Positions 1 to 64,000 of a DNA stretch of 64,000 nt are shown here, piece by piece; the stretch's first letter is position 1, and each line of letters begins with the position of its first letter. The DNA is from Sphingobium sp. JS3065 (GTDB lineage Bacteria > Pseudomonadota > Alphaproteobacteria > Sphingomonadales > Sphingomonadaceae). The DNA lies in the NCBI RefSeq assembly GCF_026427355.1, contig NZ_CP102666.1:186001-250000 (forward strand), given 5' to 3'. The position numbers and the translations under genes are program-made. Below the pieces are notes generated by a model. The model saw nothing but the letters and a program-made list of their open reading frames with translations, was not told the DNA's origin and ran no database searches.

Positions 1-1
1 C

Positions 2-151
2 AGCTATGACGGGCTCCTTGCGGCGGGGTTGGGCAGCGCAGGGGCGAGGGTCCGCTGGACGGGCATGGGAGCGCTTGGGCCTGCGCTGAAGTCGCACCAT
101 CTGAACATCTCCACCCTGCATGGGGCCGTAACGATATGCCAGGTTGGTTAA
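2..151 (+). CDS. C-terminal end of an unidentified protein (partial)
   Basis: An open frame enters from the left edge and stops with TAA, giving a 49-residue tail that ends HGAVTICQVG. I do not recognise the family. The frame is open over the whole visible length and no other gene competes for it. It may equally be a chance open stretch. Confidence 0.35.
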   Translation, partial: SYDGLLAAGLGSAGARVRWTGMGALGPALKSHHLNISTLHGAVTICQVG

Positions 152-396
152 CATTTTATTAATGGTCTACTTGAGCGTCGAAGTGGAGCCATAAATGAAC
201 GGGTCTTCAACCCTGACGCATTTTCTCAGGTCCGCCGGGATGTGTTTGCACTGCTCCGCGCCGGGATCCGGGCCTGCGCCCTTGCGGACAGCAGCGATGT
301 GCGATAATATCGTAAGACGATATAATTTCTGTTCGGTTGATGGGATCGCAAGGCGCAGCCTGGCAAGCTTTCCAACAACTGAAATGCGAGGCCGCC

Positions 397-687
397 ATGC
401 CATTGCTGAAAATCCTTGTTGAAGCTGTCGCGCTGATCGGCGGCAGCGTTTTGGCAGCGATGATCTCGGCTGTGCTGGCCTGGAACATCGCACGCCGCCT
501 GCATTGCCGCCGGCAGGCGTGGCTGATCCTGCTCGCTGCAGCCGCGACGACGCTTCTCGCTTTGGGTGACAGCGAGTTTGTGAGGATGAGTGCGATTCTC
601 GGGATTGCAGCTTCAGCCGCACTCTATCTCCAGGGCGTGGACGAGGGACGAGGAAAGCGCCAAAATGGCATACAGCGCCATCGTTAA
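397..687 (+). CDS. Small two-segment membrane protein, unknown function
   Basis: About 96 residues from the ATG at 397 (MPLLKILVEAV). The first hydrophobic segment is at residues 3-30 and a second pair of hydrophobic stretches (LILLAAAATTLLAL, then ILGIAASAALYL) follows a basic Arg/His/Cys-rich loop. The C-terminus is short and basic, so an inner-membrane location is expected. An upstream in-frame ATG at 337 exists, but the segment between is not protein-like. No family was recognised; only the membrane topology supports it. The next small gene starts 15 bases downstream, so the two may be co-transcribed. Confidence 0.5.
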   Translation: MPLLKILVEAVALIGGSVLAAMISAVLAWNIARRLHCRRQAWLILLAAAATTLLALGDSEFVRMSAILGIAASAALYLQGVDEGRGKRQNGIQRHR

Positions 688-702
688 CAGAGAGGAACCA
701 GC

Positions 703-909
703 ATGGCCCGGGAGCAACTTTGGTCTTATCCCGCGATTGTCGCAGCGATCGGCCAGGCAAGATTGCCGACGTTCGGCGAGATGCGCTTTTTGATGAGGCG
801 GATTAGTCGCGAAACCCGTACGGTTCCTGATGATAGCCGGCGCCGCAAAATCATACGGGATCTCGCGGGAGCGATTGTGCAAGGTCAAGAGGCTTCAGGC
901 GGAGCCTGA
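703..909 (+). CDS. Small hypothetical protein (68 aa)
   Basis: The ATG at 703 is preceded by a good Shine-Dalgarno stretch (AGAGAGGAA, about 692-700). The product is a soluble, basic, probably helical 68-residue protein with an Arg-rich middle (MRFLMRRISRETR, then SRRRKIIRDLAG). I do not recognise a family. Support comes from the ribosome binding site and its position directly behind the preceding membrane protein. Confidence 0.5.
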   Translation: MAREQLWSYPAIVAAIGQARLPTFGEMRFLMRRISRETRTVPDDSRRRKIIRDLAGAIVQGQEASGGA

Positions 910-1110
910 ATTCCGACCTGGCACTGCGCGTTCATGATGGACGCACATGTCCTTCACGCCGGCGGCCGTCGATGCCCGGGGCAATCTTGCTCGCCATCGG
1001 TGGCACGAGCCCAGTCCGCAGGCTGCTTCTCTGCGAACCGCGCCATGGCCTGTCGACGATCAACGCGGTACGCTTGAACTTCATTTCCGCGAAAAGGCTG
1101 ATCGCGCAGA

Positions 1111-1302
1111 TCAGTTATGCTGATCGTCGGACAGGGACAGGATGATGGCGACGAGCGCGTCCTCGGCCCGCTCCCTTCTCTGCGCATCGGTGGCCGAAAG
1201 GTCTGCCCGCAACCATGCCGGAAGGCGCCTCACAAGCTCCCGCAGGTTGTTGTCGCCGATCTCGGTCGGCGGCGCCCCTCCAGTTGACAAGGGGTCATTC
1301 AT
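1111..1302 (-). CDS. DUF6771-like small protein
   Basis: The 63-residue product from the ATG at 1302 has the core NNLRELVRRLPAWLRADL followed by a helix rich in Arg and Glu and the ending ALVAIILSLSD. This resembles the short DUF6771-type proteins frequent in sphingomonads, which pair a 'PAW' segment with an Arg/Glu helix. Their function is unknown. The longer frame reaching 1377 adds 25 residues that look non-coding. The assignment is from remembered family pattern only. Confidence 0.55.
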   Translation of the reverse strand: MNDPLSTGGAPPTEIGDNNLRELVRRLPAWLRADLSATDAQRRERAEDALVAIILSLSDDQHN

Positions 1303-1383
1303 ACAGGTGACCAGAGCTGCAGACTGCTGGTCGCGACCCGGACCGAAGCGACATTTTTTTCGATGGCGAATGGGCAATCCTCA

Positions 1384-1845
1384 TCAGCCATCACCCGGCA
1401 GGCGTTTGAAACCGTGCATTGAATACCACCATTGGATTGCGATGATGGCGCCTTTGGCAGGCTGAAGCAAACCGACCATCAGGATGACGGCAAGCGGCAG
1501 GATAATGGCGACCACCACACCTGCCGAGAGCCCGGCATCCTTTGTCAGCGCAATGATGAGAGGCGCCAGGAGATGGCCCGTCACAAAGATCGATACATAG
1601 GCCGGAAAGTCGTCCGCCTGTTGAGGCGTCCAGTCCTGACCGCATGCGCTGCATTGCGCGACGGGCTTGAGGAATCGCGGGAACAGCCGGTTTTCGCCAC
1701 AACGGGGGCATCGTCCGATCGCACCCCGTCTTACGGCTTCAAGGACTGAGGCGGAGACCGTCGCGCAATTATTCCGAGGGTCTCCGCGCGCAGCCGGGCA
1801 TCGTTCGATGCCGTTGCAGGGGGGCGTGAAGCCTTCCTCAGGCAT
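1384..1845 (-). CDS. DUF983 family membrane protein
   Basis: The product has an N-terminal zinc-ribbon-like part with two CxxC pairs (CPRCG and CSACG) typical of DUF983. Two long hydrophobic segments follow ([17 protein letters not shown] and [19 protein letters not shown]), then a conserved ending with [13 protein letters not shown]983 proteins are small inner-membrane proteins of unknown function found near aerobic metabolism genes in alphaproteobacteria. The ATG at 1845 is the only reasonable start and overlaps the end of pckA by a few bases, so translation may be coupled to it. The frame extends to 2262 inside pckA, but that part is a shadow. Confidence 0.8.
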
Positions 1846-3445
1846 CGACCCTGGCCGTGGGGGCGGCCGACCGCACGCTTGCGTCGACATGATCTTCAAA
1901 TTGCGCGAAATTATCGATGAACTTGGCCACCAGCTCTCTTGCGGTTCTGTCATATTCGGCAGGATCAGCCCACGCACCACGCGGATCGAGCAGCTTGTCA
2001 TCGACGCCGGGCACCGCGATCGGCACCTCGAAGCCAAAATTGGGGTCCTCACGGAATTCAGCATTATTGAGGCTGCCATCCAGCGCGGCATTGAGCAGCG
2101 CGCGCGTGGCCTTGATCGGCATCCGGCTGATGCCTTCCATGGTCGCCTTGCCGCCCGACCAGCCGGTGTTGACCAACCAGCACTTGACCCCGCCCTTGGC
2201 GATCCGTTCCTTGAGCAGATTGCCGTAGACAGAAGGATGGCGGGGCATGAACGGTGCGCCAAAGCAGGTCGAGAAGGTCGCCTCCGGCTCGGTCACGCCG
2301 ATCTCAGTGCCGGCAACGCGCGCGGTATAGCCTGACAGGAAGTGATACATCGCCTGGTCCGGAGTCAGGCGGGCGATTGGCGGCAGCACGCCATAGGCAT
2401 CGGCGGTGAGAAAGATGATGTTCTTCGGCACCGGACCGAGATTGTCCCGCGAGGCATTGGGAATGAAGTCGATGGGGTAAGAGCCGCGGCTGTTCTCCGC
2501 GAGTGAGGCGTCGTCGAGGTCAATCTCGCGCGTGGCAGGATCAATCACCACATTTTCGAGCACCGTGCCAAAACGGCGTGTCGTCGCGAAGATCTCCGGC
2601 TCCGCCTCCGCCGACAGACGGATCATCTTGGCGTAGCAGCCACCTTCGAAATTGAACACGGCGGTATCCGACCAACCATGCTCGTCGTCTCCGATCAGCG
2701 TGCGGCTGGCGTCAGCCGAGAGCGTCGTCTTGCCCGTGCCCGACAGGCCGAAGAAGACGGCGGTGTCGCCCTTCGGACCGATATTGGCCGAGCAATGCAT
2801 CGGCATCACGCCCTTGGCCGGGAGCAGGTAGTTGAGGATGCCAAAGACCGATTTCTTCATCTCGCCCGCATAGGCGGTCCCGCCGATGAGGATCAGCTTC
2901 TCGGTCAGGTTGACGGCGACCACCGTCTCGCTGCGCGTGCCGTGGCGCGCGGGATCGGCCCGGAAACTGGGAAGGTCGATGATGGTGTACTCGGGGAGGA
3001 ATGCGTCGAGCTCTGCGGCGGTAGGGCGCACAAGCAGGGTGCGCACGAAGAGACTGTGCCAGGCGAGCTCCGTGATGACGCTCACCTGAACGCGGTGCTC
3101 GGGCTGCGAGCCGCCGAAGAGATCCGCGACGTAAAGCCTGGTCCTGCCCTCCAGCGCCTTCACAAAATCGGCGCGCAGATTGGCGAAGTGCTCAGGCGTC
3201 CTCGCTACATTGGTTTTGCCCCACCAGACGCTGCTTTCGGTTTCCGCGTCCCGAACAATGAACTTGTCCTTCGCCGAACGGCCGGTGTGCTTGCCCGTCG
3301 CAACCACGAACGGGCCGTCCTTGGCAATCAATCCCTCGCCGTTCCGGACTGCTTCCTCGATGAGTTGCGCCGTTCCGAGATTGCGCTGGACTTTTGGATC
3401 ATCGTTGAGATTGGCCAGCAGGGTACGACCGAAGAGGTTGGGCAT
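1838..3445 (-). CDS. pckA: Phosphoenolpyruvate carboxykinase (ATP)
   Basis: This 535-residue protein has the normal length for ATP-dependent PEP carboxykinase, which converts oxaloacetate and ATP to PEP and CO2 at the first committed step of gluconeogenesis. Visible motifs are the substrate/metal segment [12 protein letters not shown] (about 188-199), the kinase-1 P-loop [10 protein letters not shown] (about 232-241), the kinase-2 motif GDDEHGWSD (about 252-260) and [10 protein letters not shown]. The start [10 protein letters not shown] is typical. The gene is divergent from the XRE-SulP operon with a 108-bp spacer that contains a repeated CATATG. DUF983 overlaps its 3' end. It is cytoplasmic and looks intact. 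Confidence 0.97.
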
Positions 3446-3553
3446 GACTATACTCCTTGAACCTTATGTCATCGAGCGATGAAAATCCCGTGACAGCCCG
3501 TTAGCATATGGCATATGTGAAAGGTAAGATTGTAATTTGATGTCTTAAACATC

Positions 3554-3895
3554 ATGGAGGTTTCGTTGATCACATCGCAGCAAATGCGTGCCGCACGCGC
3601 CCTCCTGGGCCTCGACCAGCGCGGTCTTGCTGCCCTCTCAGGCGTTTCGCTTCCAACCATCCAGCGGATGGAGGCCTCCGAGGGCCAGGTGCGGAGCGTC
3701 GTCGACACGCTGGTGAAAGTCATCAACGCGCTGGAAGCAGCCGGTATCGAGATCATCGGTGAAAATGCACCGAGCAGCGGGGCAGGACGCGGCGTACGCC
3801 TCAAGGAAACGGCCGCCGGCAAGGGGCCCCGGCGCGTCCCGTCTCTTCTGTTCGACCAGGCTGAGGAGCCGGACAGTGACGACAATGCCCGGTGA
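3554..3895 (+). CDS. XRE-family transcriptional regulator
   Basis: The 113-residue protein has an N-terminal helix-turn-helix (about residues 10-60) of the Cro/CI type: QMRAARALLGLDQRGLAALSG followed by VSLPTIQRME. Its acidic tail is probably disordered. Short regulators of this form commonly precede SulP transporter genes in alphaproteobacteria. The stop codon overlaps the ATG of the SulP gene (ATG at 3885, TGA at 3893-3895), so the two are translationally coupled. It probably controls this operon and possibly the divergent pckA. The target is inferred, not seen. Confidence 0.85.
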   Translation: MEVSLITSQQMRAARALLGLDQRGLAALSGVSLPTIQRMEASEGQVRSVVDTLVKVINALEAAGIEIIGENAPSSGAGRGVRLKETAAGKGPRRVPSLLFDQAEEPDSDDNAR

Positions 3896-5585
3896 CGCAC
3901 GGCGCATTGCCTTCACGCCCAAGCTGATCACGGTTCTGCACGAAGGCTATACGCCAGTGGATTTCCGCCGGGACGCCTTGGCGGGCCTGACCGTCGCTAT
4001 CGTCGCATTGCCGCTTGCCATGGCGCTTGCAATTGCCAGCGGGGCCTCGCCTGACAAAGGGCTTGTGACCGCAGTCGTCGCAGGGTTCCTCATATCTCTG
4101 CTGGGCGGATCGCGCGTCCAGATCGGCGGACCGACCGGCGCTTTCGTGGTCGTCGTGTTCAACGTGATCGCGCAGCACGGGCTGGATGGACTTGTTCTTG
4201 CCACCCTGATGGCGGGGTTCATTCTGATTGGAGCGGGCTACGCTGGCCTTGGCAACCTGGTGCGCTTCATTCCGCAGCCGGTGATCACCGGGTTCACTGC
4301 GGGCATCGCGGTGATCATTGCATCGAGTCAGGTCAAGGATTTCCTTGGACTGTCCATGGCCCAAGTGCCGGCCGATTTCCTTCCCCGATGGGGCGCCTAT
4401 TTCAGGGCGCTGGGCAGCGTTGAAATCGGGGCTTTGGCCATAGGCGCGGGGTCATTGGCGCTGATCATCTCCTTGCGCAAATGGGCGCCGCGCTTGCCGG
4501 GGTTCCTGATCGCCGTTCTTGCCGCATCCGCTGTCGTGACGCTGCTGCACTTGCCGGTCGAGACAATCGGATCGCGATTTCCCGACTTGCCGACGGGATT
4601 GCCCGCTCCTGCGCTGCCCGACATTTCGCTTCTCAAGATACAGTCGCTGATACCGTCCGCGTTCACCATAGCCTTTCTGGCCGGCATCGAGGCCCTCCTG
4701 TCTGCGGTCGTCGCTGATGGCATGATCGGTTCCCGGCATCGTTCCGGCCAGGAACTGGTCGGCCAAGGTGTCGCCAATCTGGCTTCGGCGTTGCTGGGCG
4801 GGTTGCCCGCGACCGGTGCGATCGCCCGCACCGCCACCAATATCAGGGCCGGCGGCATTACGCCAATTGCCGGAATGTTGCATGCGGTATTCCTGCTGCT
4901 CTTCATGCTCTTCGCGTCCCGTCTCATGGCCTATGTGCCGCTGGCCGCGCTGGCGGCGATCCTGTTCATGGTCGCATGGGGCATGAGCGAACATCACCGG
5001 TTCATCCAGCTGCTGAGGATGCCCAACGGAGATCGCGCGCTGCTGCTGCTGACCTTCTTCCTGACGGTGCTGGTCGATTTGACCGTCGCCATTGGCGTCG
5101 GCGTGACGCTGGCCTCGCTGGTCTTCATGATGCGTATGAGCCGTACCGTCGAGATAGCGAGCGACCGGCAGGCTTCCTCCCGCGAGGATGAGAACGAGGA
5201 AATCGACCAGCGTGTGGCACTGCCAGATGGCGTCGAGATATTCCGGATCGACGGACCGATCTTCTTTGGCGTGGCCAATGAGCTGCTCGATACGCTGCGT
5301 CGCATCGGTCCTGTCCCGCAGGTCATCATTCTGCGGATGCGACGGGTTCCGCTGCTCGATGCAAGCGGTGTGGCCACGATTGGCGAGATTGTCGCCCGGG
5401 CTGCGGCGACAGGCACGCAAATCATCCTTTCCGGCGTTCAGGCCCAACCCATGGCGATGCTGGAGCGCGGCGCGCTCGGGGTCCAGAGCCGGCGCCTCAT
5501 CCACAGCGCGGACCTGCCCGAAGCGTTGCGCGTGGCCGCCGCAATCACAGCCGCGCCGCCGGCAAGCCGGATGCGCCTCCACTGA
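3885..5585 (+). CDS. SulP-family anion transporter with STAS domain
   Basis: The 566-residue product begins with the SulP entry sequence (FRRDALAGLTVAIVALPLAMALAIASG) and has about ten to twelve hydrophobic segments with the signature GGPTGAF. A C-terminal STAS domain follows (about residues 440-545, DGVEIFRIDGPIFFGVAN, then LDASG). SulP proteins move sulfate, bicarbonate or other anions across the inner membrane. With PEP carboxykinase and an antiporter beside it and a carbonic anhydrase 12 kb away, bicarbonate is possible, but substrate cannot be read from sequence. The ATG at 3885 overlapping the regulator stop is the natural start; the frame extends upstream only as shadow. Confidence 0.93.
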   Translation: MPGDARRIAFTPKLITVLHEGYTPVDFRRDALAGLTVAIVALPLAMALAIASGASPDKGLVTAVVAGFLISLLGGSRVQIGGPTGAFVVVVFNVIAQHGLDGLVLATLMAGFILIGAGYAGLGNLVRFIPQPVITGFTAGIAVIIASSQVKDFLGLSMAQVPADFLPRWGAYFRALGSVEIGALAIGAGSLALIISLRKWAPRLPGFLIAVLAASAVVTLLHLPVETIGSRFPDLPTGLPAPALPDISLLKIQSLIPSAFTIAFLAGIEALLSAVVADGMIGSRHRSGQELVGQGVANLASALLGGLPATGAIARTATNIRAGGITPIAGMLHAVFLLLFMLFASRLMAYVPLAALAAILFMVAWGMSEHHRFIQLLRMPNGDRALLLLTFFLTVLVDLTVAIGVGVTLASLVFMMRMSRTVEIASDRQASSREDENEEIDQRVALPDGVEIFRIDGPIFFGVANELLDTLRRIGPVPQVIILRMRRVPLLDASGVATIGEIVARAAATGTQIILSGVQAQPMAMLERGALGVQSRRLIHSADLPEALRVAAAITAAPPASRMRLH

Positions 5586-5603
5586 TCAACAGCCTACAGG
5601 ATC

Positions 5604-5918
5604 ATGCCAATGACCGATGACAACGACGATTATGTCTATGATGAAGCTACGGGCGAATGGGTAAGCGCCGCTGACGCGGCCACGCGGGCCGCAGCGCTTG
5701 ACCGGATCGAGGTACGGGACTCTGTCGGAAATCTGCTCGCGGATGGCGATAGCGTCATAACGATCAAGGATCTTAAGGTCAAAGGGGCGGGTCAGACCCT
5801 TCGGAAGGGGACCGTCATCAAGTCGATCCGGCTCACAGGAGATGCCCAGGAGATTGACTGCCGTTATGAGGGCATCAAGGGTCTTGTCCTTCGAGCGGAA
5901 TTCGTGCGCAAGCACTGA
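5604..5918 (+). CDS. PhnA/YjdM-like protein lacking the zinc ribbon
   Basis: Residues 33-104 match the C-terminal PhnA (YjdM) domain: VRDSVGNLLADGDSV, then KDLKVKG, a G-T-V-I-K-S-I-R-L strand and an ending LRAEFVRKH. The family usually carries an N-terminal four-cysteine zinc ribbon. Here that part is replaced by an acidic, cysteine-free stretch starting DDNDDYVYDEATGEWV. The real function of YjdM proteins is unsettled despite the alkylphosphonate label. It lies 18 bases after the SulP gene and 36 bases before the antiporter, so all three are probably one operon. An alternative start is the ATG at 5610. Confidence 0.8.
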   Translation: MPMTDDNDDYVYDEATGEWVSAADAATRAAALDRIEVRDSVGNLLADGDSVITIKDLKVKGAGQTLRKGTVIKSIRLTGDAQEIDCRYEGIKGLVLRAEFVRKH

Positions 5919-5954
5919 TCCCTCGCATCTGCCTCCCACAACGCGGAACACGCC

Positions 5955-7583
5955 TTGGAAACCATCACGATCATTTTGCTCCTTCTGCTCGCGGTCATCA
6001 TCAGCGGCATCGTATCGCGCGCCGTGCCGTTGCCGTTGCCTCGGCCGCTCTTCCAGATCGCGCTCGGTGCCGTGATCGGCCTCACCGCCGACTGGCGCGT
6101 GACGCTCGATCCCGAGATCTTCTTTCTGCTGTTCCTGCCGCCGCTGCTCTTCCTCGATGGTTGGCGCATCCCGCGAGAGGAACTGTTCAAGGACGGAAAG
6201 ACTGTCATCGAGCTGGCGCTCGGGCTCGTTGTCTTCACCGTCGTCGGCATGGGATGGTTCATTCACTGGATGATCCCCTCGATACCGCTCGCGGTGGCCT
6301 TCGCCCTTGCCGCTGTCGTTTCGCCGACCGACCCGATCGCCGTCTCGGCGATTGCTCAACGTGTACCGATCCCCAAGCGCATGATGCACATTCTGGAGGG
6401 AGAATCGCTCCTCAACGACGCTTCCGGCCTCGTCTGTCTTCGCTTTGCCATCGCCGCGGCCCTGACCGGCGCCTTCACGATTCACGAGGCGGCGCTGAAT
6501 TTCCTGTGGGTGGCATTTGGCGGAATCGCCGTCGGCACGGGCCTCACCTGGATGGTGTCGCGCGCCAAGAACTGGGTCAGCCGCAGGCTCGGCGAAGAAG
6601 GCGGCGCGCAGATCCTCATCAGCCTGCTCATTCCTTTTGGCGCCTATCTGCTCGCTGAGCACTTGCACTGCTCAGGTATCCTCGCTGCGGTCGCTGCCGG
6701 TCTCACCATGGGATTTGTCGAATCGACGGGCGAGCTGGAAGCAACGACACGGATTCGCCGCAACACGGTATGGGATACGATCCAGTTCACCGCCAACGGC
6801 GTCATCTTCGTGCTGCTTGGCGAACAGCTACCCGGGATTCTTGCCGGCGCGGCCGATACAGTCCGGCAGGCCGGCCATCACGAACCCTGGTGGCTCGCAA
6901 TCTATGTGCTCGCGATCAATGTCGGTCTCGCGGGCCTGCGTTTCCTGTGGGTGTGGCTCTCCTTCCGTTTGACCTTCTTCCGGGCGCGCGATTGGCGACA
7001 AACGCCCAATTGGAGGCTCGTTGCCGCCATGTCGTTCGCAGGCGTGCGCGGTGCGATTACCTTGGCGGGCGTCCTCACGCTGCCGCTCACGATGACCGAC
7101 GGGACGGATTTTCCTGCACGCGACCTGGCCATTTTCCTCGCCATGGGGGTCATCATCATTTCGTTGATCGCGGCAAGCATCGGCTTGCCGCTATTGTTGC
7201 GGGGCCTGGCGATGCCAGCCGAGGCGTCGCAGGTGGCGGAGATCGACGCAGCCCGGATCTCTGCGGCGGAGGCCGCCATCGCAGCGATCGAGCGGGCACA
7301 GCATAATATGGCGGATGGACGAACTGACGCTGATCTCTATGTCGCCGTGGCGGCCCGGATCATGGAGAGCTATCGCGCCCGGATCGAGGCGCGTCAGTCC
7401 GCAACAGCCAATGGGGGACGCGGGAGACAGCTGGAGGGAATTGAGCGCGAGATGAGACTGGCGGCGCTCAGGGCCGAGCGCGCGCAGCTATATCGCCTCG
7501 TGCGGCGGCGCGAGCTGGGGAGCGAGGCTGCGCGCCGGCTGGTGCGGGAACTGGATCTTATGGAAGCCCGCTACTCAACATAG
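5955..7583 (+). CDS. CPA1-type Na+/H+ antiporter
   Basis: A 542-residue protein with about twelve membrane segments over residues 1-420. It shows the CPA1 hallmark VVSPTDPIAVSAI, the stretch EGESLLNDASGLV and the late motif FAGVRGAITLAGVLTLPL. These residues form the ion-binding core of NhaP-like exchangers. A hydrophilic C-terminal tail of about 120 residues (Ala/Arg/Glu-rich, helical) may be regulatory. The start is a TTG at 5955 whose product METITIILLLLLAVII fits the family; no better ATG is near. It is expected to export Na+ (or K+) in exchange for protons and is likely the last gene of the SulP operon. Confidence 0.93.
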   Translation: METITIILLLLLAVIISGIVSRAVPLPLPRPLFQIALGAVIGLTADWRVTLDPEIFFLLFLPPLLFLDGWRIPREELFKDGKTVIELALGLVVFTVVGMGWFIHWMIPSIPLAVAFALAAVVSPTDPIAVSAIAQRVPIPKRMMHILEGESLLNDASGLVCLRFAIAAALTGAFTIHEAALNFLWVAFGGIAVGTGLTWMVSRAKNWVSRRLGEEGGAQILISLLIPFGAYLLAEHLHCSGILAAVAAGLTMGFVESTGELEATTRIRRNTVWDTIQFTANGVIFVLLGEQLPGILAGAADTVRQAGHHEPWWLAIYVLAINVGLAGLRFLWVWLSFRLTFFRARDWRQTPNWRLVAAMSFAGVRGAITLAGVLTLPLTMTDGTDFPARDLAIFLAMGVIIISLIAASIGLPLLLRGLAMPAEASQVAEIDAARISAAEAAIAAIERAQHNMADGRTDADLYVAVAARIMESYRARIEARQSATANGGRGRQLEGIEREMRLAALRAERAQLYRLVRRRELGSEAARRLVRELDLMEARYST

Positions 7584-7991
7584 CCTGGCCGATTGAAGCG
7601 GCCGCCCGAAGGAAGGCGCTGTCGATGCTGTGAGCGTTCATGGGTGCTGCGCGATGATGGAGGACCGCAAGGGTCAGGCATCAGCAAAAATGTCTCCGCT
7701 CCCTCCGCCTGCACTGGTCTCCCGACAAGCGTAAACCAGGGAATTTACGTTTGCCAGGAGTGGGTGGCCCATGGCTCAAATGCCGGACCGTGCATCCGCG
7801 TAGATTTCATCAATTTGAAAAGCAATCATCCCAGGGGTGAGAAGCGCGCGACCCGCGACGGATGGAATCAATGCTTGTACGAGCGCCAGGACATGGCGTT
7901 CAATTCGTCGTTGTTGAAGTTGGAACCCGACAATCGCATGCTGAGCGCAGCAAGCCGGGTCTTTGCTGGCAAATTCCTGCCGAGATTGGCG
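7584..7991. other. Intergenic region with no supported gene
   Basis: The 408 bases between the convergent antiporter and nsrR genes hold an open frame (7593-8051) with a Cys/Arg-rich, non-domain-like product that runs into the nsrR coding region. I see no ribosome binding site or family match. No clear terminator hairpin with a T-run was found. Confidence 0.5.
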
Positions 7992-8468
7992 TCAGGGCAA
8001 TGGCCGGGGGACAGCTTGCGTCTCGGCCAGAGGGTCCGGCAGGGAGGATGATGCGGCTGGCAGCCAGCCGTCCCCCAACCGGCGTTTCGTCATGAGATCG
8101 GCGAGAGAATAGCTGTCCAGCACCAAGAGGAAGGCGGACACCGCTTCCTTGAGCACAGCTGTCATCCCGCAAAGAGGTGCAATGGCGCAGCTAGCGCAAT
8201 CGACCAGATCAAATCCTTCTTCGGTGTGACGGACCAGCGCACCCATGTTGATCTCGCCGGGCGGCTTGCCCAGACGAATACCTCCGCCCCGGCCGCGGAC
8301 GCTTTCGAGATATCCCGCCCTTGAAAGGTCATTGACGACCTTCATGAGATGGTTCTGCGAAATGCTGTAGGCACGAGCGATCTCAGCGATGGAACACAGG
8401 CGGTCGGGCCGCGCGGAAACAAAGAGCAGCACCCGGATGGAATAGTCGGTGAACAAGGTCAGCTTCAT
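7992..8468 (-). CDS. nsrR: Rrf2-family NO-sensing repressor (NsrR-type)
   Basis: This 158-residue Rrf2 protein has an N-terminal winged helix (MKLTLFTDYSIRVLLF, then YSISQNHLMKVVNDLSRAGY, then GRGGGIRL). A three-cysteine cluster CASCAIAPLC at about residues 91-102 matches the NsrR iron-sulfur ligand spacing. NsrR represses NO-detoxification genes until NO reacts with its cluster. It is divergent from a truncated haemoglobin, DUF1971 and flavohaemoglobin operon, the standard NsrR regulon content, and ATGCAT-type half-sites lie between. The last ~20 residues are low in conservation. IscR- or RirA-like roles are less likely given the neighbours. Confidence 0.88.
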   Translation of the reverse strand: MKLTLFTDYSIRVLLFVSARPDRLCSIAEIARAYSISQNHLMKVVNDLSRAGYLESVRGRGGGIRLGKPPGEINMGALVRHTEEGFDLVDCASCAIAPLCGMTAVLKEAVSAFLLVLDSYSLADLMTKRRLGDGWLPAASSSLPDPLAETQAVPRPLP

Positions 8469-8512
8469 GACCGTTTCCCAATGTCGCGCGGCCGACCATT
8501 ATAGGCCTCTTA

Positions 8513-8556
8513 CTTGCATCTTTCAAAGTGGCGGTATAGATGCATCCAAGATGCAT
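8513..8556. promoter_or_regulatory. Candidate NsrR operator region
   Basis: Between the divergent nsrR and haemoglobin genes the sequence GATGCAT occurs twice (8539-8545 and 8550-8556), starts 11 bp apart, about one helical turn. A third, inverted relative AAGATGCAAG lies on the minus strand at 8513-8522. Known NsrR sites are built on the half-site AAGATGCATTT, so these match the half-site core. Placement 17 bases before the haemoglobin start suggests direct blocking of its promoter. Confidence 0.65.
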
Positions 8557-8572
8557 GATTGGAGAATGAGTC

Positions 8573-8983
8573 GTGGAAGACGTCTCCGGGATCGACGAAG
8601 CAGAGCTCTCCCGACTTGTGGGCGCTTTCTACAATCGCGTGCGAACGGACCCTGAGCTGGGGCCCATCTTCAACGAAGCGATCAACGATTGGCCACACCA
8701 CCTTGAAAAATTGACGGATTTCTGGTCGTCGGTGATGTTGGGCACCGGACGTTACAAGGGACGTCCCGTTCCTGCTCATTTGAAACACAAAGATGCCATC
8801 ACGACGGAGATGTTCGAGCGTTGGCTTGCGCTCTGGCAGCAGACGACGAACGAGTTGTTGCCGGCGGGGGCGGCCGCGGCCCTCCAGTCCCGGGCGGCGC
8901 GAATAGCCGAGAGTCTGCAGCTTGCAATGTTCTTCCGACTGCCAACAGAACAAGGTGCAAACCGGAGCGCATTGCGTGGTTGA
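8573..8983 (+). CDS. Group III truncated haemoglobin
   Basis: The 136-residue product fits the group III (P) truncated globin family: LVGAFYNRVRTDPELGPIFNEAI, then HLEKLTDFWSSVMLGTGRYKGRP, then HLKHK with the likely proximal histidine region, and FERWLALWQQT. Such globins occur in NO- or microaerobic-stress operons and probably bind O2 or NO. The start is a GTG at 8573 preceded by GGAG at 8561; the nearby ATG at 8566 is out of frame. It is the first gene of an operon with DUF1971 and flavohaemoglobin and overlaps the next gene by 8 bases. Confidence 0.9.
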   Translation: MEDVSGIDEAELSRLVGAFYNRVRTDPELGPIFNEAINDWPHHLEKLTDFWSSVMLGTGRYKGRPVPAHLKHKDAITTEMFERWLALWQQTTNELLPAGAAAALQSRAARIAESLQLAMFFRLPTEQGANRSALRG

Positions 8984-9281
8984 GCCGATCCCTTATCGGT
9001 CCACGCCCATATTCGACCAGGATACGCTGCCCAAGGCATTGCGCGTGCGCCATGACACGAAGGAAGGCGTCTGGGGGCTGATCCGTGTTCTTGAGGGGCG
9101 CGTCCGGCTCATCTGCCTCGATCCGCCCTCAGAAGCAATTTTAACGCCTGATAATCCTGGCCTGGTGCTTCCCCGGCAGCCCCATTTTGTCCAGCCAATC
9201 GGCCCCATGAAAATGCAAGTCGATTTCTACGATCAGGCGCCTTTTCCTGATCGACCGCCCGACCCCAAATCCGCAGCATAG
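8976..9281 (+). CDS. DUF1971 (YeaR/TehB-like cupin) protein
   Basis: The 101-residue product (GTG at 8976) starts EPIPYRSTPIFDQDTLPKAL and continues with HDTKEGVWGLIRVLEGRVRL and PHFVQPIGPMKMQVDFY, the small cupin of the DUF1971 (YeaR) family. YeaR-type genes are induced by nitrate and NO in enterobacteria and their biochemical role is unknown. The GTG start overlaps the globin stop (8981-8983) and has GGAGCG about 6 bases upstream, so translation is coupled. A longer frame from 8922 is shadow. It sits between two globin-type NO defence genes, consistent with NsrR control. Confidence 0.85.
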   Translation: MVEPIPYRSTPIFDQDTLPKALRVRHDTKEGVWGLIRVLEGRVRLICLDPPSEAILTPDNPGLVLPRQPHFVQPIGPMKMQVDFYDQAPFPDRPPDPKSAA

Positions 9282-9290
9282 GAGGTATCG

Positions 9291-10502
9291 ATGTCACAAC
9301 CCTTGAACGAGCAGACGATCGCGCTCGTCAAAGCTACCGTTCCCGCGCTGGAGGCCCATGGGCTTGATATTGTACATGAAATGTATGCGCGCATGTTCCA
9401 GAATCCCGATATCCGTGATCTTTTCAATCAGTCGCATCACGGCGATGCGGGTTCGCAGCCTCGTGCCTTGACCGGCGCCATTCTGGCCTATGCCAGCAAC
9501 ATCGATAATCTGGGCGCGCTTGCTCCGGCTGTCGAACGGATTGCGCAAAAGCATGTCGGCCTGCAGATCAAGCCGGATCATTATCCTCATGTTGCAGAGG
9601 CGCTGCTGGGGGCGATCAAGGCTGTGCTGGGCGACGCGGCGACAGACGAGATTTTGGGCGCCTGGGGAGAAGCCTATTGGTTCCTCGCCAATATCCTGAT
9701 CGCACGGGAAAATCGTATCTACGCCGAGCAGAAGGACACGGCCGGGGGCTGGAATGGGTGGCGCGATTTTCATGTTGAAGAAGTCGTGCGCGAGAGCAGC
9801 GTCATCCATTCGTTCGTGCTGCGCCCGGTGGACGGTGGTCCGGTCATGGCGCACAGGCCCGGCCAATATCTCACTTTCTGGCTGGAGATTTCCGGTCAGG
9901 CGCCGCTCAAGCGCAATTATTCAATCTCTGCGGCGCCCAACGGGCGGACCTATCGCATTTCCGTCAAGCGCGAACCTCACGGGCTTGCATCCGGCTGGCT
10001 CCACGAGGAAGCCGCGGCTGGGACAGTTCTCAAGGTGGCTGCTCCCGCCGGCGAATTCTTTCTGGCCGATCCTGTCACGCGGCCGGTGGTCCTGCTTTCG
10101 GGCGGTGTGGGTTTGACCCCGATGGTGGCCATGCTCGAGGCGCTCATCGAAGGTGGGTCTGAGTTCCCCATCCATTATGTCCACGGCACGCATGACCACA
10201 AGACGCATGCGATGCGCGACCATGTCCGCGCGCTTGCTGCCAGGGGAAAATCGGTCAAGGTGACAGATTTCCATCAGAATCCGCTTCCGGGCGAGGTTGA
10301 AGGTCGCGACTATGACGTGGCAGGGATCATCACGGACGACTGGCTGATCGGCAACACGCCGGTTGACGATGCGGATTATTATATTTGCGGGCCGCGCCCC
10401 TTCTTGCGCCATGCTGTTTCCACTCTGTCGCTCGCGGGCGTCCCGGCAACGCGCATCCACTATGAATTTTTTGGTCCCGCAGACGAGTTGCTTGCAGCCT
10501 GA
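9291..10502 (+). CDS. hmp: Flavohaemoglobin, nitric oxide dioxygenase
   Basis: A full-length 403-residue Hmp. The globin domain (about 1-140) includes VHEMYARMF with the B10 tyrosine and AQKHVGLQIKPDHY with the proximal histidine. The FAD domain (about 150-255) shows RPGQYLTFWLEI and RNYSISAAPNG. The NAD domain (about 260-400) shows VLLSGGVGLTPMVAML and YICGPRPFLRHAV. It oxidises NO to nitrate with O2 and NADH in the cytoplasm. An AGGAGG-like site precedes the ATG at 9291. It ends the operon that starts with the truncated globin and is expected to be NsrR-regulated. Confidence 0.97.
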   Translation: MSQPLNEQTIALVKATVPALEAHGLDIVHEMYARMFQNPDIRDLFNQSHHGDAGSQPRALTGAILAYASNIDNLGALAPAVERIAQKHVGLQIKPDHYPHVAEALLGAIKAVLGDAATDEILGAWGEAYWFLANILIARENRIYAEQKDTAGGWNGWRDFHVEEVVRESSVIHSFVLRPVDGGPVMAHRPGQYLTFWLEISGQAPLKRNYSISAAPNGRTYRISVKREPHGLASGWLHEEAAAGTVLKVAAPAGEFFLADPVTRPVVLLSGGVGLTPMVAMLEALIEGGSEFPIHYVHGTHDHKTHAMRDHVRALAARGKSVKVTDFHQNPLPGEVEGRDYDVAGIITDDWLIGNTPVDDADYYICGPRPFLRHAVSTLSLAGVPATRIHYEFFGPADELLAA

Positions 10503-10617
10503 ACGAAGGCGGGGCGGAGGCAGGCAGTGGCCATGACATTGTCAGTTCCGCCCCTTTGCCCTCCATGGCGTTTGCGTGCATCGCCTTGAAGCACATCATA
10601 ATATTTGTAGTCATCCT

Positions 10618-10635
10618 GCAAAAACATTCATTTGC
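10618..10635 (-). promoter_or_regulatory. 18-bp regulon motif, copy 1
   Basis: Read on the minus strand this is GCAAATGAATGTTTTTGC, 16/18 identical to the copy at 25473. It lies in the 235-bp gap after hmp, about 100 bases before the small membrane gene that leads the efflux region. Five related copies occur between 18.1 and 25.5 kb. The ends GCAA and TTGC form a palindrome. Confidence 0.6.
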
Positions 10636-10737
10636 GTCATGAACCTGGCTTGCCCAAACCGGACATCAGGCCGTCATGGTGAAAGACCGCTTCGAATGCT
10701 GTTCCGACAGGAGAGGATGTCCAGGAGAGGGCAGCGG

Positions 10738-10938
10738 ATGAAGCCGTCAAGTCCAAGCCCCACTTTGCCCTGGCGGGGCATAGTCTGGACCATCATCATG
10801 GCGGCCGCGGCTTATGTCATCTTCTTCCTGCACAGACGCCGGATCATGACGGAAGAACAGTTGATGCTGTCCATTTTCGTCCTTGTCCCGATATCGACCT
10901 TTCTGTTGACGGGGCATGGCCAGGATCGATCGGGGTAA
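10738..10938 (+). CDS. Small membrane protein (66 aa), unknown function
   Basis: From the ATG at 10738, which has GGAGAGG about 9 bases upstream, the product has two hydrophobic segments (WTIIMAAAAYVIFFL and LMLSIFVLVPISTFLL) around an HRRR loop and a short polar tail. An alternative ATG at 10717 would add seven residues. No family was recognised. A copy of the shared 18-bp motif lies about 100 bases upstream and the efflux operon starts 199 bases downstream, so regulation with the island is possible. Confidence 0.55.
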   Translation: MKPSSPSPTLPWRGIVWTIIMAAAAYVIFFLHRRRIMTEEQLMLSIFVLVPISTFLLTGHGQDRSG

Positions 10939-11137
10939 TCAAAACAACGCAAGTGCCTCGGCGGAAACAGGCCTCATCGACCGCATCATGGGAGTGAAGC
11001 GACCCTGCACAAATTCGCCGCAAAACTATTGCAGGCAACCATCAATATTTTGATCTATGGATCGCCAAGGAAGATCATTAGTCAGCCCGGCATGAAGGGG
11101 GCAGGTGCACGGTCATTTTCGAACGTGACAATCCCTC

Positions 11138-13219
11138 ATGTCACGGTTGCCAGAGATGACGGTTACGCTCGCAGACCCGAATAGACGCCTGCAACTTCCC
11201 TCGTTTAAACTCGATCCACAGAAGCTGCTTTTTTCCCTGAGCAGCCTGCTCGCGGCAGCCATCACGCTGGCGATCGCGTTTTCGGCAAGCCTGTCTCGGC
11301 CCTGGTGGGCCCTTCTCACGGTCTATGTGACCGCGCAGCCCATGGCGGGCGCATTTCGTCCGAAGGTCTTTTATCGCTTGGGTGGGATCGCAACAGGCGC
11401 ACTGGCGACCATCCTGCTTGTTCCCAATCTGCAGAATTCTCCCGAATTGCTGGTCTTGTGCCTCGCCGCATGGACGGGCTTTTGTATTTATCTTGCAGTT
11501 CTGGATCGAACACCTCGAGCCTTTCTGTTCCAGATGGCAGCTTTCAGTTCGGCTGTGATCAGCTTCCCCTATCTGGACGATCCCGCCAATATCTTCGAGA
11601 CAACCATCGCGCGCGTCGAGGAAATGACGGTCGCGATCCTTTGCGTGACTACCGTCCACGCCCTGTTCCAGCCGTGGAGCGCAACGCCGGTCATCCGGGC
11701 AAGGGCCCAGTCCTTTCTGGGGCACGCGCGCCGGTGGGCGGCCGAAGCGCTTTCAAGCCAGCACACCAAGCTCGAATATGAGCATCGCCGAATGCTGGCG
11801 GCGGACGTCACCGAACTTGGCATGATCGCGATACACCTGCCGTTCGACCAGCGGTGGGCTCCCGCGACCCGGCGCCGGGTGACAGCGCTTCAGCAACAAT
11901 TGGCCAATATCCTGCCACTGGCATCGGCATCGGCGAACCGTCTCGATCTGTTGCGGGCAGATCAGGCGCTTGGTCCTGATCTGGCGCGGTTGCTCGATGA
12001 TATATCCGCCTGGCTGACGGACAAGGAGAGCAGGCCGGGCGAGGCCGCATCGCTGATCCGGGAATGCCAGCGCATGGCCGCAGATGCGGAATCCGAGGGA
12101 AGCTGGACCTCCCTGCTGACCGCGAGTGCTTGCGCGCGGATGGCAGAATTTCTCACTGCCATGGCTGCGAGCAGAAGACTTGCCAACAGGATCGGCAAGC
12201 CGGGGCGGGGCGGCGACAAGACTTTGTCCCAGACGTCTTTTGCTCTTGCGCGCGACCATGGCGTGGCAGCTCTGGCGGGTCTTGCAACCGCGACCGCAAT
12301 CATGATCTACTGCGCGGTCTGGATCCTGCTTGCCTGGCCGAATGGGTCTGCAACTGCAGCCTTTGCCGCACTCATCACATGTTCATTCGCGGCTCAGGAC
12401 GATCCGGCACCAGTCATCGGCCGCTATCTGCTGGCAACGCTCAAGACTTTCCCGCTGGCGGCCCTCTACCTGTTTGTCATCTTGCCGCGGGTGGATGGCT
12501 ATGAAATGCTGATCATCACGCTGGCGCCTGCCCTGCTGTGGATGGGATATGTGCAGGCGGATCCCAAGCGGTCGCCGCAGGCGCTGCCGATGTTTTCCTG
12601 CTTCATTGTCGCCATGGGCTTCCTTGCACGTTTCCAGGCGGACTTCGCCCTGTTCATCAATACCGGACTGGCGCAGCTTGGCGGCATCGCGACGACACTC
12701 GCGGTCACCAAGATGTTCCGTTCGGCCAATGTGCTCTGGACGGCACGCCGCATCTTGCGCGCCAATTGGGCCGACATGGCGCAGCTGGCGGACATTCGCA
12801 GGCCATTCACGCCTCAACGCTGGACGGCGATGGCGGTCGATCGGCTGGGGCAGGTCGCAGCCCGGATGGCGATCGTCGCGCCGGGCGATGATCTGCATGC
12901 TGCCGACGGCCTTGCCGACCTGCGCATCGGGCGCAACATCATCCCCCTGCGCAGGGCGCTGTCCCATGTGCCCCACGATGCCCGGCACAGTCTCGGGGCC
13001 GTGCTGGCGGGCCTGACGCGCTTCTATTCCGTGCGCTGGCGAGGAGGCAGGGCAGACGCGCCACCCCCGACACTCCTGGCAGCGATCGACCGCGCCTTGC
13101 ATGCCTTATTAGGTCTGCCGATGGACGAATTCCGACGGCCGGCGCTTCGCGCACTCGTCGGCATGCGGTGCAATCTGTTCCCGGGCGCCTTGCCGCCGGC
13201 CATCGCAGCAACGGCATGA
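11138..13219 (+). CDS. FUSC-family inner-membrane efflux protein (AaeB-like)
   Basis: The 693-residue product has two sets of about five to six hydrophobic segments (residues 30-190 and 375-530), each followed by a soluble part, the usual duplicated layout of the FUSC/AaeB family. Typical text includes SRPWWALLTVYVTAQPMAGAFRPK in the first half. AaeB-like proteins export aromatic acids and similar organic anions with a membrane fusion protein. Here the DUF1656, HlyD and outer-membrane genes follow with overlapping ends, so this is the pump of a tripartite system. A second ATG at 11156 is possible but the first fits. Substrate unknown. Confidence 0.9.
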   Translation: MSRLPEMTVTLADPNRRLQLPSFKLDPQKLLFSLSSLLAAAITLAIAFSASLSRPWWALLTVYVTAQPMAGAFRPKVFYRLGGIATGALATILLVPNLQNSPELLVLCLAAWTGFCIYLAVLDRTPRAFLFQMAAFSSAVISFPYLDDPANIFETTIARVEEMTVAILCVTTVHALFQPWSATPVIRARAQSFLGHARRWAAEALSSQHTKLEYEHRRMLAADVTELGMIAIHLPFDQRWAPATRRRVTALQQQLANILPLASASANRLDLLRADQALGPDLARLLDDISAWLTDKESRPGEAASLIRECQRMAADAESEGSWTSLLTASACARMAEFLTAMAASRRLANRIGKPGRGGDKTLSQTSFALARDHGVAALAGLATATAIMIYCAVWILLAWPNGSATAAFAALITCSFAAQDDPAPVIGRYLLATLKTFPLAALYLFVILPRVDGYEMLIITLAPALLWMGYVQADPKRSPQALPMFSCFIVAMGFLARFQADFALFINTGLAQLGGIATTLAVTKMFRSANVLWTARRILRANWADMAQLADIRRPFTPQRWTAMAVDRLGQVAARMAIVAPGDDLHAADGLADLRIGRNIIPLRRALSHVPHDARHSLGAVLAGLTRFYSVRWRGGRADAPPPTLLAAIDRALHALLGLPMDEFRRPALRALVGMRCNLFPGALPPAIAATA

Positions 13220-13440
13220 TCGAGGAAATCCATCTGCTCGGCGTGTATATGCCCGCCGCATTGCTTTGGGGCGTGCTGGCGATCGTACTGGTCTATCTGC
13301 TCCGCGCACCGTTGCAGCGATTGCCCTTCTATCGCCTGCTCTGGCATCCCAGTCTGCTGGAGCTCGCCCTGTTCATTCTGTTCTGGTGGGGGTTGTCCAC
13401 CCTTGCCGATGCCTTCCTCTATCGATGGTTCGCTTCCTGA
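13216..13440 (+). CDS. DUF1656 (AaeX-like) small membrane protein
   Basis: The 74-residue product (MIEEIHLLGVYMPAALLWG...) has two hydrophobic segments and the DUF1656 start EIHLLGVYMPA. AaeX-type proteins occur between FUSC pumps and HlyD adaptors; their role is not established. The ATG at 13216 overlaps the FUSC stop as ATGA, indicating coupled translation. The longer frame from 13168 is a shadow. Confidence 0.88.
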   Translation: MIEEIHLLGVYMPAALLWGVLAIVLVYLLRAPLQRLPFYRLLWHPSLLELALFILFWWGLSTLADAFLYRWFAS

Positions 13441-13441
13441 T

Positions 13442-14341
13442 ATGCTGCATCGCCAAAATCTTCTGCGCTCGATTGTGACGCTGCTCGTCATCCTCGTCAT
13501 TCTCGGCGGGATCTACGCCCTCTGGTTGCGCTATCAGGTTGAACCTGTCACGCGGGACGGCAAGGTCCGCGCGGACATGGTTCCGATAGCTGCCGACGTG
13601 GGTGGCCTCGTGACGGAAGTGCGCGTTAGCGATAATCAGCCCGTCAGAAAGGGTGATATCCTCCTCGTGATCGATCGCCCGCGCTATCAGCTGGCGCTCG
13701 AGCAGGCGAGCGCGAATGTGGCCAGCCAGCAGGCAGCGCTGGCGCAGGCGGTCCGGGAAGACCGGCGCAACCATGCGATGACCGAAGTGATCGCAACCGA
13801 AACCATTGAGCAGGGACGGGCGAGGGTCGACCAGCTGCGCGCCAGTGTCGGTCAGGCGATCGCCGCCCGCAATCTGGCCCGTTTCAACCTCGATCGCACT
13901 TTCGTTCGCGCGCCGGTTGACGGCACGGTTGCGAACATGTCCTTGCAACCAGGCGTCTATCTTGCGGCAGGCAAGCCGGCGCTGGCACTTGTTTACGACA
14001 AGTCGATGCGGGTGGAGGGCTATTTTGAAGAAACCAAGCTGCCTGCCATTCGCGTTGGCGATCCCGCCAGCATTTATCTGATGGGCGTTGCGGACGAGAT
14101 CCAGGGGCATGTACAGAGCATCGCTGGCGGCGTTGAGGACCGCGAACGGGCGGGTACGGACGGACAACTCGCCAATGTGAACCCCTCCTTCACGTGGGTT
14201 CGACTGGCGCAACGCATTCCCGTGCGGATCACCATCGACAAAATTCCCCCGCAGGTGCGGATGATCCCCGGTCAGACTGCAACCGTCGTCGTCCACCCCC
14301 GCAAGGACGGACGCAGCGCACACCGGAGTCTGCCATGGTAA
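13442..14341 (+). CDS. HlyD-family membrane fusion protein (AaeA-like)
   Basis: The 299-residue adaptor starts at the ATG at 13442, two bases after the DUF1656 stop. It has one N-terminal membrane anchor (about residues 8-28, IVTLLVILVILGGIYALWL) and the biotinyl-lipoyl half motifs (MVPIAADVGGLVTEVRVSDNQ and RAPVDGTVANMSLQPG). A coiled-coil hairpin (about 80-150) lies between and a beta-barrel (EGYFEETKLPAIRVGDPA) follows. It spans the periplasm and joins the FUSC pump to the outer-membrane channel. Its stop overlaps the next gene's start. Confidence 0.92.
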   Translation: MLHRQNLLRSIVTLLVILVILGGIYALWLRYQVEPVTRDGKVRADMVPIAADVGGLVTEVRVSDNQPVRKGDILLVIDRPRYQLALEQASANVASQQAALAQAVREDRRNHAMTEVIATETIEQGRARVDQLRASVGQAIAARNLARFNLDRTFVRAPVDGTVANMSLQPGVYLAAGKPALALVYDKSMRVEGYFEETKLPAIRVGDPASIYLMGVADEIQGHVQSIAGGVEDRERAGTDGQLANVNPSFTWVRLAQRIPVRITIDKIPPQVRMIPGQTATVVVHPRKDGRSAHRSLPW

Positions 14342-15759
14342 GGGGTGCGCACTATCTTGGTCTCGTCGTCCTGCTGGGCGGTTGTGCAAGTGTTGGGCCC
14401 GATTACCATGTGCCCCGCGCTGCGATGATCAACGCCCCTGGCGCGGCCCAACCTTTCCTTTCAGGCACCCTTGCGACGAAAGCGGAACCTCTCCCTGACC
14501 ATTGGTGGAAACTTTATGACAATCCAGCGCTCGACGCGCTGATCGAAAAGGCGCTGGAAACGAACACGGACCTGCGCGTGGCCGAAGCCAATCTGCAGCG
14601 CGCTCTTGCCCTGCTGGACGCGCGCGGCTCGTCCCGGGAAATTCAGGGCAGTCTCAACGCGGAGACAAGCTATGCCCAAAGATCGGGCGAGGCAGAACTG
14701 CAGCACGTTCAGCCCCCCGTTCGCCAGATCTACAACGCAGGTGTCAGCGTCAGCTATGACCTTGATCTATTTGGACGCCTCAAGCGCGGGATTGAGGCTG
14801 CCAGTGCTGATATGGAAGCCGCTGTTGCGGCGCGGGATCTGGCGCGGGTCAATGTGGCAGCGGAGACCGCTCGTGCTTATGCCGACGTTTGCAACGGTGG
14901 CTATCAGATTGACGTGCTGATGCGGTCAATCGCACTTCAGGAGAAAGGCATTCAGATCACCGGGGTGCTGGTCCGTAACGGTCGTGCCGCGCCTTATGAG
15001 TTGGATCGCCGGGGCGCGGCGCTCGCCGGCAACAGGGCGCGCCTGCCCCGGCTCGCAGCCGGTCGGCGCAACGCCGTCTTTCGCATAGCGGCGCTGCAGG
15101 GAAAGGTGCCAAGCCAGGCGGACATGGGACTCCTCGATTGCCGTCGACCGCTGGAACTGGCGCAGGTGATGCCGGTTGGTGATGGACAGGCACTGCTAAA
15201 GCGCCGGCCTGACATCCGCATGGCGGAACGGCGCCTCGCGGCATCGACTGCGCGCATCGGCGTCGAGACGGCGGCGCTATATCCCGATATCCGCCTGGGT
15301 GCCTCGGCCGGATCGACTGGCGCCGTAGCCGATATTCTGTCGCCACTCACCAATCGTTTCGGATTTGGCCCTCTCATCGGCTGGACGCTCAACCGCCACG
15401 CAGCGCGTGCACGGATCGCCGCCGCCCAGGCGCAAGGCAGCGCCGATCTCGTCGCATTCGACGGCGCGGTGGTCAAGGCTCTGCGCGAAGTCGAGGCAGC
15501 GCTCAACAGCTATGATGCGGGCTTGCAACAGCAACGGGAACTGGATGAGGCGCGCGAGGAGGCCGAACGCGTGGCACGACGCATCACGCAACTGCGCCGC
15601 GGAGGCAAGATAGCCGAACTACCCGCAGTCGAGGCGGAACGTGATCTTGTGATTGCAGAGCAAGCTGCCGCCGAGGGCAGGGCAGCCGTGAATAACGACC
15701 AGATCACCCTTTTCCTGGCTCTAGGCGGAGGCTGGAAAGCGTCAACCATCGGGGAATGA
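14335..15759 (+). CDS. NodT/OprM-type outer-membrane efflux lipoprotein
   Basis: The ATG at 14335 overlaps the HlyD stop. The 474-residue product has a lipoprotein signal with the lipobox LLGGC (Cys about 17) and then CASVGPDYHVP, standard for NodT-type outer-membrane factors. Two long helical TolC-like repeats follow, with DHWWKLYDNPALDALIEKAL and VSYDLDLFGRLKRGIEAA in the first and LLKRRPDIRMAERRLAA in the second. It forms the outer-membrane duct of the FUSC-HlyD pump. Length is normal and all three channel genes look intact. Confidence 0.93.
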   Translation: MVRGAHYLGLVVLLGGCASVGPDYHVPRAAMINAPGAAQPFLSGTLATKAEPLPDHWWKLYDNPALDALIEKALETNTDLRVAEANLQRALALLDARGSSREIQGSLNAETSYAQRSGEAELQHVQPPVRQIYNAGVSVSYDLDLFGRLKRGIEAASADMEAAVAARDLARVNVAAETARAYADVCNGGYQIDVLMRSIALQEKGIQITGVLVRNGRAAPYELDRRGAALAGNRARLPRLAAGRRNAVFRIAALQGKVPSQADMGLLDCRRPLELAQVMPVGDGQALLKRRPDIRMAERRLAASTARIGVETAALYPDIRLGASAGSTGAVADILSPLTNRFGFGPLIGWTLNRHAARARIAAAQAQGSADLVAFDGAVVKALREVEAALNSYDAGLQQQRELDEAREEAERVARRITQLRRGGKIAELPAVEAERDLVIAEQAAAEGRAAVNNDQITLFLALGGGWKASTIGE

Positions 15760-15786
15760 AGTCATCGTTCTGTCTCAGAGACCTTC

Positions 15787-16173
15787 TCATCTTTCGTCGA
15801 CATCACGCGTGACGGTAATATTGTCCGCCTTTCCATCCTCCAGATGCAACGCCACCGTCCAGATAGCATCGGCGGGATAATAGTCGTTGATGGTGATCCT
15901 TTGAGCGTTGCTACATCTGGCCGATCGAGGGTCGCCTGCCACTCCGGAACATCGTGCCCCGGCTTTTTCGAGCATCTCGAGAGCACCCCAAAAAGACGTT
16001 CCGATGGGCACGGCCTGCAGCAGGGACGCTTTGGCGTGCTGCATATCGCCGTACCATTGATAGTCGCTTTCCAACCCCTCGAAAGTGAAGGATCGCGTCG
16101 CGGAGGCTTCCGCATGCGCCGCCGGTACTGCGGACAACATCAGGATGGCGGAAATGAATTTGCATGATCTCAT
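15787..16173 (-). CDS. Secreted hypothetical protein (128 aa)
   Basis: The ATG at 16173 gives a clear Sec signal peptide (MRSCKFISAILMLSAVPAAHAEA, cleavage after AHA). A periplasmic domain of about 105 residues follows with two cysteines (ARCSGVAG and ARCSNAQ) that could form a disulfide. It ends with ITVTRDVDER. The family was not recognised. Upstream in-frame sequence to 16398 is not protein-like. It is convergent with the efflux operon, 27 bases after its end. Confidence 0.65.
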   Translation of the reverse strand: MRSCKFISAILMLSAVPAAHAEASATRSFTFEGLESDYQWYGDMQHAKASLLQAVPIGTSFWGALEMLEKAGARCSGVAGDPRSARCSNAQRITINDYYPADAIWTVALHLEDGKADNITVTRDVDER

Positions 16174-16394
16174 CGTCGGGACGTCTGCTCGCGGTGAATG
16201 TCTCATTGTTCTAACGGAATAGGCTTGATTAGCGTAATGCATAATCTTGCGATCGGGGATGAGCAAATCTGTCGGGTGGTCGGCGGCAGCGAGGGCGGCC
16301 GTTCCTTGTTTCGCCGTTGGCCATGTCCCCTTCATCCGCGTTTCATGCCATGAGGACAAGGATCCGCGCAATTTCACCCGATCGTGCGGGACAA

Positions 16395-16784
16395 TCATGA
16401 CAGTCGATGCAGCCCGCTTTCCTCATGCAGCCGTGCCTTAAGCGCGGCGATGCAGATGGCGATGGCTTGTATCCCATGGATCCCGACCCACGCTCCGCTT
16501 TCTCCATGGACATGTATTTCACGGCCATGTGTTTCGATCCAGCATCCGGGGGGCACAAGCGTCGCAGCTGCGGATTGCAAGGCCGAATATCGAAGGGCGC
16601 GAGCATGGGTTCCATCAATCTGGCGCCACACGCCCGGACCAACTCTCGGGAGGTCGCCCAAGCCTGGGAAAACCGCTAACGAAATCCGGGCATCCAGCCC
16701 CCGATTGGGAACGGTGGCGCCTACACAGGCCGCGATGGCCGCCTTGAGTTCCAAATTGTCCGCGATCATGTCCGCCCAGGGCAT
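16395..16784 (-). CDS. Conserved hypothetical protein, sphingomonad type
   Basis: The product from the ATG at 16784 is 129 residues: DNLELKAAIAACVGATVPNR, then LPRVGPGVWRQIDG, then LVPPGCWIETHG, then IQAIAICIAALKARL. The pattern looks like a real folded protein, and I recall similar unnamed proteins in sphingomonad genomes, but no function is known to me. No strong ribosome binding site is visible. The carbonic anhydrase gene ends 20 bases upstream of its start, so it may be the third gene of the peroxiredoxin-carbonic anhydrase operon. Confidence 0.55.
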   Translation of the reverse strand: MPWADMIADNLELKAAIAACVGATVPNRGLDARISLAVFPGLGDLPRVGPGVWRQIDGTHARALRYSALQSAAATLVPPGCWIETHGREIHVHGESGAWVGIHGIQAIAICIAALKARLHEESGLHRLS

Positions 16785-16803
16785 GTAAAATGATCGCCGG
16801 CCA

Positions 16804-17481
16804 TCATCTCTGCTCGGTAATGAAGGGATTGATGACGGGTGGGCAGACCCTTCGCAGACGGCCATCGCCGATGGCATACACCCATCCATGAAGAGTCAGT
16901 TCTCCTGATTGTTCCCAGGCGCGTCGCACGAACGGGTTGGCAGCCAGGGCCTCGACCTGCATCCTGACATTGAGTTCGCAGAGCTCATTTGGACTGACCG
17001 GAATGGTTTCAGCTTTGCGCGACTGGCTTTGATGCAGATCTCGTATCGGAGCCAGCCAGTGGCCGATCGCGTCCTCAGTCTCTGTCGCCATCGCCGCCTG
17101 GATGCCGCCACATCCATAGTGACCCACCACGATGACATGATGAACTTCGAGGATTTCGATGGCAAATTGCAGCGCCGCAGCCAGGCTGGGATCGTCCCTT
17201 TGGGCGAGATTGGCTACATTGCGATGCACGAACATTTCACCTGGATCCAGGTCGACTATTTCGGTTGCCGGCACGCGGCTATCGGAGCAGCCGATCCAGA
17301 AGTATCGCGGACGCTGCTGGTCCACGAGACGGGTGAAGAAGGTGGGATCACCATGAGTCTTGGCTTCCGCCCAGGCCCGATTGCTCTCAAACAGAGATTG
17401 CAGGGCTCCGTCCCCCGGAACTGGCCTTGCGTCTCCATCCTCTTGGAGCATAGCATCCTGCCTATTGATGGAGATCGACAA
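16804..17481 (-). CDS. Beta-class carbonic anhydrase
   Basis: The 225-residue product shows the beta-carbonic anhydrase zinc ligands: C65 and D67 in IGCSDSRVP, then H121 and C124 in GHYGCGG. EMFVHRNVANL and the late GWVYAIGDG segment also fit. It interconverts CO2 and bicarbonate in the cytoplasm. It overlaps the peroxiredoxin gene upstream by 20 bases, so the two are transcribed together. A copy of the shared 18-bp motif lies upstream of the pair. About 25 extra N-terminal residues precede the conserved core; the start at 17481 is the best supported by the overlap. Confidence 0.94.
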   Translation of the reverse strand: MSISINRQDAMLQEDGDARPVPGDGALQSLFESNRAWAEAKTHGDPTFFTRLVDQQRPRYFWIGCSDSRVPATEIVDLDPGEMFVHRNVANLAQRDDPSLAAALQFAIEILEVHHVIVVGHYGCGGIQAAMATETEDAIGHWLAPIRDLHQSQSRKAETIPVSPNELCELNVRMQVEALAANPFVRRAWEQSGELTLHGWVYAIGDGRLRRVCPPVINPFITEQR

Positions 17482-18094
17482 TCCGCAGATAGGGCTTGAG
17501 CGTTTTGTATCCTTGCGGGAACTGCCGGTTAGCCTCCTCTTGGGAAAGCTTTGGCGAAATCACGACGGGTTCGCCCGGGAGCCAGTTCACCGGGGTCGCA
17601 ATGCTCCGGGTATCTGTGAGCTGGAGGCTATCGATCGCGCGCAGAATTTCCGGGAAATTCCGACCCGTGCTCGGTGGATAGGTGAGGATCAGCCGAACCT
17701 TTTTGGAGGGGTCGATCACGAATACGGAGCGGACCGTCACGGCTGGATCGCTTTCCGGATGGATCATGTCATACAGCCTCGAGACGCGAGCGTCAGGGTC
17801 GGCAATCATCGGGAAGTCCAGTGCGACGCCCTGGGTGTCGTGAATGTCTTCTTCCCACTTGCGATGGGCTTCGACCGGATCAACGGAGAGGCCGATGGGC
17901 TTGACGTTGCGTTTGTCCCATTCCGGACGAAGCCTGGCGACCTCGCCGAGCTCTGTCGTACAGACCGGCGTGAAGTTCTTGGGATGGCTGAATAGCACGG
18001 CCCAATGCGATCCCAGCCACTCATGGAACCGGATGCGGCCGTGCGTGCTGTCCTGCTCGAAGTCGGGGGCGATCTGCCCGAGATGGATCGTCAT
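17462..18094 (-). CDS. 1-Cys peroxiredoxin (Prx6/AhpC-TSA family)
   Basis: The ATG at 18094 follows a strong AGGAGG site. The 210-residue protein has the Prx6-type active site SHPKNFTPVCTTELG with peroxidatic C45. DPVEAHRKWEEDI, the TYPPSTGRNFPEILRAIDSLQ segment and a long C-terminal domain with GYKTLKPYLR follow. No resolving cysteine is evident, as usual for the 1-Cys class. It reduces peroxides and perhaps peroxynitrite in the cytoplasm. It is first in an operon with carbonic anhydrase and has a copy of the 18-bp motif 48 bases upstream of its start. Confidence 0.94.
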   Translation of the reverse strand: MTIHLGQIAPDFEQDSTHGRIRFHEWLGSHWAVLFSHPKNFTPVCTTELGEVARLRPEWDKRNVKPIGLSVDPVEAHRKWEEDIHDTQGVALDFPMIADPDARVSRLYDMIHPESDPAVTVRSVFVIDPSKKVRLILTYPPSTGRNFPEILRAIDSLQLTDTRSIATPVNWLPGEPVVISPKLSQEEANRQFPQGYKTLKPYLRIVDLHQ

Positions 18095-18141
18095 GAATCC
18101 TCCTTTTTCCGCCCCCAATGTGCGCCAGCAAATGCGATCAA

Positions 18142-18159
18142 ACAAATGAATGTTATTTC
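18142..18159 (+). promoter_or_regulatory. 18-bp regulon motif, copy 2
   Basis: The sequence is ACAAATGAATGTTATTTC, 15/18 identical to the copy at 25473. It lies 48 bases upstream of the peroxiredoxin start (minus strand), in an AT-rich pocket of otherwise GC-rich DNA, which is a promoter-like position. Confidence 0.65.
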
Positions 18160-18312
18160 TTGTTGAATACAATCATTTTACGGACACAAGGGCGATGGTG
18201 GCCATCGGGTCGTGACCGTCATGGCCGCCGACAAGAAGAGGTGGGCGGAGAGCAGCGCACGCCGAACCCCAGTCGTCCAGGAGCAAAAATGGGCTTGGGC
18301 TATGGCTTCCGC

Positions 18313-18735
18313 TCATGCCTGCTCCCCGTTGCCCGCTTCCGGTTTCGAGCGGCCCGGATCGGCTCCGAACGTCAAGGGCCATACGTTGTACAATTCTGGT
18401 GGAGGAGCGACCTCCTCACAATCTCCATAGGGGCGGCGCGGTCTTTGCTTCCCGATATCAGAGGCCGCAAATGCACCTATGGCCGCCGCCACGATGAAGC
18501 AGATCATGGATGGCAGGAGCCCATCGTCAATGAAGTTCCGATGATGGAGATAATATACGCCTGCAACGAGGCCAATGGTCAGTAACGTCAGTGCGAAGGC
18601 CAGCCAGCGACCCATTCTGCCTGGGGGAGCCGGCTCATGCCAGAAGGGTCCGGGGTGTTTCATGGTCTGGTGCTGACCTCGGTCGGCGCGATGGGGGACG
18701 TGGCTGCGGCCACGGCGATCTCTCCTTGTCGCCAT
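18313..18735 (-). CDS. Small inner-membrane protein (140 aa), unknown function
   Basis: The ATG at 18735 has a good AGGGAGA ribosome site 4 bases upstream and is favoured over the internal ATG at 18663. After a basic, probably cytoplasmic N-terminus there are two hydrophobic segments (LAFALTLLTIGLVAGVYYL and SMICFIVAAAIGAFAA). The tail is polar. No family was recognised. It is divergent from the LysR gene with only 70 bases between, and that gap contains copy 3 of the 18-bp motif. This is the classical position for a gene controlled by its neighbouring LysR regulator. Confidence 0.6.
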   Translation of the reverse strand: MATRRDRRGRSHVPHRADRGQHQTMKHPGPFWHEPAPPGRMGRWLAFALTLLTIGLVAGVYYLHHRNFIDDGLLPSMICFIVAAAIGAFAASDIGKQRPRRPYGDCEEVAPPPELYNVWPLTFGADPGRSKPEAGNGEQA

Positions 18736-18762
18736 ATCTTCTCCCTGCTAGGCACATATCAA

Positions 18763-18780
18763 GCAAATGATTATTATTGC
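18763..18780 (+). promoter_or_regulatory. 18-bp regulon motif, copy 3 (LysR divergent promoter)
   Basis: The sequence GCAAATGATTATTATTGC is 17/18 identical to the copy at 25473. It lies in the 70-bp gap between a membrane protein gene (start 18735, minus) and the LysR-type regulator (start 18806, plus), 26-28 bases from each start. This is the usual place for an autoregulatory LysR operator. Confidence 0.7.
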
Positions 18781-18805
18781 GCATTAACCGCAAGGATCGG
18801 CATAG

Positions 18806-19654
18806 ATGGACATCGGCATCGCCCGCACTTTTCTCGAGGTGGTGAAGACCGGTAGCTTCGTAGGCGCGGCGAACAATCTGCATCTTACGCAGACCGCCGT
18901 GAGCGCCCGCATTCGCGTTCTGGAAGAGCAGCTCGATCGGCCTGTATTCATCCGAAACAAGGCAGGCGCAAAGCTGACCCAGGCAGGTGAACAGTTCCTT
19001 CGTTTCGCCACGACCCTCGTTCAAGTGTGGGCGCGCGCACAACGGGCAGTCGCACTCCCGCCGGGTCGTGAAACAGTGGTCACGGTGGGGGCGGAGCTTA
19101 GCTTGTGGAGCCCGTTGCTGCGGCACTGGCTGTTATGGATGCGGCGCGAGTGCGCCGAAATCGCCGTAAGCACGCATATAGATGCGTCCGAACGCCTGAT
19201 GGAGCAGGTTCAGGACGGAACACTCGATGTCGCCGTGCTTTACGCAGCACCCAGCCGGCCCGGGATCATCGCCGAACTTCTTTTCGAAGAGAAACTGGTG
19301 CTTGTGCGGACCACCCCGACCAACGCGCGGCTTGAACCCGAGGACCATGTCCAGATCGACTGGGGTGAAGAATTTGCGGCGAGCTACCAGGCGGCCTTCC
19401 CTGATCAGCCCAACGCGGTCGTGTCGATCAGCTATGGCCCTCTGGCGCTGGATTATATCCTCGCAACGGGCGGCAGTGGTTATTTCCGGAAAGGTTTCAT
19501 TCGTCCCTATCTGGAGGAGGGACGCCTCGCGGTTGTGGCGGGTAGTCCTGAATTTTCCTATTCGGCCTATATGGTTCATTCCACCAAGGCGGATCCCGGC
19601 GTGATGGACCGTGTCCGGGCCGGACTCCATGCCGCAGCAGCGATCGCGATATGA
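18806..19654 (+). CDS. LysR-type transcriptional regulator, HdfR-like
   Basis: The 282-residue protein has the N-terminal LysR helix-turn-helix (MDIGIARTFLEVVKTGSFVG, then LHLTQTAVSARIRVLEEQL). The text closely follows the HdfR subgroup, including the VGAELSLWSPLLRHWL motif of the effector domain. LysR regulators usually bind an imperfect palindrome in the divergent promoter next to their own gene. The 18-bp motif at 18763 fits that position and recurs at five other promoters of the island, so this protein is the leading candidate regulator. The effector is unknown. The stop overlaps the next gene's ATG. Confidence 0.9.
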   Translation: MDIGIARTFLEVVKTGSFVGAANNLHLTQTAVSARIRVLEEQLDRPVFIRNKAGAKLTQAGEQFLRFATTLVQVWARAQRAVALPPGRETVVTVGAELSLWSPLLRHWLLWMRRECAEIAVSTHIDASERLMEQVQDGTLDVAVLYAAPSRPGIIAELLFEEKLVLVRTTPTNARLEPEDHVQIDWGEEFAASYQAAFPDQPNAVVSISYGPLALDYILATGGSGYFRKGFIRPYLEEGRLAVVAGSPEFSYSAYMVHSTKADPGVMDRVRAGLHAAAAIAI

Positions 19655-20133
19655 TGAACGAGCCTTCCTCCCCGGTATGTTACGGCGCCGGCGCCGATGA
19701 CCAATATATGGGCTTTGCTTCACGCGACGAAATTGTCGCCGCTCTCAACGAACTGCTTGAAGCGGAGCGGGCTGGCGCTCGCGTTGCCCTGGCCAGCGGA
19801 CGTGGATCGGAGAACGTGCGTTTCTCAGAATTGATGCGGATCATACGGGCGGATGAGGCATATTGGTGCGCCATGCTGTCGCGGCAGATTCGAGAGCTGG
19901 GCGCTGTTCCTTCCCGTCGCACGGGAGCATTTTATGGTCGCGCGATGGACATCGTGGACCCCCATGAGCGCACGCTGTTCCTTAATCGGGGCCAGTCCTG
20001 GGTTGTACGCAAGCTTCAGGCTCTGATGCCGCGGGTCAGGGATGAAGTTCTGCACAGGGATTTGCAGAGAATGGCTGAAAGGCATGGGACGAATATCAAG
20101 CTGGCAGAAGCGTTTCTCCAAGACGCCGGCTGA
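19651..20133 (+). CDS. DUF6306-like ferritin-fold protein
   Basis: The 160-residue product contains LNELLEAERAGARVALAS, then IIRADEAYWCAMLSRQIRELGA, then HRDLQRMAERHGTNI, a largely helical protein with spaced Glu and His residues like ferritin-like DUF6306 proteins. The role is unknown; metal binding is possible from the E-x6-E and D-E spacing but not shown. It overlaps the LysR stop (ATGATGA), so the two are co-translated. That makes it a partner of the regulator in the stress island. Confidence 0.7.
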   Translation: MMNEPSSPVCYGAGADDQYMGFASRDEIVAALNELLEAERAGARVALASGRGSENVRFSELMRIIRADEAYWCAMLSRQIRELGAVPSRRTGAFYGRAMDIVDPHERTLFLNRGQSWVVRKLQALMPRVRDEVLHRDLQRMAERHGTNIKLAEAFLQDAG

Positions 20134-20234
20134 TCGATTCCAGTCATGCCGTCACCCGCCCATCGGCGTGGCCGCCCGCTCAGTCGGACAAAAACCAGGC
20201 GCCGAAATAACCGCAATAATATCTCTTCAATCAC

Positions 20235-20252
20235 CCAATTATATTCATTTGA
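20235..20252 (-). promoter_or_regulatory. 18-bp regulon motif, copy 4
   Basis: On the minus strand this reads TCAAATGAATATAATTGG, 15/18 identical to the copy at 25473. It lies 38-62 bases before the two candidate starts of the retropepsin-PDZ gene, in an AT-rich stretch. It is the most degenerate at the palindromic ends. Confidence 0.5.
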
Positions 20253-20290
20253 TTCAGGCAATACGGTAGACAATAGGACCTCGAAAAAGA

Positions 20291-21463
20291 TTGAATGGCG
20301 CGGGGGAAATCAGCGTGTTGAAATGGCTCTTGGGCAAATCGCCGATCCATAGGGCGAGAGCAGCAACATGTCCGGGCGGCGCCATCGACGGAATATGGGA
20401 GGCGCTCGATCTTGCCGAGCGTCGAATGATCTTCGCGCCTGTGAAACTGGAAAACACCATCATATCCGCGCTGGTGGACAGTGGCACCTCCCGGACCATC
20501 ATCAATAGCGGCCTGGCCAGGGAATTGGGATTGGTGCCGCTGGGAGAGACGTCTGTCACGTCCTTTACACGTCGTGTCGCCGGTGTGAGTTATCGGGCAG
20601 CGACAATGGAATTGGCTGGCACGATCTTGAAGGATTTCGTGTTCGATAGCTACGAGACGGCAGACATAGAGGCGTTGGCACGCCGCCAACTGCCCTTGAT
20701 AGTGGGACGCGATGTCCTGAAGAAGATCGATGTGGAGATCGATTTTATCGGGGATCGCATTCGCTGGACGTCCCCCGGACCACGGCGGAATGTCAGGCCC
20801 GGCCTCAGATTGCCGCTATGCGGCGAACGTGCGGCCTTTCCGTCGATCGATCTGGCCATTGAAGGCATGACACAGGAAAGATGCCTGCTTGACCTGGGCA
20901 GCGATACGCCGGTCACGATGTCCGCCGCGTTTGCCAAAGAGCGCGGCTTGTTTGAAGGACGCCGCCAGTCGACCGCGGTATCAATTGGCCTTGAAGGCGT
21001 TCTGACAAATATCGCGTTTACACTCCGCAACGTGAGCATCGGTGACTTTGCTTGGCATGATGTGCCGGTGCAAGCTGTGGAGAACTGGAAGCTTGCGCAA
21101 CCCATATCCGTCGGGTGGCCATTGTTCCAAGCCTTTCACATCGTTCTGAGCCTGGGCGCCAGGACGATGGACATGACGGCAAACAGGCAAGTCCTCGCTT
21201 CGCCAATTCCGAGAGACAGGCTGGGAATTTCCGGCCGACGGGAAGAACAGAGACTTGTCATCTCCCATGTCGCCCCGGGCAGTCCTGCCTGGCATGCCGG
21301 ATTGCGCGGCAACGATGTCCTGGTAAATGTCGATGGCCGCGCGATCAGCCGTGGCTACCCCGCGCCTGGAGATCGCGTCGGCTTTCGGGCACCAGGCAGC
21401 GTCGTCAGACTGGGCCTCGCCGATGGCCGCACCCTCGAGATCATGCTGATAGACTATTATTGA
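20291..21463 (+). CDS. Double retropepsin-like aspartic protease with PDZ domain
   Basis: The 390-residue product from a TTG at 20291 (or GTG at 20315) has a retropepsin lobe with the active-site motif LVDSGTSRTII (Asp about 63) and a second lobe with CLLDLGSDTPVTM (Asp about 201). A PDZ domain follows at about 310-388 (LVISHVAPGSPAWHAGLRGNDVLVNVDG). Retropepsins normally act as dimers with two D-T/S-G motifs; here both lobes are on one chain and the second reads DLG. No signal peptide is clear, though a weak hydrophobic start is present. A copy of the 18-bp motif lies just upstream. Substrates unknown. Confidence 0.8.
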   Translation: MNGAGEISVLKWLLGKSPIHRARAATCPGGAIDGIWEALDLAERRMIFAPVKLENTIISALVDSGTSRTIINSGLARELGLVPLGETSVTSFTRRVAGVSYRAATMELAGTILKDFVFDSYETADIEALARRQLPLIVGRDVLKKIDVEIDFIGDRIRWTSPGPRRNVRPGLRLPLCGERAAFPSIDLAIEGMTQERCLLDLGSDTPVTMSAAFAKERGLFEGRRQSTAVSIGLEGVLTNIAFTLRNVSIGDFAWHDVPVQAVENWKLAQPISVGWPLFQAFHIVLSLGARTMDMTANRQVLASPIPRDRLGISGRREEQRLVISHVAPGSPAWHAGLRGNDVLVNVDGRAISRGYPAPGDRVGFRAPGSVVRLGLADGRTLEIMLIDYY

Positions 21464-21533
21464 AAGCCTCAGGTCAACCGAGGGCCGGGAGCCACTATCC
21501 GCTGATATAGCACAATATATTTCATATGAATGA

Positions 21534-21551
21534 GAAATAACATTCGTTTGT
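21534..21551 (-). promoter_or_regulatory. 18-bp regulon motif, copy 5
   Basis: On the minus strand this reads ACAAACGAATGTTATTTC, 14/18 identical to the copy at 25473 and 17/18 identical to copy 2. It lies about 128 bases upstream of the flavodoxin-CysI fusion gene in a 215-bp gap with no other gene. Confidence 0.6.
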
Positions 21552-21678
21552 GTTATGTTATCGTTCCGCGCAAAAGGCCTGGGCGTGAAGCGGCTTCGGA
21601 ACAAGCCCAATGCGACAGCGACATCCGTGAGGATGGATTTGCCGTCGGGAAGGAGCTGGACGCCGAGGAACGAGAACG

Positions 21679-22653
21679 ATGTCTGTATCGGAACCGCCAG
21701 GGCACTCCCTTTCCCTGGAACAGAGGCGACAAGTGGAGGCACTGGCCCAGTCGCTCACACCGATGCAGGCGGTCTGGCTTGGCGGCTATTTCACCGGGTT
21801 AGACGTCGGCTTGCGGCAACCCCTGACGCAGCCGGCGTCTACCAAAACAGCCGATCTGCGCTCTTTGACCATAATATATGGAACGGAGACAGGAAATGCC
21901 GCCGAGCTCGCAAGGACGCTCAAGGCCGCGGTGAATGCCAGGAGCATGGACTGCATCGCGGTCGACATGGCCGATTACAAGACACGGCAGCTGGCGCAAG
22001 AGCAGGACCTGCTCATTATCGTCAGCACCTATGGGGAGGGGGATCCTCCTCAGCCGGCGACCGGCTTTTTTGAATTCCTCGAGGGCCGCAAGGCGCCGCG
22101 GCTCGAGGGAATCCGGTTCGCAGTCCTTGCCTTGGGCGACCCAACCTATGAATATTTCTGCCAGGCTGGGAAGAGGCTGGACCGGCGGCTGGAGGAACTT
22201 GGAGCGGCGCGGCTTGCGCCGCGCGTCGAGTGTGACGTGGACTATGAGGAACGGGCAGAACAGTGGATCGCGTCGGCGTCTCCTGCGCGACAACAGGCAG
22301 AGCCAGCGCGAGGGCAAGCGTCCCCAGCGCCCATTTTGCATTCACCCGGCGATGCTATCATCATTCGGATGAGCGGCTATCCCAACGGCTGCTCGCGTCC
22401 CTATCTCGCCGAGATCGGTCTTACCGGCAGGGCGCCGGGCAAGTACAATCTGTATCTGGGCGGCGGCTTTCACGGCGAACGCCTCAACCGCATGGTCCGC
22501 GAAAATGTCGGGGAGCCGATCATTCTGCAAGTGCTCCGGGATGCAATCGGGCGTTTCGCCCGCGAACGTGAAGCTGGTGAGCATTTCGGCGATTTTGCCG
22601 TTCGCGCCGGCATCGTCCGGGCGGTTAGCGAAGGGCGCATGTTCAATGAATGA
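21679..22653 (+). CDS. CysJ flavodoxin domain fused to the C-terminal end of CysI
   Basis: Residues 10-200 match the N-terminal part of sulfite reductase flavoprotein Cys[16 protein letters not shown] is followed by FMN-binding [21 protein letters not shown] and [12 protein letters not shown]. After a linker (about 201-220), residues 222-324 match the C-terminal end of the haemoprotein Cys[15 protein letters not shown], then GKYNLYLGG, then [12 protein letters not shown]. The FAD/NADPH half of CysJ and most of CysI are absent. In CysI the siroheme/[4Fe-4S] motif is C-P-N-G-C; here the first cysteine is Tyr234, while C238 remains. It overlaps the downstream metB-like gene. It may be a deletion relic or a new small redox protein. 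Confidence 0.85.
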
Positions 22654-23818
22654 GGAGGATATGGCGGCCATGCATCCTGAAACGATCGCGGCAGCTTTCG
22701 GTGTTGCGACCGATACGGCCTATGGCGCGGTCACGCCACCGCTTTATCTCTCGAGCACATATGAATTTGAGGCGTTCGGGAAGCCGCGACTATATGATTA
22801 TGGACGCGCGGCCAATCCGACACGAGATCTCCTTGCGGATGCGATCGCCGCGCTCGAAGGCGGGGCAGGGACTGTCATCACTTCGAGTGGAATGTCTGCT
22901 CTTGATCTTCTTGTCGGCGGTCTGCGCCGCGACGAACTCGTGCTGGCCCCACATGATTGCTATGGCGGTACGATGCGCCTGCTCAAGGCACGCGCGAAAC
23001 TTGGTCATTGTTCGGTCCGCTTTGTCGATCAGACGGATGATGCAAGCCTCTTGAGCGCTTTGAGCGACGCCCCCGCCCTGGTGCTGATCGAATCCCCCAG
23101 CAACCCGCTCATGCGTGTGGTGGACATCGCGGCGCTCGCGTCACAGGCAAAAAAGGCGGGCGCAGCGGTTGCTGTCGACAACACGTTTCTTACCCCGGCA
23201 ATCCAGCGCCCCCTCAGCCTGGGCGCGGATTATGTCATCCACTCCACCACGAAATATCTCAATGGACATTCCGACGTGATCGGCGGCGCGATTGTCTCAG
23301 CGCGGGCAGACGAGGCGGATCGATTGCTTTCCTGGGCTAATGTCATCGGTACGGCAGGCTCCCCATTTGACTCCTGGGCGACGCTCCGGGGATTGCGGAC
23401 GCTATTTGCCCGCATGGCGTTCCAGCAGAGCAACGCTATGGCGATAGCGCGCCATCTGGAGACCCATCCGGCCGTCTCTCGCGTCCATTATCCGGGACTA
23501 GTGAGACATCCCGGTCACTCCATTGCATTGCGGCAGCAGCGAGGGTTCGGCGCCATGCTGAGCTTCGAGCTGGCTGGAGGGGTCGAGGCAGTTCGCCAAT
23601 TCATGACGAACGTCAAATTCTTCACGGTCGCTGAATCGCTGGGGGGCGTGGAGAGTTTGGTCTCCCATCCGGCAACCATGACCCACGCGGACATGGGCGA
23701 GGAGACGCGGGCTCTGGCAGGCATCAACGACAGCTTGCTACGGCTATCGGTCGGCCTTGAGGCGGAAGGAGATCTGCTAGCGGGTCTTGAGGTGGGTCTT
23801 GCGGCATGCCGGGGCTAG
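22646..23818 (+). CDS. metB: Cystathionine gamma-synthase-type PLP enzyme
   Basis: The product (about 383-390 residues) is a Cys/Met-metabolism PLP enzyme. [20 protein letters not shown] is followed by [45 protein letters not shown] and the lysine motif [17 protein letters not shown]. The fold and KYLNGHSD context fit O-succinylhomoserine (thiol)-lyase/cystathionine gamma-synthase; a gamma-lyase or O-acetylhomoserine sulfhydrylase cannot be excluded. Its first ATG (22646) overlaps the fusion gene's stop; AGGAGG at 22653-22658 better serves the in-frame ATG at 22670. The pairing with a sulfite-reductase-derived gene suggests a sulfur assimilation role. Confidence 0.88.
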
Positions 23819-23849
23819 TCGATCAGGGCATCGCTGAAGCGAGAGGAGA

Positions 23850-24101
23850 ATGGAATTGCCTGGCTATGTGATTGCGGTCGATGTCTTCGGCCTTGTCCTC
23901 GTTTTCGTCGGCTTCAACATGGCGTTCCGTCAACCGTTTGTCCGCCGTTTGCTCGGCCGTGCGTCCGAGCCGCCTCGGTCACGCGTCTCAACCGGTCAGG
24001 AGGAAGATCCGCTGACCTATATTTTGAGGATCGCCGGAGTCATGATCATGGTCTTCGGCATTGCTATCGGAGGAATGCTGACGCTATTCAATCTGGATTA
24101 G
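23850..24101 (+). CDS. Small two-segment membrane protein (83 aa)
   Basis: The ATG at 23850 has AGAGGAGAA just upstream. The product has two hydrophobic segments (VIAVDVFGLVLVFVGFNM and ILRIAGVMIMVFGIAIGGML) joined by a basic, polar loop. No family was recognised. It lies 31 bases after the metB-like gene on the same strand and could be its operon partner. Confidence 0.6.
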   Translation: MELPGYVIAVDVFGLVLVFVGFNMAFRQPFVRRLLGRASEPPRSRVSTGQEEDPLTYILRIAGVMIMVFGIAIGGMLTLFNLD

Positions 24102-24459
24102 ATCACTTCGGCAGTGGCCGGGTGATTGGCATCATCCCGATATTATCTCGTCCAAAAAATGGGAAGGATTCGATGATAGCGACAGCAAATCATGGGTGCG
24201 CTGCTCATTTGCCCGGCCGCCTCCCCGTTCATAGCCCGACGGCCTGGCCCTGGACGATCGAGGACCGCGAACCTTGTAGATTTTCTCGCCCATATCGAAG
24301 CGATGCTCAACGGCGCAACGATACTCGGATAGTGAAGAGGTTCCCGGCGTCCTGCTTTGGAGGTGTCAGTCAAGACCGAGATGATTTCGACGTCCTTCGC
24401 GAGGGGAGAGCCCAGACATCGCGTTCTGCGGCCGACCCGCGGCTGGTCTGGATACGCTC
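24102..24459. other. Gene gap without a supported gene
   Basis: The 358 bases before the DUF488 gene contain only frames whose products do not look like proteins. One short plus-strand frame ends NLVDFLAHIEAMLNGATILG before a TAG near 24330 and could be a remnant, but nothing upstream supports a full gene. No 18-bp motif copy was seen here. Confidence 0.4.
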
Positions 24460-24846
24460 ATGAGCGGCACGATCGATATCAAACGGATTTACGAAACCGC
24501 CAGCAGCAGTGATGGAAAACGTGTCCTGGTCGATCGCCTCTGGCCAAGAGGTGTCTCGCTTCACTCTGCGGCACTCGATCTATGGCTGAAGGAAATCGCC
24601 CCCAGCGCGGACTTGCGCAAATGGTTCAATCATGATGCCACGCGTTTTGCGGCCTTCCGGGACAGGTATCGCCTGGAACTTGATGCGAACCCGGACATAT
24701 TGGCCCAAATCTACAAATTGGCCGATCAAGGGGACGTGACATTGCTCTATGCCGCGCATGACCGACGTGTGAATCACGCGGTGGTCCTGGCCGAATATCT
24801 GAAGGAGCACGGATGCAGGCTCCGGCATGCGAGCAATGTCGCGTGA
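24460..24846 (+). CDS. DUF488 family protein
   Basis: The 128-residue product matches the compact DUF488 family: IYETASSSDGKRVLVDRLWPRGVS, then LDLWLKEIAPSADLRKWFNHD, then FRDRYRLEL and VTLLYAAHDRRVNHAVVLAEYLK. These are single-domain cytoplasmic proteins of unknown biochemical role, often found in stress or nitrite/heme contexts. The ATG at 24460 overlaps the end of a weak frame, and the domain starts close to it. It looks complete and intact. Confidence 0.9.
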   Translation: MSGTIDIKRIYETASSSDGKRVLVDRLWPRGVSLHSAALDLWLKEIAPSADLRKWFNHDATRFAAFRDRYRLELDANPDILAQIYKLADQGDVTLLYAAHDRRVNHAVVLAEYLKEHGCRLRHASNVA

Positions 24847-25052
24847 TTATACATCCACGGAGCGGAACGAAAACGAGTGCCCGGTCGCAGCCGCGCCCTA
24901 AATAAGATCTGCCGAGATCCCGGCCGTCGTTCGGCAGTCGGTTGCACGGCAAAATGGATGCCGATCCGTGGGGGCAGGCTGCTTCGGATCGGCATCCGCC
25001 AGCGGGGCGGCCGCTGGATCGACATATGTGAATGGGGCAATGACAGGGGTGA

Positions 25053-25325
25053 TCAGTTACTCCGGTGTCCGGCGAATTGTTTTGCCGCCTCTTGATCATC
25101 CCGCCTTGGCTCCGTTGCGGAGTTAATGTGATAACCATCTGCAAGAACAGCATATTTTGGACCAGCAAAGAGCGTATCCGGCGTGTGCCACGCCTTGCTG
25201 ACGGTCATCTGCTTGCAGCCGAGCATCACCTTTTCACCAGGCTGAGGCAGCTGGGAGAAATAAAGTGCTCCATGCAATTTTGCGCTCGGAATATCCTGGC
25301 CCAGATAAATGGAAACAAGCATCAT
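25053..25325 (-). CDS. Small hypothetical protein (90 aa)
   Basis: The ATG at 25325 (followed by a second ATG) has GAGAGGAAA just upstream, a good ribosome site. The product (MLVSIYLGQDIPSAKLHGAL, then PQPGEKVMLGCKQ, then FAGPKYAVLADGYHIN) looks like a small mixed alpha/beta domain with a beta-rich middle. The family was not recognised. The 447-bp gap upstream contains a copy of the 18-bp motif 148 bases away. Confidence 0.55.
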   Translation of the reverse strand: MMLVSIYLGQDIPSAKLHGALYFSQLPQPGEKVMLGCKQMTVSKAWHTPDTLFAGPKYAVLADGYHINSATEPRRDDQEAAKQFAGHRSN

Positions 25326-25772
25326 TTTCCTCTCTATGAGATGTTCACGGGTATCTGTCCCACTCACTAAGGTGAGGGCAGTCTTTCCCTTGCTATGGTT
25401 CCACCAGCATGAGGACATGCGCGGGGATCAGGACGGGGTTCGCGCGACGTTTGTCGCCGTTCATGATGTCATGCAAATGAATATTATTGCATCTTAACTT
25501 GAAACTATTTCATCGATAATCGTCTCTGAGACATTATCGGTTAACATGAAAATATTTTCAATCATTGTAACTTAAAATTATCTTTTTGAACTTTTATCCG
25601 GATGTTACAGGCCGCGAACGGTCTTTTCTTTCTCCATCGTGACTGCTCCAACCAGCGTCCAATAGAATTCCAGATTGTTCAACCGGTCGTTGTTCTGATC
25701 CATGAACATGCTTTTGCGATACATCCCATCCAATGAAGTTGAACGATTATAATTTTATTATTCATCAGGACT
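25326..25772. other. AT-rich divergent promoter region
   Basis: This 447-bp gap lies between a small minus-strand gene and the cyclopropane synthase gene. It is clearly more AT-rich than its neighbourhood from about 25470 to 25760. It contains the perfect-consensus 18-bp motif at 25473 and several A/T runs that could serve as promoters. No gene is supported within it. Confidence 0.55.
25473..25490 (+). promoter_or_regulatory. 18-bp regulon motif, copy 6 (consensus)
   Basis: The sequence GCAAATGAATATTATTGC serves as the reference for the five other copies. It sits 148 bases from the start of the small minus-strand gene and 283 bases from cfa, so either promoter could be the target. The GCAA and TTGC ends are inverted repeats. 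Confidence 0.65.
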
Positions 25773-26969
25773 ATGGATATGTCTTTCGCTCTTTCTAAAA
25801 CCCCAATGCCAGATCAAGAGGCCCGAGTGAATCAAGGACCAGGCCTTTCTCCTGCAGCTATCCGCGGGTTTCGACTGGCGGAGAACATGCTCAACGAGGC
25901 AGGACTTCGGTTGAATGGGAATGACCCTTGGGACATTCGTATCTACGACAGCAATGTCCCAGGGCGCGTTCTTGCACAGGGGAATCTGGGATTAGGCGAA
26001 ACCTATATGGCCGGCCACTGGGATTGCCCTGCGCTGGATGAATTCTTCTCCCGATTACTGCGATCGGGCATAACAGACATGGTCAATCCTGCTTCGCTCC
26101 TGCTGCATGCCTTGCGCACCCGACTGACGAACCGTCAAAATCGCAAGCAGGCCTGGAAGGTGGGGGAGCGGCATTATGATCTTGGGAATGCATTTTATGA
26201 GCGCATGCTGGATCCGCTCATGACCTATACCTGTGGCTATTGGAAGGAGGCGACCAGCCTGGCTGAGGCACAGATCGCAAAGCTGGATCTCATTTGCCGA
26301 AAGCTTCAACTGGAACCGGGAATGAGAGTCCTCGACATCGGCTGCGGATGGGGCAGCTTCATGGCTTATGCTGCTGAAAATTATGGCGTCCAGTGCGTCG
26401 GCGTCACAATCTCCAGGGAGCAATGCGAATGGGCCAAGAGGCATCATTCCAGCCCGCATCTCGATTTCAGGCTCCAGGACTATCGGGATATGCGCGAGAC
26501 ATTCGACCGCATCGTGAGCATCGGCATGTTCGAGCATGTAGGTCGCAAGAATCATCGAACCTATATGGAAGTAGCGGCGCGCTGCCTTGAAGATGACGGC
26601 CTGTTTCTTCTCCACACGATCGGCAAGAACCGTAGAAGAAACATACCCGATCCCTGGATTGACCGTTATATCTTCCCGAACGGAGACCTTCCATCGATAG
26701 GGCAGATCGGGGATGCCGTAGACGGCCTTTTCATCGTTGAAGATATGCACAATTTCGGCGCGGATTATGACAAGACATTGATGGCGTGGCATCGCAACTT
26801 TGAGAATGCCTGGCCGGAATTCGAAGAACAGCTGGGTGAGCGCTTCCGTCGCATGTGGCGATATTATCTGCTTTCCTGCGCGGGAGCGTTCAGATCCCGG
26901 GATGTTCAGTTATGGCAATGGGTCTTGGCGAAGAAGGGCATTCCTGGCGGATATCAGCGTCCCAACTAA
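25773..26969 (+). CDS. cfa: Cyclopropane-fatty-acyl-phospholipid synthase
   Basis: The 398-residue protein matches CFA synthase. An N-terminal substrate-binding part is followed by the SAM-dependent methyltransferase domain. Key stretches are GLGETYMAGHWDC, HYDLGNAFYERMLDPLMTYTCGYW, the SAM motif VLDIGCGWGSFMAYAAENYGV (about 189-209), FDRIVSIGMFEHVG, and the late HNFGADYDKTLMAWHRNFE. It adds a methylene across double bonds of membrane phospholipid acyl chains, a stress adaptation. The start MDMSFALSK is plausible; the in-frame ATG at 25779 is an alternative. The gene lies downstream of the 18-bp motif region and appears intact. Confidence 0.95.
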   Translation: MDMSFALSKTPMPDQEARVNQGPGLSPAAIRGFRLAENMLNEAGLRLNGNDPWDIRIYDSNVPGRVLAQGNLGLGETYMAGHWDCPALDEFFSRLLRSGITDMVNPASLLLHALRTRLTNRQNRKQAWKVGERHYDLGNAFYERMLDPLMTYTCGYWKEATSLAEAQIAKLDLICRKLQLEPGMRVLDIGCGWGSFMAYAAENYGVQCVGVTISREQCEWAKRHHSSPHLDFRLQDYRDMRETFDRIVSIGMFEHVGRKNHRTYMEVAARCLEDDGLFLLHTIGKNRRRNIPDPWIDRYIFPNGDLPSIGQIGDAVDGLFIVEDMHNFGADYDKTLMAWHRNFENAWPEFEEQLGERFRRMWRYYLLSCAGAFRSRDVQLWQWVLAKKGIPGGYQRPN

Positions 26970-27312
26970 AAGTCGGTTTATGAGCCGGTCGACCTGATTG
27001 CGCCTCTGCCCCGCGGGAATTGCCCTGCTCGTGCATCTCATAGCGACGCCCCGGCGTCCCGGAAGCACTCCCACGCAAGTCGCAGAGTTCCTTGCCTTCA
27101 CAAGGGAGCATGTTTGACTCGTCCGGTGCGCGCGTGCAATGAAGTGGCTATGCATTCACGCAGCGATCATGTGCGCTTCCGCTACCAAGGGGGACAGCTT
27201 CTCGCGGGCATCTAGCCCCGGGTTTCGGCGCGTCTTGCTCCGGACTCGGGGCAAATCGACAGACTGCCGCTCGCCGGAAGGCGTGTGACAAATCCTCTCG
27301 AAAGACAATGCC
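26970..27312. other. Gene gap, nothing supported
   Basis: The 343 bases between cfa and rnk hold only shadow frames. The minus-strand frame reaching 27591 is antisense to rnk. I see no motif copy, no clear terminator and no RNA-like structure. Confidence 0.45.
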
Positions 27313-27723
27313 ATGGCTAGAATGCCCAACCGGGGAAGTCCCTCCGTCAATCTCATAGACAGCGAAGCCGAGAGCCTCACCAATCTTGCCCTGGGTGCTG
27401 CGAACAGCATGCCGCAGGTCAGCGAACTGCTGCTGGGCGAAATTGCTCGCGCGCAGACCCATCGCGTCGAGCGGATCCCTCCAGACGTGGTTACCATGCA
27501 CTCCTCGGTCGAATTTATCGACGAGGCGAGCGGTATCGAACGGACTGTCCAGATCGTCTACCCGGCTCAAGCTGACATCGGCGCGGGGCAAATCTCTATC
27601 TTGACCCCTATCGCTGCGGGCTTGATCGGACTTCGCGAGGGCCAGTCCATCAGCTGGCCCGACCGGGAGGGCCGCAAGCGAAGGCTGACCATCGTCAAGG
27701 TTACGCAGCCGACCCGCATTTGA
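27313..27723 (+). CDS. rnk: Rnk-like regulator of nucleoside diphosphate kinase
   Basis: The 136-residue protein has a short N-terminal helical part and a C-terminal GreA/GreB-like domain: VTMHSSVEFIDEASGIERTVQIVYP, then ISILTPIAAGLIGLREGQSISWP, then GRKRRLTIVKVTQP. Rnk binds RNA polymerase through the secondary channel region and influences nucleotide pools. The ATG at 27313 or the second ATG at 27322 could be the start. gdhA begins 31 bases downstream on the same strand, so they may be co-transcribed. Confidence 0.9.
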   Translation: MARMPNRGSPSVNLIDSEAESLTNLALGAANSMPQVSELLLGEIARAQTHRVERIPPDVVTMHSSVEFIDEASGIERTVQIVYPAQADIGAGQISILTPIAAGLIGLREGQSISWPDREGRKRRLTIVKVTQPTRI

Positions 27724-29118
<1,395 letters not shown>

Positions 29119-29253
29119 GGACGCCTGATGCGGCGTAGTGATGGTCACTTTCCAGGCGCGGAGTGACCACCTGCGGCTCTACTGGCCGGCAAGAAGGCAT
29201 ATCAAGGGCAACAGCTGCCTTCCTGGAGCTGGCAGCGTCACGGCCTGTTCTTG

Positions 29254-29637
29254 TCAATATCGCAGAACGGCTTCCCCGGAGCGCGGGTCTGTCAATGCGA
29301 CATTCTCAAGCGCCTGGCTTCGCCACATCATGTCCTGCCGGGCAAGCACGGCGAGTATCAACGTATCCACAACATGGGGTCCGGCCGGATGCGCCGTGCC
29401 GGCGGCAAGGCGGCTCCAGAAATGGACGACAGTTGCGTCTTCCCCGATGGGAGTGAGGTCGATCAGTTCATTTTCCAGCGTCGAATCCCGATAGATTGTC
29501 GCATGAACGGTGCGGTGAAGTTCGATGATGTCGCCCACGCCGCGCACATAGCGGCCAAATCGGTTCACAAAGGTCGCATCTGCACCAAGGGCCTCGACAT
29601 CGTGGTTGTTCCAGGCTGTCTCGAATGCCTTCGGCAT
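29254..29637 (-). CDS. SgcJ/EcaC-type SnoaL-like protein
   Basis: The 127-residue product fits the NTF2/SnoaL-like SgcJ/EcaC family: FETAWNNHDVEALGADATFVNRFGRYVRGVGDI and IYRDSTLENELIDLTPIGEDATVVHFW. The usual N-terminal helix is short because an in-frame stop lies eight codons before the ATG. The family comprises small enzymes and binding proteins of varied roles, so no specific reaction can be given. It lies 35 bases after the ClC gene on the same strand and is probably transcribed with it. Confidence 0.75.
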   Translation of the reverse strand: MPKAFETAWNNHDVEALGADATFVNRFGRYVRGVGDIIELHRTVHATIYRDSTLENELIDLTPIGEDATVVHFWSRLAAGTAHPAGPHVVDTLILAVLARQDMMWRSQALENVALTDPRSGEAVLRY

Positions 29638-29671
29638 GTCCTGAGGTTGTATGGGATCACCTTTTCACCCA

Positions 29672-31450
29672 TCATTTTGCGCCCCCCTTCGCTCCGACAA
29701 AACGGGCACGCCCCAACTCTGCGGCGCGATTTGCGCTGCGTGCCTTCAGGAGATCCTGGCGCGACAGGATGCCAAGAACCCGCCTTGTCCCAGCTTCTAT
29801 GATCGGAATACGCCCCACGCCGGACTCGACAATAAGGTCAGCGACAGCCCCGCTTGGTGTGTCGGGATAAGCGACGGGCTGCGCCGCGTCCGAGGTGGCG
29901 TCGACCAATGGCGTTTGATCCTTTTCCCTGTCGATTTGCCAGCGCAGCGCATCCGAACGCGACACAAGGCCGAGCAGGCGCCCCTGTGCATCTGTGACGG
30001 GATAGCTACGATGGACAGCATCGTTCGAGAAAAACGAAACCGCAGCCTCCACGGTCATGTTGCCGGGCAATGTGGCCGGGTCGGGGGTCATGATCTGGCT
30101 CGCCTGGAGCAGATCAAGGGGGTCGACGGTATATTCCTGCAGAATATGGCGCCCGCGTCGTGCGATCTTCTCCGTGAGGATCGAACGGCGCATCAGCAAA
30201 ACGCTGATGGCATAGGCAGTTCCTGCCGCAGCGATGGTATAGGGTATCGCATCAAAATGGCCTGTGAGCTCAACAGCGAAGATTGCGCCCGTCATCGGCG
30301 CGCGCATGGCGCCACTCATGATCCCGCCCATGCCGATCATGGCCCAGAAACCCGGATCGCCCGGCAGAAACTGCCCCAGCAAGAAACCGGCGGCGCCGCC
30401 AAGGATGAGGAGAGGCGCAAGTACGCCGCCCGACGTTCCCGATCCGAGGGCAACCAGCCAGACGATCGCCTTGACAACGAGAAGTGCCGCGACAACTTTC
30501 AGGGGCAAGGACGCATTGAGGAGAGCCTCGATACTGGCATATCCCGCGCCAAGAACATGCGCGTCGATCAGTCCGCCCAAGCCCACGAAGATCGCGCCTA
30601 TGGCGGGCCACCACATCCAGTGGAATGGCAGGCGATGAAAAAGATCCTCGATGCGGTAGAGCGACGTCGACAATATGGCGGCTTCAAGACCGACAACAAG
30701 GCCCACTCCGACCGACCCGAGCAACGCCCAGCTATCGCCCGGCAGTAGCGTTTCCATCGGGAACATCGGGCCTGACCCGATGAGCAATGGGCGCCATGCG
30801 TACGAAACAAGCGCACCGACCACCACAGGCACGAAGCTGCGCGGCTTCCATTCGAAAAGCAAGACTTCAACCGCAAGCAGGATCGCCGCGAGGGGCGTTC
30901 CGAAAATGGCGGTCATGCCCGCTGCCGCCCCTGCTACGAGCAACGTTTTGCGCTCAGCGGCGCTGAGATGGAAGCATTGCGCGAACAGGGAGCCGATCGC
31001 GCCGCCGGTCATGATAATCGGCCCTTCCGCGCCGAACGGTCCACCGCTACCGATCGAAATGGCCGATGACAGCGGCTTGAGAATGGCCACTTTCAGGGAG
31101 AGGCGGCTTTCGCCAAAGAGGATCGTTTCGATGGCTTCAGGAATACCATGTCCACGGATCTTCTCGGATCCAAAGCGCGCCATCAGGCCGACGATGAGGC
31201 TGCCCACCACCGGTATGATGATCACCATGGCTCCAACTGACGCGTCGGTGATAGCCGCGTGATCGGTAGACAGCCGACCAAACCAGAACAGGTTGGTGGC
31301 AATGGCGATCAGCTTCACGAGCACCCAGGCGCCGATCGCGCCTCCCGATCCAACGACAATCGCCATGCTGGCGAGCATGATCATGCGGCGATCGGCACTA
31401 TGATCGGCGAGTTGGTGAGTCTCGGTAGCGCGTGGAGGTGTAAAGGACAT
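29672..31450 (-). CDS. ClC-family chloride channel/transporter with CBS pair
   Basis: The 592-residue protein has a ClC membrane domain over residues 25-430 with GHGIPEA, then GSGGPFGAEGP (134-143, with the conserved gating glutamate), then GTSGGVLAPLLILGGAAG. Two CBS domains follow at about 445-580 (IMTPDPATLPGNMTV, then YPVTDAQGRLLGLVSRSD, then RIPIIEAGTRRVLGILSRQDLL). The glutamate is typical of the H+/Cl- exchanger branch. It moves Cl- across the inner membrane and may aid acid or osmotic stress. It is divergent from a marR gene across a 79-bp gap that contains a perfect 7-bp palindrome. Confidence 0.94.
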   Translation of the reverse strand: MSFTPPRATETHQLADHSADRRMIMLASMAIVVGSGGAIGAWVLVKLIAIATNLFWFGRLSTDHAAITDASVGAMVIIIPVVGSLIVGLMARFGSEKIRGHGIPEAIETILFGESRLSLKVAILKPLSSAISIGSGGPFGAEGPIIMTGGAIGSLFAQCFHLSAAERKTLLVAGAAAGMTAIFGTPLAAILLAVEVLLFEWKPRSFVPVVVGALVSYAWRPLLIGSGPMFPMETLLPGDSWALLGSVGVGLVVGLEAAILSTSLYRIEDLFHRLPFHWMWWPAIGAIFVGLGGLIDAHVLGAGYASIEALLNASLPLKVVAALLVVKAIVWLVALGSGTSGGVLAPLLILGGAAGFLLGQFLPGDPGFWAMIGMGGIMSGAMRAPMTGAIFAVELTGHFDAIPYTIAAAGTAYAISVLLMRRSILTEKIARRGRHILQEYTVDPLDLLQASQIMTPDPATLPGNMTVEAAVSFFSNDAVHRSYPVTDAQGRLLGLVSRSDALRWQIDREKDQTPLVDATSDAAQPVAYPDTPSGAVADLIVESGVGRIPIIEAGTRRVLGILSRQDLLKARSANRAAELGRARFVGAKGGAK

Positions 31451-31490
31451 GAATTAGGTTTATCCTGGGAAGACGACGCACCACCCGTTA

Positions 31491-31505
31491 TATCGTGTCA
31501 CGATA
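31491..31505. promoter_or_regulatory. Candidate MarR operator palindrome
   Basis: TATCGTG and CACGATA are perfect inverted repeats around one central base, in the 79-bp gap between the divergent ClC and marR genes. MarR regulators bind such short palindromes near their own promoters. The ClC start is 41 bases away and the marR start 25 bases away. Confidence 0.6.
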
Positions 31506-31529
31506 CAGTTCAACCGATGAGGCAAAGGA

Positions 31530-31940
31530 TTGAAAAAGAATCAAGCCCTGGCAGACGCCGACTATGTCGCGCTGGCCTCCTTTCGACACGTCATCCGTCG
31601 CTTCCAGGCATTCAGCCAGCAAAAGGCGGTGGAGGTGGGATTAACCCCTCAACAGCATCAGGCGCTCCTGGCGATCCGGGGCTGCACCGCGGCTGAAGCG
31701 ACGGTGGGCCATGTGGCTGAATGCCTGGTCCTCAAACCACACAGCGCCACCGGGCTGGTTAATCGGCTCGAGGCGCTGCAGCTCATCACACGCGAGGCGT
31801 CGGACCAGGACCGCAGACGTGCGCTCCTACGTTTGACGCCCAAGGCGTTTGCGATGCTCGATGCGCTCTCCGCAGCACATCGCGAGGAGATTCGACGTAT
31901 TCGGCCTTTGTTCGCCGACGTATTCTCTCAACTCAGTTGA
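31530..31940 (+). CDS. MarR-family transcriptional regulator
   Basis: The 136-residue protein has the MarR winged helix: FRHVIRRFQAFSQQKAVEVGLTPQQHQALLAI, then VGHVAECLVLKPHSATGLVNRLEALQLITR, then DRRRALLRLTPKAF. The start is TTG at 31530. It probably represses the divergent ClC gene and itself through the palindrome at 31491. The ligand is unknown. Confidence 0.9.
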   Translation: MKKNQALADADYVALASFRHVIRRFQAFSQQKAVEVGLTPQQHQALLAIRGCTAAEATVGHVAECLVLKPHSATGLVNRLEALQLITREASDQDRRRALLRLTPKAFAMLDALSAAHREEIRRIRPLFADVFSQLS

Positions 31941-31963
31941 GCAGTGAGGCAGAGTTATGCCCG

Positions 31964-32860
31964 TCAATCGAGAATGGTTCGTTCGAGCCAGGCGATCAAC
32001 CCTCCACTTGTCCAATTGCGGTGCGTCACACAGAAATCAGCATCCTCAGAAGAAGCATTTGCGGCTCCGTACGGATTGATGGCGAGCACCGCATCCCGCC
32101 GCCTGAAAGCTCGGCTCCTGATGGTCAGGGAGAGATGGGTGACGTCCGTATGTGCGAACGGTCGAATGCGCGTGATTGTGCATTCCGCGCCGTGAACATC
32201 GAGCGCGCATTGGAGATGCTCAAGGGCTTTGAGCACATCCCGATCGAGTTCTGAGCGAACTGGCAGAAGGCGCCCTACCTTGTATATCGGCACGGCGTCG
32301 ACTGCGGCAACCTCAGCGCGACCGTCCGGCGTAAGTTCGCAGGCGAGCAAAACGAGATAGGGGCCGCCAATATTCGCCGGCAGCGATATCTCTTGGCCAA
32401 CACGAATAGGCATCGTCCGCGGACTGTAAAGTACGCCCGAACGGATCTCATCTGCATGAAGAGCAACGAAGCCTTGTACCGCGCAGCCTTTGCGGGCGCT
32501 TTCAAGGAGCCTTCGGGCAACGTCTCCATTCCTTAATGCCGAGCAGAAAGTCCAGAAATGATGGGAAAGAGGGGCGTCTGCGGCCACATGATAGGCAGAG
32601 GTTGCGTTCCGTAACGCGGCGAAGGCATCAGCAACACTGGGGCTATCGGGCGCGACCCCGGGCGGAGGGAGGATGTTGAAATTCGCGGCCTCGACCAGTT
32701 CCTCCATCAAGAAACGGAGCTGTCCATCGCCGGTGACTGCAGCCTCGCCGTCGATCGGCGGCAGGTTCTCGACGGGTAGAACCTTGAATAACGGAACTGA
32801 GCGCAACCGGATGACACGAGCTCCTCGCAAGGAAGGCGCTTGGACCCATGGGACCCCCAA
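31964..32860 (-). CDS. Conserved hypothetical protein (298 aa)
   Basis: The product contains LPPIDGEAAVTGDGQLRFLMEELVEAANFNILPPP, then DAFAALRNATSAYHVAADAPLSHHFWTFCSALR, then YLVLLACELTPDG and CTITRIRPFAHTDVTHLSLTIRSRAF. It reads as a real soluble protein, but I do not recognise a domain. It lies 14 bases after the HU gene on the same strand, so the pair could form one transcript. It is convergent with marR. The N-terminal ~15 residues may be too long. Confidence 0.6.
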   Translation of the reverse strand: MGVPWVQAPSLRGARVIRLRSVPLFKVLPVENLPPIDGEAAVTGDGQLRFLMEELVEAANFNILPPPGVAPDSPSVADAFAALRNATSAYHVAADAPLSHHFWTFCSALRNGDVARRLLESARKGCAVQGFVALHADEIRSGVLYSPRTMPIRVGQEISLPANIGGPYLVLLACELTPDGRAEVAAVDAVPIYKVGRLLPVRSELDRDVLKALEHLQCALDVHGAECTITRIRPFAHTDVTHLSLTIRSRAFRRRDAVLAINPYGAANASSEDADFCVTHRNWTSGGLIAWLERTILD

Positions 32861-32874
32861 GCGCCGGGTGTCGC

Positions 32875-33150
32875 CTAGCCGTTGAGTTTGTCTTTGACCG
32901 CCTTCGCGGGAGAGAAGGTAAGTTTCTTCGAGGCGGCGATTTTTATGGTCTCGCCGGTCGCTGGATTTCGGCCTTCACGGGCGGATAGCTCCTTCACCTT
33001 GAATTTTCCAAAGCCGCCGAGGCTCACTTCCTCGCCTCTGACAGAGGCTGCGACGATCGCGGCGAACACGATATCCACCGTCTTGCGGGCATCGGCTTTT
33101 GTGGAACCGGTTTCGCTGGCGAGAAGGTCTGCAAGATCACCGTTCGTCAT
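32875..33150 (-). CDS. HU/IHF-family DNA-binding protein
   Basis: The 91-residue protein matches HU: MTNGDLADLLASETGSTKADARKTVDIVFAAI, then SLGGFGKFKVKE, the arm with GRNPATGETIKI, and the end KKLTFSPAKAVKDKLNG. HU bends and compacts DNA and often assists recombinases and replication. Its location beside the tyrosine recombinase and an extended inverted repeat suggests service to that element, though a general nucleoid role is equally possible. Confidence 0.93.
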   Translation of the reverse strand: MTNGDLADLLASETGSTKADARKTVDIVFAAIVAASVRGEEVSLGGFGKFKVKELSAREGRNPATGETIKIAASKKLTFSPAKAVKDKLNG

Positions 33151-33232
33151 ACTGTACCTCTTCTGATGTTCAGGGGCGATCTTGCATAACCTGTCCCGGT
33201 CGCAAGCGCCATGGCGATGGTTCTGTTGCCGT

Positions 33233-33273
33233 CTGTGTCACTTTACCAGAACACCAGTGGTAAAGTGACACAG
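33233..33273. repeat. Perfect 16-bp inverted repeat upstream of winged-helix gene
   Basis: CTGTGTCACTTTACCA (33233-33248) and its exact reverse complement (33258-33273) flank a 9-base spacer. The repeat lies 85 bases after the HU start and 79 bases before the winged-helix gene. It could be an operator or a recombination site. No T-run follows, so it is not a typical terminator. Confidence 0.85.
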
Positions 33274-33351
33274 GCGGCAAAATCGTTCTCCGGTGGGGTG
33301 AAGAGCATTTACCGGATTCCCAAGAGTCTCGCTTTGTGCTTGATTCGTTCC

Positions 33352-33939
33352 ATGATGCAGCAGGATCTCTTTTCATCCGAACCCGTCTCTCCCGTGGGGA
33401 GGGCCGGCCTGCCCGATCTGGTCCGTATCATTGCGGAACATTCCACGCGGCCGCGCTATACCTTCATGGTGCTCGACCTCATTGCGCGGGTTGCCCGCGC
33501 GAACGGGCAGGCGGGTCCGCTGATTTGCGAAGGCGCCGCCCTGATACCGATCCGGGAATGGCTCGCGGCCACCATTGCTCCCAGTGCAGCGCGTCATCAC
33601 CAGCGGCGAACTACCAGGGAAAAAGTCCGCGCTGCCCTTGCGGCCAGCGGCGAGCTGCCAACCGACCCTATTGAGGCTGACCAAATGATTGACGCTCAAG
33701 TCAGCGAACGGATCAGGGAAACGAGTTTAACGGCGATCAGCCGTGCCGTCTCCGAACTGGTGCGCGCCGGTCTCATCAAGCGCCATTATCAGGGATACCG
33801 GGTCGATCATGAAAACCGCGGCGCGCAGCGTCAGGCGGTTTACACCGTGACAGACGACGTTCGAACGGCTCTCCATCCCGGCATCATCGGCAGCGTATCA
33901 TCGAATGTCATTCCGCGGTCCCGGACGGCAGCTTCATGA
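33352..33939 (+). CDS. Winged-helix type DNA-binding protein, unknown
   Basis: From the ATG at 33352 the product is 195 residues: LPDLVRIIAEHSTRPRYTFMVLDLIARVARANG near the start, an Arg-rich HHQRRTTREKVRAALAASGELPTD, and a helix-turn-helix-like region ERIRETSLTAISRAVSELVRAGLIKRHYQGYRV followed by a wing-like stretch. A DNA-binding role is inferred from this shape. Replication-initiator or recombination-accessory functions are possible given HU and recombinase neighbours, but nothing proves it. The frame upstream to 33211 crosses the inverted repeat and is not coding-like. Confidence 0.6.
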   Translation: MMQQDLFSSEPVSPVGRAGLPDLVRIIAEHSTRPRYTFMVLDLIARVARANGQAGPLICEGAALIPIREWLAATIAPSAARHHQRRTTREKVRAALAASGELPTDPIEADQMIDAQVSERIRETSLTAISRAVSELVRAGLIKRHYQGYRVDHENRGAQRQAVYTVTDDVRTALHPGIIGSVSSNVIPRSRTAAS

Positions 33940-34094
33940 CCGCCCGCGAACAAATCATAGGCGCGTTGCTGCGGGAATGCCGCTCCACCACTGGAGCGAA
34001 CGCTGAACTATGGTCGACGGGTAAGTGCAAGCCTGTCTGCGCCTGGGCCAACTCATCCGACCCGCGCTGGGACCGCGGGGACAACATAAAGTGA
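33936..34094 (+). CDS. Small overlapping ORF (52 aa)
   Basis: An ATG overlapping the preceding stop as ATGA opens a 52-residue frame (MTAREQIIGALLRECRSTTGANAEL...). The coupled start and the amphipathic N-terminus are in favour; the short length is against. No family was recognised. Confidence 0.35.
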   Translation: MTAREQIIGALLRECRSTTGANAELWSTGKCKPVCAWANSSDPRWDRGDNIK

Positions 34095-34159
34095 TCGCAT
34101 TCTTGTTGAGACGAGGTGCTGTCTCTGCGCAGGCACGCCCCCTCCCCGCGCGATTTTTT

Positions 34160-34190
34160 TAGTTACCATAATGGGAGATTATGGTAAGTA
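34160..34190. repeat. loxP/dif-like inverted repeat before a tyrosine recombinase
   Basis: Two 13-bp arms, TAGTTACCATAAT (34160-34172) and the inverted ATTATGGTAAGTA (34178-34190), match at 12 of 13 positions, with ten contiguous. They flank the 5-bp spacer GGGAG. The architecture resembles core sites of tyrosine recombinases (two inverted arms and a 5-8 bp crossover). The recombinase gene begins 65 bases downstream. An operator role is the alternative. Confidence 0.7.
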
Positions 34191-34254
34191 TAGGACGCCA
34201 AAACGGCGGGGGAGGGCAAAAATCGTTTACCTCCCCTGAGTAACACACAGGAAG

Positions 34255-35454
34255 GTGATGACCGAGCGCTCCACAACTCCTTATAAGGAAATCATCCTTG
34301 TCCAACCGCAGCGCGCGGGTCTTCCGGCCCGCTCGCACGTCATGGGCGCCGAAGCGGTTGACGCACGTCTGCTTCGTACCATGGGAATGCTCGTTCCCGA
34401 AGGACTGCCGCCGGTCAGCCGTCTTGCCGTCGAAACCGCTCTTGCCGCCATGGCGGAAGCCACGAAGGCGGCGATCGCCGCCGATATCGAATGCTGGCAT
34501 GCCTGGTGCGTCAAAGAAGGCCGGTCGCCCATGCCCGCTGATCCCGAAGATCTTGTACATTATGTGAACGACCTCGATGTCAGGGGGAAAAAGCCTTCGA
34601 CGCTCGCTCGACGGGTTGCAAGCCTTGGTGCGTTGCATCGAGTGCTGGGGCTGGCCCAAAATGCGGCTCCCACCGAGGCAGCAATCGTACGCGCGGCGCT
34701 CAAGGCCATCCGCAGGCGCAGGGGATCGCTGCAGCGGCAGGCGGCACCGTTGCGGCTTGGCAAGGCATTGGATTCCAATGCTCCGGAGGGATTTACCCTT
34801 TCAGCCTTGCTCGACGCCTGTGGCGATGACCTTCAAGGACTGCGGGACGCTGCTCTGCTATCCCTTGGGTACGACGCTGGCCTGCGCGTAAGCGAACTGA
34901 CCCGGGTGGAAGCGAACCATATTGAATCGCAGGAGGACGGTTCAGCGACGTTGTTCATCCCCTTTTCCAAAACAGATCAGGAGCAGGAAGGCGCCTGGGC
35001 TTGGTTGTCAGCCGAGACGGTGCGGCGCGTCCACGCATGGACGAACGCGGGCATGATTGAGGAAGGTCCGATTTTCCGAAGGGTCGGAGTCGACCGCCGA
35101 CGCACGGGAAGAACGGAACGACAGCTCGCATCGGCGGAAAAGACCTATTCGATTGGGCTGACAGCGCTCACTCGACAGGGGGTCAACGCCATTTATCGCC
35201 GCATCGCCATCAGAGCCTATGAGCAAGGTCTGGTGACCCTGCCTTCCGGCAAGCTTGTGGCGGCTGTCCAGGCGCTGTCCACCCATTCGTTACGTGTCGG
35301 TCTGACCCAGGATCTTTTTGCCGCGGGCGAGGACGGGTTGGGAATTGCTCAGGCGCTTCGCTGGAGTTCGCCGACCACCGCTTTGCGCTATGGTAGAAAG
35401 CTTGCTGTACGCAGCAATGTTGCAGCGCGAGTGCTTTCACGCGTTCGACGTTGA
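34255..35454 (+). CDS. Tyrosine-type site-specific recombinase
   Basis: The 399-residue protein has an N-terminal SAM-like arm-binding domain (about 55-165) and a catalytic domain with R211 (YDAGLRVSEL), K239 (IPFSKTD), H344 and R347 (THSLRVG), W370 and nucleophile Y379 (LRYGRK). All catalytic positions are present, so it should be active. It resembles the stand-alone recombinases of sphingomonad plasmids more than phage integrases with att-linked excisionases. The loxP-like repeat 65 bases upstream is a likely substrate or operator. The ATG at 34255 with AGGAAGGTG just upstream is the start. Confidence 0.92.
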   Translation: MMTERSTTPYKEIILVQPQRAGLPARSHVMGAEAVDARLLRTMGMLVPEGLPPVSRLAVETALAAMAEATKAAIAADIECWHAWCVKEGRSPMPADPEDLVHYVNDLDVRGKKPSTLARRVASLGALHRVLGLAQNAAPTEAAIVRAALKAIRRRRGSLQRQAAPLRLGKALDSNAPEGFTLSALLDACGDDLQGLRDAALLSLGYDAGLRVSELTRVEANHIESQEDGSATLFIPFSKTDQEQEGAWAWLSAETVRRVHAWTNAGMIEEGPIFRRVGVDRRRTGRTERQLASAEKTYSIGLTALTRQGVNAIYRRIAIRAYEQGLVTLPSGKLVAAVQALSTHSLRVGLTQDLFAAGEDGLGIAQALRWSSPTTALRYGRKLAVRSNVAARVLSRVRR

Positions 35455-35987
35455 CTGGCTAGATCTGAACAGCCTGTCGCAAGATCGGGCCGGGGTTCAA
35501 GCGCCCTCCAATCCCACTTCGCTCGATGTCCACTACGCCGTTGGGATGTTCTCATTGCAACCTACTTCCCATCTGCAAGGAACATGGTCAGTATCGAGGG
35601 CCATATGCTGGTCACGGACAACATGAACTACAACCCCAGTCAGATCATTAGGCTATATTCGGCCAAGATCGCTTATGAGTGTGGCGTTGAGGTGCCGGAG
35701 AAATCCTGTCATTGCGGCAGGGCAGACATGCGGTCTTGAACGGACTGGCCCGGTATAGCCACCGTCCATCACATGGCAGGGCTTTGGCGGGAACGTCGCC
35801 TCGCCGGCCCCGTTGCGATCGGTGATCGCGTCCCGCTCACTTTGCGGGTACGTCAAGGAAGGCGACACACGGGTAGGCAACCTTGAAGCGGAGGTGGCCG
35901 GATGCGGCATTTCCCGGTCCCTTCGGGTGCACCCGAAGCGTCAGGCGGCGCGATTGAAAGCACCAAATCAAGGCAGAAGAGGACACC
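35455..35987. other. Gene gap with an 18-bp perfect palindrome
   Basis: No convincing gene was found in these 533 bases. A perfect palindrome CTTCGGGTGCACCCGAAG lies at 35921-35938, about 50 bases before the small ORF at 35988. The only longer frames (35653-35910 minus, 35813-36187 plus) have non-domain-like products. Confidence 0.5.
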
Positions 35988-36206
35988 ATGGCCTCCCAGT
36001 CACTTACCCGTTATCGGTCCTGCCCACTCGAGCCGTTTCGCATCGCCAGCCCGTTCCTGTCCATTTACCGGCAAGCAGAATGGGCCTCCAAGAATGTCTA
36101 TCGCGAATTCGACAATGCGCGAGAAGCGTTGGGCAGCGTTATCGCGCCGAGCATCGGTGTCACCCAGAGCGGACGCCCCGGAAATAAGCCGGAGTTCCGG
36201 CACTGA
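35988..36206 (+). CDS. Small hypothetical protein (72 aa)
   Basis: The ATG at 35988 is preceded by GAAGAGGA at 6-13 bases. The product SLTRYRSCPLEPFRIASPFLS, then IYRQAEWASKNVYREFDNAREAL looks like a plausible small soluble protein. No family was recognised. The CBS-domain gene follows 48 bases downstream on the same strand. Confidence 0.45.
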   Translation: MASQSLTRYRSCPLEPFRIASPFLSIYRQAEWASKNVYREFDNAREALGSVIAPSIGVTQSGRPGNKPEFRH

Positions 36207-36254
36207 GCAATGGGAGCCTCCTCCAAGTGCGGCTCCCCTGACGGAGGAAATATC

Positions 36255-36689
36255 ATGAAAGTCAGCGAATGTATGACACAAGATGTCCGGATCGTGGATC
36301 CGGGGGAGACACTGCAGGACGCAGCCCGCACGATGGCGGAGATCGATGCTGGATTCCTGCCGGTCGGCAAGAACGACCGGCTCGTCGGCATCATCACTGA
36401 TCGCGACATCGCGATCCGCGCCGTCGCCACCGGGCGATCTTCAAATGCGAAAATCGGCGACGTGATGAGCCAGGAAGTCAGATATTGCTATGCCGACGAC
36501 ACGGTTGAAGACATTCTTGACAATATGGCACAGCAGCAGCTTCGGCGGCTACCGGTGGTCGACCGCGACAAGCGTCTGGTTGGCATCGTGTCGATCACCG
36601 ATCTCGCCACCAATGGTGAGGCGGCGCACAGCGGCGAAGCGCTGTGCGAGATCGCCCGGCCTAGCGGTCTCCATTCCCAGGCGATCTGA
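36255..36689 (+). CDS. Two-CBS-domain protein
   Basis: The ATG at 36255 follows ACGGAGGAA. The 144-residue product is a tandem CBS pair: MKVSECMTQDVRIVDPGETLQDAARTM, then LVGIITDRDIAIRAVATG, then IGDVMSQEVRYCYADDTVEDIL and LVGIVSITDLA. Stand-alone CBS proteins bind adenine nucleotides and act as sensors. In sphingomonads such genes commonly sit with DUF2267, BON and universal-stress genes. A DUF2267 remnant follows directly and a UspA gene lies 3.7 kb away. Confidence 0.92.
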   Translation: MKVSECMTQDVRIVDPGETLQDAARTMAEIDAGFLPVGKNDRLVGIITDRDIAIRAVATGRSSNAKIGDVMSQEVRYCYADDTVEDILDNMAQQQLRRLPVVDRDKRLVGIVSITDLATNGEAAHSGEALCEIARPSGLHSQAI

Positions 36690-36705
36690 TCGGCGGGAAC
36701 GTGCG

Positions 36706-36912
36706 ATGAGCGCCACGGGTCTCAAGGTCTTCGACAAACCCATCCAAACGACGAACATCTGGCTCGGCGAGAACGAGCGGAGGCTGCCGTTCAAGGGATT
36801 CTCGATTCTTGGTGCCGCTCGCGCAAGTCTGGCCAAATGGCGGCCCGGAAAAGGCCGCCATTCACCACCAGCAAAGAGAGAGAGAGAGACCCGGCCGTCT
36901 TCCACGGCCTGA
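36706..36912 (+). pseudogene. DUF2267 remnant
   Basis: The ATG at 36706 opens a frame whose first ~22 residues (MSATGLKVFDKP, then QTTNIWLGE) match the conserved start of DUF2267 proteins. After that the sequence departs into a basic, low-complexity tail and the body of the domain is absent. It lies directly after the CBS gene, where DUF2267 genes are common. A stem AATGGCGGCC...GGCCGCCATT (36836-36862) and a GA-repeat (from about 36884) mark the break. Confidence 0.65.
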
Positions 36913-36993
36913 TAGCCGGAATGCAATATTAGAGGCGAATTGAAGCTTTCGCGCTTTTTCCGACTGGCTCTGGTATTTGCGGCATCCTAGAGA

Positions 36994-37953
36994 TCATGCT
37001 TCCTGGATGGCCGATAAACGCCATGCGCCGTGTCCGCTCCTGACAAAAGTCCACAGTTCGGTCGTTAAAGTGGGACGATCGGGATCACCTGTCAGAACTG
37101 CGCCGCTATTGCGATCGCGCATGACGTCGATGCTCTGGTACCGCATGGCGATCGTGGCATAGTCCGTCCCATCTTCCGTCCAGGCTTCCGCAACTTCCGC
37201 TTCAAGAAGCTCGGTTCCCGATACCTCGTTACGCTGGCCTCGCGTCGCGTTCTGGCTCATTTCCTCGGCCAGATAAGACATGATTTCAGGCGTCGTGCAG
37301 ACGCGCAACCGGGCATAATCTTCATGCCCAAAAGCGTCCTGCACCTCTACGAGCAGACGCTCGAAACTTTGCTGGTCGCTCGTCGTGATGGCAATCTCCC
37401 GCGACAGGGGAGCAGAAGAAGCGACCGAGGACACAAAGGCGTCAAACCCGCCCTGTGACGCTCCCGTCAACGGGCGGGTGGCGAATGAGGAAGAGGCGAC
37501 GCCACCTACCGGAGCCAAGGCAGGCCGGCGACGAAACATCCTGAACGCGAGCCAGGCAAGCCCACCCAAAAGCGCCATCTGCAGCAAAGCCATCAGCATG
37601 CCGCTGCCGTTCAATGCGCCAAACCCATTGCCAAGCAGCATGCCAAGCAGGCCGCCGGCAACGAGACCCCCGATCAGGCCCTTTGCGAGCCCGCCAAACC
37701 GATTGGGCGTGTTCGTCGCCGGGCGCGGCGTTGAGGCGGTGTTCTGCGCCGGAGCCTGGGTCGGCGTTGCGGTCCGCTGCACCGCCGGCGCCTGATTGGG
37801 CGCGGTTTTCGTGGCAGGCGGAGCAACAGCTGTTCGCGAGCCTCGGCTACCTAAGCTGCCGCCGCGCCGGGCGTCCGCCGGGCTGACGGCCATAACGGCG
37901 ATCGCGAGACTCATGGCAATCGCAGAGGCATTGCGAAACGTAGTTCCAATCAT
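36994..37953 (-). CDS. Tim44-like domain membrane protein
   Basis: The 319-residue protein has a signal-like hydrophobic start (IAMSLAIAVMAVSPADA), a Pro/Ala/Thr-rich spacer, and a glycine-rich double membrane segment (LAKGLIGGLVAGGLLGMLLGNGFG, then MLMALLQMALLGGLAWLAFRMF). A C-terminal Tim44-like domain (about 180-317) follows with FERLLVEVQDAFGHEDYARLRVCTTPEIMSYL and DGTDYATIAMRYQSIDV. Tim44-like bacterial proteins are inner-membrane proteins of unknown role. It looks intact. Confidence 0.87.
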   Translation of the reverse strand: MIGTTFRNASAIAMSLAIAVMAVSPADARRGGSLGSRGSRTAVAPPATKTAPNQAPAVQRTATPTQAPAQNTASTPRPATNTPNRFGGLAKGLIGGLVAGGLLGMLLGNGFGALNGSGMLMALLQMALLGGLAWLAFRMFRRRPALAPVGGVASSSFATRPLTGASQGGFDAFVSSVASSAPLSREIAITTSDQQSFERLLVEVQDAFGHEDYARLRVCTTPEIMSYLAEEMSQNATRGQRNEVSGTELLEAEVAEAWTEDGTDYATIAMRYQSIDVMRDRNSGAVLTGDPDRPTLTTELWTFVRSGHGAWRLSAIQEA

Positions 37954-38166
37954 CGAAAATCCTTCTGGCTATCAGCCAAGTTCCTCAAGTGTTGGACCCA
38001 CAAAGACGGGCAAAGTTCGCTCCCGACAGCAAGCCTCACATTCGCAATCGCGAACTACAGGACGGTGCTTCTGGAGCGGTATGGTCGCCTCCTCGTATTC
38101 TGGTCCAGTTGAACGAGCAGCGCAGATGATGGGACACTAGATTAACGACCAGCATCGAGCGCACTC

Positions 38167-38224
38167 GATGCGGTCCGACATCACGATCGCCTTTCAGGCG
38201 ATCGCCAGAGGGGCCCGGCCCGCA
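38167..38224 (+). repeat. 58-bp direct repeat, copy 1
   Basis: This stretch, starting GATGCGGTCCGACATCACGA, recurs at 38891-38948 with only about seven differences. It lies in the 404-bp gene gap between the Tim44-like and zinc-ribbon genes. The repeat contains a small hairpin (ATCGCC...GGCGAT) in this copy. Both copies could encode the start of a short peptide (MRSDITI), which neither copy extends into a convincing gene. Confidence 0.75.
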
Positions 38225-38357
38225 TGGTTGCTGGATAGCATGCCGTCCTTTAAATGCAACAGCGGCTCATATCAGCTAATGGGACTGCGGGCCGGTCTGC
38301 GGTGTGCGATGCGAACCGCCAGCCTTCCTCTTCGATGACGAAGGCCGAGCAGCCCGA

Positions 38358-38621
38358 TCAGTCAAACAGCTCTTTCAGAAAGGATTTTTTCTTCCGGGAA
38401 CGATAACGGCTATCGTGCGCGTCAGGGGGACGCAGGCGCGTCCATGCATCAGGGAGATCCCGCTCTTGCAGTCGAACTGGTGGGGTGGCTGAGCGCTCGA
38501 TGATCTTGTCCAGTTCGCCGCGATCAGACCATATACCCCCCGGGCAATAGTCGATTTCGATGCCTTGGCGTTCGGACATTATCAGTCCCGTGCAGCAGCC
38601 TGGGCAAGGCATAGCCTCCAT
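38358..38621 (-). CDS. TFIIB-type zinc-ribbon protein, degenerate
   Basis: The 87-residue product has the start MPCPGCCTGLIMSERQGIEIDYCP and then SDRGELDKIIE, the pattern of small TFIIB-type zinc-ribbon proteins. In the family the second metal pair is CPxCRG-V-W-L-D-R-G; here it reads CPGGIWSDRG, so one cysteine and about two residues are missing and metal binding is likely lost. The C-terminal tail is basic with KKKSFLKELFD. The first 10 codons overlap the end of the DUF465 frame. Confidence 0.7.
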   Translation of the reverse strand: MEAMPCPGCCTGLIMSERQGIEIDYCPGGIWSDRGELDKIIERSATPPVRLQERDLPDAWTRLRPPDAHDSRYRSRKKKSFLKELFD

Positions 38622-38790
38622 GGATTGTCGCTGTATGGTACACCCTCCGCGCCTGGAACACATGGCCGTACAGGCGGTCCTTGACGTGCAGTCGCACCTT
38701 ATTGAGCCGCAGCAGCCGCAAATTGTCGGGAGTGCGCCGTTTAAGTTCCCTCCAGATCTCCTCCTCAAGCTGTCCGTGCAGTCTCGTCAT
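38524..38790 (-). CDS. DUF465-like protein
   Basis: From the ATG at 38790 the first ~50 residues (LHGQLEEEIWRELKRRTPDN, then LRLLRLNKVRLHVKDRLY) match DUF465 proteins, which are short helical hairpins. The frame runs on ~35 further residues into the zinc-ribbon gene without family support, so the original stop was probably lost. A longer TTG start at 38847 is possible. No function is known for DUF465. Confidence 0.6.
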   Translation of the reverse strand: MTRLHGQLEEEIWRELKRRTPDNLRLLRLNKVRLHVKDRLYGHVFQARRVYHTATIHGGYALPRLLHGTDNVRTPRHRNRLLPGGYMV

Positions 38791-38890
38791 TTTATATGGA
38801 AACGACTTCAATGCCTCTCTCCAATCAAAATGGATCGATCGGATCAATTGCGAGGAAGGAGAAATTCACTGACCTGCACCGAGCCAACCC

Positions 38891-38948
38891 GATGCGGTCC
38901 GACATTACGATCATCTCTCAGACGACCGCCAGAGGGGGCCGGCCCGCA
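38891..38948 (+). repeat. 58-bp direct repeat, copy 2
   Basis: Second copy of the repeat at 38167-38224, in the same orientation, 724 bases away. The two copies bracket the zinc-ribbon and DUF465 genes, which suggests a duplicated boundary of a small insertion. Confidence 0.75.
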
Positions 38949-39157
38949 GACTTGCTATGGAATGGCTGCTGGCTCTTTCCATATGTATTGTGGCGTTGTG
39001 GTCGCCATACGCTGTCTCGGGTGTCCAGATCGGAAAATGGCTCAACGGAGTCATTCAACGCAATCTGCGAACGCGGGGCAGCTTAGCCAGAAACGCTCGA
39101 TCCTTCATTCTGCGCTTCTGCTGATCGATCGCGTGTCGAACGGCGAACGCTCGATGC

Positions 39158-40156
39158 TCAGCCCTGAAGCATATGATGAAGGCCCTGAGCCACGCAGAGC
39201 GAGGGGTGTTGAGCGACAACCACCGGCACGGAGGTTTCACGCTCTATCATTCGCGGCAACTGCGGCACGAGCGCGCTGCCGCCGGTGAGGAGGATCCCAT
39301 TTACGTGTACGTCGTGGCTGAGTTCCGGCGGCGTTTCGTTGAGAACGTCGCGTATGACGGCAACGATCTGGGTAGCGTGCTTTTCTACCACGCGCCCGAC
39401 TTCAGCAGAGGAAATATGCAGCGATTGAGGCGCCATCGACACGAGGCTTCGTCCTCGGACCTCGATCAGCCCATCGCCGGACGGGGCCTCGGCATGAAGA
39501 GCGGCATAATCCTTTTTGATGCGTTCGGCGCTTTGACGGCCGATCAAAATCTTGTGTCGAAAATGCAGGTGATCAGTGATCGCCTGGTCGAGGGCCGCGC
39601 CACCCGCGCGCACTGAACGCGTAAGGCACATTCCTCCAAGTGAAATGACGGCCACTTCGGTGGTGCCGGCACCGCATTCCACGATGAGTGCGCCACGCGG
39701 CTCATCCACTCGAGCACCAGCGCCAAGAGCCGCCGCGAACGGCTCCAGAACCAACTGAGGGCTTAGCCCGGCATCGATAGCAGCGGTGAACAGCGCGCGC
39801 CTCTCGGCTTGCGTCGCGTCCGCGGGGACTCCCATGAGAGCGCGCGCCTTGCGCCATGGCTTTCGCTTCAGTTCCTTTGGAATGGCATACCGAAGTAATT
39901 CGGTAGCAGTGTGAATGTCCTGTAGCACACCCCTGCGCAGCGGGCGCCGTACTGCCAACTTGGGCGGGGTTCGGTCCACCATGGCCTGAGCAGCAGCTCC
40001 AGCCGCAACCAGGCGCGGAGCGGTGCCAAGATCTGTAAAACAGCACAGCGACGGCTCATCGAAAACAACACCCGCATCGCGATCGATGACCCGTAGGTTC
40101 GCAGTCCCGAAATCAATCGCTAGTTCCGGCCGCGTCCATGATGAAAATGAAACCAT
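39158..40156 (-). CDS. MreB-like actin-family ATPase paralog
   Basis: From the ATG at 40156 the 332-residue product has the actin-fold signatures LAIDFGTANLRV (phosphate-1), VECGAGTTEVAVISLGG (phosphate-2) and LTGGSALVPQLPRMIE (adenosine). MPPKLAVRRPLRRGVLQD-like and RAGGAALDQAITDHL segments also fit MreB. It is somewhat shorter than housekeeping MreB (about 345) and quite diverged (VIDRDAGVVFDEPSLCCF). Housekeeping mreB normally sits with mreC and mreD, which are absent here. A plasmid or stress-specific filament protein is possible. Confidence 0.85.
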   Translation of the reverse strand: MVSFSSWTRPELAIDFGTANLRVIDRDAGVVFDEPSLCCFTDLGTAPRLVAAGAAAQAMVDRTPPKLAVRRPLRRGVLQDIHTATELLRYAIPKELKRKPWRKARALMGVPADATQAERRALFTAAIDAGLSPQLVLEPFAAALGAGARVDEPRGALIVECGAGTTEVAVISLGGMCLTRSVRAGGAALDQAITDHLHFRHKILIGRQSAERIKKDYAALHAEAPSGDGLIEVRGRSLVSMAPQSLHISSAEVGRVVEKHATQIVAVIRDVLNETPPELSHDVHVNGILLTGGSALVPQLPRMIERETSVPVVVAQHPSLCVAQGLHHMLQG

Positions 40157-40443
40157 GGGATCGATATAATGTGCTGGTCCCGCTTTGTCCCCTTTCGTTT
40201 TTGCAGCAGCTGGGAACCGGATAAAATTGGCTCCGAGCATGGCGAGGTGCGGCCAAGAGAAAATATCGCCCAAAACTTCTACTATATGTTCTTCTCTATC
40301 GGTGTTCAGCCAAGAAATATTGCGGACAAAATCGCTACGTCGCCAAGCCAGAGCAACGCAAATTCATTGTGCAAGCGTCTGCATGCTCGGCGCGATAAGG
40401 GTAGGAAGGCTGGATATGGCGCCCGAGCTCGTTCAAAATGAGG

Positions 40444-40899
40444 TCAGCGCACCACGAGCACCGGGATCACGCTGTGGGTCAGCACTTCGAATGCCTTGCT
40501 GCCGAGCATCAGCCGACCCAATCCTCTGCGTCCATGCGACGCCATCACGATAAGTCCGCAATTGCGCTCCTTGGCCACAGCGATTATTGCCTCGGCAACC
40601 TCCGCGTCAGGCACATGGAGGATTTCTGTGGTTACTCCGAGCCGCTCGGCCGAGTCCTTCGCGCTAGCGAGGATGCCCTCGGCTGCGCTTTTCTGTCCCT
40701 CAGCATATTCGGTCAGTGCAGCCTCGCTCCAAGCGAGATCGTAACCCACTCCACTTGAATATACGGGAAAGCGTTCGGTAACGGTCATGATGGTGACATT
40801 GACACCCAGGGCCTTGGCCAAGGCAAGACCATGATCCACGCCCTTCTGGGCAGTTTCCGATCCGTCAGTTGAAATGAGTATATGATTATACATGAGCAT
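40444..40899 (-). CDS. Universal stress protein (UspA family)
   Basis: The product (about 151 residues from 40899) is a single Usp domain: MYNHILISTDGSETAQKGVDHGLALAKALG, then ATP-loop VMASHGRRGLGRLMLGSKAFEVLTHSVIPVLVVR (the G-2x-G-9x-G-S type). It probably binds ATP and responds to stress. The second ATG at 40893 is also possible. It belongs to the CBS/Usp stress set of this region. Confidence 0.93.
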   Translation of the reverse strand: MLMYNHILISTDGSETAQKGVDHGLALAKALGVNVTIMTVTERFPVYSSGVGYDLAWSEAALTEYAEGQKSAAEGILASAKDSAERLGVTTEILHVPDAEVAEAIIAVAKERNCGLIVMASHGRRGLGRLMLGSKAFEVLTHSVIPVLVVR

Positions 40900-41045
40900 G
40901 CCTCCCAGCGGGTTGTCACTCAGTTTGAAGTGCATCAATATCCCGCCGCTTCGTCAAGCCTCTACCTTCTTGCGCGAGGCGTGTGACCAGAGCCAACGCT
41001 TGATGTGGGGCCAGGCCCGAGGCAGTCATCTATCCTTATGGTAAA

Positions 41046-41573
41046 TTAGTCCTGGCGCCGCCCCTGCACCAAGTCTTCACGAAGTGGGTGGACGATTCTG
41101 AGTACTGCCGGAATGGTCGGACGAACGGACGCCGGTATCCGGAAGGGCCGGTAACCGGCGGCGCCTGTCATCGTATCGCGGATCCGGTCGCGCGCTGCAT
41201 TGTGGGAGCCGTCATCAACCTCGATCAGGGCGACGACACGACCGGTCGTGGGATCCTGCACCACGAAATCGACGATCTTCTGCGAGAAGGCGTTGCGATC
41301 CGCAGATGTCGCCCGGCGCCCGATTGATGCGGGAGCCTTGAGAAGAGCGCCCATCGCGACCTGTGCATGGAAGCGGTACATCGGGAATATCTCCTCCAAC
41401 ACGATCAGCATGGCCTCTTCCCGGCCGGTCATGAACGGCTTGGCGACCGGGGCGAGCCGGATGGAACCACCCCCTCCCAACAGCAGCGCGAGAAGGATTC
41501 ACAGCGCGCCCGCAAGGATAACAACCGGCAGGATCGCACGCTCCATAGGGCCGCCGATGTTCAAAGTTTCCAT
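41046..41573 (-). pseudogene. DUF2726 gene interrupted by an in-frame TGA
   Basis: The ATG at 41573 starts a hydrophobic segment (MERAILPVVILAGAL) that ends in TGA at 41499-41501. The same frame continues as ILLALLLGGGG and then the DUF2726 domain (MTGREEAMLIVLEEIFPMYRFHAQVAMGALL, then FSQKIVDFVVQDPTTGRVVALIEVDDGSHN). The TGA sits inside the membrane anchor. A downstream TTG at 41480 could still start the soluble nuclease-like domain without its anchor. DUF2726 has a restriction-endonuclease-like fold of unknown role. Confidence 0.7.
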
Positions 41574-41824
41574 GGTTCGCGTTCTCAATTCATCCATTTC
41601 AGCGCCCCTCGGCGCGGCTGCGCGTGCCGCGCTCGAGCAGTGATCGGTAAATGCTGAGTTCCACCTCATCCGCCTTGCGTTATCGGCAGGTCGCGCCGGT
41701 CGGCGCCGGGGCACTCGACGCACGTCTCGGTCGTGCGCTCGCTGCCCAACTTGCCGGCTCGTTCAAATTCCCGACCCATCATGTCCTCCTTCATCTCACC
41801 CGGCGCCGTGCCGGCCGCTTCGCA

Positions 41825-44800
41825 TCACAAGTCGAGGCCAAGGCTGCGTTCGGGCAGCGGCGGCAATTGGTCACGCCGATCGGGTTTGAGATCGGGCGGC
41901 GGCGCCTTCGCCTCCTCGGCCGAGTGTGCCGGGCCAGGCGACAGAGGCGGCAGATCGCTTGGGAGCGGCGGCAGATCGGGCAGATCCATCCCATCGATGG
42001 GGCCGGGATCGAACGGCACCGACGGCTGGGACGAGGGTCCCTTCTTCCCGTCGATATCGAGCCGACCCAGGGTTTCGAGGGCGGATGTCTTGTTGCCGAG
42101 GTTGCGGTCGAGCTGCCGTTCGAGCTTCTCCCTGTCGTCGACCACCAAGGTCAGTTCGTCGCGCACGCGCGTGACGCCGACGTTGAACAGGCGCTGGTTC
42201 GAAAGGTGCCGCTCGTGCGACGACATGACGGTGATCGCCTTGTCGGTGGTGATGCCCTGCGCCATGTGCATGTTGAGGCTGTAGGCAAGGTCGAGCCGCG
42301 AGAGCATGGGGTCGCCGAGGCCGAGTGTGAGGGTTTGCTTGTCCGCGGTCTCGACGCGAACGCCGTCCTCATCGATCCCGACAACCCGCGCCATCGCTGC
42401 ATTGAGGAGCCCCCGATCCTTGTCGTTGGCGGTCCAGCGGATGCGGTCACCCTCGCGCAGTTCGATGCTCTTCTTCCCGGCCAGTTGGAGCCGGTCGCGC
42501 TGCTCGGTCGGGGAGAGCTTCTGGGGATCGAACCGGATCTTGCGGCGCCCATCGGCCAGATCGACCTTGCCGTTAGCGTGGACTTTGAGCACGTCGTAGC
42601 GGCCGCCCTTGAGGCCGACATCCTGCGCGCCGCCGCGCCCCACCTCGAGCGTCTGCCCGGCCCGGTAGGTCGAGGCGTAGCGCAGCTCCTCACGGGTCGT
42701 GTTGACCCGCTCGTAGACGGTGAGGTGAACCGAAGGCCCCTTCACCGACCCTTCCGCGACCAGGCCGTCCTGGATCCGCTGGTTGATGGTCGCGCGCGCG
42801 TCGCGCCCTGAGGCGAAGACCGCCGTTACCTCGCGATCGGCAGCGCCAAGCGCGAGCCACATGTCGGCCGCCTGCTCCGCCGGGGCGCCGGACTCGACGA
42901 CCCGGTCGCCCAGCACCTTCATCGCGGCGCTGGCTTTGCCGACATTGGCGAGCGCGGCAACGGTGCGCAGCAGATCGGTACGCTGGCGGATATTCTGATC
43001 CATGCGCGCCATGGTGCCGCCGCCTGCCTGGATCATCGCGAAGGCCTTGCCGGCATCGATCGAGGAGAGCTGCTGCCGATCGCCGACCAGGACGAGCTTG
43101 TCGACGCCCAGCGCCTCACTGATCTGGTGGAGTTTCAGCATATCGGCCGACGAGACCATCGAAGTTTCGTCGGCGACCAGCATCGTGCCGGCGAACTTCT
43201 CGCGCGCGGCCTCGAAGCGCGGGGTACCGCGCTCGGCGATGAACCGCTCGTTGGCAAGCACGAACGACGCGATGGTCTGCGCCTTGATGCCGGCGCCTTC
43301 CGAGAGGTCCGCGACCATCTTGTTCTGGAAGGCAAGACCGGTGATGACGCGCCCTTCGGCCTCCGCCACGCGCGCGACCGCGCCGAGCATCGTCGACTTG
43401 CCGGCGCCGGCGACGCCCTGCACCGAGACCGTGCGGTCGGCCGAGGTGAGGATCAGGGTCGCGGCCGCGAGCTGGCCGGGATTGAGGGGGCGGTCCGCGG
43501 CCGCCTGCAGCCGGGAGACGGCATCGGTCGCCGGTACGATCGGGGCGGCCAGGCCCCTGCCCTGCTCGACAGCGGCAAGGATCCGTTCCTCCGTGCGCAG
43601 GGCTTCCGGTGTGGTCACCATCCGGCCCGTCCGGTCGACGGCCGTGGCGACGCCGGGGATGAGCCGGCGACCCTGGATGAGCCGCTCGATCCTTTGCTCG
43701 ACGGACGCCATCGTCACGCCCTTCAATCCCAGATCGAGCGCGGTCGCGCCGAGCTTGTTGAGCGGCCAGGCCGCCTCGCGTTCGGACAGGATGCGCACCG
43801 CCGAGGCGACCGCGAGCTGCGTCCGGGCTTCGTCCGGCGATCGGACAGCGCGGGCAAGACCGTGATCCACGAGGGGATCGCGCGGGCGCAGGAATTCGCC
43901 GACCCTGCCCCGTGCGACCGCAATGGCGTCGGTGATCGCCCGGTAGCCGCGCTCGATCGCGCTGTCGCGCGAGCTCATCCCGGCGCGGGCTTCCGCGGCC
44001 GCGCGCAGGTCCTTGCCGTCGAACCCGTGCGCGGCGGCACGGTCCGCCCACTCCTGCTTGAGGGCTTCGCGATCCTCGACCTGGAGCTTGGGGTCGCGTG
44101 AGCGCTGGGTGATTTCGCGCAGGCCCTCGGGTGACTTGATGCCGAGCTTCGTCGCCCGGTCGAGGATCTCCTCGCGGCGCTGGCTATATTCGGCGAGCAC
44201 CGCCTTGGGGACACCGGCAATCTCGAAGGTGCCGTGCTTGCCCTTCATGTCGAGCTGATAGCCTGCCCGCTCTAGTTCGACCCTGAGATAGGCATGATAG
44301 ATCGAGCCGATGATGCTGTTGTGGCTCCAGAGCTTGTCGGCATGGAGCGCCTGCCATTTTCCGTCGGGCATGCGGGTGAGGTTCGCGATGACGGCGTGGA
44401 TATGGGCCTGGGGGTCGCGCGCGCGGCTCGTGTCATGCTGGAAGAGCGCATAGACGAGGTTGCCGGTCTGGACGGGCACCTTTCGCCCCTCGACGTCCTT
44501 GCGCCCCTCAACGAGGTTCTTCTCGACCCAGGCCATGGTCTGCCTGACTGCCGTCATGTTGGCGGCAAGCACGCGCTTGTCGCCGGCGACATAGGCCATG
44601 ACGCTCGCCGATTTCGGCATAGAGAAAGTGAGATCGAGACCCGCCCGCCGGTTCTCCACTTGCGCCACACCCTCCCCGCTCGGAAGCACGCCGTTCAATA
44701 TGGCTTCGAACGGCTCCTTCGAGACTTCGCCCGACAGGCCGATCGCCTGGGCGCCCTCCCCGCCCCAGGCGCTGATCTCGGACGAGCCTTCGACCGTGTA

Positions 44801-44866
44801 ATAGTCGTCCTTAGCGAAATAGCTCGCGGCGCCGGAGGCGGAGCGGATGGCGGCGACCGAGAGCAT
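41825..44866 (-). CDS. mobF: MobF-family conjugative relaxase-helicase (TrwC/TraI type)
   Basis: The 1013-residue protein has an N-terminal relaxase domain with tyrosine pair Y22-Y23 (DDYYTVEG) and the three-histidine metal site H144, H155, H157 (FQHDTSRARDPQAHIHAV). A helicase domain follows with Walker A GVAGAGKST (484-492), Walker B LVADETSMV (about 563-571), VGDRQQLSSID and the late AYSLNMHMAQGITTDKAI. A proline-rich tail ends it. It nicks oriT, stays on the 5' end and unwinds DNA for transfer. TGATG overlap couples it to traD. Confidence 0.95.
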   Translation of the reverse strand: MLSVAAIRSASGAASYFAKDDYYTVEGSSEISAWGGEGAQAIGLSGEVSKEPFEAILNGVLPSGEGVAQVENRRAGLDLTFSMPKSASVMAYVAGDKRVLAANMTAVRQTMAWVEKNLVEGRKDVEGRKVPVQTGNLVYALFQHDTSRARDPQAHIHAVIANLTRMPDGKWQALHADKLWSHNSIIGSIYHAYLRVELERAGYQLDMKGKHGTFEIAGVPKAVLAEYSQRREEILDRATKLGIKSPEGLREITQRSRDPKLQVEDREALKQEWADRAAAHGFDGKDLRAAAEARAGMSSRDSAIERGYRAITDAIAVARGRVGEFLRPRDPLVDHGLARAVRSPDEARTQLAVASAVRILSEREAAWPLNKLGATALDLGLKGVTMASVEQRIERLIQGRRLIPGVATAVDRTGRMVTTPEALRTEERILAAVEQGRGLAAPIVPATDAVSRLQAAADRPLNPGQLAAATLILTSADRTVSVQGVAGAGKSTMLGAVARVAEAEGRVITGLAFQNKMVADLSEGAGIKAQTIASFVLANERFIAERGTPRFEAAREKFAGTMLVADETSMVSSADMLKLHQISEALGVDKLVLVGDRQQLSSIDAGKAFAMIQAGGGTMARMDQNIRQRTDLLRTVAALANVGKASAAMKVLGDRVVESGAPAEQAADMWLALGAADREVTAVFASGRDARATINQRIQDGLVAEGSVKGPSVHLTVYERVNTTREELRYASTYRAGQTLEVGRGGAQDVGLKGGRYDVLKVHANGKVDLADGRRKIRFDPQKLSPTEQRDRLQLAGKKSIELREGDRIRWTANDKDRGLLNAAMARVVGIDEDGVRVETADKQTLTLGLGDPMLSRLDLAYSLNMHMAQGITTDKAITVMSSHERHLSNQRLFNVGVTRVRDELTLVVDDREKLERQLDRNLGNKTSALETLGRLDIDGKKGPSSQPSVPFDPGPIDGMDLPDLPPLPSDLPPLSPGPAHSAEEAKAPPPDLKPDRRDQLPPLPERSLGLDL

Positions 44867-47166
44867 CAGATGCCCATGTCCATGCCGTCATGATCCGGGC
44901 CTGCCGAGAAGTCCTGGCGCAGTTCGGCAAGGGTCTGATCCTCGACCTGGGGCGCGGGACCATGCCGATCTCCACGCCGGTCGTCCCGATCGCGGCTGGC
45001 GACAGGCTGTTCCTCCCCGCCGGCCCGCGCGGTCTGCGCCCGCTCGGCGGCGGCGGGCGCTACCGTCTGATCGCCCTGGTCATCCCCGCGCTGCGCGGCT
45101 CGATCGGCGGCTGCCTCGGGCTCTTCCTCGACCTCGGCGGACAGGATGCGCACGGCAAGATCCCGCGCGAGATTGGCGGTATCGGAGACCTCTTCCACGA
45201 CCAGGCCGGCGCCATCGCGCCCACCGGCCTCCCCGGCCCCCTTTTCTTCGAACACCTCCTCTCCGCGCCTTGACCGCACGGGCTGAATATCGGGGCGGGC
45301 GATGAAGCCCTGTGCGACCTGGGGATAGCCCTTCCACTCGAGCAGGATGCGCGCGGCCGGAAAGCCGTCGGGGAACTTCACGAAGCCGTGCATGGAGGGC
45401 AAGTTGGTTATGTCGTCGGCGATGACGAGCGGTTCGACCTGCTTGCGCGGAGTGAGCGTCGAGGCGTCACGGGTGTTGTTATAGCCATAGCTATAGGCCT
45501 CATCCATCTGCCGCACTTCGCGGTTCCCGATATACCGTGCGCACTGCTCGGCCGTGTCGAGATCGGCGGTGGCGAGAATGAGCTTGGAGCGCGCGAGCGA
45601 GGCAAGATTGCGCGCGCCCTGCTCGCCATAGACCTCGACCAGTTTCTCGAAACTATGGATGCCCAGGATCATCGCGCCACCGAAGGCGCGCGCGGTCTGA
45701 AGGCCGTTCTCGATCGCGGGCAAGCGGTGCAGTGCTCCCAGCTCATCGAACATGAACCACATGCGCAGCGACCGGGTGCGCGGCAGCGTCATGAGCCGAT
45801 TGATGGCAATGTCCATCCACAGCGTCAGCAGGGCCCGGTTCATCGGCAGATCGACATAGTTGGAGGTGACGAACAGGATCGATCCGGGCTGCCTGTCCTG
45901 GGTGATCCAGTCCCGGATCGAGAATTGCTCGCCGGCATCGGGCAGGAAGCGCAGGACCTGGGCGTTAGTGTTGAAGACGGCCCGGATCGACTCCGCCATG
46001 CGTGCCGCTTCGGGCGCGGTCAGCGGGTCGGCGATGGTGTTGGCAAGGGTGCGATGAACGCGCTTCAGATCGGCGGTCATCAGATTCTCGGCGAGCGCGA
46101 GATTGGTGGTCTGGCCGCGCTCCATCAGACGCACGCACATTTCGATGAAGAGGGTGCGCGCGGCGAGCGCCCAGAAGGGTTCCGATGATCCGCCGTCGGA
46201 CGGGATGAGCGCCGCGGCGGCGGCTGTGAACTCGCTGTGCGTGCGGCAGTCGTTGAAGATCGACCAGGCCGGGCATCGCGCGTCCATCGGATTGAGGATC
46301 GTGTCGCGCAGCGGATCGTAGAAGGCTTCGACATAAGCGCCGGTAAGGTCGAAGATAACGGCGGTGTCCTGGCGCTCGCGTATCTGCGACACGAGGCTCC
46401 TGAGCTCGGTGGTCTTGCCCGAGCCGGTGGTGCCGATGAGCATCGAGTGCGATTGCTCCATGCGGTGGGGATAGGGGATGCCGGCAAGCGTGTAGGGATG
46501 GTGGATGCCGGCGTCCTTGCGGGCGCGAAATGGCAGCGCGATCACCTGCGCCGGGGTAAGCCGCGGAAAGAGATCGGCGGCGTCTTCTTCGAACTTCGCC
46601 CGGTTATGGGCATTGATCTCGGCGAGAAGGACGGGGCGATCGACGAGCATGGCGCCGCGCTCATGGCGTTCCTGAAGGATCGAACGACCACGACGATGCG
46701 AGATATCGACGAACCAGATCGTCAGCGGGATAGTGAGGAAGGTCGAGACGAGGATGGCGCCGACCAGACCCCGCATCGCGACGGCCCAGGCCTTGATGAC
46801 CTCCGGGATATAGGGGACCGCTTTCATGACGGTTCGCATGATTTCGCCATTGGGCAGCGTGACGTTGACGCGCTTGTTCGGATCGAGGTCGACCCAATTC
46901 CACAGCGCCGAATAGATCTTCATGCAGACGAGCTGGAAGCCATGCTCGTCGAGCTTGATCGACACGATGATCGACCAGGCGATGAGGAAGGCGAAGAACC
47001 AAAGCAGCAAGGGCAACTTCGCGCCCGAGAACCACATCAGCATCTCGTGGGTGAGAAGCTGCGAGCCCCGCGTGAAATTCCCCGAGTTGCGCTGCACGCG
47101 GCCGCGCGCGCTGTGGTGGGTGAGCGGGATCGGTCGGCCGTCGTTCCGGATGTCCTTATGCGCCAT
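44866..47166 (-). CDS. traD: Type IV coupling protein (TraD/TrwB)
   Basis: From the ATG at 47166 the 766-residue protein has two N-terminal membrane segments (about 50-70 and 132-153), Walker A IGTTGSGKTTEL (about 244-255) and Walker B WFMFDELGAL (about 470-479). A C-terminal region rich in Glu/Ala/Arg follows. It is the VirD4-type ATPase that delivers the relaxosome to a type IV secretion channel. It lies between the ribbon-helix-helix gene (overlap at 47156-47166) and the relaxase (TGATG). The N-terminal shadow up to 47397 belongs to the neighbour's reading region. Confidence 0.95.
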   Translation of the reverse strand: MAHKDIRNDGRPIPLTHHSARGRVQRNSGNFTRGSQLLTHEMLMWFSGAKLPLLLWFFAFLIAWSIIVSIKLDEHGFQLVCMKIYSALWNWVDLDPNKRVNVTLPNGEIMRTVMKAVPYIPEVIKAWAVAMRGLVGAILVSTFLTIPLTIWFVDISHRRGRSILQERHERGAMLVDRPVLLAEINAHNRAKFEEDAADLFPRLTPAQVIALPFRARKDAGIHHPYTLAGIPYPHRMEQSHSMLIGTTGSGKTTELRSLVSQIRERQDTAVIFDLTGAYVEAFYDPLRDTILNPMDARCPAWSIFNDCRTHSEFTAAAAALIPSDGGSSEPFWALAARTLFIEMCVRLMERGQTTNLALAENLMTADLKRVHRTLANTIADPLTAPEAARMAESIRAVFNTNAQVLRFLPDAGEQFSIRDWITQDRQPGSILFVTSNYVDLPMNRALLTLWMDIAINRLMTLPRTRSLRMWFMFDELGALHRLPAIENGLQTARAFGGAMILGIHSFEKLVEVYGEQGARNLASLARSKLILATADLDTAEQCARYIGNREVRQMDEAYSYGYNNTRDASTLTPRKQVEPLVIADDITNLPSMHGFVKFPDGFPAARILLEWKGYPQVAQGFIARPDIQPVRSRRGEEVFEEKGAGEAGGRDGAGLVVEEVSDTANLARDLAVRILSAEVEEEPEAAADRAAQRGDDQGDQTVAPAAAERAQTARAGGEEQPVASRDRDDRRGDRHGPAPQVEDQTLAELRQDFSAGPDHDGMDMGI

Positions 47167-47446
47167 GATATTGCTCAAGACGCTTGTCAGTTTCGACGAT
47201 GATCCGGTCGCGATATTCGGGAAATTGCTCGCGGATGATGATGTCGAGTGCGAGATGCTGGAACTCGCTGATCCGTGCGATCCGACGATTGCTCGTGTTG
47301 AGCACATCGACAGAGCCAAGAAAGCCGTCGACAGCTGCGCGCAAGAGGTCGGATGGAGTGCAGCCACGCTCCGAGGCGAGCGCGACCAGGCGGTCATATT
47401 TGCCCCGGTCGAGGCGGACCGTGCAGTGTTTGTAGGGAGTGGTCAA
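47156..47446 (-). CDS. Ribbon-helix-helix relaxosome accessory protein (TrwA-like)
   Basis: The 96-residue protein starts MTTPYKHCTVRLDRGKYDRLVALASERGCTPSDLLRAAVDGFLG, a CopG/Arc-type ribbon-helix-helix domain, and has a helical tail. Its gene precedes traD and the relaxase exactly as trwA precedes trwB and trwC in R388. TrwA-like proteins bind oriT, aid nicking and repress their operon. The assignment to that role is from synteny and fold. A short inverted repeat (GCCTCC/GGAGGC, 47452-47469) directly before its start is a possible binding site. Confidence 0.85.
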   Translation of the reverse strand: MTTPYKHCTVRLDRGKYDRLVALASERGCTPSDLLRAAVDGFLGSVDVLNTSNRRIARISEFQHLALDIIIREQFPEYRDRIIVETDKRLEQYHGA

Positions 47447-47903
47447 ACCAGGCCTCCTAGCAGGGAGGCTGGTGGGGTCTCAGAAAGCGTTGCTGCTTAT
47501 ATCGGATCGACGCTGCGCCGGCAAGGAATTCGCGTAGGGCCATTCGACCGTGTTCGTCCGTATCACGCTGAAAGGGCATATTTGTTGGAAATTTTGCCCA
47601 GCCCAAACGCTGTCCCACGACGCCCCACAGATTGATTTCCGACTAAGTAGCTGGATTTACATCAGAACTCTTGCACCATCGGTGCGTTCGGTGTGCTACT
47701 CTGCGCCAGGGTTGATCCCTATCCCCGGGCCGTCCTGGGCTCGCATGGTTCATGGGTGGGACTTGTCTCCGGCGGGGTGTCGGGCCGTCCGGCGGACGGA
47801 ATGTTGTGCACGCATTCGGTGAAGTCCGGGTTCGCTAGAGGGGCCGTGCTGGACGGGTGCTTCCGTCCATAGTGATGCGGATCAATGGTCCTTACAAACG
47901 GCA
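47447..47903. other. Probable oriT region
   Basis: This gene-free region borders the relaxosome operon, where MobF oriT sites lie. It holds inverted repeats GCCTCC/GGAGGC (47452-47469), GCACC-ATC-GGTGC (47673-47685), CCGTCC-GGC-GGACGG (47785-47799) and GGACGG/CCGTCC (47851-47868). I cannot point to the nic base; the GGTGC arm followed by GTTCGGTGTG is a candidate by analogy with F-type sites (inverted repeat, then nic). Confidence 0.55.
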
Positions 47904-48010
47904 GGGTTCGTGACCCGAACGGGCGGAGACAAGGCCTCGCCTTGGCTCCGTGAGCTTGCCCGCTGACCGCTCCTTCCAGCGGTCAGCGGCCTAGCGAATA
48001 GAGCCCGGCG
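47904..48010 (+). ncRNA. Structured leading-region element, copy A
   Basis: The conserved cores CGAACGGGCGGAGAC, GGCTCCGTGAG and TAGCGAATAGAG are shared with copy B (51116-51213). CGGAG pairs with CTCCG, enclosing a second stem AAGGC/GCCTT. A 12-bp hairpin CCGCTGACCGCT/AGCGGTCAGCGG follows. In copy B both stems differ in sequence but keep pairing. The element is plus-strand, upstream of the gene at 48126. It may act as RNA or as folded single-stranded DNA during transfer. Confidence 0.65.
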
Positions 48011-48125
48011 GCTGGGCCGCTTCGCCCCGCCGAGCCGCCGCCTCATCTTTTCCTTCCAGCATCGCGCCGGCCCCGATACTATACCCCTCGTTCATAGCCC
48101 GATCAGCGTGAACCAAGAGGCCCCT

Positions 48126-48344
48126 ATGGCACGTACATTGGAACAGGAGCGCGCGGCGCTCGCAGAGGACGAACGCAAACTGGAAGGGCGCAGGCAGAGA
48201 CTTGCGGAAAAGGAGCGGGAGGCAGCGATTCATGCCGTCGAAAAAGCGGGCCTGCTCAAGGTCGATAGTAAGCGCCTGTCCGGTCTGATGACCCGTATTC
48301 GGTCCCTCGGAATCGACGAGGTGGAAAAGCGCCTCACCGCCTGA
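48126..48344 (+). CDS. Small coiled-coil protein (72 aa)
   Basis: The product is nearly all heptad-like helix: LEQERAALAEDERKLEGRRQRLAEKEREAAIHAVEKAGLL, then a short C-terminal segment LSGLMTRIRSLGIDEVEKRL. I recall TraC-like/DUF6437 plasmid proteins with the same look, but do not claim membership. It is the first gene on the leading-region side of oriT and lies 116 bases after structured element A, which could control its expression. Confidence 0.7.
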   Translation: MARTLEQERAALAEDERKLEGRRQRLAEKEREAAIHAVEKAGLLKVDSKRLSGLMTRIRSLGIDEVEKRLTA

Positions 48345-48464
48345 ACCACCCCCTGCCGCGACCCGGCGTCGCGGCTCGGGCATGGGGGGCTCGATGCCCC
48401 TCATGTCCGACTGATCCTTACACAAAAAAGGGGAGAGGCCGCCAAGCCCCTCCCCGTCCCGGCC

Positions 48465-48686
48465 TCAATATTCGTCGATGAGGCCGCCCGGTGCGGTGTA
48501 GACGATCCGGTCGATCATCGCCTGGCTCAGCGCACCGTAATCGCCCTCGTCGATGGCGAGGTAGCCCAGCTCGCTGTCCTCGATGACGTGCTGGTCGAAG
48601 TAGCTGCGCTGGGCGCGGCGCGATGCATTCGTGACCGCGGCGAAGTAGGCGGCGTTGTCGGCGGCGGCGGTCGTGATCGTCTGCAT
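48465..48686 (-). CDS. Small conserved plasmid protein (73 aa)
   Basis: From the ATG at 48686 the product is MQTITTAAADNAAYFAAVTNASRRAQRSYFDQHV, then SELGYLAIDEGDYGALSQAMIDRIVY. It looks like a small globular leading-region protein; the family was not recognised. A GC-rich, inverted-repeat-containing spacer lies upstream. Confidence 0.6.
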   Translation of the reverse strand: MQTITTAAADNAAYFAAVTNASRRAQRSYFDQHVIEDSELGYLAIDEGDYGALSQAMIDRIVYTAPGGLIDEY

Positions 48687-49079
48687 GTTTGGCTCCTGTC
48701 TGTCTTGAATGACAGGGGCAGTCGCGTCGGGCGGGCGGGGCCGGGTCAAGGACCCGCGCAGCGGGCCGCGTAGCGGCGGTGGGGGTCACGATTTTCTTCG
48801 GCGGCCACTGCCGCCGAAGGGACGAACTGCCGCCCGATCCGCCGAAGAAAATGGTGGGGCCCCGCCGTCCTTGAGGCGGCCTCGTTCGCCCGACATCATG
48901 GGAAAACTGTGAGAGATTTTTCCTCTCGTGAGGTCCCCCCCCTGGCAATGCGTAGCGGCGTGCGGTCCGACGGGACCGCATGGCACGCGAGCGAGCCGGG
49001 ACCTCACCGCGCCCGGCGTCGTTTCACAGCCCCTTAACATTCCGGATCGACGCACTTCTCCGCCGCAAGACGCCGGACG
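48687..49079. repeat. GC-rich spacer with a perfect 14-bp inverted repeat
   Basis: In this 393-bp gap ATTTTCTTCGGCGG (48791-48804) is exactly inverted at 48839-48852, with a nested GGCGG/CCGCC stem. A GAGAG/CTCTC stem follows near 48910-48927. No gene is supported. Such extended hairpins in a leading region could be single-strand initiation or regulatory structures. Confidence 0.6.
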
Positions 49080-49646
49080 TCATGCCCAGCTGAGGCGGGC
49101 GACGGCAGGGTCCGGTGCCGTCATCAGCAGCGTCTCCAGACGAGGGAGATAGTGATCGACGCATCGCGCTCTTGCGCGGGCGGCCGTGGCCGGATCTCGG
49201 AGCCGGTCCTGTGCCATATCAAGCGCGATGTCGCCAACGCTTTCGGCCTCGATCTCGAGGGCCTCGAGCAGGGCATAGGCGTTGCCGTAGGCGAGATCGA
49301 GTTCGAGACCCCGATCCGATGTCAGCGCGACGCGCATGCGGATTTCGGCGGTCGCACGGTCGCGGTGGACCATGACCCGACGGACACGGAACTGCGCTTC
49401 TTCCACCACCGCGATGACAGTGGGCTCGTGGTCGAACCGGGCGGTGATCGACGCCAGAGCCAGAGGACAGACGCGCGCTTCGAAACTGTCGCCGAGATAT
49501 TCGTCGGGCTCGAGCAGCGCCACGCCCAGCCGGTCGCCTTCCGCGCGGAGAAACCTCCGAAAGGCGGCGAGCTGCCGCGCGGTGATGATCGCATACGGAT
49601 CGGTCGTCTCGTCGGCGGGGACGGCGATGCGGAACAGGATGGACAT
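49080..49646 (-). CDS. Conserved hypothetical plasmid protein (188 aa)
   Basis: From the ATG at 49646 (after CAAGGAGCC) the 188-residue product includes DPYAIITARQLAAFRRFLRAEGDRLG, then DSFEARVCPLALASITARFDHEPTVIAVVEEAQFRVRRVM and a helical C-terminus with DPAVARLSWA. The family was not recognised. Leading-region position next to the SLOG protein and SSB suggests plasmid maintenance or establishment. The upstream frame extension to 49958 is shadow. Confidence 0.65.
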   Translation of the reverse strand: MSILFRIAVPADETTDPYAIITARQLAAFRRFLRAEGDRLGVALLEPDEYLGDSFEARVCPLALASITARFDHEPTVIAVVEEAQFRVRRVMVHRDRATAEIRMRVALTSDRGLELDLAYGNAYALLEALEIEAESVGDIALDMAQDRLRDPATAARARARCVDHYLPRLETLLMTAPDPAVARLSWA

Positions 49647-49837
49647 GGCCTTTGGCTCCTTGGAAGTTGCCCGTCTCCCGCCCTCCTTTCCTCCCTTGGC
49701 CGCCAGCGGCGGGCTGTCCCGGGGCACGTCCAAGGGTGCGGCGCGCCGGGTTCGATGCCCGGCGCGCCGCAGGAACCACGCGAGAAAGAGGCACGAGAGG
49801 CCCCGGCGGATGCCGGAGCCTCTCGGCCGACGGGCGC

Positions 49838-50827
49838 TCAGGCCCGCCGGACGGTGCGCTCTGCGGTGCGCTGCTGGGACAGCTTCACGACATGGAGGGG
49901 AACGCCTGCCTGGCGCAGTTTCTGTGCGAGGTTCATCTGAATACCGCTGCCTTCGCACACCACGGCTTCGACCGGCTTCAGGGCGAGCAGGCGATCGTTG
50001 CGCACGAACGCGGCCTTGGCGCCCAACCTGCGGTCCAGGCGGAACATGATGACCTTCACGCCGCGCGCTGCCGCCCAGGCCTGCGCAATCGCGTCGCAGC
50101 CTTTGGCCTGTGCGGTCGTCGCGAGGACCATCTCCGGGACGCGTGTTTTGATCGAGTCCAGTCCCTTCCAGAGCAGGTCATGATCTTCCCAGACCTGACC
50201 GCCCGAGAAGGCGACGACGGGGCCTTCAGGGTTGAACTGCTCGCGGCGTTCCCGGCCCCGTGCGGCGAGAAAATCACGCGCGTCGATCATCGATGCGGTG
50301 ACGCCCTTCGATACCCGGCTGCCACGCGTCGGAGCGTAGGGCCGTCCGGTCTCGACGCGATAGACTTCGGCGGCGTGGTCGCGCATGCATTCCATGGCGT
50401 CGCGGCACCCTTGCAGCGTCTGGCAGAGGAGCTGGGCGTCCTCGATCTGCGATGCGTAGATTTCGCTCGGATCGAAGCTGCGCGCGAGATCGCCGAGTTC
50501 CTTGGCGGCATCGTCCTCGCGGTCGCTGATGCGCTTCGCCACGACATGGAAGCTGTTGACGAACCCCCATGCGAGGTCACCCGCAAAGGCTTCCAGCCGG
50601 GTATCGCGGAACACATCGAACAGCGTCGCCATCACCATCTCGACCGCCGCGCGCGCCTGGTCGGGATCGGGCATGTCGAGTTGCTCGCTCTCGTGGACCG
50701 GCGACAGCTTCGCGCGTTCGTCATGCTCGAGAAACGCGCCCGAATAGAGGGTGCTGCGCTCGTCTGCTCCGGTTTCGGCGGCGATGTGGCTGGCGAGATC
50801 GGCGAAGTTTGCAAAGGACTTGGTCAT
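49838..50827 (-). CDS. DUF2493 (SLOG/YspA-type) protein
   Basis: The 329-residue product has an N-terminal helical part and a C-terminal DUF2493 domain (about 185-325). VVAFSGGQVWEDHDLLWKGLDSIK carries the SLOG G-G motif; then VLATTAQAKGCDAIAQAWAAARGVKVIMFRLD, then AVVCEGSGIQMNLAQKLRQAGVPL. SLOG domains bind nucleotide or nucleotide-derived ligands; DUF2493 genes are frequent on plasmids and in alphaproteobacterial integrative elements, and their function is unknown. The ATG at 50827 follows GGAGCC. Confidence 0.88.
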   Translation of the reverse strand: MTKSFANFADLASHIAAETGADERSTLYSGAFLEHDERAKLSPVHESEQLDMPDPDQARAAVEMVMATLFDVFRDTRLEAFAGDLAWGFVNSFHVVAKRISDREDDAAKELGDLARSFDPSEIYASQIEDAQLLCQTLQGCRDAMECMRDHAAEVYRVETGRPYAPTRGSRVSKGVTASMIDARDFLAARGRERREQFNPEGPVVAFSGGQVWEDHDLLWKGLDSIKTRVPEMVLATTAQAKGCDAIAQAWAAARGVKVIMFRLDRRLGAKAAFVRNDRLLALKPVEAVVCEGSGIQMNLAQKLRQAGVPLHVVKLSQQRTAERTVRRA

Positions 50828-51115
50828 GGGAGCCTCCAAAGGTTTTCAAGAAACTCATCCGTTCGATGAGGCTTGCCTCGGGGCATGCGGTGGTCAGGGA
50901 GGTCAGGCACGGCGACCGGTCTCCGGTCGCCGCCGCCCCGCGGGGAGTGGGGGAACCGATTTTCCGGACGGGTCCGCGGCACGCGGGCGCGGACTGAAAA
51001 TTGGGGGGACCGCTCATGCTTGACGGACGGCCAACCCCGCATGCCACACTAGGCAGACACAAGAGAGGAACAGGGGTGTAAAACCTCACCTTGCGTCACC
51101 ATCCCGCAAGGGGAT
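50828..51115. other. Spacer before structured element B
   Basis: No gene is supported in these 288 bases. It contains GC-rich stretches and an ATTTTC/GAAAAT pair (about 50962 and 50995) similar to the ATTTTC-type repeat of the spacer before 48686. Confidence 0.4.
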
Positions 51116-51213
51116 CGTAACCCGGACGGGCGGAGACGCGCCCCGCGCGGCTCCGTGAGGTTAGCCGGGGTCGGCCACAGGCCGGCCGCGGCTTAGCGAA
51201 TAGAGTCCGGGTT
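51116..51213 (+). ncRNA. Structured leading-region element, copy B
   Basis: Shares the cores CGGACGGGCGGAGAC, GGCTCCGTGAG and TAGCGAATAGAG with copy A. Here the inner stem is GCGC/GCGC instead of AAGGC/GCCTT and the hairpin is GCCGGGGTCGGCC/GGCCGGCCGCGGC (one mismatch, one G-T pair). An outer pairing AACCCGGAC/GTCCGGGTT is present in this copy. It lies 100 bases upstream of the gene at 51317. Confidence 0.65.
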
Positions 51214-51281
51214 CCGCCCGGCGCGTAGCGCGGTACGGGATGCGCCGCCCCTGTGCCATCTCGTCTTGCGCTGGAACATTA

Positions 51282-51310
51282 TTGGAACTTTCAGCATCGC
51301 GTCATAGACT
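51282..51310 (+). promoter_or_regulatory. Sigma-70-like promoter for the 51317 gene
   Basis: TTGGAA (51282-51287) and TAGACT (51305-51310) are separated by 17 bases. Transcription would start at or within a few bases of the ATG at 51317, so the mRNA may be leaderless; no ribosome site is seen. Confidence 0.5.
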
Positions 51311-51316
51311 GGCGCG

Positions 51317-51835
51317 ATGCAGGGGGAATCGAAGCCCTATCCGGGCGAAGTGGCGACACCGAACAACATTAGGCAGCTCGCCGACGAATATCGCGGCGCG
51401 GCGCATGATCTGATGGGCCGCGGCAAGCGGGGCAAGCCGTCGAGCTGGGCGCCGGCGCGGATGACTGCGATCCAGGCGATCGAGCTTTACCTCAATGCGC
51501 TGCTGCTGGCGCGGGGCGTGAAGCCGGCCGAGATTCGGGGTTACCAGCACGACCTGCGCAAGCGCACCGCGAACCCCGCGGTATCTGCGCTGCGGCTGCG
51601 ACAACGCACGCTCGAGCATCTCGGCAAACTCAGCGAGGGCCGGGAATATCTTTCGATCCGCTATGGCCCCGAACTGAGCGGCAATCTGTCGCAGCTCAAT
51701 CGCCTGATGGCGACGCTCGACGAGGTCGCGACCAAGGTCGGTGGCGCGCTCGACAAGGCGAACCCGTCAACGCCAGATCCGGGACCGGCAAAGGGCCCGG
51801 CGCGCGCGGCGGTGCCTGCCGTCACACCGGCCTGA
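51317..51835 (+). CDS. Conserved hypothetical leading-region protein (172 aa)
   Basis: The product has a helical middle: NIRQLADEYRGAAHDLMGR, then RMTAIQAIELYLNALLLARGVKPAEIRGYQHDLRKR (HEPN-like in look), then LRLRQRTLEHLGKLSEGREYLSIRYGPEL, and a Pro/Ala-rich tail. HEPN membership is a guess from the helical RxxxxH-like spacing, not a claim. It is convergent with the next gene by a 14-base overlap. Upstream are a promoter-like pair and structured element B. Confidence 0.6.
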   Translation: MQGESKPYPGEVATPNNIRQLADEYRGAAHDLMGRGKRGKPSSWAPARMTAIQAIELYLNALLLARGVKPAEIRGYQHDLRKRTANPAVSALRLRQRTLEHLGKLSEGREYLSIRYGPELSGNLSQLNRLMATLDEVATKVGGALDKANPSTPDPGPAKGPARAAVPAVTPA

Positions 51836-52424
51836 TCCAGTCGGCGGCCTCGCACCAGCCGATGATATCGCTGCCGCTGTCGCCGACCGCGTCACCCGAG
51901 ATGTCGCGCCACGGCGAGCGCGGCCGGGAGGTCGGCATATAGCGGGCCGTGAGCAGTTCGAAGGTCGAGCAGGTATAGCCGCTGAGACGAATGGCGAGCA
52001 CCGGCTGGTCCTCGCGCGGCAGCGCGGCCAGCGCCGAGATGAAACCTGATGGAACCGGACGAAGCGTCGCATCGATCATCGTCCGCGCGAGCATGGTCTC
52101 GAGCTCACCCGCTTCCGACCCCCAGGGGTGGGCGTCGATATCGAACAGATCGCAGGCCGTGCCACTTGGCACGACGGAAAATTCGCCCGACCAGCACCTG
52201 CTGCCCGGATGGAGGGCTCCGACATCATCGTTGAGACGCGGATCGCCGGTCTCCTCGCGCAGCCAGGCGGCAAGGGCCGGCGTCAGCCGGCCCGAGAGCT
52301 TGCGCGCGCCTGTCGGAACGCTGTCGAGGTCAGGGAAATTCACCAGCCACCAAGCCAGGCGGTGGTGAAGAACGATGCCGTAGCCATGGGTGCGGGGACG
52401 GCGGAGACGTGCTGTTGCCGACAT
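51822..52424 (-). CDS. Conserved hypothetical protein (200 aa)
   Basis: The product includes HHRLAWWLVNFPDLDSVPTGARKLSGRLTPALAAWLREETGDPRL, then SEAGELETMLARTMIDATLRPVPSGFISALAALPREDQPVLAIRLSGYTCSTFE. It reads as a genuine soluble protein; the family was not recognised. It overlaps the 3' end of the convergent gene by 14 bases and lies 32 bases after the next minus-strand gene, so it may belong to the ssb transcript. Confidence 0.6.
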   Translation of the reverse strand: MSATARLRRPRTHGYGIVLHHRLAWWLVNFPDLDSVPTGARKLSGRLTPALAAWLREETGDPRLNDDVGALHPGSRCWSGEFSVVPSGTACDLFDIDAHPWGSEAGELETMLARTMIDATLRPVPSGFISALAALPREDQPVLAIRLSGYTCSTFELLTARYMPTSRPRSPWRDISGDAVGDSGSDIIGWCEAADWIRPV

Positions 52425-52456
52425 GGGTGATATCCTGGGGACAAAGGAATGATGGG

Positions 52457-52786
52457 TCAGTGGACCGACCCGTCGAAGGTGAAGAGGAGATCGGGGCTGA
52501 CGAGCTGATGCTCGGCGGCCACCAGCGACCAGGCGGCGGCGAGTTCGTCATGATACTCGCAGTCGACGATCGCATCGGCGCTGGCTTCGCCGAACTGGGC
52601 TTCCTCGAACGAGCGGATATGGGCGGCGTCCGCGGCCTCGGTGATCGCGTCTGCAAGATAGGCGGCGATCTCGTGGGGGTTGAGCTGGTCGGCGGCCCGG
52701 CGGATGCGGGCGACCAGGTTGGGGTTGAGGACTTCGATCCCATGGGCGACCCCGGCGATCTCTTCGAAGCTGGAAAGCTGGAACAT
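52457..52786 (-). CDS. Small hypothetical protein (109 aa)
   Basis: The ATG at 52786 follows AAGGAGAC. The product MFQLSSFEEIAGVAHGIEVLNPNLVARIRRAADQLNPHEIAAYLADAITEAADAAH is acidic and mostly helical. No family was recognised. It lies 54 bases after ssb in the same direction. Confidence 0.6.
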   Translation of the reverse strand: MFQLSSFEEIAGVAHGIEVLNPNLVARIRRAADQLNPHEIAAYLADAITEAADAAHIRSFEEAQFGEASADAIVDCEYHDELAAAWSLVAAEHQLVSPDLLFTFDGSVH

Positions 52787-52840
52787 CTATCGTCTCCTTG
52801 AAAAGGAAAGGGGGCGGCTCAAGGGCCGCCAGTCCGGGGG

Positions 52841-53170
52841 TCAGAGGAATTCGATTTCCTCGGCGACGATGTCGGTGTTGTAGAAGGTGCGGCCGTCCCG
52901 CTCGTTCTTGCTGTAGCGGATCTCGCCGACCACCATGAGCTTGTCGCCCTTCTTCTTGTGGTTGGCGACCGACTTGCCGAGCCCGTTGAAGGCCTTGACG
53001 GTGTGGAACTCGTCGTAGGTTTCGGTGTAGCCGTTGCCGTCCTTCTGGACCTGGCCGTCCTTGATGACGGGCTTGGAGGTGACGAGGGAGAAGCTGACGC
53101 CGCCCTTGCTGTCGGTGCCGAAGCGGGTGATGTCCGAAGTGATCCGGCCCGAAAGAAAAACCTTGTTCAT
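52841..53170 (-). CDS. ssb: Plasmid single-stranded DNA-binding protein
   Basis: From the ATG at 53170 the 109-residue protein is an OB-fold SSB: MNKVFLSGRITSDITRFGTDSKGGVSFSLVTSKPV, then YTETYDEFHTVKAFNGLGKSVANHKKKGDKLMVVGEIRYSKNERDGRTFYNTDIVAEEIEFL. It lacks the long flexible linker and acidic DDDIPF-type tip of chromosomal SSB, so it probably does not recruit the same partners. Plasmid SSBs in leading regions protect incoming single strands and damp the SOS response. Confidence 0.93.
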   Translation of the reverse strand: MNKVFLSGRITSDITRFGTDSKGGVSFSLVTSKPVIKDGQVQKDGNGYTETYDEFHTVKAFNGLGKSVANHKKKGDKLMVVGEIRYSKNERDGRTFYNTDIVAEEIEFL

Positions 53171-53735
53171 GATGCTGTGCCTTTGCGAAGCGCCAGCGGG
53201 CCGATCCCGCTGGGATGGACGATCGCGAAGGCCCGGGTCGGAGGGGCCGGCGCACCGGAGCGAAGCGCAGGGGAACCCCGTATTTTCCGGGTGGTGCGGG
53301 CAGAGGCCGTCAGGCCTCAACACGGCCGGATAATCCGGGGTTGCGGCGGCCCCGCCCGGGCGTAGCGTTCATCCCCTCAAGCGGTCGGCGTGCCTGGCGT
53401 TTGCAGGACGGCGCACGAGGCCATGGGCAATGGGGGGTCGGGCTGAGCGCTTCCGCGTTTCCCGCGGGTCCGACACGGGTGCGTTCATCGCTTGGCGCGG
53501 TTCCGTAGCGCGAGGCGGCGCCAGTGCAGCGGACGCGAGCGTCGCCGCCGCGCAGGGGCACACCGGGAAGGCTGGGGCCGTCCCGATGCGATCGGCACAG
53601 GAGAGACGACGTGCTAGGTGGCAGGCGTGATCCAACCGCGGACGCGAGGCGCGAGCCTGGCCTCTCGCGAACCGACGTCGGCGCGATGGCGATGTTCCTG
53701 GCGACCTGGTCGAGGAACGCGGGACGAATACGATA
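53171..53735. other. GC-rich gap, no supported gene
   Basis: This 565-bp stretch holds only overlapping GC-rich frames with non-domain-like products. A GATAATCC-type AT island (about 53325) interrupts it. No motif copy of either shared element was seen. Confidence 0.45.
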
Positions 53736-54244
53736 TCACGGAGTCGGTACGCGCAATCCGTCGGGTAAGGCCTGGAAGGTCGGGGCCACGAAACCGAGGT
53801 TCACGCCAGTGTCGCCGTGCCACGGCTCGCCCTCGAAGTCCCAGAACCACACAACGTCGCTCACGCCGCCGAATTCGAGCAGCGCATGGCTTTGACCGGG
53901 CGTGAAGCAGATCGGCAACATATGGGCGGGAACTTGGGCAGGTCGTCATCGACGTCGAGGACGAGACCCTGATAATATTGGGCGACCTTGTCGGCGGCCA
54001 TGAACATGCTGACCGATGATCGCAGGTTCGTGGCGGCGTCCTGCGCGTCATAGGCAAAGGTGAATTCGCACGGGTCGTCCAGCAGTTCGAACCGGACGTA
54101 TCCCCAGGTCGTGACGAATTCGAGATAGCTTTGCGGCACGGCAACGGGCGGCAGACGACGCCGCATTTCGAGGTCGGCGTCGCTCCCCTTGGCAAAGGCT
54201 TCGCGGGCGACGATCGCCTTGATAGCAGATGGCAATATCAGCAT
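53736..54244 (-). pseudogene. SMI1/KNR4-type (immunity-like) gene with a frameshift
   Basis: Residues from the ATG at 54244 (VPQSYLEFVTTWGYVRFELL, then LVLDVDDDLPKFP) match the SMI1/KNR4 superfamily. Near 53918 the match moves to the next frame (MLPICFTPGQSHALLEFGGVSDVVWFWDFEGEPW) and runs to a stop at 53736. A single missing base in the FPP/AHML region restores one frame. SMI1-like proteins often serve as immunity factors to contact-dependent toxins; no toxin gene is next to it. Confidence 0.75.
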
Positions 54245-54273
54245 CGATCCCCACCTAACGGCCTCAGCGTGTC

Positions 54274-54765
54274 TCAGGCGCTCCAGCCGAAGCGCCTGTC
54301 GAGCTTCGAAAGCTGACTCGTAAAGCCCGCCTGCTGCATTTGCGTGGTCTGCAGGTCGTGCATCTGGCTCAACGTGACGATCATACGAACCTTGCCATCG
54401 GCTGTGGGTATGAAGTCGACTTCCATGATGCTGTCATAAGGCTGCACCCCGGGAATGAAATCGATGACCTGTGTGAGAACAAGGCGCTCGAAGGGCCGGA
54501 ACTCGGAGAAGCGGCCGTTGCAGGCGGTTGAGGCCGGCTGCCCCATGTCCTTCATCGCGGCCACCATCTCGGCAGAGTCCGCGACCATCTCATAGCGGAG
54601 AGCACCGCCGGACCTCGCGTCGATTTCCGAAACGTCGGCCCGAAAACCCTCGGGACCCCACCAGGACTGGAAACCGTCCTTGGTCGTCCACAGAGACCAA
54701 AGCTCCTGCGGCTGGGCCGCATAGGTGCGCTCGATGACGATGCTCGACTGGATCTGATCCGTCAT
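54274..54765 (-). CDS. SRPBCC/AHSA1-family protein
   Basis: The 163-residue product has the AHSA1 (START-like) pattern: VIERTYAAQPQELWSLWTTKDGFQSWWGPEGF, then FEIDARSGG-like and IVTLSQMHDLQ. It binds a hydrophobic ligand or acts as a small stress protein in this family. It overlaps the ArsR gene (ATGA), and ArsR-SRPBCC pairs are a common two-gene unit in which ArsR represses both. Confidence 0.88.
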   Translation of the reverse strand: MTDQIQSSIVIERTYAAQPQELWSLWTTKDGFQSWWGPEGFRADVSEIDARSGGALRYEMVADSAEMVAAMKDMGQPASTACNGRFSEFRPFERLVLTQVIDFIPGVQPYDSIMEVDFIPTADGKVRMIVTLSQMHDLQTTQMQQAGFTSQLSKLDRRFGWSA

Positions 54766-55106
54766 TCTTTATCACTCCTTGAAACGTCTTGCTGCTGCTG
54801 TTGACGGGCTTCAAGCTCCGCGCCGAAGCGATCGAGGCGCTTCTCCCAATGCTGCCGATATTGCGCGAGCCATTGATCGATCTCACGAAACGGGTCTGGC
54901 GCGAGCGAGTAGAGACGCCGCTGCCCGTCCGGGCGCATCGTCACGAAACCCGCTTCACTCAGGATACGCAAATGCCGGGAGACGCCGGATTGGTGGATTC
55001 CCACCACATCGGCCAGATCGTTGACCTGTCGCTCGCCGGACCGCAGGGCGTCGACGACGCGGCGGCGGGTCGGGTCGGCCAGGGCTTCGAAGACGTCCAT
55101 ATGCAT
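54762..55106 (-). CDS. ArsR-family transcriptional regulator
   Basis: From the ATG at 55106 the protein is a classic winged-helix ArsR: MDVFEALADPTRRRVVDALRSGERQVNDLADVVGIHQSGVSRHLRILSEAGFVTMRPDGQRRLYSL. No metal-binding CxC motif is visible. It heads an operon with an SRPBCC gene. A 9-bp inverted repeat (55112-55137) directly before the start is the probable operator. Confidence 0.92.
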   Translation of the reverse strand: MHMDVFEALADPTRRRVVDALRSGERQVNDLADVVGIHQSGVSRHLRILSEAGFVTMRPDGQRRLYSLAPDPFREIDQWLAQYRQHWEKRLDRFGAELEARQQQQQDVSRSDKE

Positions 55107-55111
55107 GTTCG

Positions 55112-55137
55112 TATATATGCACGATAACGCATATATA
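55112..55137. promoter_or_regulatory. ArsR operator-like inverted repeat
   Basis: TATATATGC (55112-55120) and its exact inverse GCATATATA (55129-55137) are separated by 8 bases, six bases upstream of the arsR start. The repeat overlaps the place where its promoter must lie, as expected for self-repression. Confidence 0.75.
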
Positions 55138-55138
55138 G

Positions 55139-55680
55139 TCAACGTCCCGGAGCAGCGTCGATCCCCCGCGTTGTGTCGCGGGTCTTGGACGCGGCATTGA
55201 ATAGCAGCGCGGACGATGCGTCGCCTTTGGTCGTGCTGGCCACCGTGAAGACGCGGCTGTCCTTGACGGCCGCAACCATCAAAGGCTGCGTCTTTATGCC
55301 GTCGTCGCGGTGAGCGGCGTTGTCAGGGCGAAAGAGAGACGTGGTGGAGGATGTCGCCGACGTTAGGGGGGCGGCGTCATCGTTCCAGCGATCCGAAGCG
55401 CGTTCCTGCACGGTCGGGCGGGTGGCCTGGAAGAGTGCGGCATGCTCCGCCGTCATGTCGGCGGCGAGGACGGTCTGCAGGTCGAGAATAGCCAGGATCT
55501 GTCGCGTTCGATCCGCTCGAAATAGGCGGCGTCGTCAATCGTGAGATCCGGGTGGCCATGCTTGGTGATGGTTACTGGCGCGCGGCGGCCACGATCGAGA
55601 TATGGTCCGGGGTCGTTTTGGAAGTCCGTGAGCGCGATCTTTTCTGTCCGCGTGAGAGCGGGTGTGCGATCGGCGGGCAT
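55139..55680 (-). pseudogene. Phd/YefM-type antitoxin gene with a frameshift
   Basis: From the ATG at 55680 the frame reads TRTEKIALTDFQNDPGPYLDR, then APVTITKHGHPDLTIDDAAYFERIER, a prevent-host-death antitoxin. It then leaves frame. The next frame continues RQILAILDLQTVLAADMTAEHAALFQATRP and on to a stop at 55139. One missing base near 55500 explains both. No toxin gene is adjacent. Confidence 0.7.
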
Positions 55681-55870
55681 GGCGGAGCTCCTCAATCGAT
55701 GTTCCCAATATAGGGAAAATGGGGAGATTATGAATATTGCCTCCGATCGAGCGGTGACGTCGGTAAAGGCAGCAAACGAAGACAGGGCCCGCTTCGCCAG
55801 GGGGTGCGAAGCGAGCCCTGTCACCCCGCGCCGGGGGCTCGTGACGCGGGGTTGGCTGGTGCGGTCGGCG

Positions 55871-56404
55871 TTATTCGACCGGTTCGGGGGTGCGCTGACG
55901 GCGACCGCGACGCGCGGGCTCCTGCACTTCGCCGCCGAAGTCATGCTCGCTGGACGACTGGCCGAGACCGGCCTCGGCGCCTTCGCCGCCCGCGCCCATG
56001 CCGGCACCGGCAGTCTCGTCGGCACCCGGCAGCGGCGGGAGACCGTCATCGGCCTTGGACGCCATTTCGGAGGCGAGATCGCGGCGGCGCGTCGGGCGCG
56101 ACCAGACGACGTTGTAGCTGCCGTCGTCCTGACGGAAGGCCGAGATGTAGAGCGGCGCGGCGAAGCTGGGGTCCTCGATCTTGCCGTTGAGGAAGGCTTC
56201 GCCGGTGCCGTTCGAGAAGAGCTCGAAGAGCGCGCCGACCTGCACCCAGGCCCGCGCGGTGGACAGCGCCAGCACTTCGAACTTGGGCGCCTTGGGATTG
56301 GCCGAGTGGACCTCGCGCAGCGCGAGGGTCATGGCGATCGTCAGCGTCGCAATCTTGCCGACATAGATGCCACCGTCATTCTGCTTGATCGTACCGATGT
56401 TCAT
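55871..56404 (-). CDS. DUF736 family protein, copy 1
   Basis: From the ATG at 56404 the product starts MNIGTIKQNDGGIYVGKIATLTIAMTLALREVHSANPKAPKFEVLALSTARAWVQVGALFELFSNGTGEAFLNGKIEDPSF, the whole DUF736 domain. A Gly/Ala/Glu-rich tail ending RRGRRQRTPEPVE follows. DUF736 proteins occur on rhizobial and sphingomonad plasmids and integrative elements; their role is unknown. A second, nearly identical gene lies at 60798-61274 with a conserved upstream sequence. Confidence 0.92.
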   Translation of the reverse strand: MNIGTIKQNDGGIYVGKIATLTIAMTLALREVHSANPKAPKFEVLALSTARAWVQVGALFELFSNGTGEAFLNGKIEDPSFAAPLYISAFRQDDGSYNVVWSRPTRRRDLASEMASKADDGLPPLPGADETAGAGMGAGGEGAEAGLGQSSSEHDFGGEVQEPARRGRRQRTPEPVE

Positions 56405-56465
56405 GGGACTTCTCCTGGATGATCGCTCGAACACCCTTGTCCGAGACATCGTCCTCCCTCCCCCT

Positions 56466-56501
56466 CCTCTCCTCGGCCGTTCGGCCGAGCAGGCGCTTAA
56501 G
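56466..56501. repeat. Conserved upstream block of DUF736, copy 1
   Basis: The block around CCTCTCCTCGGCCGTTCGGCCGA and AGGCGCTTAAGCGCC recurs at 61337-61378 before the second DUF736 gene. It contains two stems (CGGCCG/CGGCCG and GGCGCTTAAGCGCC). It lies 60-100 bases upstream of the gene, so it is a shared promoter or leader structure rather than a terminator. Confidence 0.7.
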
Positions 56502-56663
56502 CGCCCCCTTCCTTAAGACTATCCGAGGTCCGCTCTTCGCGGTCTCGGGGAGTTGGTCGGCTTGCGAGGAAAGCGATGCCGGTTGGGAGCGCCTTCCTTG
56601 CACGTTGCCCGCACGCTACATTGTGCAGGGCTGTACAACGGCAATCGCAGTCCGATTAGGAAG

Positions 56664-57011
56664 ATGCAGCCGGTGTTTACCGAGAAACGAGATTGGGATG
56701 GCGTGGCAAGTGCACGTCCTGCGCGACTGCGACAGGCGTTTGCGCTGATGCTGGACCGTGTGCTTGGAGAGCGGATCCTAGCTGATGGCGGAGTAGCCGT
56801 GGAGCTGTGGTCCGCTCTTGCCACTGTCGAATGGCAACATGCTGATGGCGGCACGGTGAGTTATTCGTTTCGGTCGGCAGGTGACCTGATTGCATGGCTT
56901 CGGAAAGAAGGCAGCTATCTGGACTGGTATTGCTGCGCGGAGCCAGGCGTCGTGTCGATGGATATTCAACGCGCTCTCGCTGCGCATGGCTGGACGCCGA
57001 AGGTCCAATAG
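56664..57011 (+). CDS. Hypothetical protein (115 aa)
   Basis: The ATG at 56664 has TAGGAAG just before it. The product MQPVFTEKRDWDGVASARPARLRQAFALMLDRVLGERILADGGVAVELWSALATVEW, then LIAWLRKEGSYLDWYCCAEPGVVSMDIQRALAAHGWTP appears genuine. No family was recognised. It is convergent with vapC. Confidence 0.55.
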   Translation: MQPVFTEKRDWDGVASARPARLRQAFALMLDRVLGERILADGGVAVELWSALATVEWQHADGGTVSYSFRSAGDLIAWLRKEGSYLDWYCCAEPGVVSMDIQRALAAHGWTPKVQ

Positions 57012-57024
57012 CAGTAGGCGTGCC

Positions 57025-57414
57025 TCAAATCGCATTGAGGCCAAGATGTTCGGTGAACGGATCGAAGTCCCGATCGTCGTGGAGGAGGTTGATGCCCGCT
57101 TCGATGCATCGGGTCGCTATCAACGTGTCGATCGTCTTTCGAACGGTAATCCCGCGTGCTCGTAACGATCGGAAGTTCCGCGCCGCCTGAAGAGCGATCT
57201 CGCGACCGCCGATCTCGATCAATTCGAGTGAACCCAGCAAACGGTAGGCGTGTTTGAAATCTCGATCGGCCGAAAATCCCTGGAGCACTTCCGCAAGGAC
57301 GAGATCGCCAATGAGAAGCGGTTCCTGGCCGAGCAACTCGTCAAGGATGTCGGTCTCGCGCGATGGCCTGCCGCGAAAGAAATCGATCCAGACGCTGGAA
57401 TCGACAAGGATCAT
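57025..57414 (-). CDS. vapC: VapC-type PIN-domain toxin
   Basis: The 129-residue protein begins MILVDSSVWIDFFRG with the first PIN acidic residue and has the later acidic positions in IDTLIATRCIEAG and LLHDDRDFD. PIN toxins cut RNA in a metal-dependent way. The gene follows vapB with an ATGA overlap. Confidence 0.92.
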   Translation of the reverse strand: MILVDSSVWIDFFRGRPSRETDILDELLGQEPLLIGDLVLAEVLQGFSADRDFKHAYRLLGSLELIEIGGREIALQAARNFRSLRARGITVRKTIDTLIATRCIEAGINLLHDDRDFDPFTEHLGLNAI

Positions 57415-57605
57415 TTGTCGCGTCGCATCGCGTCAAGGTCGCCTTCCCAATGGAGTGTTCCCCGGGCGGCACGGATTGCTGCTTGCGACTGGATTTTCAC
57501 AAGGGTTCGAAGGCCGGCTTCGACGGCCTCACGCTTGGTTTTGAAACCGGTCGCGCGCATGGCATCGGCCATGAGTTTGTCGTCTATGACGATATTCGTT
57601 CTCAT
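57411..57605 (-). CDS. vapB: VapB-type antitoxin
   Basis: The 64-residue protein starts MRTNIVIDDKLMADAMRATGFKTKREAVEAGLRTLVKI, a ribbon-helix-helix-like VapB, followed by the Trp-containing tail that binds the PIN toxin. It represses its own operon and neutralises VapC. Confidence 0.92.
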   Translation of the reverse strand: MRTNIVIDDKLMADAMRATGFKTKREAVEAGLRTLVKIQSQAAIRAARGTLHWEGDLDAMRRDK

Positions 57606-57829
57606 GATGTGTATCCTTTTCGGTTTTTATACACATAGCGTTGCCGAGCATTGGTTCAACCGTGAAGCGCCGAAACCGCGGGGAATTCAGACCTGGAGAT
57701 AGCAGTCGTGCACGAGCACGATGGCGTCGGCGATCGAATCACCTTCACGCATCCTCCTTCCCTTTCACTGGATAGGAGCGTCCCGGCGTCGTGTACGCCG
57801 ATCACCAGCAGATTGTTAGGGTCGTCCTC

Positions 57830-58024
57830 TCAGGCTTTCCGGCGGCGGCGCTTCGGCCCGACATGGTCGGCCGAGACCTCGAGATCGATGGCGAGCTGGG
57901 CGAGCGTTCGGTGCGCGCCGAGTCGTTGCAGCCCGTCCATCCGTGGGTCGAGCTTGATCGTTGCGAGGCGGCCCCGAACCAGCGAGGCGGCGACGCGCAA
58001 GGTATGCGGGTCGAGTTCCGTCAT
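57830..58024 (-). CDS. Small repeat-family plasmid protein (64 aa)
   Basis: From the ATG at 58024 the product is TELDPHTLRVAASLVRGRLATIK, then LDPRMDGLQRLGAHRTLAQLAIDLEVSADHVGP and a basic end. A second version with the same PRMDGLQRLGAHR core is fused to a DUF-like start at 62436-62707. The function is unknown. It is preceded by a decayed DUF7673 gene. Confidence 0.6.
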   Translation of the reverse strand: MTELDPHTLRVAASLVRGRLATIKLDPRMDGLQRLGAHRTLAQLAIDLEVSADHVGPKRRRRKA

Positions 58025-58081
58025 GGGACCGATCATAGCGCAAACGGGACCGCAGAGCGAGCCGCCCACCGCCGCGCGGGC

Positions 58082-58394
58082 TCAGTCGTTGTTGAAGTCG
58101 CGCCGGCGGTGAACATGCTCGATCATCTCGGCCTTGCGGGCGAAGGCGTCTCCTCATGCTGACCGAGAAAGCCGATGATCGTGGTCATGTGCGTCGCGAT
58201 CGTCACATCGACGCCAACAGGTCTGCGATCGGAAAATGGCCGCAGTCGGCCCCGTTCCACCAGGCGAGCAGGAAATTGGCGACGCGGCGCGCCTGGCCAT
58301 TGTCGGAGCGCGCGACATCAATCAGGTAGCGGAGGGCATTTTGGACCGCTCGTTTCCCAAATGATCCGTCCGTCACCGCTTCCTGCGCGCTCAT
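58082..58394 (-). pseudogene. DUF7673-like gene with two frameshifts
   Basis: The frame from 58394 gives AVQNALRYLIDVARSDNGQARRVANFLLAWWNGADCGHFPIADLL, the DUF7673 pattern, then ends at 58203. The next frame continues TIATHMTTIIGFLGQHE, and a third gives DAFARKAEMIEHVHRRRD to a stop at 58082. Two small indels would restore one gene. Its N-terminal part overlaps the Phd gene by 77 bases. Confidence 0.65.
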
Positions 58395-58590
58395 GCAGCC
58401 ACCGCTGTTCCTCGGGGGTCATGGCGACGTGGTCGAGGCGAGCGAGGCGTGCAAACTCCGTTGCCGGAACCATCACGACGTGGGCAACGCCATTTCGTTG
58501 AACGGCAATGGGAGTGCTCATCGCTTTGTCATAGGTGACGTCGAAGCGTCTCGTCGTTATGTCACACGATGTGTCCAACGGCCTTAGCAT
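58318..58590 (-). CDS. Phd-type antitoxin, apparently orphan
   Basis: The 90-residue product (CDITTRRFDVTYDKAMSTPIAVQRNGVAHVVMVPATEFARLARL) is a Phd/YefM antitoxin with its Phd core and a C-terminal toxin-binding helix. It begins next to the end of the vapC gene at 58584-58970 but no toxin gene follows it; a decayed DUF7673 gene follows instead. The toxin may be lost. Confidence 0.7.
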   Translation of the reverse strand: MLRPLDTSCDITTRRFDVTYDKAMSTPIAVQRNGVAHVVMVPATEFARLARLDHVAMTPEEQRWLHERAGSGDGRIIWETSGPKCPPLPD

Positions 58591-58970
58591 TTTCGGATTG
58601 GCCCCGGATAACGGGCGACCGTCTCATCGGCCGTCAGGAGAGTGATGCCCTCGATCATCGATTGGGCAATTAATAGGCGAGCGAAGGGATCCTTGTGAAT
58701 GGGCGGCAGAGCGTCGATCGCAACGGCGTGCTCGCTGATGACGGGCAGTTCGCTGTAGCCGTTGTCGAGCAGCCCGCGCCGAAGTAACCTGGCATCAACG
58801 ACAAAGTCGTCGCGGCCCAATGAACTCTTGATGGCGATCTCCCAAAGGCTCGCGGCGCTGAAGAAGAGCTCGTTGTCGACGTCGTCGAGAAGATCGCGCG
58901 CTTTCTGTGGCATTCGGTCCGGGAATCCGGCAGCCCAGATCAACAGATGGGTGTCAAGGAGGAGCTTCAT
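58584..58970 (-). CDS. vapC: VapC-type PIN-domain toxin (Phd-linked)
   Basis: The 128-residue protein starts MKLLLDTHLLIWAAGFPDRMP and contains FFSAASLWEIAIKSSLGR and HKDPFARLLIAQSMIEGITLLTAD, the PIN subfamily usual with Phd partners. It overlaps the antitoxin stop by four bases. Confidence 0.92.
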   Translation of the reverse strand: MKLLLDTHLLIWAAGFPDRMPQKARDLLDDVDNELFFSAASLWEIAIKSSLGRDDFVVDARLLRRGLLDNGYSELPVISEHAVAIDALPPIHKDPFARLLIAQSMIEGITLLTADETVARYPGPIRKC

Positions 58971-59212
58971 AACTGGCCACTGAAGAGGGTGTCGATCTCG
59001 GCCTCTCCCATGCTATCGAAGTCGTCTGGCACGACCATCTGACCCGCCATGAATCCCAGGCGCTTCGTCTGACCGGCATCCGGCGCGTTCAAAGGAACGA
59101 CCTTGGCCACCGGCTTGCCCGCCTTGGCAATGATGAAGCCGCCGCTGTTTGCGACCTGGTCGATGAGTCGAGACAGATGCGTCTTCGCTTCGTGGATGTT
59201 GACGGTTTGCAT
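58967..59212 (-). CDS. Phd/YefM-type antitoxin
   Basis: From the ATG at 59212 the 81-residue product is MQTVNIHEAKTHLSRLIDQVANSGGFIIAKAGKPVAKVVPL with a C-terminal region that binds the PIN toxin. It neutralises the downstream VapC and probably represses the pair. Confidence 0.92.
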   Translation of the reverse strand: MQTVNIHEAKTHLSRLIDQVANSGGFIIAKAGKPVAKVVPLNAPDAGQTKRLGFMAGQMVVPDDFDSMGEAEIDTLFSGQL

Positions 59213-59299
59213 CACTGGCTCCTGACTTAGTTCAATCAACTCAGTCTATTTTTGACTGATAGCAAAACCGGGCTCGCCCAGCGAACTTTGGGCATGTCT

Positions 59300-59668
59300 C
59301 TAGGCGCTGCGGCGAAGTATCGGATCCAGTCCCGGCGACCCGGTCGGGTTGCCGCGCAGGATCCACGGCATGGGTTGGATGAGCCGTGCCCAGTCGGCGA
59401 AGGACGGGATTCGCCCCAGATCCTCCGTTACATGCATCTCGCCAATCAGCCGCACCGGCACGTCGCGGTGGTCGCTGTTGGTGATGGTGACCCCGAATAC
59501 CCTCTCGAGCATGAAGATGCCCTCGGCATGATGGCGCAGCGCACGGTGACGCGGATCGGCAAGGATCTTCTTGGACTCGTCAAACCACTGATGAAGCGCG
59601 ATATAGTCGCCGGGCACCCCGCCCCATCGACGCACCGAGCTGAGCGCATGATAATGGCAGTGCGACAT
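59300..59668 (-). CDS. DUF6915-like protein
   Basis: The 122-residue product has a His-rich N-terminus (MSHCHYHALSSVRRWGGVPGDYIALHQWFDESKKILADPRHRALRHHAEGIFMLERVFG) and later PVRLIGEMHVTEDLGRIPSFADWARLIQPMPWIL, the DUF6915 pattern. The role is unknown. It lies 2 bases after the DUF6878 gene, so they form one unit. Confidence 0.8.
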   Translation of the reverse strand: MSHCHYHALSSVRRWGGVPGDYIALHQWFDESKKILADPRHRALRHHAEGIFMLERVFGVTITNSDHRDVPVRLIGEMHVTEDLGRIPSFADWARLIQPMPWILRGNPTGSPGLDPILRRSA

Positions 59669-59670
59669 GG

Positions 59671-60144
59671 CTAGAGCTCCGTCTCGGTCGTTTCATAGTC
59701 GACGAAGCGGCTGTTGTGGGTGAGCGATACCGCGCCGCTCGCGACGTCGATCTCGATTGTGCCCCAGGCGCCCTCGCCATTCTCCCAGCCGATGTGATGG
59801 TCGCTTGCGGCATTTTCAGCGAAGGCGCTGAGCGCATCCTCGAGCTGGATTGCGCGGCTCGCCATGTCGCCGCCCCATTCGACCGAGAAATGGTCGCAAA
59901 GCACGGAGGGCAGGTCACAGGTGTCTTCGCCGGCAAAGGCGGTGACGTCGCCGACCGCGCCTTCATCGCCCCCGCCATCATATCCGATCTCGACGCGGGT
60001 GATCCCATGTTCGGCGAGCAGCGGGAGGAAGGCGGCCTTGCAGCGGCGCTCGGCCTCGCGGACGCGGTCGATCTGTTCGTCGATCTCCGCGACGATGCGG
60101 GCCGCGGCGGCGGCATGTTCGGGATCGAGCTGGATGTCGGTCAT
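59671..60144 (-). CDS. DUF6878-like protein
   Basis: The 157-residue product includes REAERRCKAAFLPLLAEHGITRVEIGYDGGGDEGAVGDV, then ALSAFAENAASDHHIGWENGEGAWGTIEIDVASGAVSLTHNSRFVDYETTETEL, the DUF6878 pattern. No function is known. Its ATG overlaps the stop of the preceding gene (ATGA), so the three genes are one transcript. Confidence 0.8.
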   Translation of the reverse strand: MTDIQLDPEHAAAAARIVAEIDEQIDRVREAERRCKAAFLPLLAEHGITRVEIGYDGGGDEGAVGDVTAFAGEDTCDLPSVLCDHFSVEWGGDMASRAIQLEDALSAFAENAASDHHIGWENGEGAWGTIEIDVASGAVSLTHNSRFVDYETTETEL

Positions 60145-60659
60145 GCGGAGATCTCCTGAAGAAGCGTGTTCGCGGCCTTGGCGCTCGCAGGGTAGGCGGC
60201 GGCGAGGTTGCGGTGCAGGGTTTCGAAATCGGGCACGGCAAAGCGGCCGTCAGGGCCGGGCCGCGTCGCAATGAGCGCGCCTGTGACGATGGCATCGATC
60301 CGGTCACGCTCGACGATCGGCCGTTCGCCGTCGGCGTAGCGCACGGGCGCCGCGAAACAGGCTTCGGTCCAGGTCGCAAGGCCGTCCTGGACGGCCTCGG
60401 CATAGGCGGCGACGCGCGCGTCCCGCCGGGCGGCGCCGGCATCGACCGAGAGGCCGAGCGTGTAATAGACCCCGAAGTCGTGGCGGTTGGTGAGCGTCTT
60501 GAGGACGCAGCCATCCGGCGGCACACCGAAGCGCGCGATCAGCGCCGCGCGATAGGCTGCGACCTCAAGGCGGTTTAGCCTTTCGAAATCCGGGGTGTGC
60601 CCGAGCTGCGCGCAATCCTCGTTCGCGGGCGCGCCGCCCAGATCGATGATATCGGACAT
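60141..60659 (-). CDS. Conserved plasmid protein with SDIIDLG start (172 aa)
   Basis: From the ATG at 60659 the 172-residue product begins MSDIIDLGGAPANEDCAQLGHTPDFERLNRLEVAAYRAALIARFG and continues KTLTNRHDFGVYYTLGLSVDAG and VQDGLATWTEACFAAPV. It is a plasmid protein of unknown function that occurs with DUF736, DUF6878 and DUF6915. A broken second copy of its start lies at 62707. Confidence 0.7.
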   Translation of the reverse strand: MSDIIDLGGAPANEDCAQLGHTPDFERLNRLEVAAYRAALIARFGVPPDGCVLKTLTNRHDFGVYYTLGLSVDAGAARRDARVAAYAEAVQDGLATWTEACFAAPVRYADGERPIVERDRIDAIVTGALIATRPGPDGRFAVPDFETLHRNLAAAYPASAKAANTLLQEISA

Positions 60660-60797
60660 CGCTTCCTCCATGGTTCGGACAGCAGGCCCAGATCCCCCTC
60701 CCCCTTGCTGCGTCCAGGCCGGCCGCACGGCCAAGAGAAAGCGAAAGGCCCCCGCGCCGGTTGGCGCGAGAGCCTTCGTGGAGTTGGACCGGCGGCG

Positions 60798-61274
60798 TCA
60801 GCCGGCGAAAGCGTGTTCCGCCGAGGATTGGCCGAGGCCGGCCTCGGCGCCTTCGCCGCCCGTGCCCGTGCCAGCACCGGCAGTCTCGTCGGCACCCGGC
60901 AGCGGCGGGAGACCGTCATCGGCCTTGGGCGCCATTTCGGAGGCGAGATCGCGGCGGCGCGTCGGGCGCGACCAGACGACGTTGTAGCTGTCGTCGTCCT
61001 GACGGAAGGCCGAGATGTAGAGCGGCGCGGCGAAGCTGGGATCCTCGATCTTGCCGTTGAGAAAGGCTTCACCAGTGCCGTTCGAGAAGAGTTCAAAGAG
61101 CGCGCCCACCTGAACCCACGCCCGCGAGGCCGAGAGAGCGAGCACTTCATACTTCGGCGCCTTGGGATTGGCCGAGTGGACCTCGCGCAGCGCGATTGTC
61201 ATCGCGATCGTCAGCGTCGCGATCTTGCCGACAAAAATGCCGCCGTCATTCTGTTTGATCGTACCGATGTTCAT
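60798..61274 (-). CDS. DUF736 family protein, copy 2
   Basis: The 158-residue product begins MNIGTIKQNDGGIFVGKIATLTIAMTIALREVHSANPKAPKYE and is close to copy 1 over the whole domain; its tail is shorter. The nearly identical DNA shows a recent duplication. It lies upstream (in transcription sense) of the SDIIDLG gene and may head that operon. Confidence 0.92.
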   Translation of the reverse strand: MNIGTIKQNDGGIFVGKIATLTIAMTIALREVHSANPKAPKYEVLALSASRAWVQVGALFELFSNGTGEAFLNGKIEDPSFAAPLYISAFRQDDDSYNVVWSRPTRRRDLASEMAPKADDGLPPLPGADETAGAGTGTGGEGAEAGLGQSSAEHAFAG

Positions 61275-61825
61275 GGAAGGTCTCCGTCAGAAGCTGCTCT
61301 CGAGCACCGTGTCCGAGGCACCTTCCTCCCTCCCCCCTCCTCTCCTCGGCCGTTCGGCCGAGCAGGCGCTTAAGCGCCAAATCCGAGGTCCGCCATTCGC
61401 GGCCTCTGGACGGATTAGTCGCGTTTGGTAAATTGGGAGGATCGGTGTTGGGATCAGACTTCGGATCTCGTTGGGCCAAATTGGGAAGGATCGATCTCAC
61501 ATGCCTGGCATTGCGGGGAACCGCAGATGGTGTCTCAAGACACCGAGCTTTCATTCCCAAGCCGCGATTGCAGCTCGAAACTTCGCCGACAGCCGGTCGC
61601 ACGTTCAAAGCGAATGAAGGCCAAGATGCTCTGAGATCAGCCGTATCCATCGTCATCGATGAAACCTGCCAGTCAATGCGCCGGCGCATGCTAGCTGTGC
61701 AAGAGGATGCGGCCCCGCTTGTGGAATGGGCTTCGGGCTTTGTTTCGGGGTCGAAAATAGATGGTTGTGATGACCAAAACAGCACGCCATGCTGCCATTA
61801 TCCGCAATGACAAAAAGGATCCGGC
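61275..61825. repeat. Duplicated DUF736 leader and gene gap
   Basis: Positions 61337-61378 repeat the block at 56466-56501 and a further stretch (ATCCGAGGTCCGC) also recurs. The remaining DNA to mscL contains only non-domain-like frames (61433-61810 plus, 61246-61785 minus). No gene is supported. Confidence 0.6.
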
Positions 61826-62254
61826 ATGGGACTGATTTCTGAATTCAAGGCGTTCATCAGTCGCGGCAACGTCATCGACCTCGCCGTTGGCGTGATCATC
61901 GGTGGCGCGTTTGCCACCATCACCAAGTCGCTGACCGATGACCTCATCATGCCGGTGGTTGGCTTCCTCTTCGGCGGCGCGGACTTTTCGCGATATTTTC
62001 TCAGGCTTGGAGAGATACCGGCTGGGTTCAAGGGCAATCCCGAAAGCTATGCCGACCTGAAGGAAGCAGGGGTCGCGATGCTGGGCTGGGGCGAATTCCT
62101 GACCGTATTTGTAAACTTCCTGATCTTGGCCTTCATCATCTTCCTGCTCGTTAAGGCCGTCAACCGCTTGATGCCCAAGCCCCAAGACATGGCCGCAACG
62201 ACACCTGAGGAGATCCTGCTCCTTCGCGAAATTCGCGACGCGATCAGAAAATAA
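61826..62254 (+). CDS. mscL: Large-conductance mechanosensitive channel
   Basis: The 142-residue product is complete Msc[52 protein letters not shown] with the TM1 pore, a periplasmic loop, TM2 ([22 protein letters not shown]) and the cytoplasmic helix [13 protein letters not shown]. It opens under membrane tension to release solutes. It sits alone on the plus strand among plasmid-type repeats, so it is probably cargo. The start MGLI is preceded by GGATCCGGC. Confidence 0.96.
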
Positions 62255-62435
62255 CGAGCGCTCATTCTACAAGCATCGCAGAGGGATTCAGCAGAGGCAC
62301 GCGCGCGACAGACGGGGTCACGCAAAATGATGCCTGCCTGTCGCCCGCGAGGGCTTCCGTACTCGAGGCTGCGCTCAGAACAGCGCAATTTTGGCGATCG
62401 ACACCCCAAAGCCGACTGCAGCGACCTCGGCGAGA

Positions 62436-62707
62436 TCAGACGCTTCGCTTGGGCGGCCCCGAACCGACATAACCGGCCGACACCTCGTTGTCGGTCGCAA
62501 GCTGGGTCAGGGCGCGGTGGGCGCCAAGTCGCTGCAGTCCATCCATGCGCGGATCACGATGGAGATTGGCGACGCGCGCGCGGGCGGTCAGAACAGCGCG
62601 ATAGGTGGCGACTTCGAGGTGATTGAGTGCCGCGAAATGGGGGTGTGTCCGTTCTGCGCGCAGTTCCCGTTGGCAGGCGCGCCGCCCAGGTCGATGATGT
62701 CAGACAC
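62436..62707 (-). pseudogene. Chimeric remnant: SDIIDLG start joined to a small repeat-family end
   Basis: A GTG at 62707 opens SDIIDLGGAPANGNCAQNGHTP, matching the 60659 gene. A frameshift near 62640 follows, then ALNHLEVATYRAVLTARARVANL and then PRMDGLQRLGAHRALTQLATDNEVSAGYV as in the 58024 gene, stopping at 62436. It looks like two family members joined by a deletion. Confidence 0.7.
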
Positions 62708-62867
62708 CGCGTTCCTCCATGGGTTAAGACAGCTCACGCAGATTTCCCTCCCCCCTTGCTGGCCGCAGGGCCGGGAGAAGGCGAAAGAACCCGCGCAGTT
62801 GGACGCGAGACCCTTGAATCTATGGGCTATAGCGTCCCAGCGGCGCTTGGAGCAGAACCGGCGGGAA

Positions 62868-63251
62868 CTAGAGCGCAGGACGAACGTCGGTCGCGGAGAA
62901 GTCGTTGCCGACGAAAAGCAATGGACAATCATTTTCGATTGCCACGTCATAGGAGAAGCAATCGCCATAGTTGAGTGATGCCTGGTGTACGCCCTTGCCC
63001 CAACGTCCATAAGCCCTCGCGATCCGGCGGGCCGACGCGCCTGTTACAGCGACGATTTCAAAGCCCAGTCCGGAAAGCAGTGCTTCGACTTCGTCGCCGA
63101 CATTTCGCCGGGACGCTACGATGAGCGCTTCCGCAACGGTTCCGGCAGAAATCAAAAGGGTGTCGGCATCTTCGATCGCGGTCATGCACTGCTCGGCCTC
63201 GGGCTCGCCCAACACGATCGCCATCAGCGCTGAGGTATCGACGGCGATCAT
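62868..63251 (-). CDS. vapC: VapC-type PIN-domain toxin
   Basis: The 127-residue protein starts MIAVDTSALMAIVLGEPEAEQ, with INSGTVAEALIVASRRNVGDEVEALL-type text, then YGDCFSYDVAIENDCPLLFVGNDFSATDV carrying the later acidic PIN residues. It overlaps the antitoxin stop by four bases. Confidence 0.92.
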   Translation of the reverse strand: MIAVDTSALMAIVLGEPEAEQCMTAIEDADTLLISAGTVAEALIVASRRNVGDEVEALLSGLGFEIVAVTGASARRIARAYGRWGKGVHQASLNYGDCFSYDVAIENDCPLLFVGNDFSATDVRPAL

Positions 63252-63505
63252 GCCGGCATCCCGTCATCGCCGTAAAGATCGTCCTGGCTCCGCGCGGCAG
63301 TAGGGCCAGACAGAACTTTTGCTGCCGCCGCAGACCGGGCTTCTTCCATCAGCGCGCGGCGGCCCTTACGTCCGGGCGCGGCAGCGATCGCAACGAGGCG
63401 AACGATCTCATGCCCGCGACGGGTCAGGATTACCTCATCCCCAGCCTCTGCCCGCCGGACAAGCTCGGTGAGCTGACCTTTGGCATCACTGACAGACACG
63501 CGCAT
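63248..63505 (-). CDS. Phd/YefM-type antitoxin
   Basis: From the ATG at 63505 the 85-residue product is MRVSVSDAKGQLTELVRRAEAGDEVILTRRGHEIVRLVAI with a basic linker and a C-terminal toxin-binding part. The upstream 27 residues of the longer frame to 63586 are less typical but could be native. Confidence 0.88.
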   Translation of the reverse strand: MRVSVSDAKGQLTELVRRAEAGDEVILTRRGHEIVRLVAIAAAPGRKGRRALMEEARSAAAAKVLSGPTAARSQDDLYGDDGMPA

Positions 63506-63871
63506 TTCGATGGCTCCCTGGCCCTTGAATAGATGGTCCATCAAATAGTCCAATTCATCATTTAGGTCGAGCGCAGTGTTCGCCATGATCTATTTGCAGA
63601 TCGAGATCGACACACGTGGCGGCCGCGCGGCGAGCGTTCTGTAACAGCTCGGCGAGAACGTCGCCGAGCGTGTTGTTGAACAGGCGATAGGTTCACAATG
63701 AAGTGTCCTGATAATGTAGCGTGATCCAGATTCCGGTATGATCAGGGGAAACCCGCAAACAGGCCGTCCTGATAGGTTGGCGTGCAGATGGGCGACGTCG
63801 GCGCATCACCACAATCACCCTCCCTCTCCCCTCCAAGCGCCGTCGCCGGATGGCGAGACTGGACAGCGCGA

Positions 63872-64000
63872 TCACGTTTCTGCTTCGGAACCGGTAGTTC
63901 GGGGGCTATTCATCGAGATGGGCGGACTAAGTTTGCGCAGTTGCCGAACCAGCTGGGCATTTCGGCTTTCAAGTTGATCGGCGCGCTGCTCAGCGGCCAG
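63872..64000 (-). CDS. Partial ORF at the right edge, coiled-coil-like
   Basis: A minus-strand frame open at the edge gives LAAEQRADQLESRNAQLVRQLRKL and stops at 63872. The heptad-like text recalls the leading helix of an IS66-type transposase, but nothing else supports that. The 366-bp gap to the antitoxin holds no other gene. Confidence 0.35.
   Translation of the reverse strand: MAAEQRADQLESRNAQLVRQLRKLSPPISMNSPRTTGSEAET

Follow-up and report, generated by a model that had tools for sequence, protein, structure and literature searches.

The closest described relatives of the system analysed here are found among LysR-type regulators. OxyR, CysB and MetR each act through a two-part operator with one part at −35, serve several operons and control their own gene, and in this type the divergent operator is shared; the CysB regulon includes a site for its LysR-type regulator before cysJI. 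The targets of HdfR in E. coli are the flagellar genes and gltBD. Two- and three-repeat layouts are among those described in PMC5002191. The locus of Sphingobium sp. JS3065 considered here likewise combines a two-part operator reaching −35 with several operons and predicted control of the regulator gene, but its motif differs from those of OxyR, CysB and MetR, lysR is preceded by a reversed operator of its own, placed beyond the inferred transcription start, and the detectable sites are confined to one plasmid-type contig. It shares with the CysB regulon a site before cysJI, but also includes peroxiredoxin and efflux genes; with AaeXAB/AaeR it shares an adaptor and a pump resembling AaeA and AaeB (243.5 and 91.8 bits, under the model cut-offs of 400 and 870 bits, respectively), whereas the operator here also stands before redox and sulfur operons. 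No account of this regulon was found in searches of an open-licence library, a scope outside which most subscription papers fall, and we rate it as a new regulon of a known kind, fitting a multi-operon LysR activator with negative autoregulation.

The window, which is the whole stretch of DNA analysed, comprises 64,000 nucleotides and corresponds to bases 186001–250000 of contig C3 (307,737 bases) in a genome of 5.1 Mb and five contigs; its features are collected in Table 1. It is very probable that an operator of about 41 bp is bound by the LysR-type protein encoded at 18806–19654, which would activate the target operons and repress its own gene. A preliminary description of this DNA had proposed that the LysR protein controls the whole set of genes next to the motif. 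A regulon around this protein is indeed well supported by genome co-occurrence, the fixed place of the site at lysR, the mutual recovery of sites by matrices made from lysR sites and from target sites and the activator-like promoter geometry, whereas one member of the proposed set, cfa, is probably not a target.

Table 1. Features of the regulon island (window coordinates).
Feature	Position	Strand	Basis or remark
Operator copy (18-mer 10618–10635)	10595–10635	−	18-mer match, matrices, profile
Variant operator upstream of FUSC efflux gene	11019–11059	−	Ancestral-type LysR–FUSC site
AaeXAB-type efflux operon: FUSC, DUF1656, HlyD adaptor, outer membrane factor	11138–15759	+	
Peroxiredoxin and carbonic anhydrase genes	16804–18094	−	
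Operator copy facing peroxiredoxin operon (− strand)	18142–18182	+	18-mer match, matrices, profile
Inferred lysR promoter	18726–18754	+	TTGTCG, 17 nt, TAGGCA
lysR's own operator, reversed relative to targets	18763–18803	+	43 nt before ATG
LysR-type regulator, 282 aa	18806–19654	+	Domains, NCBIfam
DUF6306 gene	19651–20133	+	Overlaps lysR end
Operator before aspartyl protease–PDZ gene, weakest of six	20212–20252	−	Profile E 0.014
Aspartyl protease–PDZ gene	20315–21463	+	
Operator before cysJ–cysI remnant and metB	21511–21551	−	Profile E 5.4e-7
cysJ–cysI in-frame deletion remnant	21679–22653	+	
metB, cystathionine gamma-synthase	22646–23818	+	TIGR02080, 598 versus 504.55 bits
Operator, promoter side toward − strand (90-aa ORF 25053–25325)	25473–25513	+	18-mer match, profile

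The regulator is of the LysR type, with an N-terminal HTH_1 domain (66.5 versus 26.6 bits) and a C-terminal LysR_substrate domain (58 versus 28 bits). Its earlier designation as HdfR-like holds in so far as HdfR (NF002946) is the nearest NCBIfam model, matching residues 1–257, and an HdfR chain is its second-best PDB match, but the score of 122.7 bits lies far under the 240-bit cut-off. CysB is absent from the 25 best of its 49 NCBIfam matches. Across 57 orthologues, HTH residues 28–36 show at least 98% conservation, a near-invariance that agrees with the unchanged operator site. The sole cysteine, C116, is kept in 56 of the 57 orthologues, but in the predicted model (mean pLDDT 84) it directly follows helix 103–115; a role as redox sensor is at most a lead. 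The LysR group also occurs in Parvibaculum, Hyphomonas and Dyella.

All six copies of the 18-bp motif listed in the preliminary description are present, each in a gene gap and AT-rich within GC-rich DNA; those beginning at 10618, 18142, 18763, 20235, 21534 and 25473 match the 25473 copy at 16, 15, 17, 15, 14 and 18 of 18 positions, exactly as had been counted. They are enriched over shuffled sequence: five copies lie within three mismatches of the 25473 copy, whereas 100 shuffles gave 0.03 on average; that at 21534, the sixth, differs at four positions. The 18-mer is nevertheless only half of a directional operator of about 41 bp, and the six copies are joined by a seventh, variant site (11042, minus strand) that precedes the FUSC gene.

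Searched over the whole genome, a pattern of the kind first described gave nine matches when at most two mismatches were allowed, the six island copies among them, and 20 when three were allowed, for which a reversed-pattern control gave nine. A more selective, 46-column profile was trained without the window on 50 sites from other species (50 of 68 non-redundant sites, efflux-variant and other weak sites being excluded by choice). A genome-wide scan, a kind of check that had been suggested, run with this profile over 5,112,546 bases at E ≤ 10 with 150 of 297 candidates scored, returned exactly the six copies, with E values between 5.4e-7 and 0.014. The 11042 site was not reported by this profile, whose training omitted such variants; it and the 20235 site are weak or variant. 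Several other candidates were set aside: the best match in this genome outside the island (contig C3, position 98977, extended score 27.5) has no evident fitting gene and is absent from the profile output, an early iterative matrix with a 12-bit threshold was discarded after drifting into plain AT-rich DNA, with 725 overlapping matches, and the possibilities of a Fur-like or an NsrR-like motif were dropped. No Rfam family was found in window 9000–27000.

The operator was delineated in 43 loci encoding a LysR protein 73–95% identical to that of the window (L021–L063, taken from 61 loci after leaving out 18 weak matches, L064–L081, with L025 dropped as a duplicate of L024 and the window added). 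The iterated matrix describes an element of about 41 bp, composed of CAAAYGAATRTTATTG, a TT-A block and GCAA-N5-TTGC; read by eye, it corresponds to CAA-N10-TTG plus GCAA-N5-TTGC, without a clear T-N11-A box. It yields 147 sites, 146 of them outside called genes, and all 126 sites of at least 24 bits lie outside called genes, although 84% of the locus DNA is called coding; these counts are not independent, because the loci were chosen for holding LysR and several are near-identical. Since AT-richness alone would favour matches in gaps, reversed matrices served as a control. One matrix was trained on 21 lysR-promoter sites alone; the window and 13 loci whose −43 site is absent or degenerate were taken out by hand for the training but stayed in the test set. 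It found 98 sites of at least 18 bits, of which 67 do not lie at lysR, and its reversed form found one; a matrix from 62 non-lysR sites found 132, against eight when reversed. Each group of sites therefore finds the other, and the six sites of the window are recovered by both matrices, neither of which was trained on them; the target-only matrix additionally recovers the 11042 site.

The operator keeps a largely fixed place at lysR. When the highest-scoring plus-strand match no more than 300 nt from the gene is taken, its start lies exactly 43 nt upstream of the start codon in 28 of the 43 loci, window included, a place from which the regulator may control its own gene; 27 of these sites score at least 19 bits and that of L056 just 5.6. 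The distance is 42, 41 and 39 nt in L033, L055 and L057, respectively. Of individual loci, L100 and L101 (LysR 64 and 63% identical) keep a site at the usual place, L096 and L097 (75% identical) have degenerate sites only, L099 (LysR of genome G288, 65% identical) has no site before lysR, and Dyella has an efflux-type variant site only. Duplicated regulators were also seen. In L089 (6383–8784) a pair of lysR copies is separated by about 0.7 kb, with identities of 84 and 85% to that of the window; both have a site at the usual place, which is good in one and weak in the other. L095 (9389–10183) encodes the second LysR of genome G244, perhaps a decaying copy, with one in-frame TGA.

Outside this selected set, regulator and operator occur together in genomes of the family. 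The LysR protein was detected at E ≤ 1e-80 in 20 of 298 genomes (eight LysR candidates scored per genome) and a profile match at E ≤ 0.001 in 17 (20 candidates scored per genome, stricter filters). A match is present in 16 of the 20 genomes with the regulator and in one of the 278 without it (Fisher 6.6e-22), although in at least three genomes the matches are not independent of the profile, since G174, G196 and G133 overlap its training loci L023, L045 and L041. By coordinate comparison, 38 of the 39 profile matches lie within 15 kb of a lysR. Four genomes with the regulator (G043, G067, G123 and G288) gave no profile match under the stricter filters, and in G255, where no LysR reaches E ≤ 1e-30, a good site is present 0.6 kb short of one end of an 8.3 kb contig. 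A loose 16-mer behaves similarly, being found in 15 of 20 genomes with the regulator, where 34 of its 39 matches are linked to lysR, and in 33 of 278 without it, in none of which do two matches lie within 20 kb. Its 39 matches in the latter exceed the nine of a reversed control over all 298 genomes, an excess that perhaps reflects sites of other regulators.

These distributions weigh on two alternative readings. That the motif is a mere AT-rich promoter or upstream element without a dedicated regulator might be argued from its overlap with the inferred −35 and its AT-richness in GC-rich DNA, but is scarcely credible given that its six genome matches fall in one 15 kb stretch, that it is near absent from the 278 genomes without LysR and that it is reversed at lysR. 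Binding by another regulator of the island, such as an Rrf2-family or a MarR-family protein, is very improbable; Rrf2-family genes do occur in 24 of the 43 loci and a MarR gene cluster in nine, but many site-bearing loci have neither, it is lysR to which the site keeps its fixed 43-nt distance, and the unselected genomes tie the site to LysR. In the window itself, genes for an Rrf2-family regulator, a truncated haemoglobin, DUF1971 and a flavohemoglobin adjoin the regulon (7992–10502), and the matrix scan found no operator copy between them.

The orientation of the operator differs between lysR and its putative targets. Counting near-identical loci, and counting a site for both neighbours where nothing lies between, the site runs with the gene at lysR in 41 of 41 cases and against it at peroxiredoxin (29/29), cysI (6/6), metB (6/6) and cysJ (10/11); at FUSC, 17 of 22 run against the gene and five with it. 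TTG occupies the operator end toward the target gene in 46 of the 61 non-redundant target sites, and in 35 of the 61 a CA follows exactly 17 nt past this TTG hexamer, compared with a mean of 6.5% at other offsets and with one of 24 non-redundant lysR sites; the CA columns fall outside the operator matrix. From this spacing, the operator covers about −34 to −71 of the inferred start. At lysR, TTG and TA separated by 17 nt are instead both kept upstream of the operator in 15 of the 24 sites, which places the lysR start near the operator edge. Orientation and spacing together point to an activator geometry at the targets and a roadblock at lysR.

In the mechanism that we propose, the conserved dyad CAATAAYATTCRTTTG (in gene direction) would merge into the target −35 at about −34 to −49 and a second dyad, GCAA-N5-TTGC, would lie between about −61 and −71; LysR activators that bind as two dimers usually show this layout. 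Given an inducer, LysR would recruit RNA polymerase to the peroxiredoxin–carbonic anhydrase, AaeXAB-type efflux, protease–PDZ and cysJI/metB operons. At its own gene the reversed operator extends from the inferred transcription start to the Shine–Dalgarno sequence, so that bound LysR would repress lysR and the DUF6306 gene, which probably share an operon. Alternatively, LysR might bind the operators and mainly keep the targets repressed, with release by an inducer. Contact with the inferred −35 of the targets puts the operator at a place that is also open to a repressor, but this reading is unlikely: with half-sites near −40 and −65 of the inferred starts (about −42 and −66), the target promoters present the common activator layout of the LysR family, and their inferred −10 elements are poor (CAMANT against TATAAT), as expected of activator-dependent promoters.

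Two promoters of the window illustrate this arrangement. The first operator faces the plus strand, a small ORF at 10765–10938 and then the efflux operon, with −35 TTGCGT at 10632–10637 and a −10-like CAAACC at 10655–10660; at the peroxiredoxin operon, a −35 TTGTTT (18140–18145) is followed by a −10-like CACATT (18117–18122). Other details given for these gaps need adjustment. The divergent lysR promoter measures 70 bp, as first reported, with the longest start (18735) of the small minus-strand ORF, but 190 bp with start 18615, which is that annotated in plasmid 3pYBL2-3. The 25473 copy does lie in the cfa gap, but its promoter side faces the minus strand, away from cfa; for this reason, and because an IS630 gene intervenes in 3pYBL2-3, cfa is an improbable target. 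A weak AT-rich candidate site is present at 25569 (minus strand).

Across the loci, the families with a site of at least 24 bits upstream are, per locus holding the family, lysR (37/43), peroxiredoxin (25/29), FUSC efflux (20/24), cysJ (10/10), cysI with a DUF934 gene behind it (6/6) and aspartyl protease–PDZ (2/3). The site is directly upstream of metB in six of 20 loci, and in several metB follows cysJ–cysI. The peroxiredoxin side often has further members, carbonic anhydrase in 18 loci and Fe/Mn superoxide dismutase in 14, and the DUF6306 gene is found in 29 of the 43 loci. The efflux operon is of the AaeXAB type in uniting FUSC pump, DUF1656 and HlyD adaptor, and the same variant operator precedes FUSC in other loci; in Dyella and in part of the Novosphingobium loci, the LysR gene and the FUSC operon diverge from a gap that contains a variant site, an arrangement like that of AaeXAB/AaeR. 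What had been read as a CysJ–CysI fusion is actually a deletion remnant of about the first 200 residues of CysJ, its flavodoxin part, and the last 98 of CysI. The CysI part is 83% identical to that of L041, with Tyr in place of a cysteine of its CPNGC motif, a 4Fe–4S cysteine. Pairs of cysJ and cysI lie behind the same operator in other loci, and the remnant is shorter still in plasmid pMEA01 (L103). The operator in the window may now mainly serve metB.

All detectable sites in the genome lie with the regulator in a single 15 kb stretch of a plasmid-type contig. Region 9001–27000 is 100% identical over its whole length to plasmid 3pYBL2-3 of Sphingobium sp. YBL2 and 93% identical over 95% to pMEA01 of Sphingomonas sp. 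MEA3-1, both of which are typed as conjugative. In 3pYBL2-3 (L102), an IS630 transposase gene at 25624–26684 separates cfa from the 25473-type operator; the window is without it, although otherwise a 100% match. A tyrosine recombinase/integrase gene is present downstream of the island, at 34255–35454.

The target set indicates oxidant, thiol or sulfite stress along with efflux and suggests a guess at the inducer: an oxidant, an electrophile or a sulfite or thiol signal, perhaps together with aromatic acids. More tentatively, and with less than even confidence, LysR and its promoters may travel together on sphingomonad plasmids and islands, controlling nothing else in the host, with one inducer switching all of them; the signal would then possibly be sensed through C116, or be sulfite, another reactive sulfur species or an oxidant. 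If so, sulfite reduction, methionine synthesis, peroxide defence and aromatic-acid efflux would be switched on together in any recipient.

An uncharacterized LysR group thus gains a predicted operator, a promoter map and a list of targets, and its inducer can be sought by reporter. Recurring together in related bacteria, the regulator and its sites look like a self-contained switch, which suggests that accessory stress genes can reach a new host pre-wired, with the regulator and its binding sites moving as one block.
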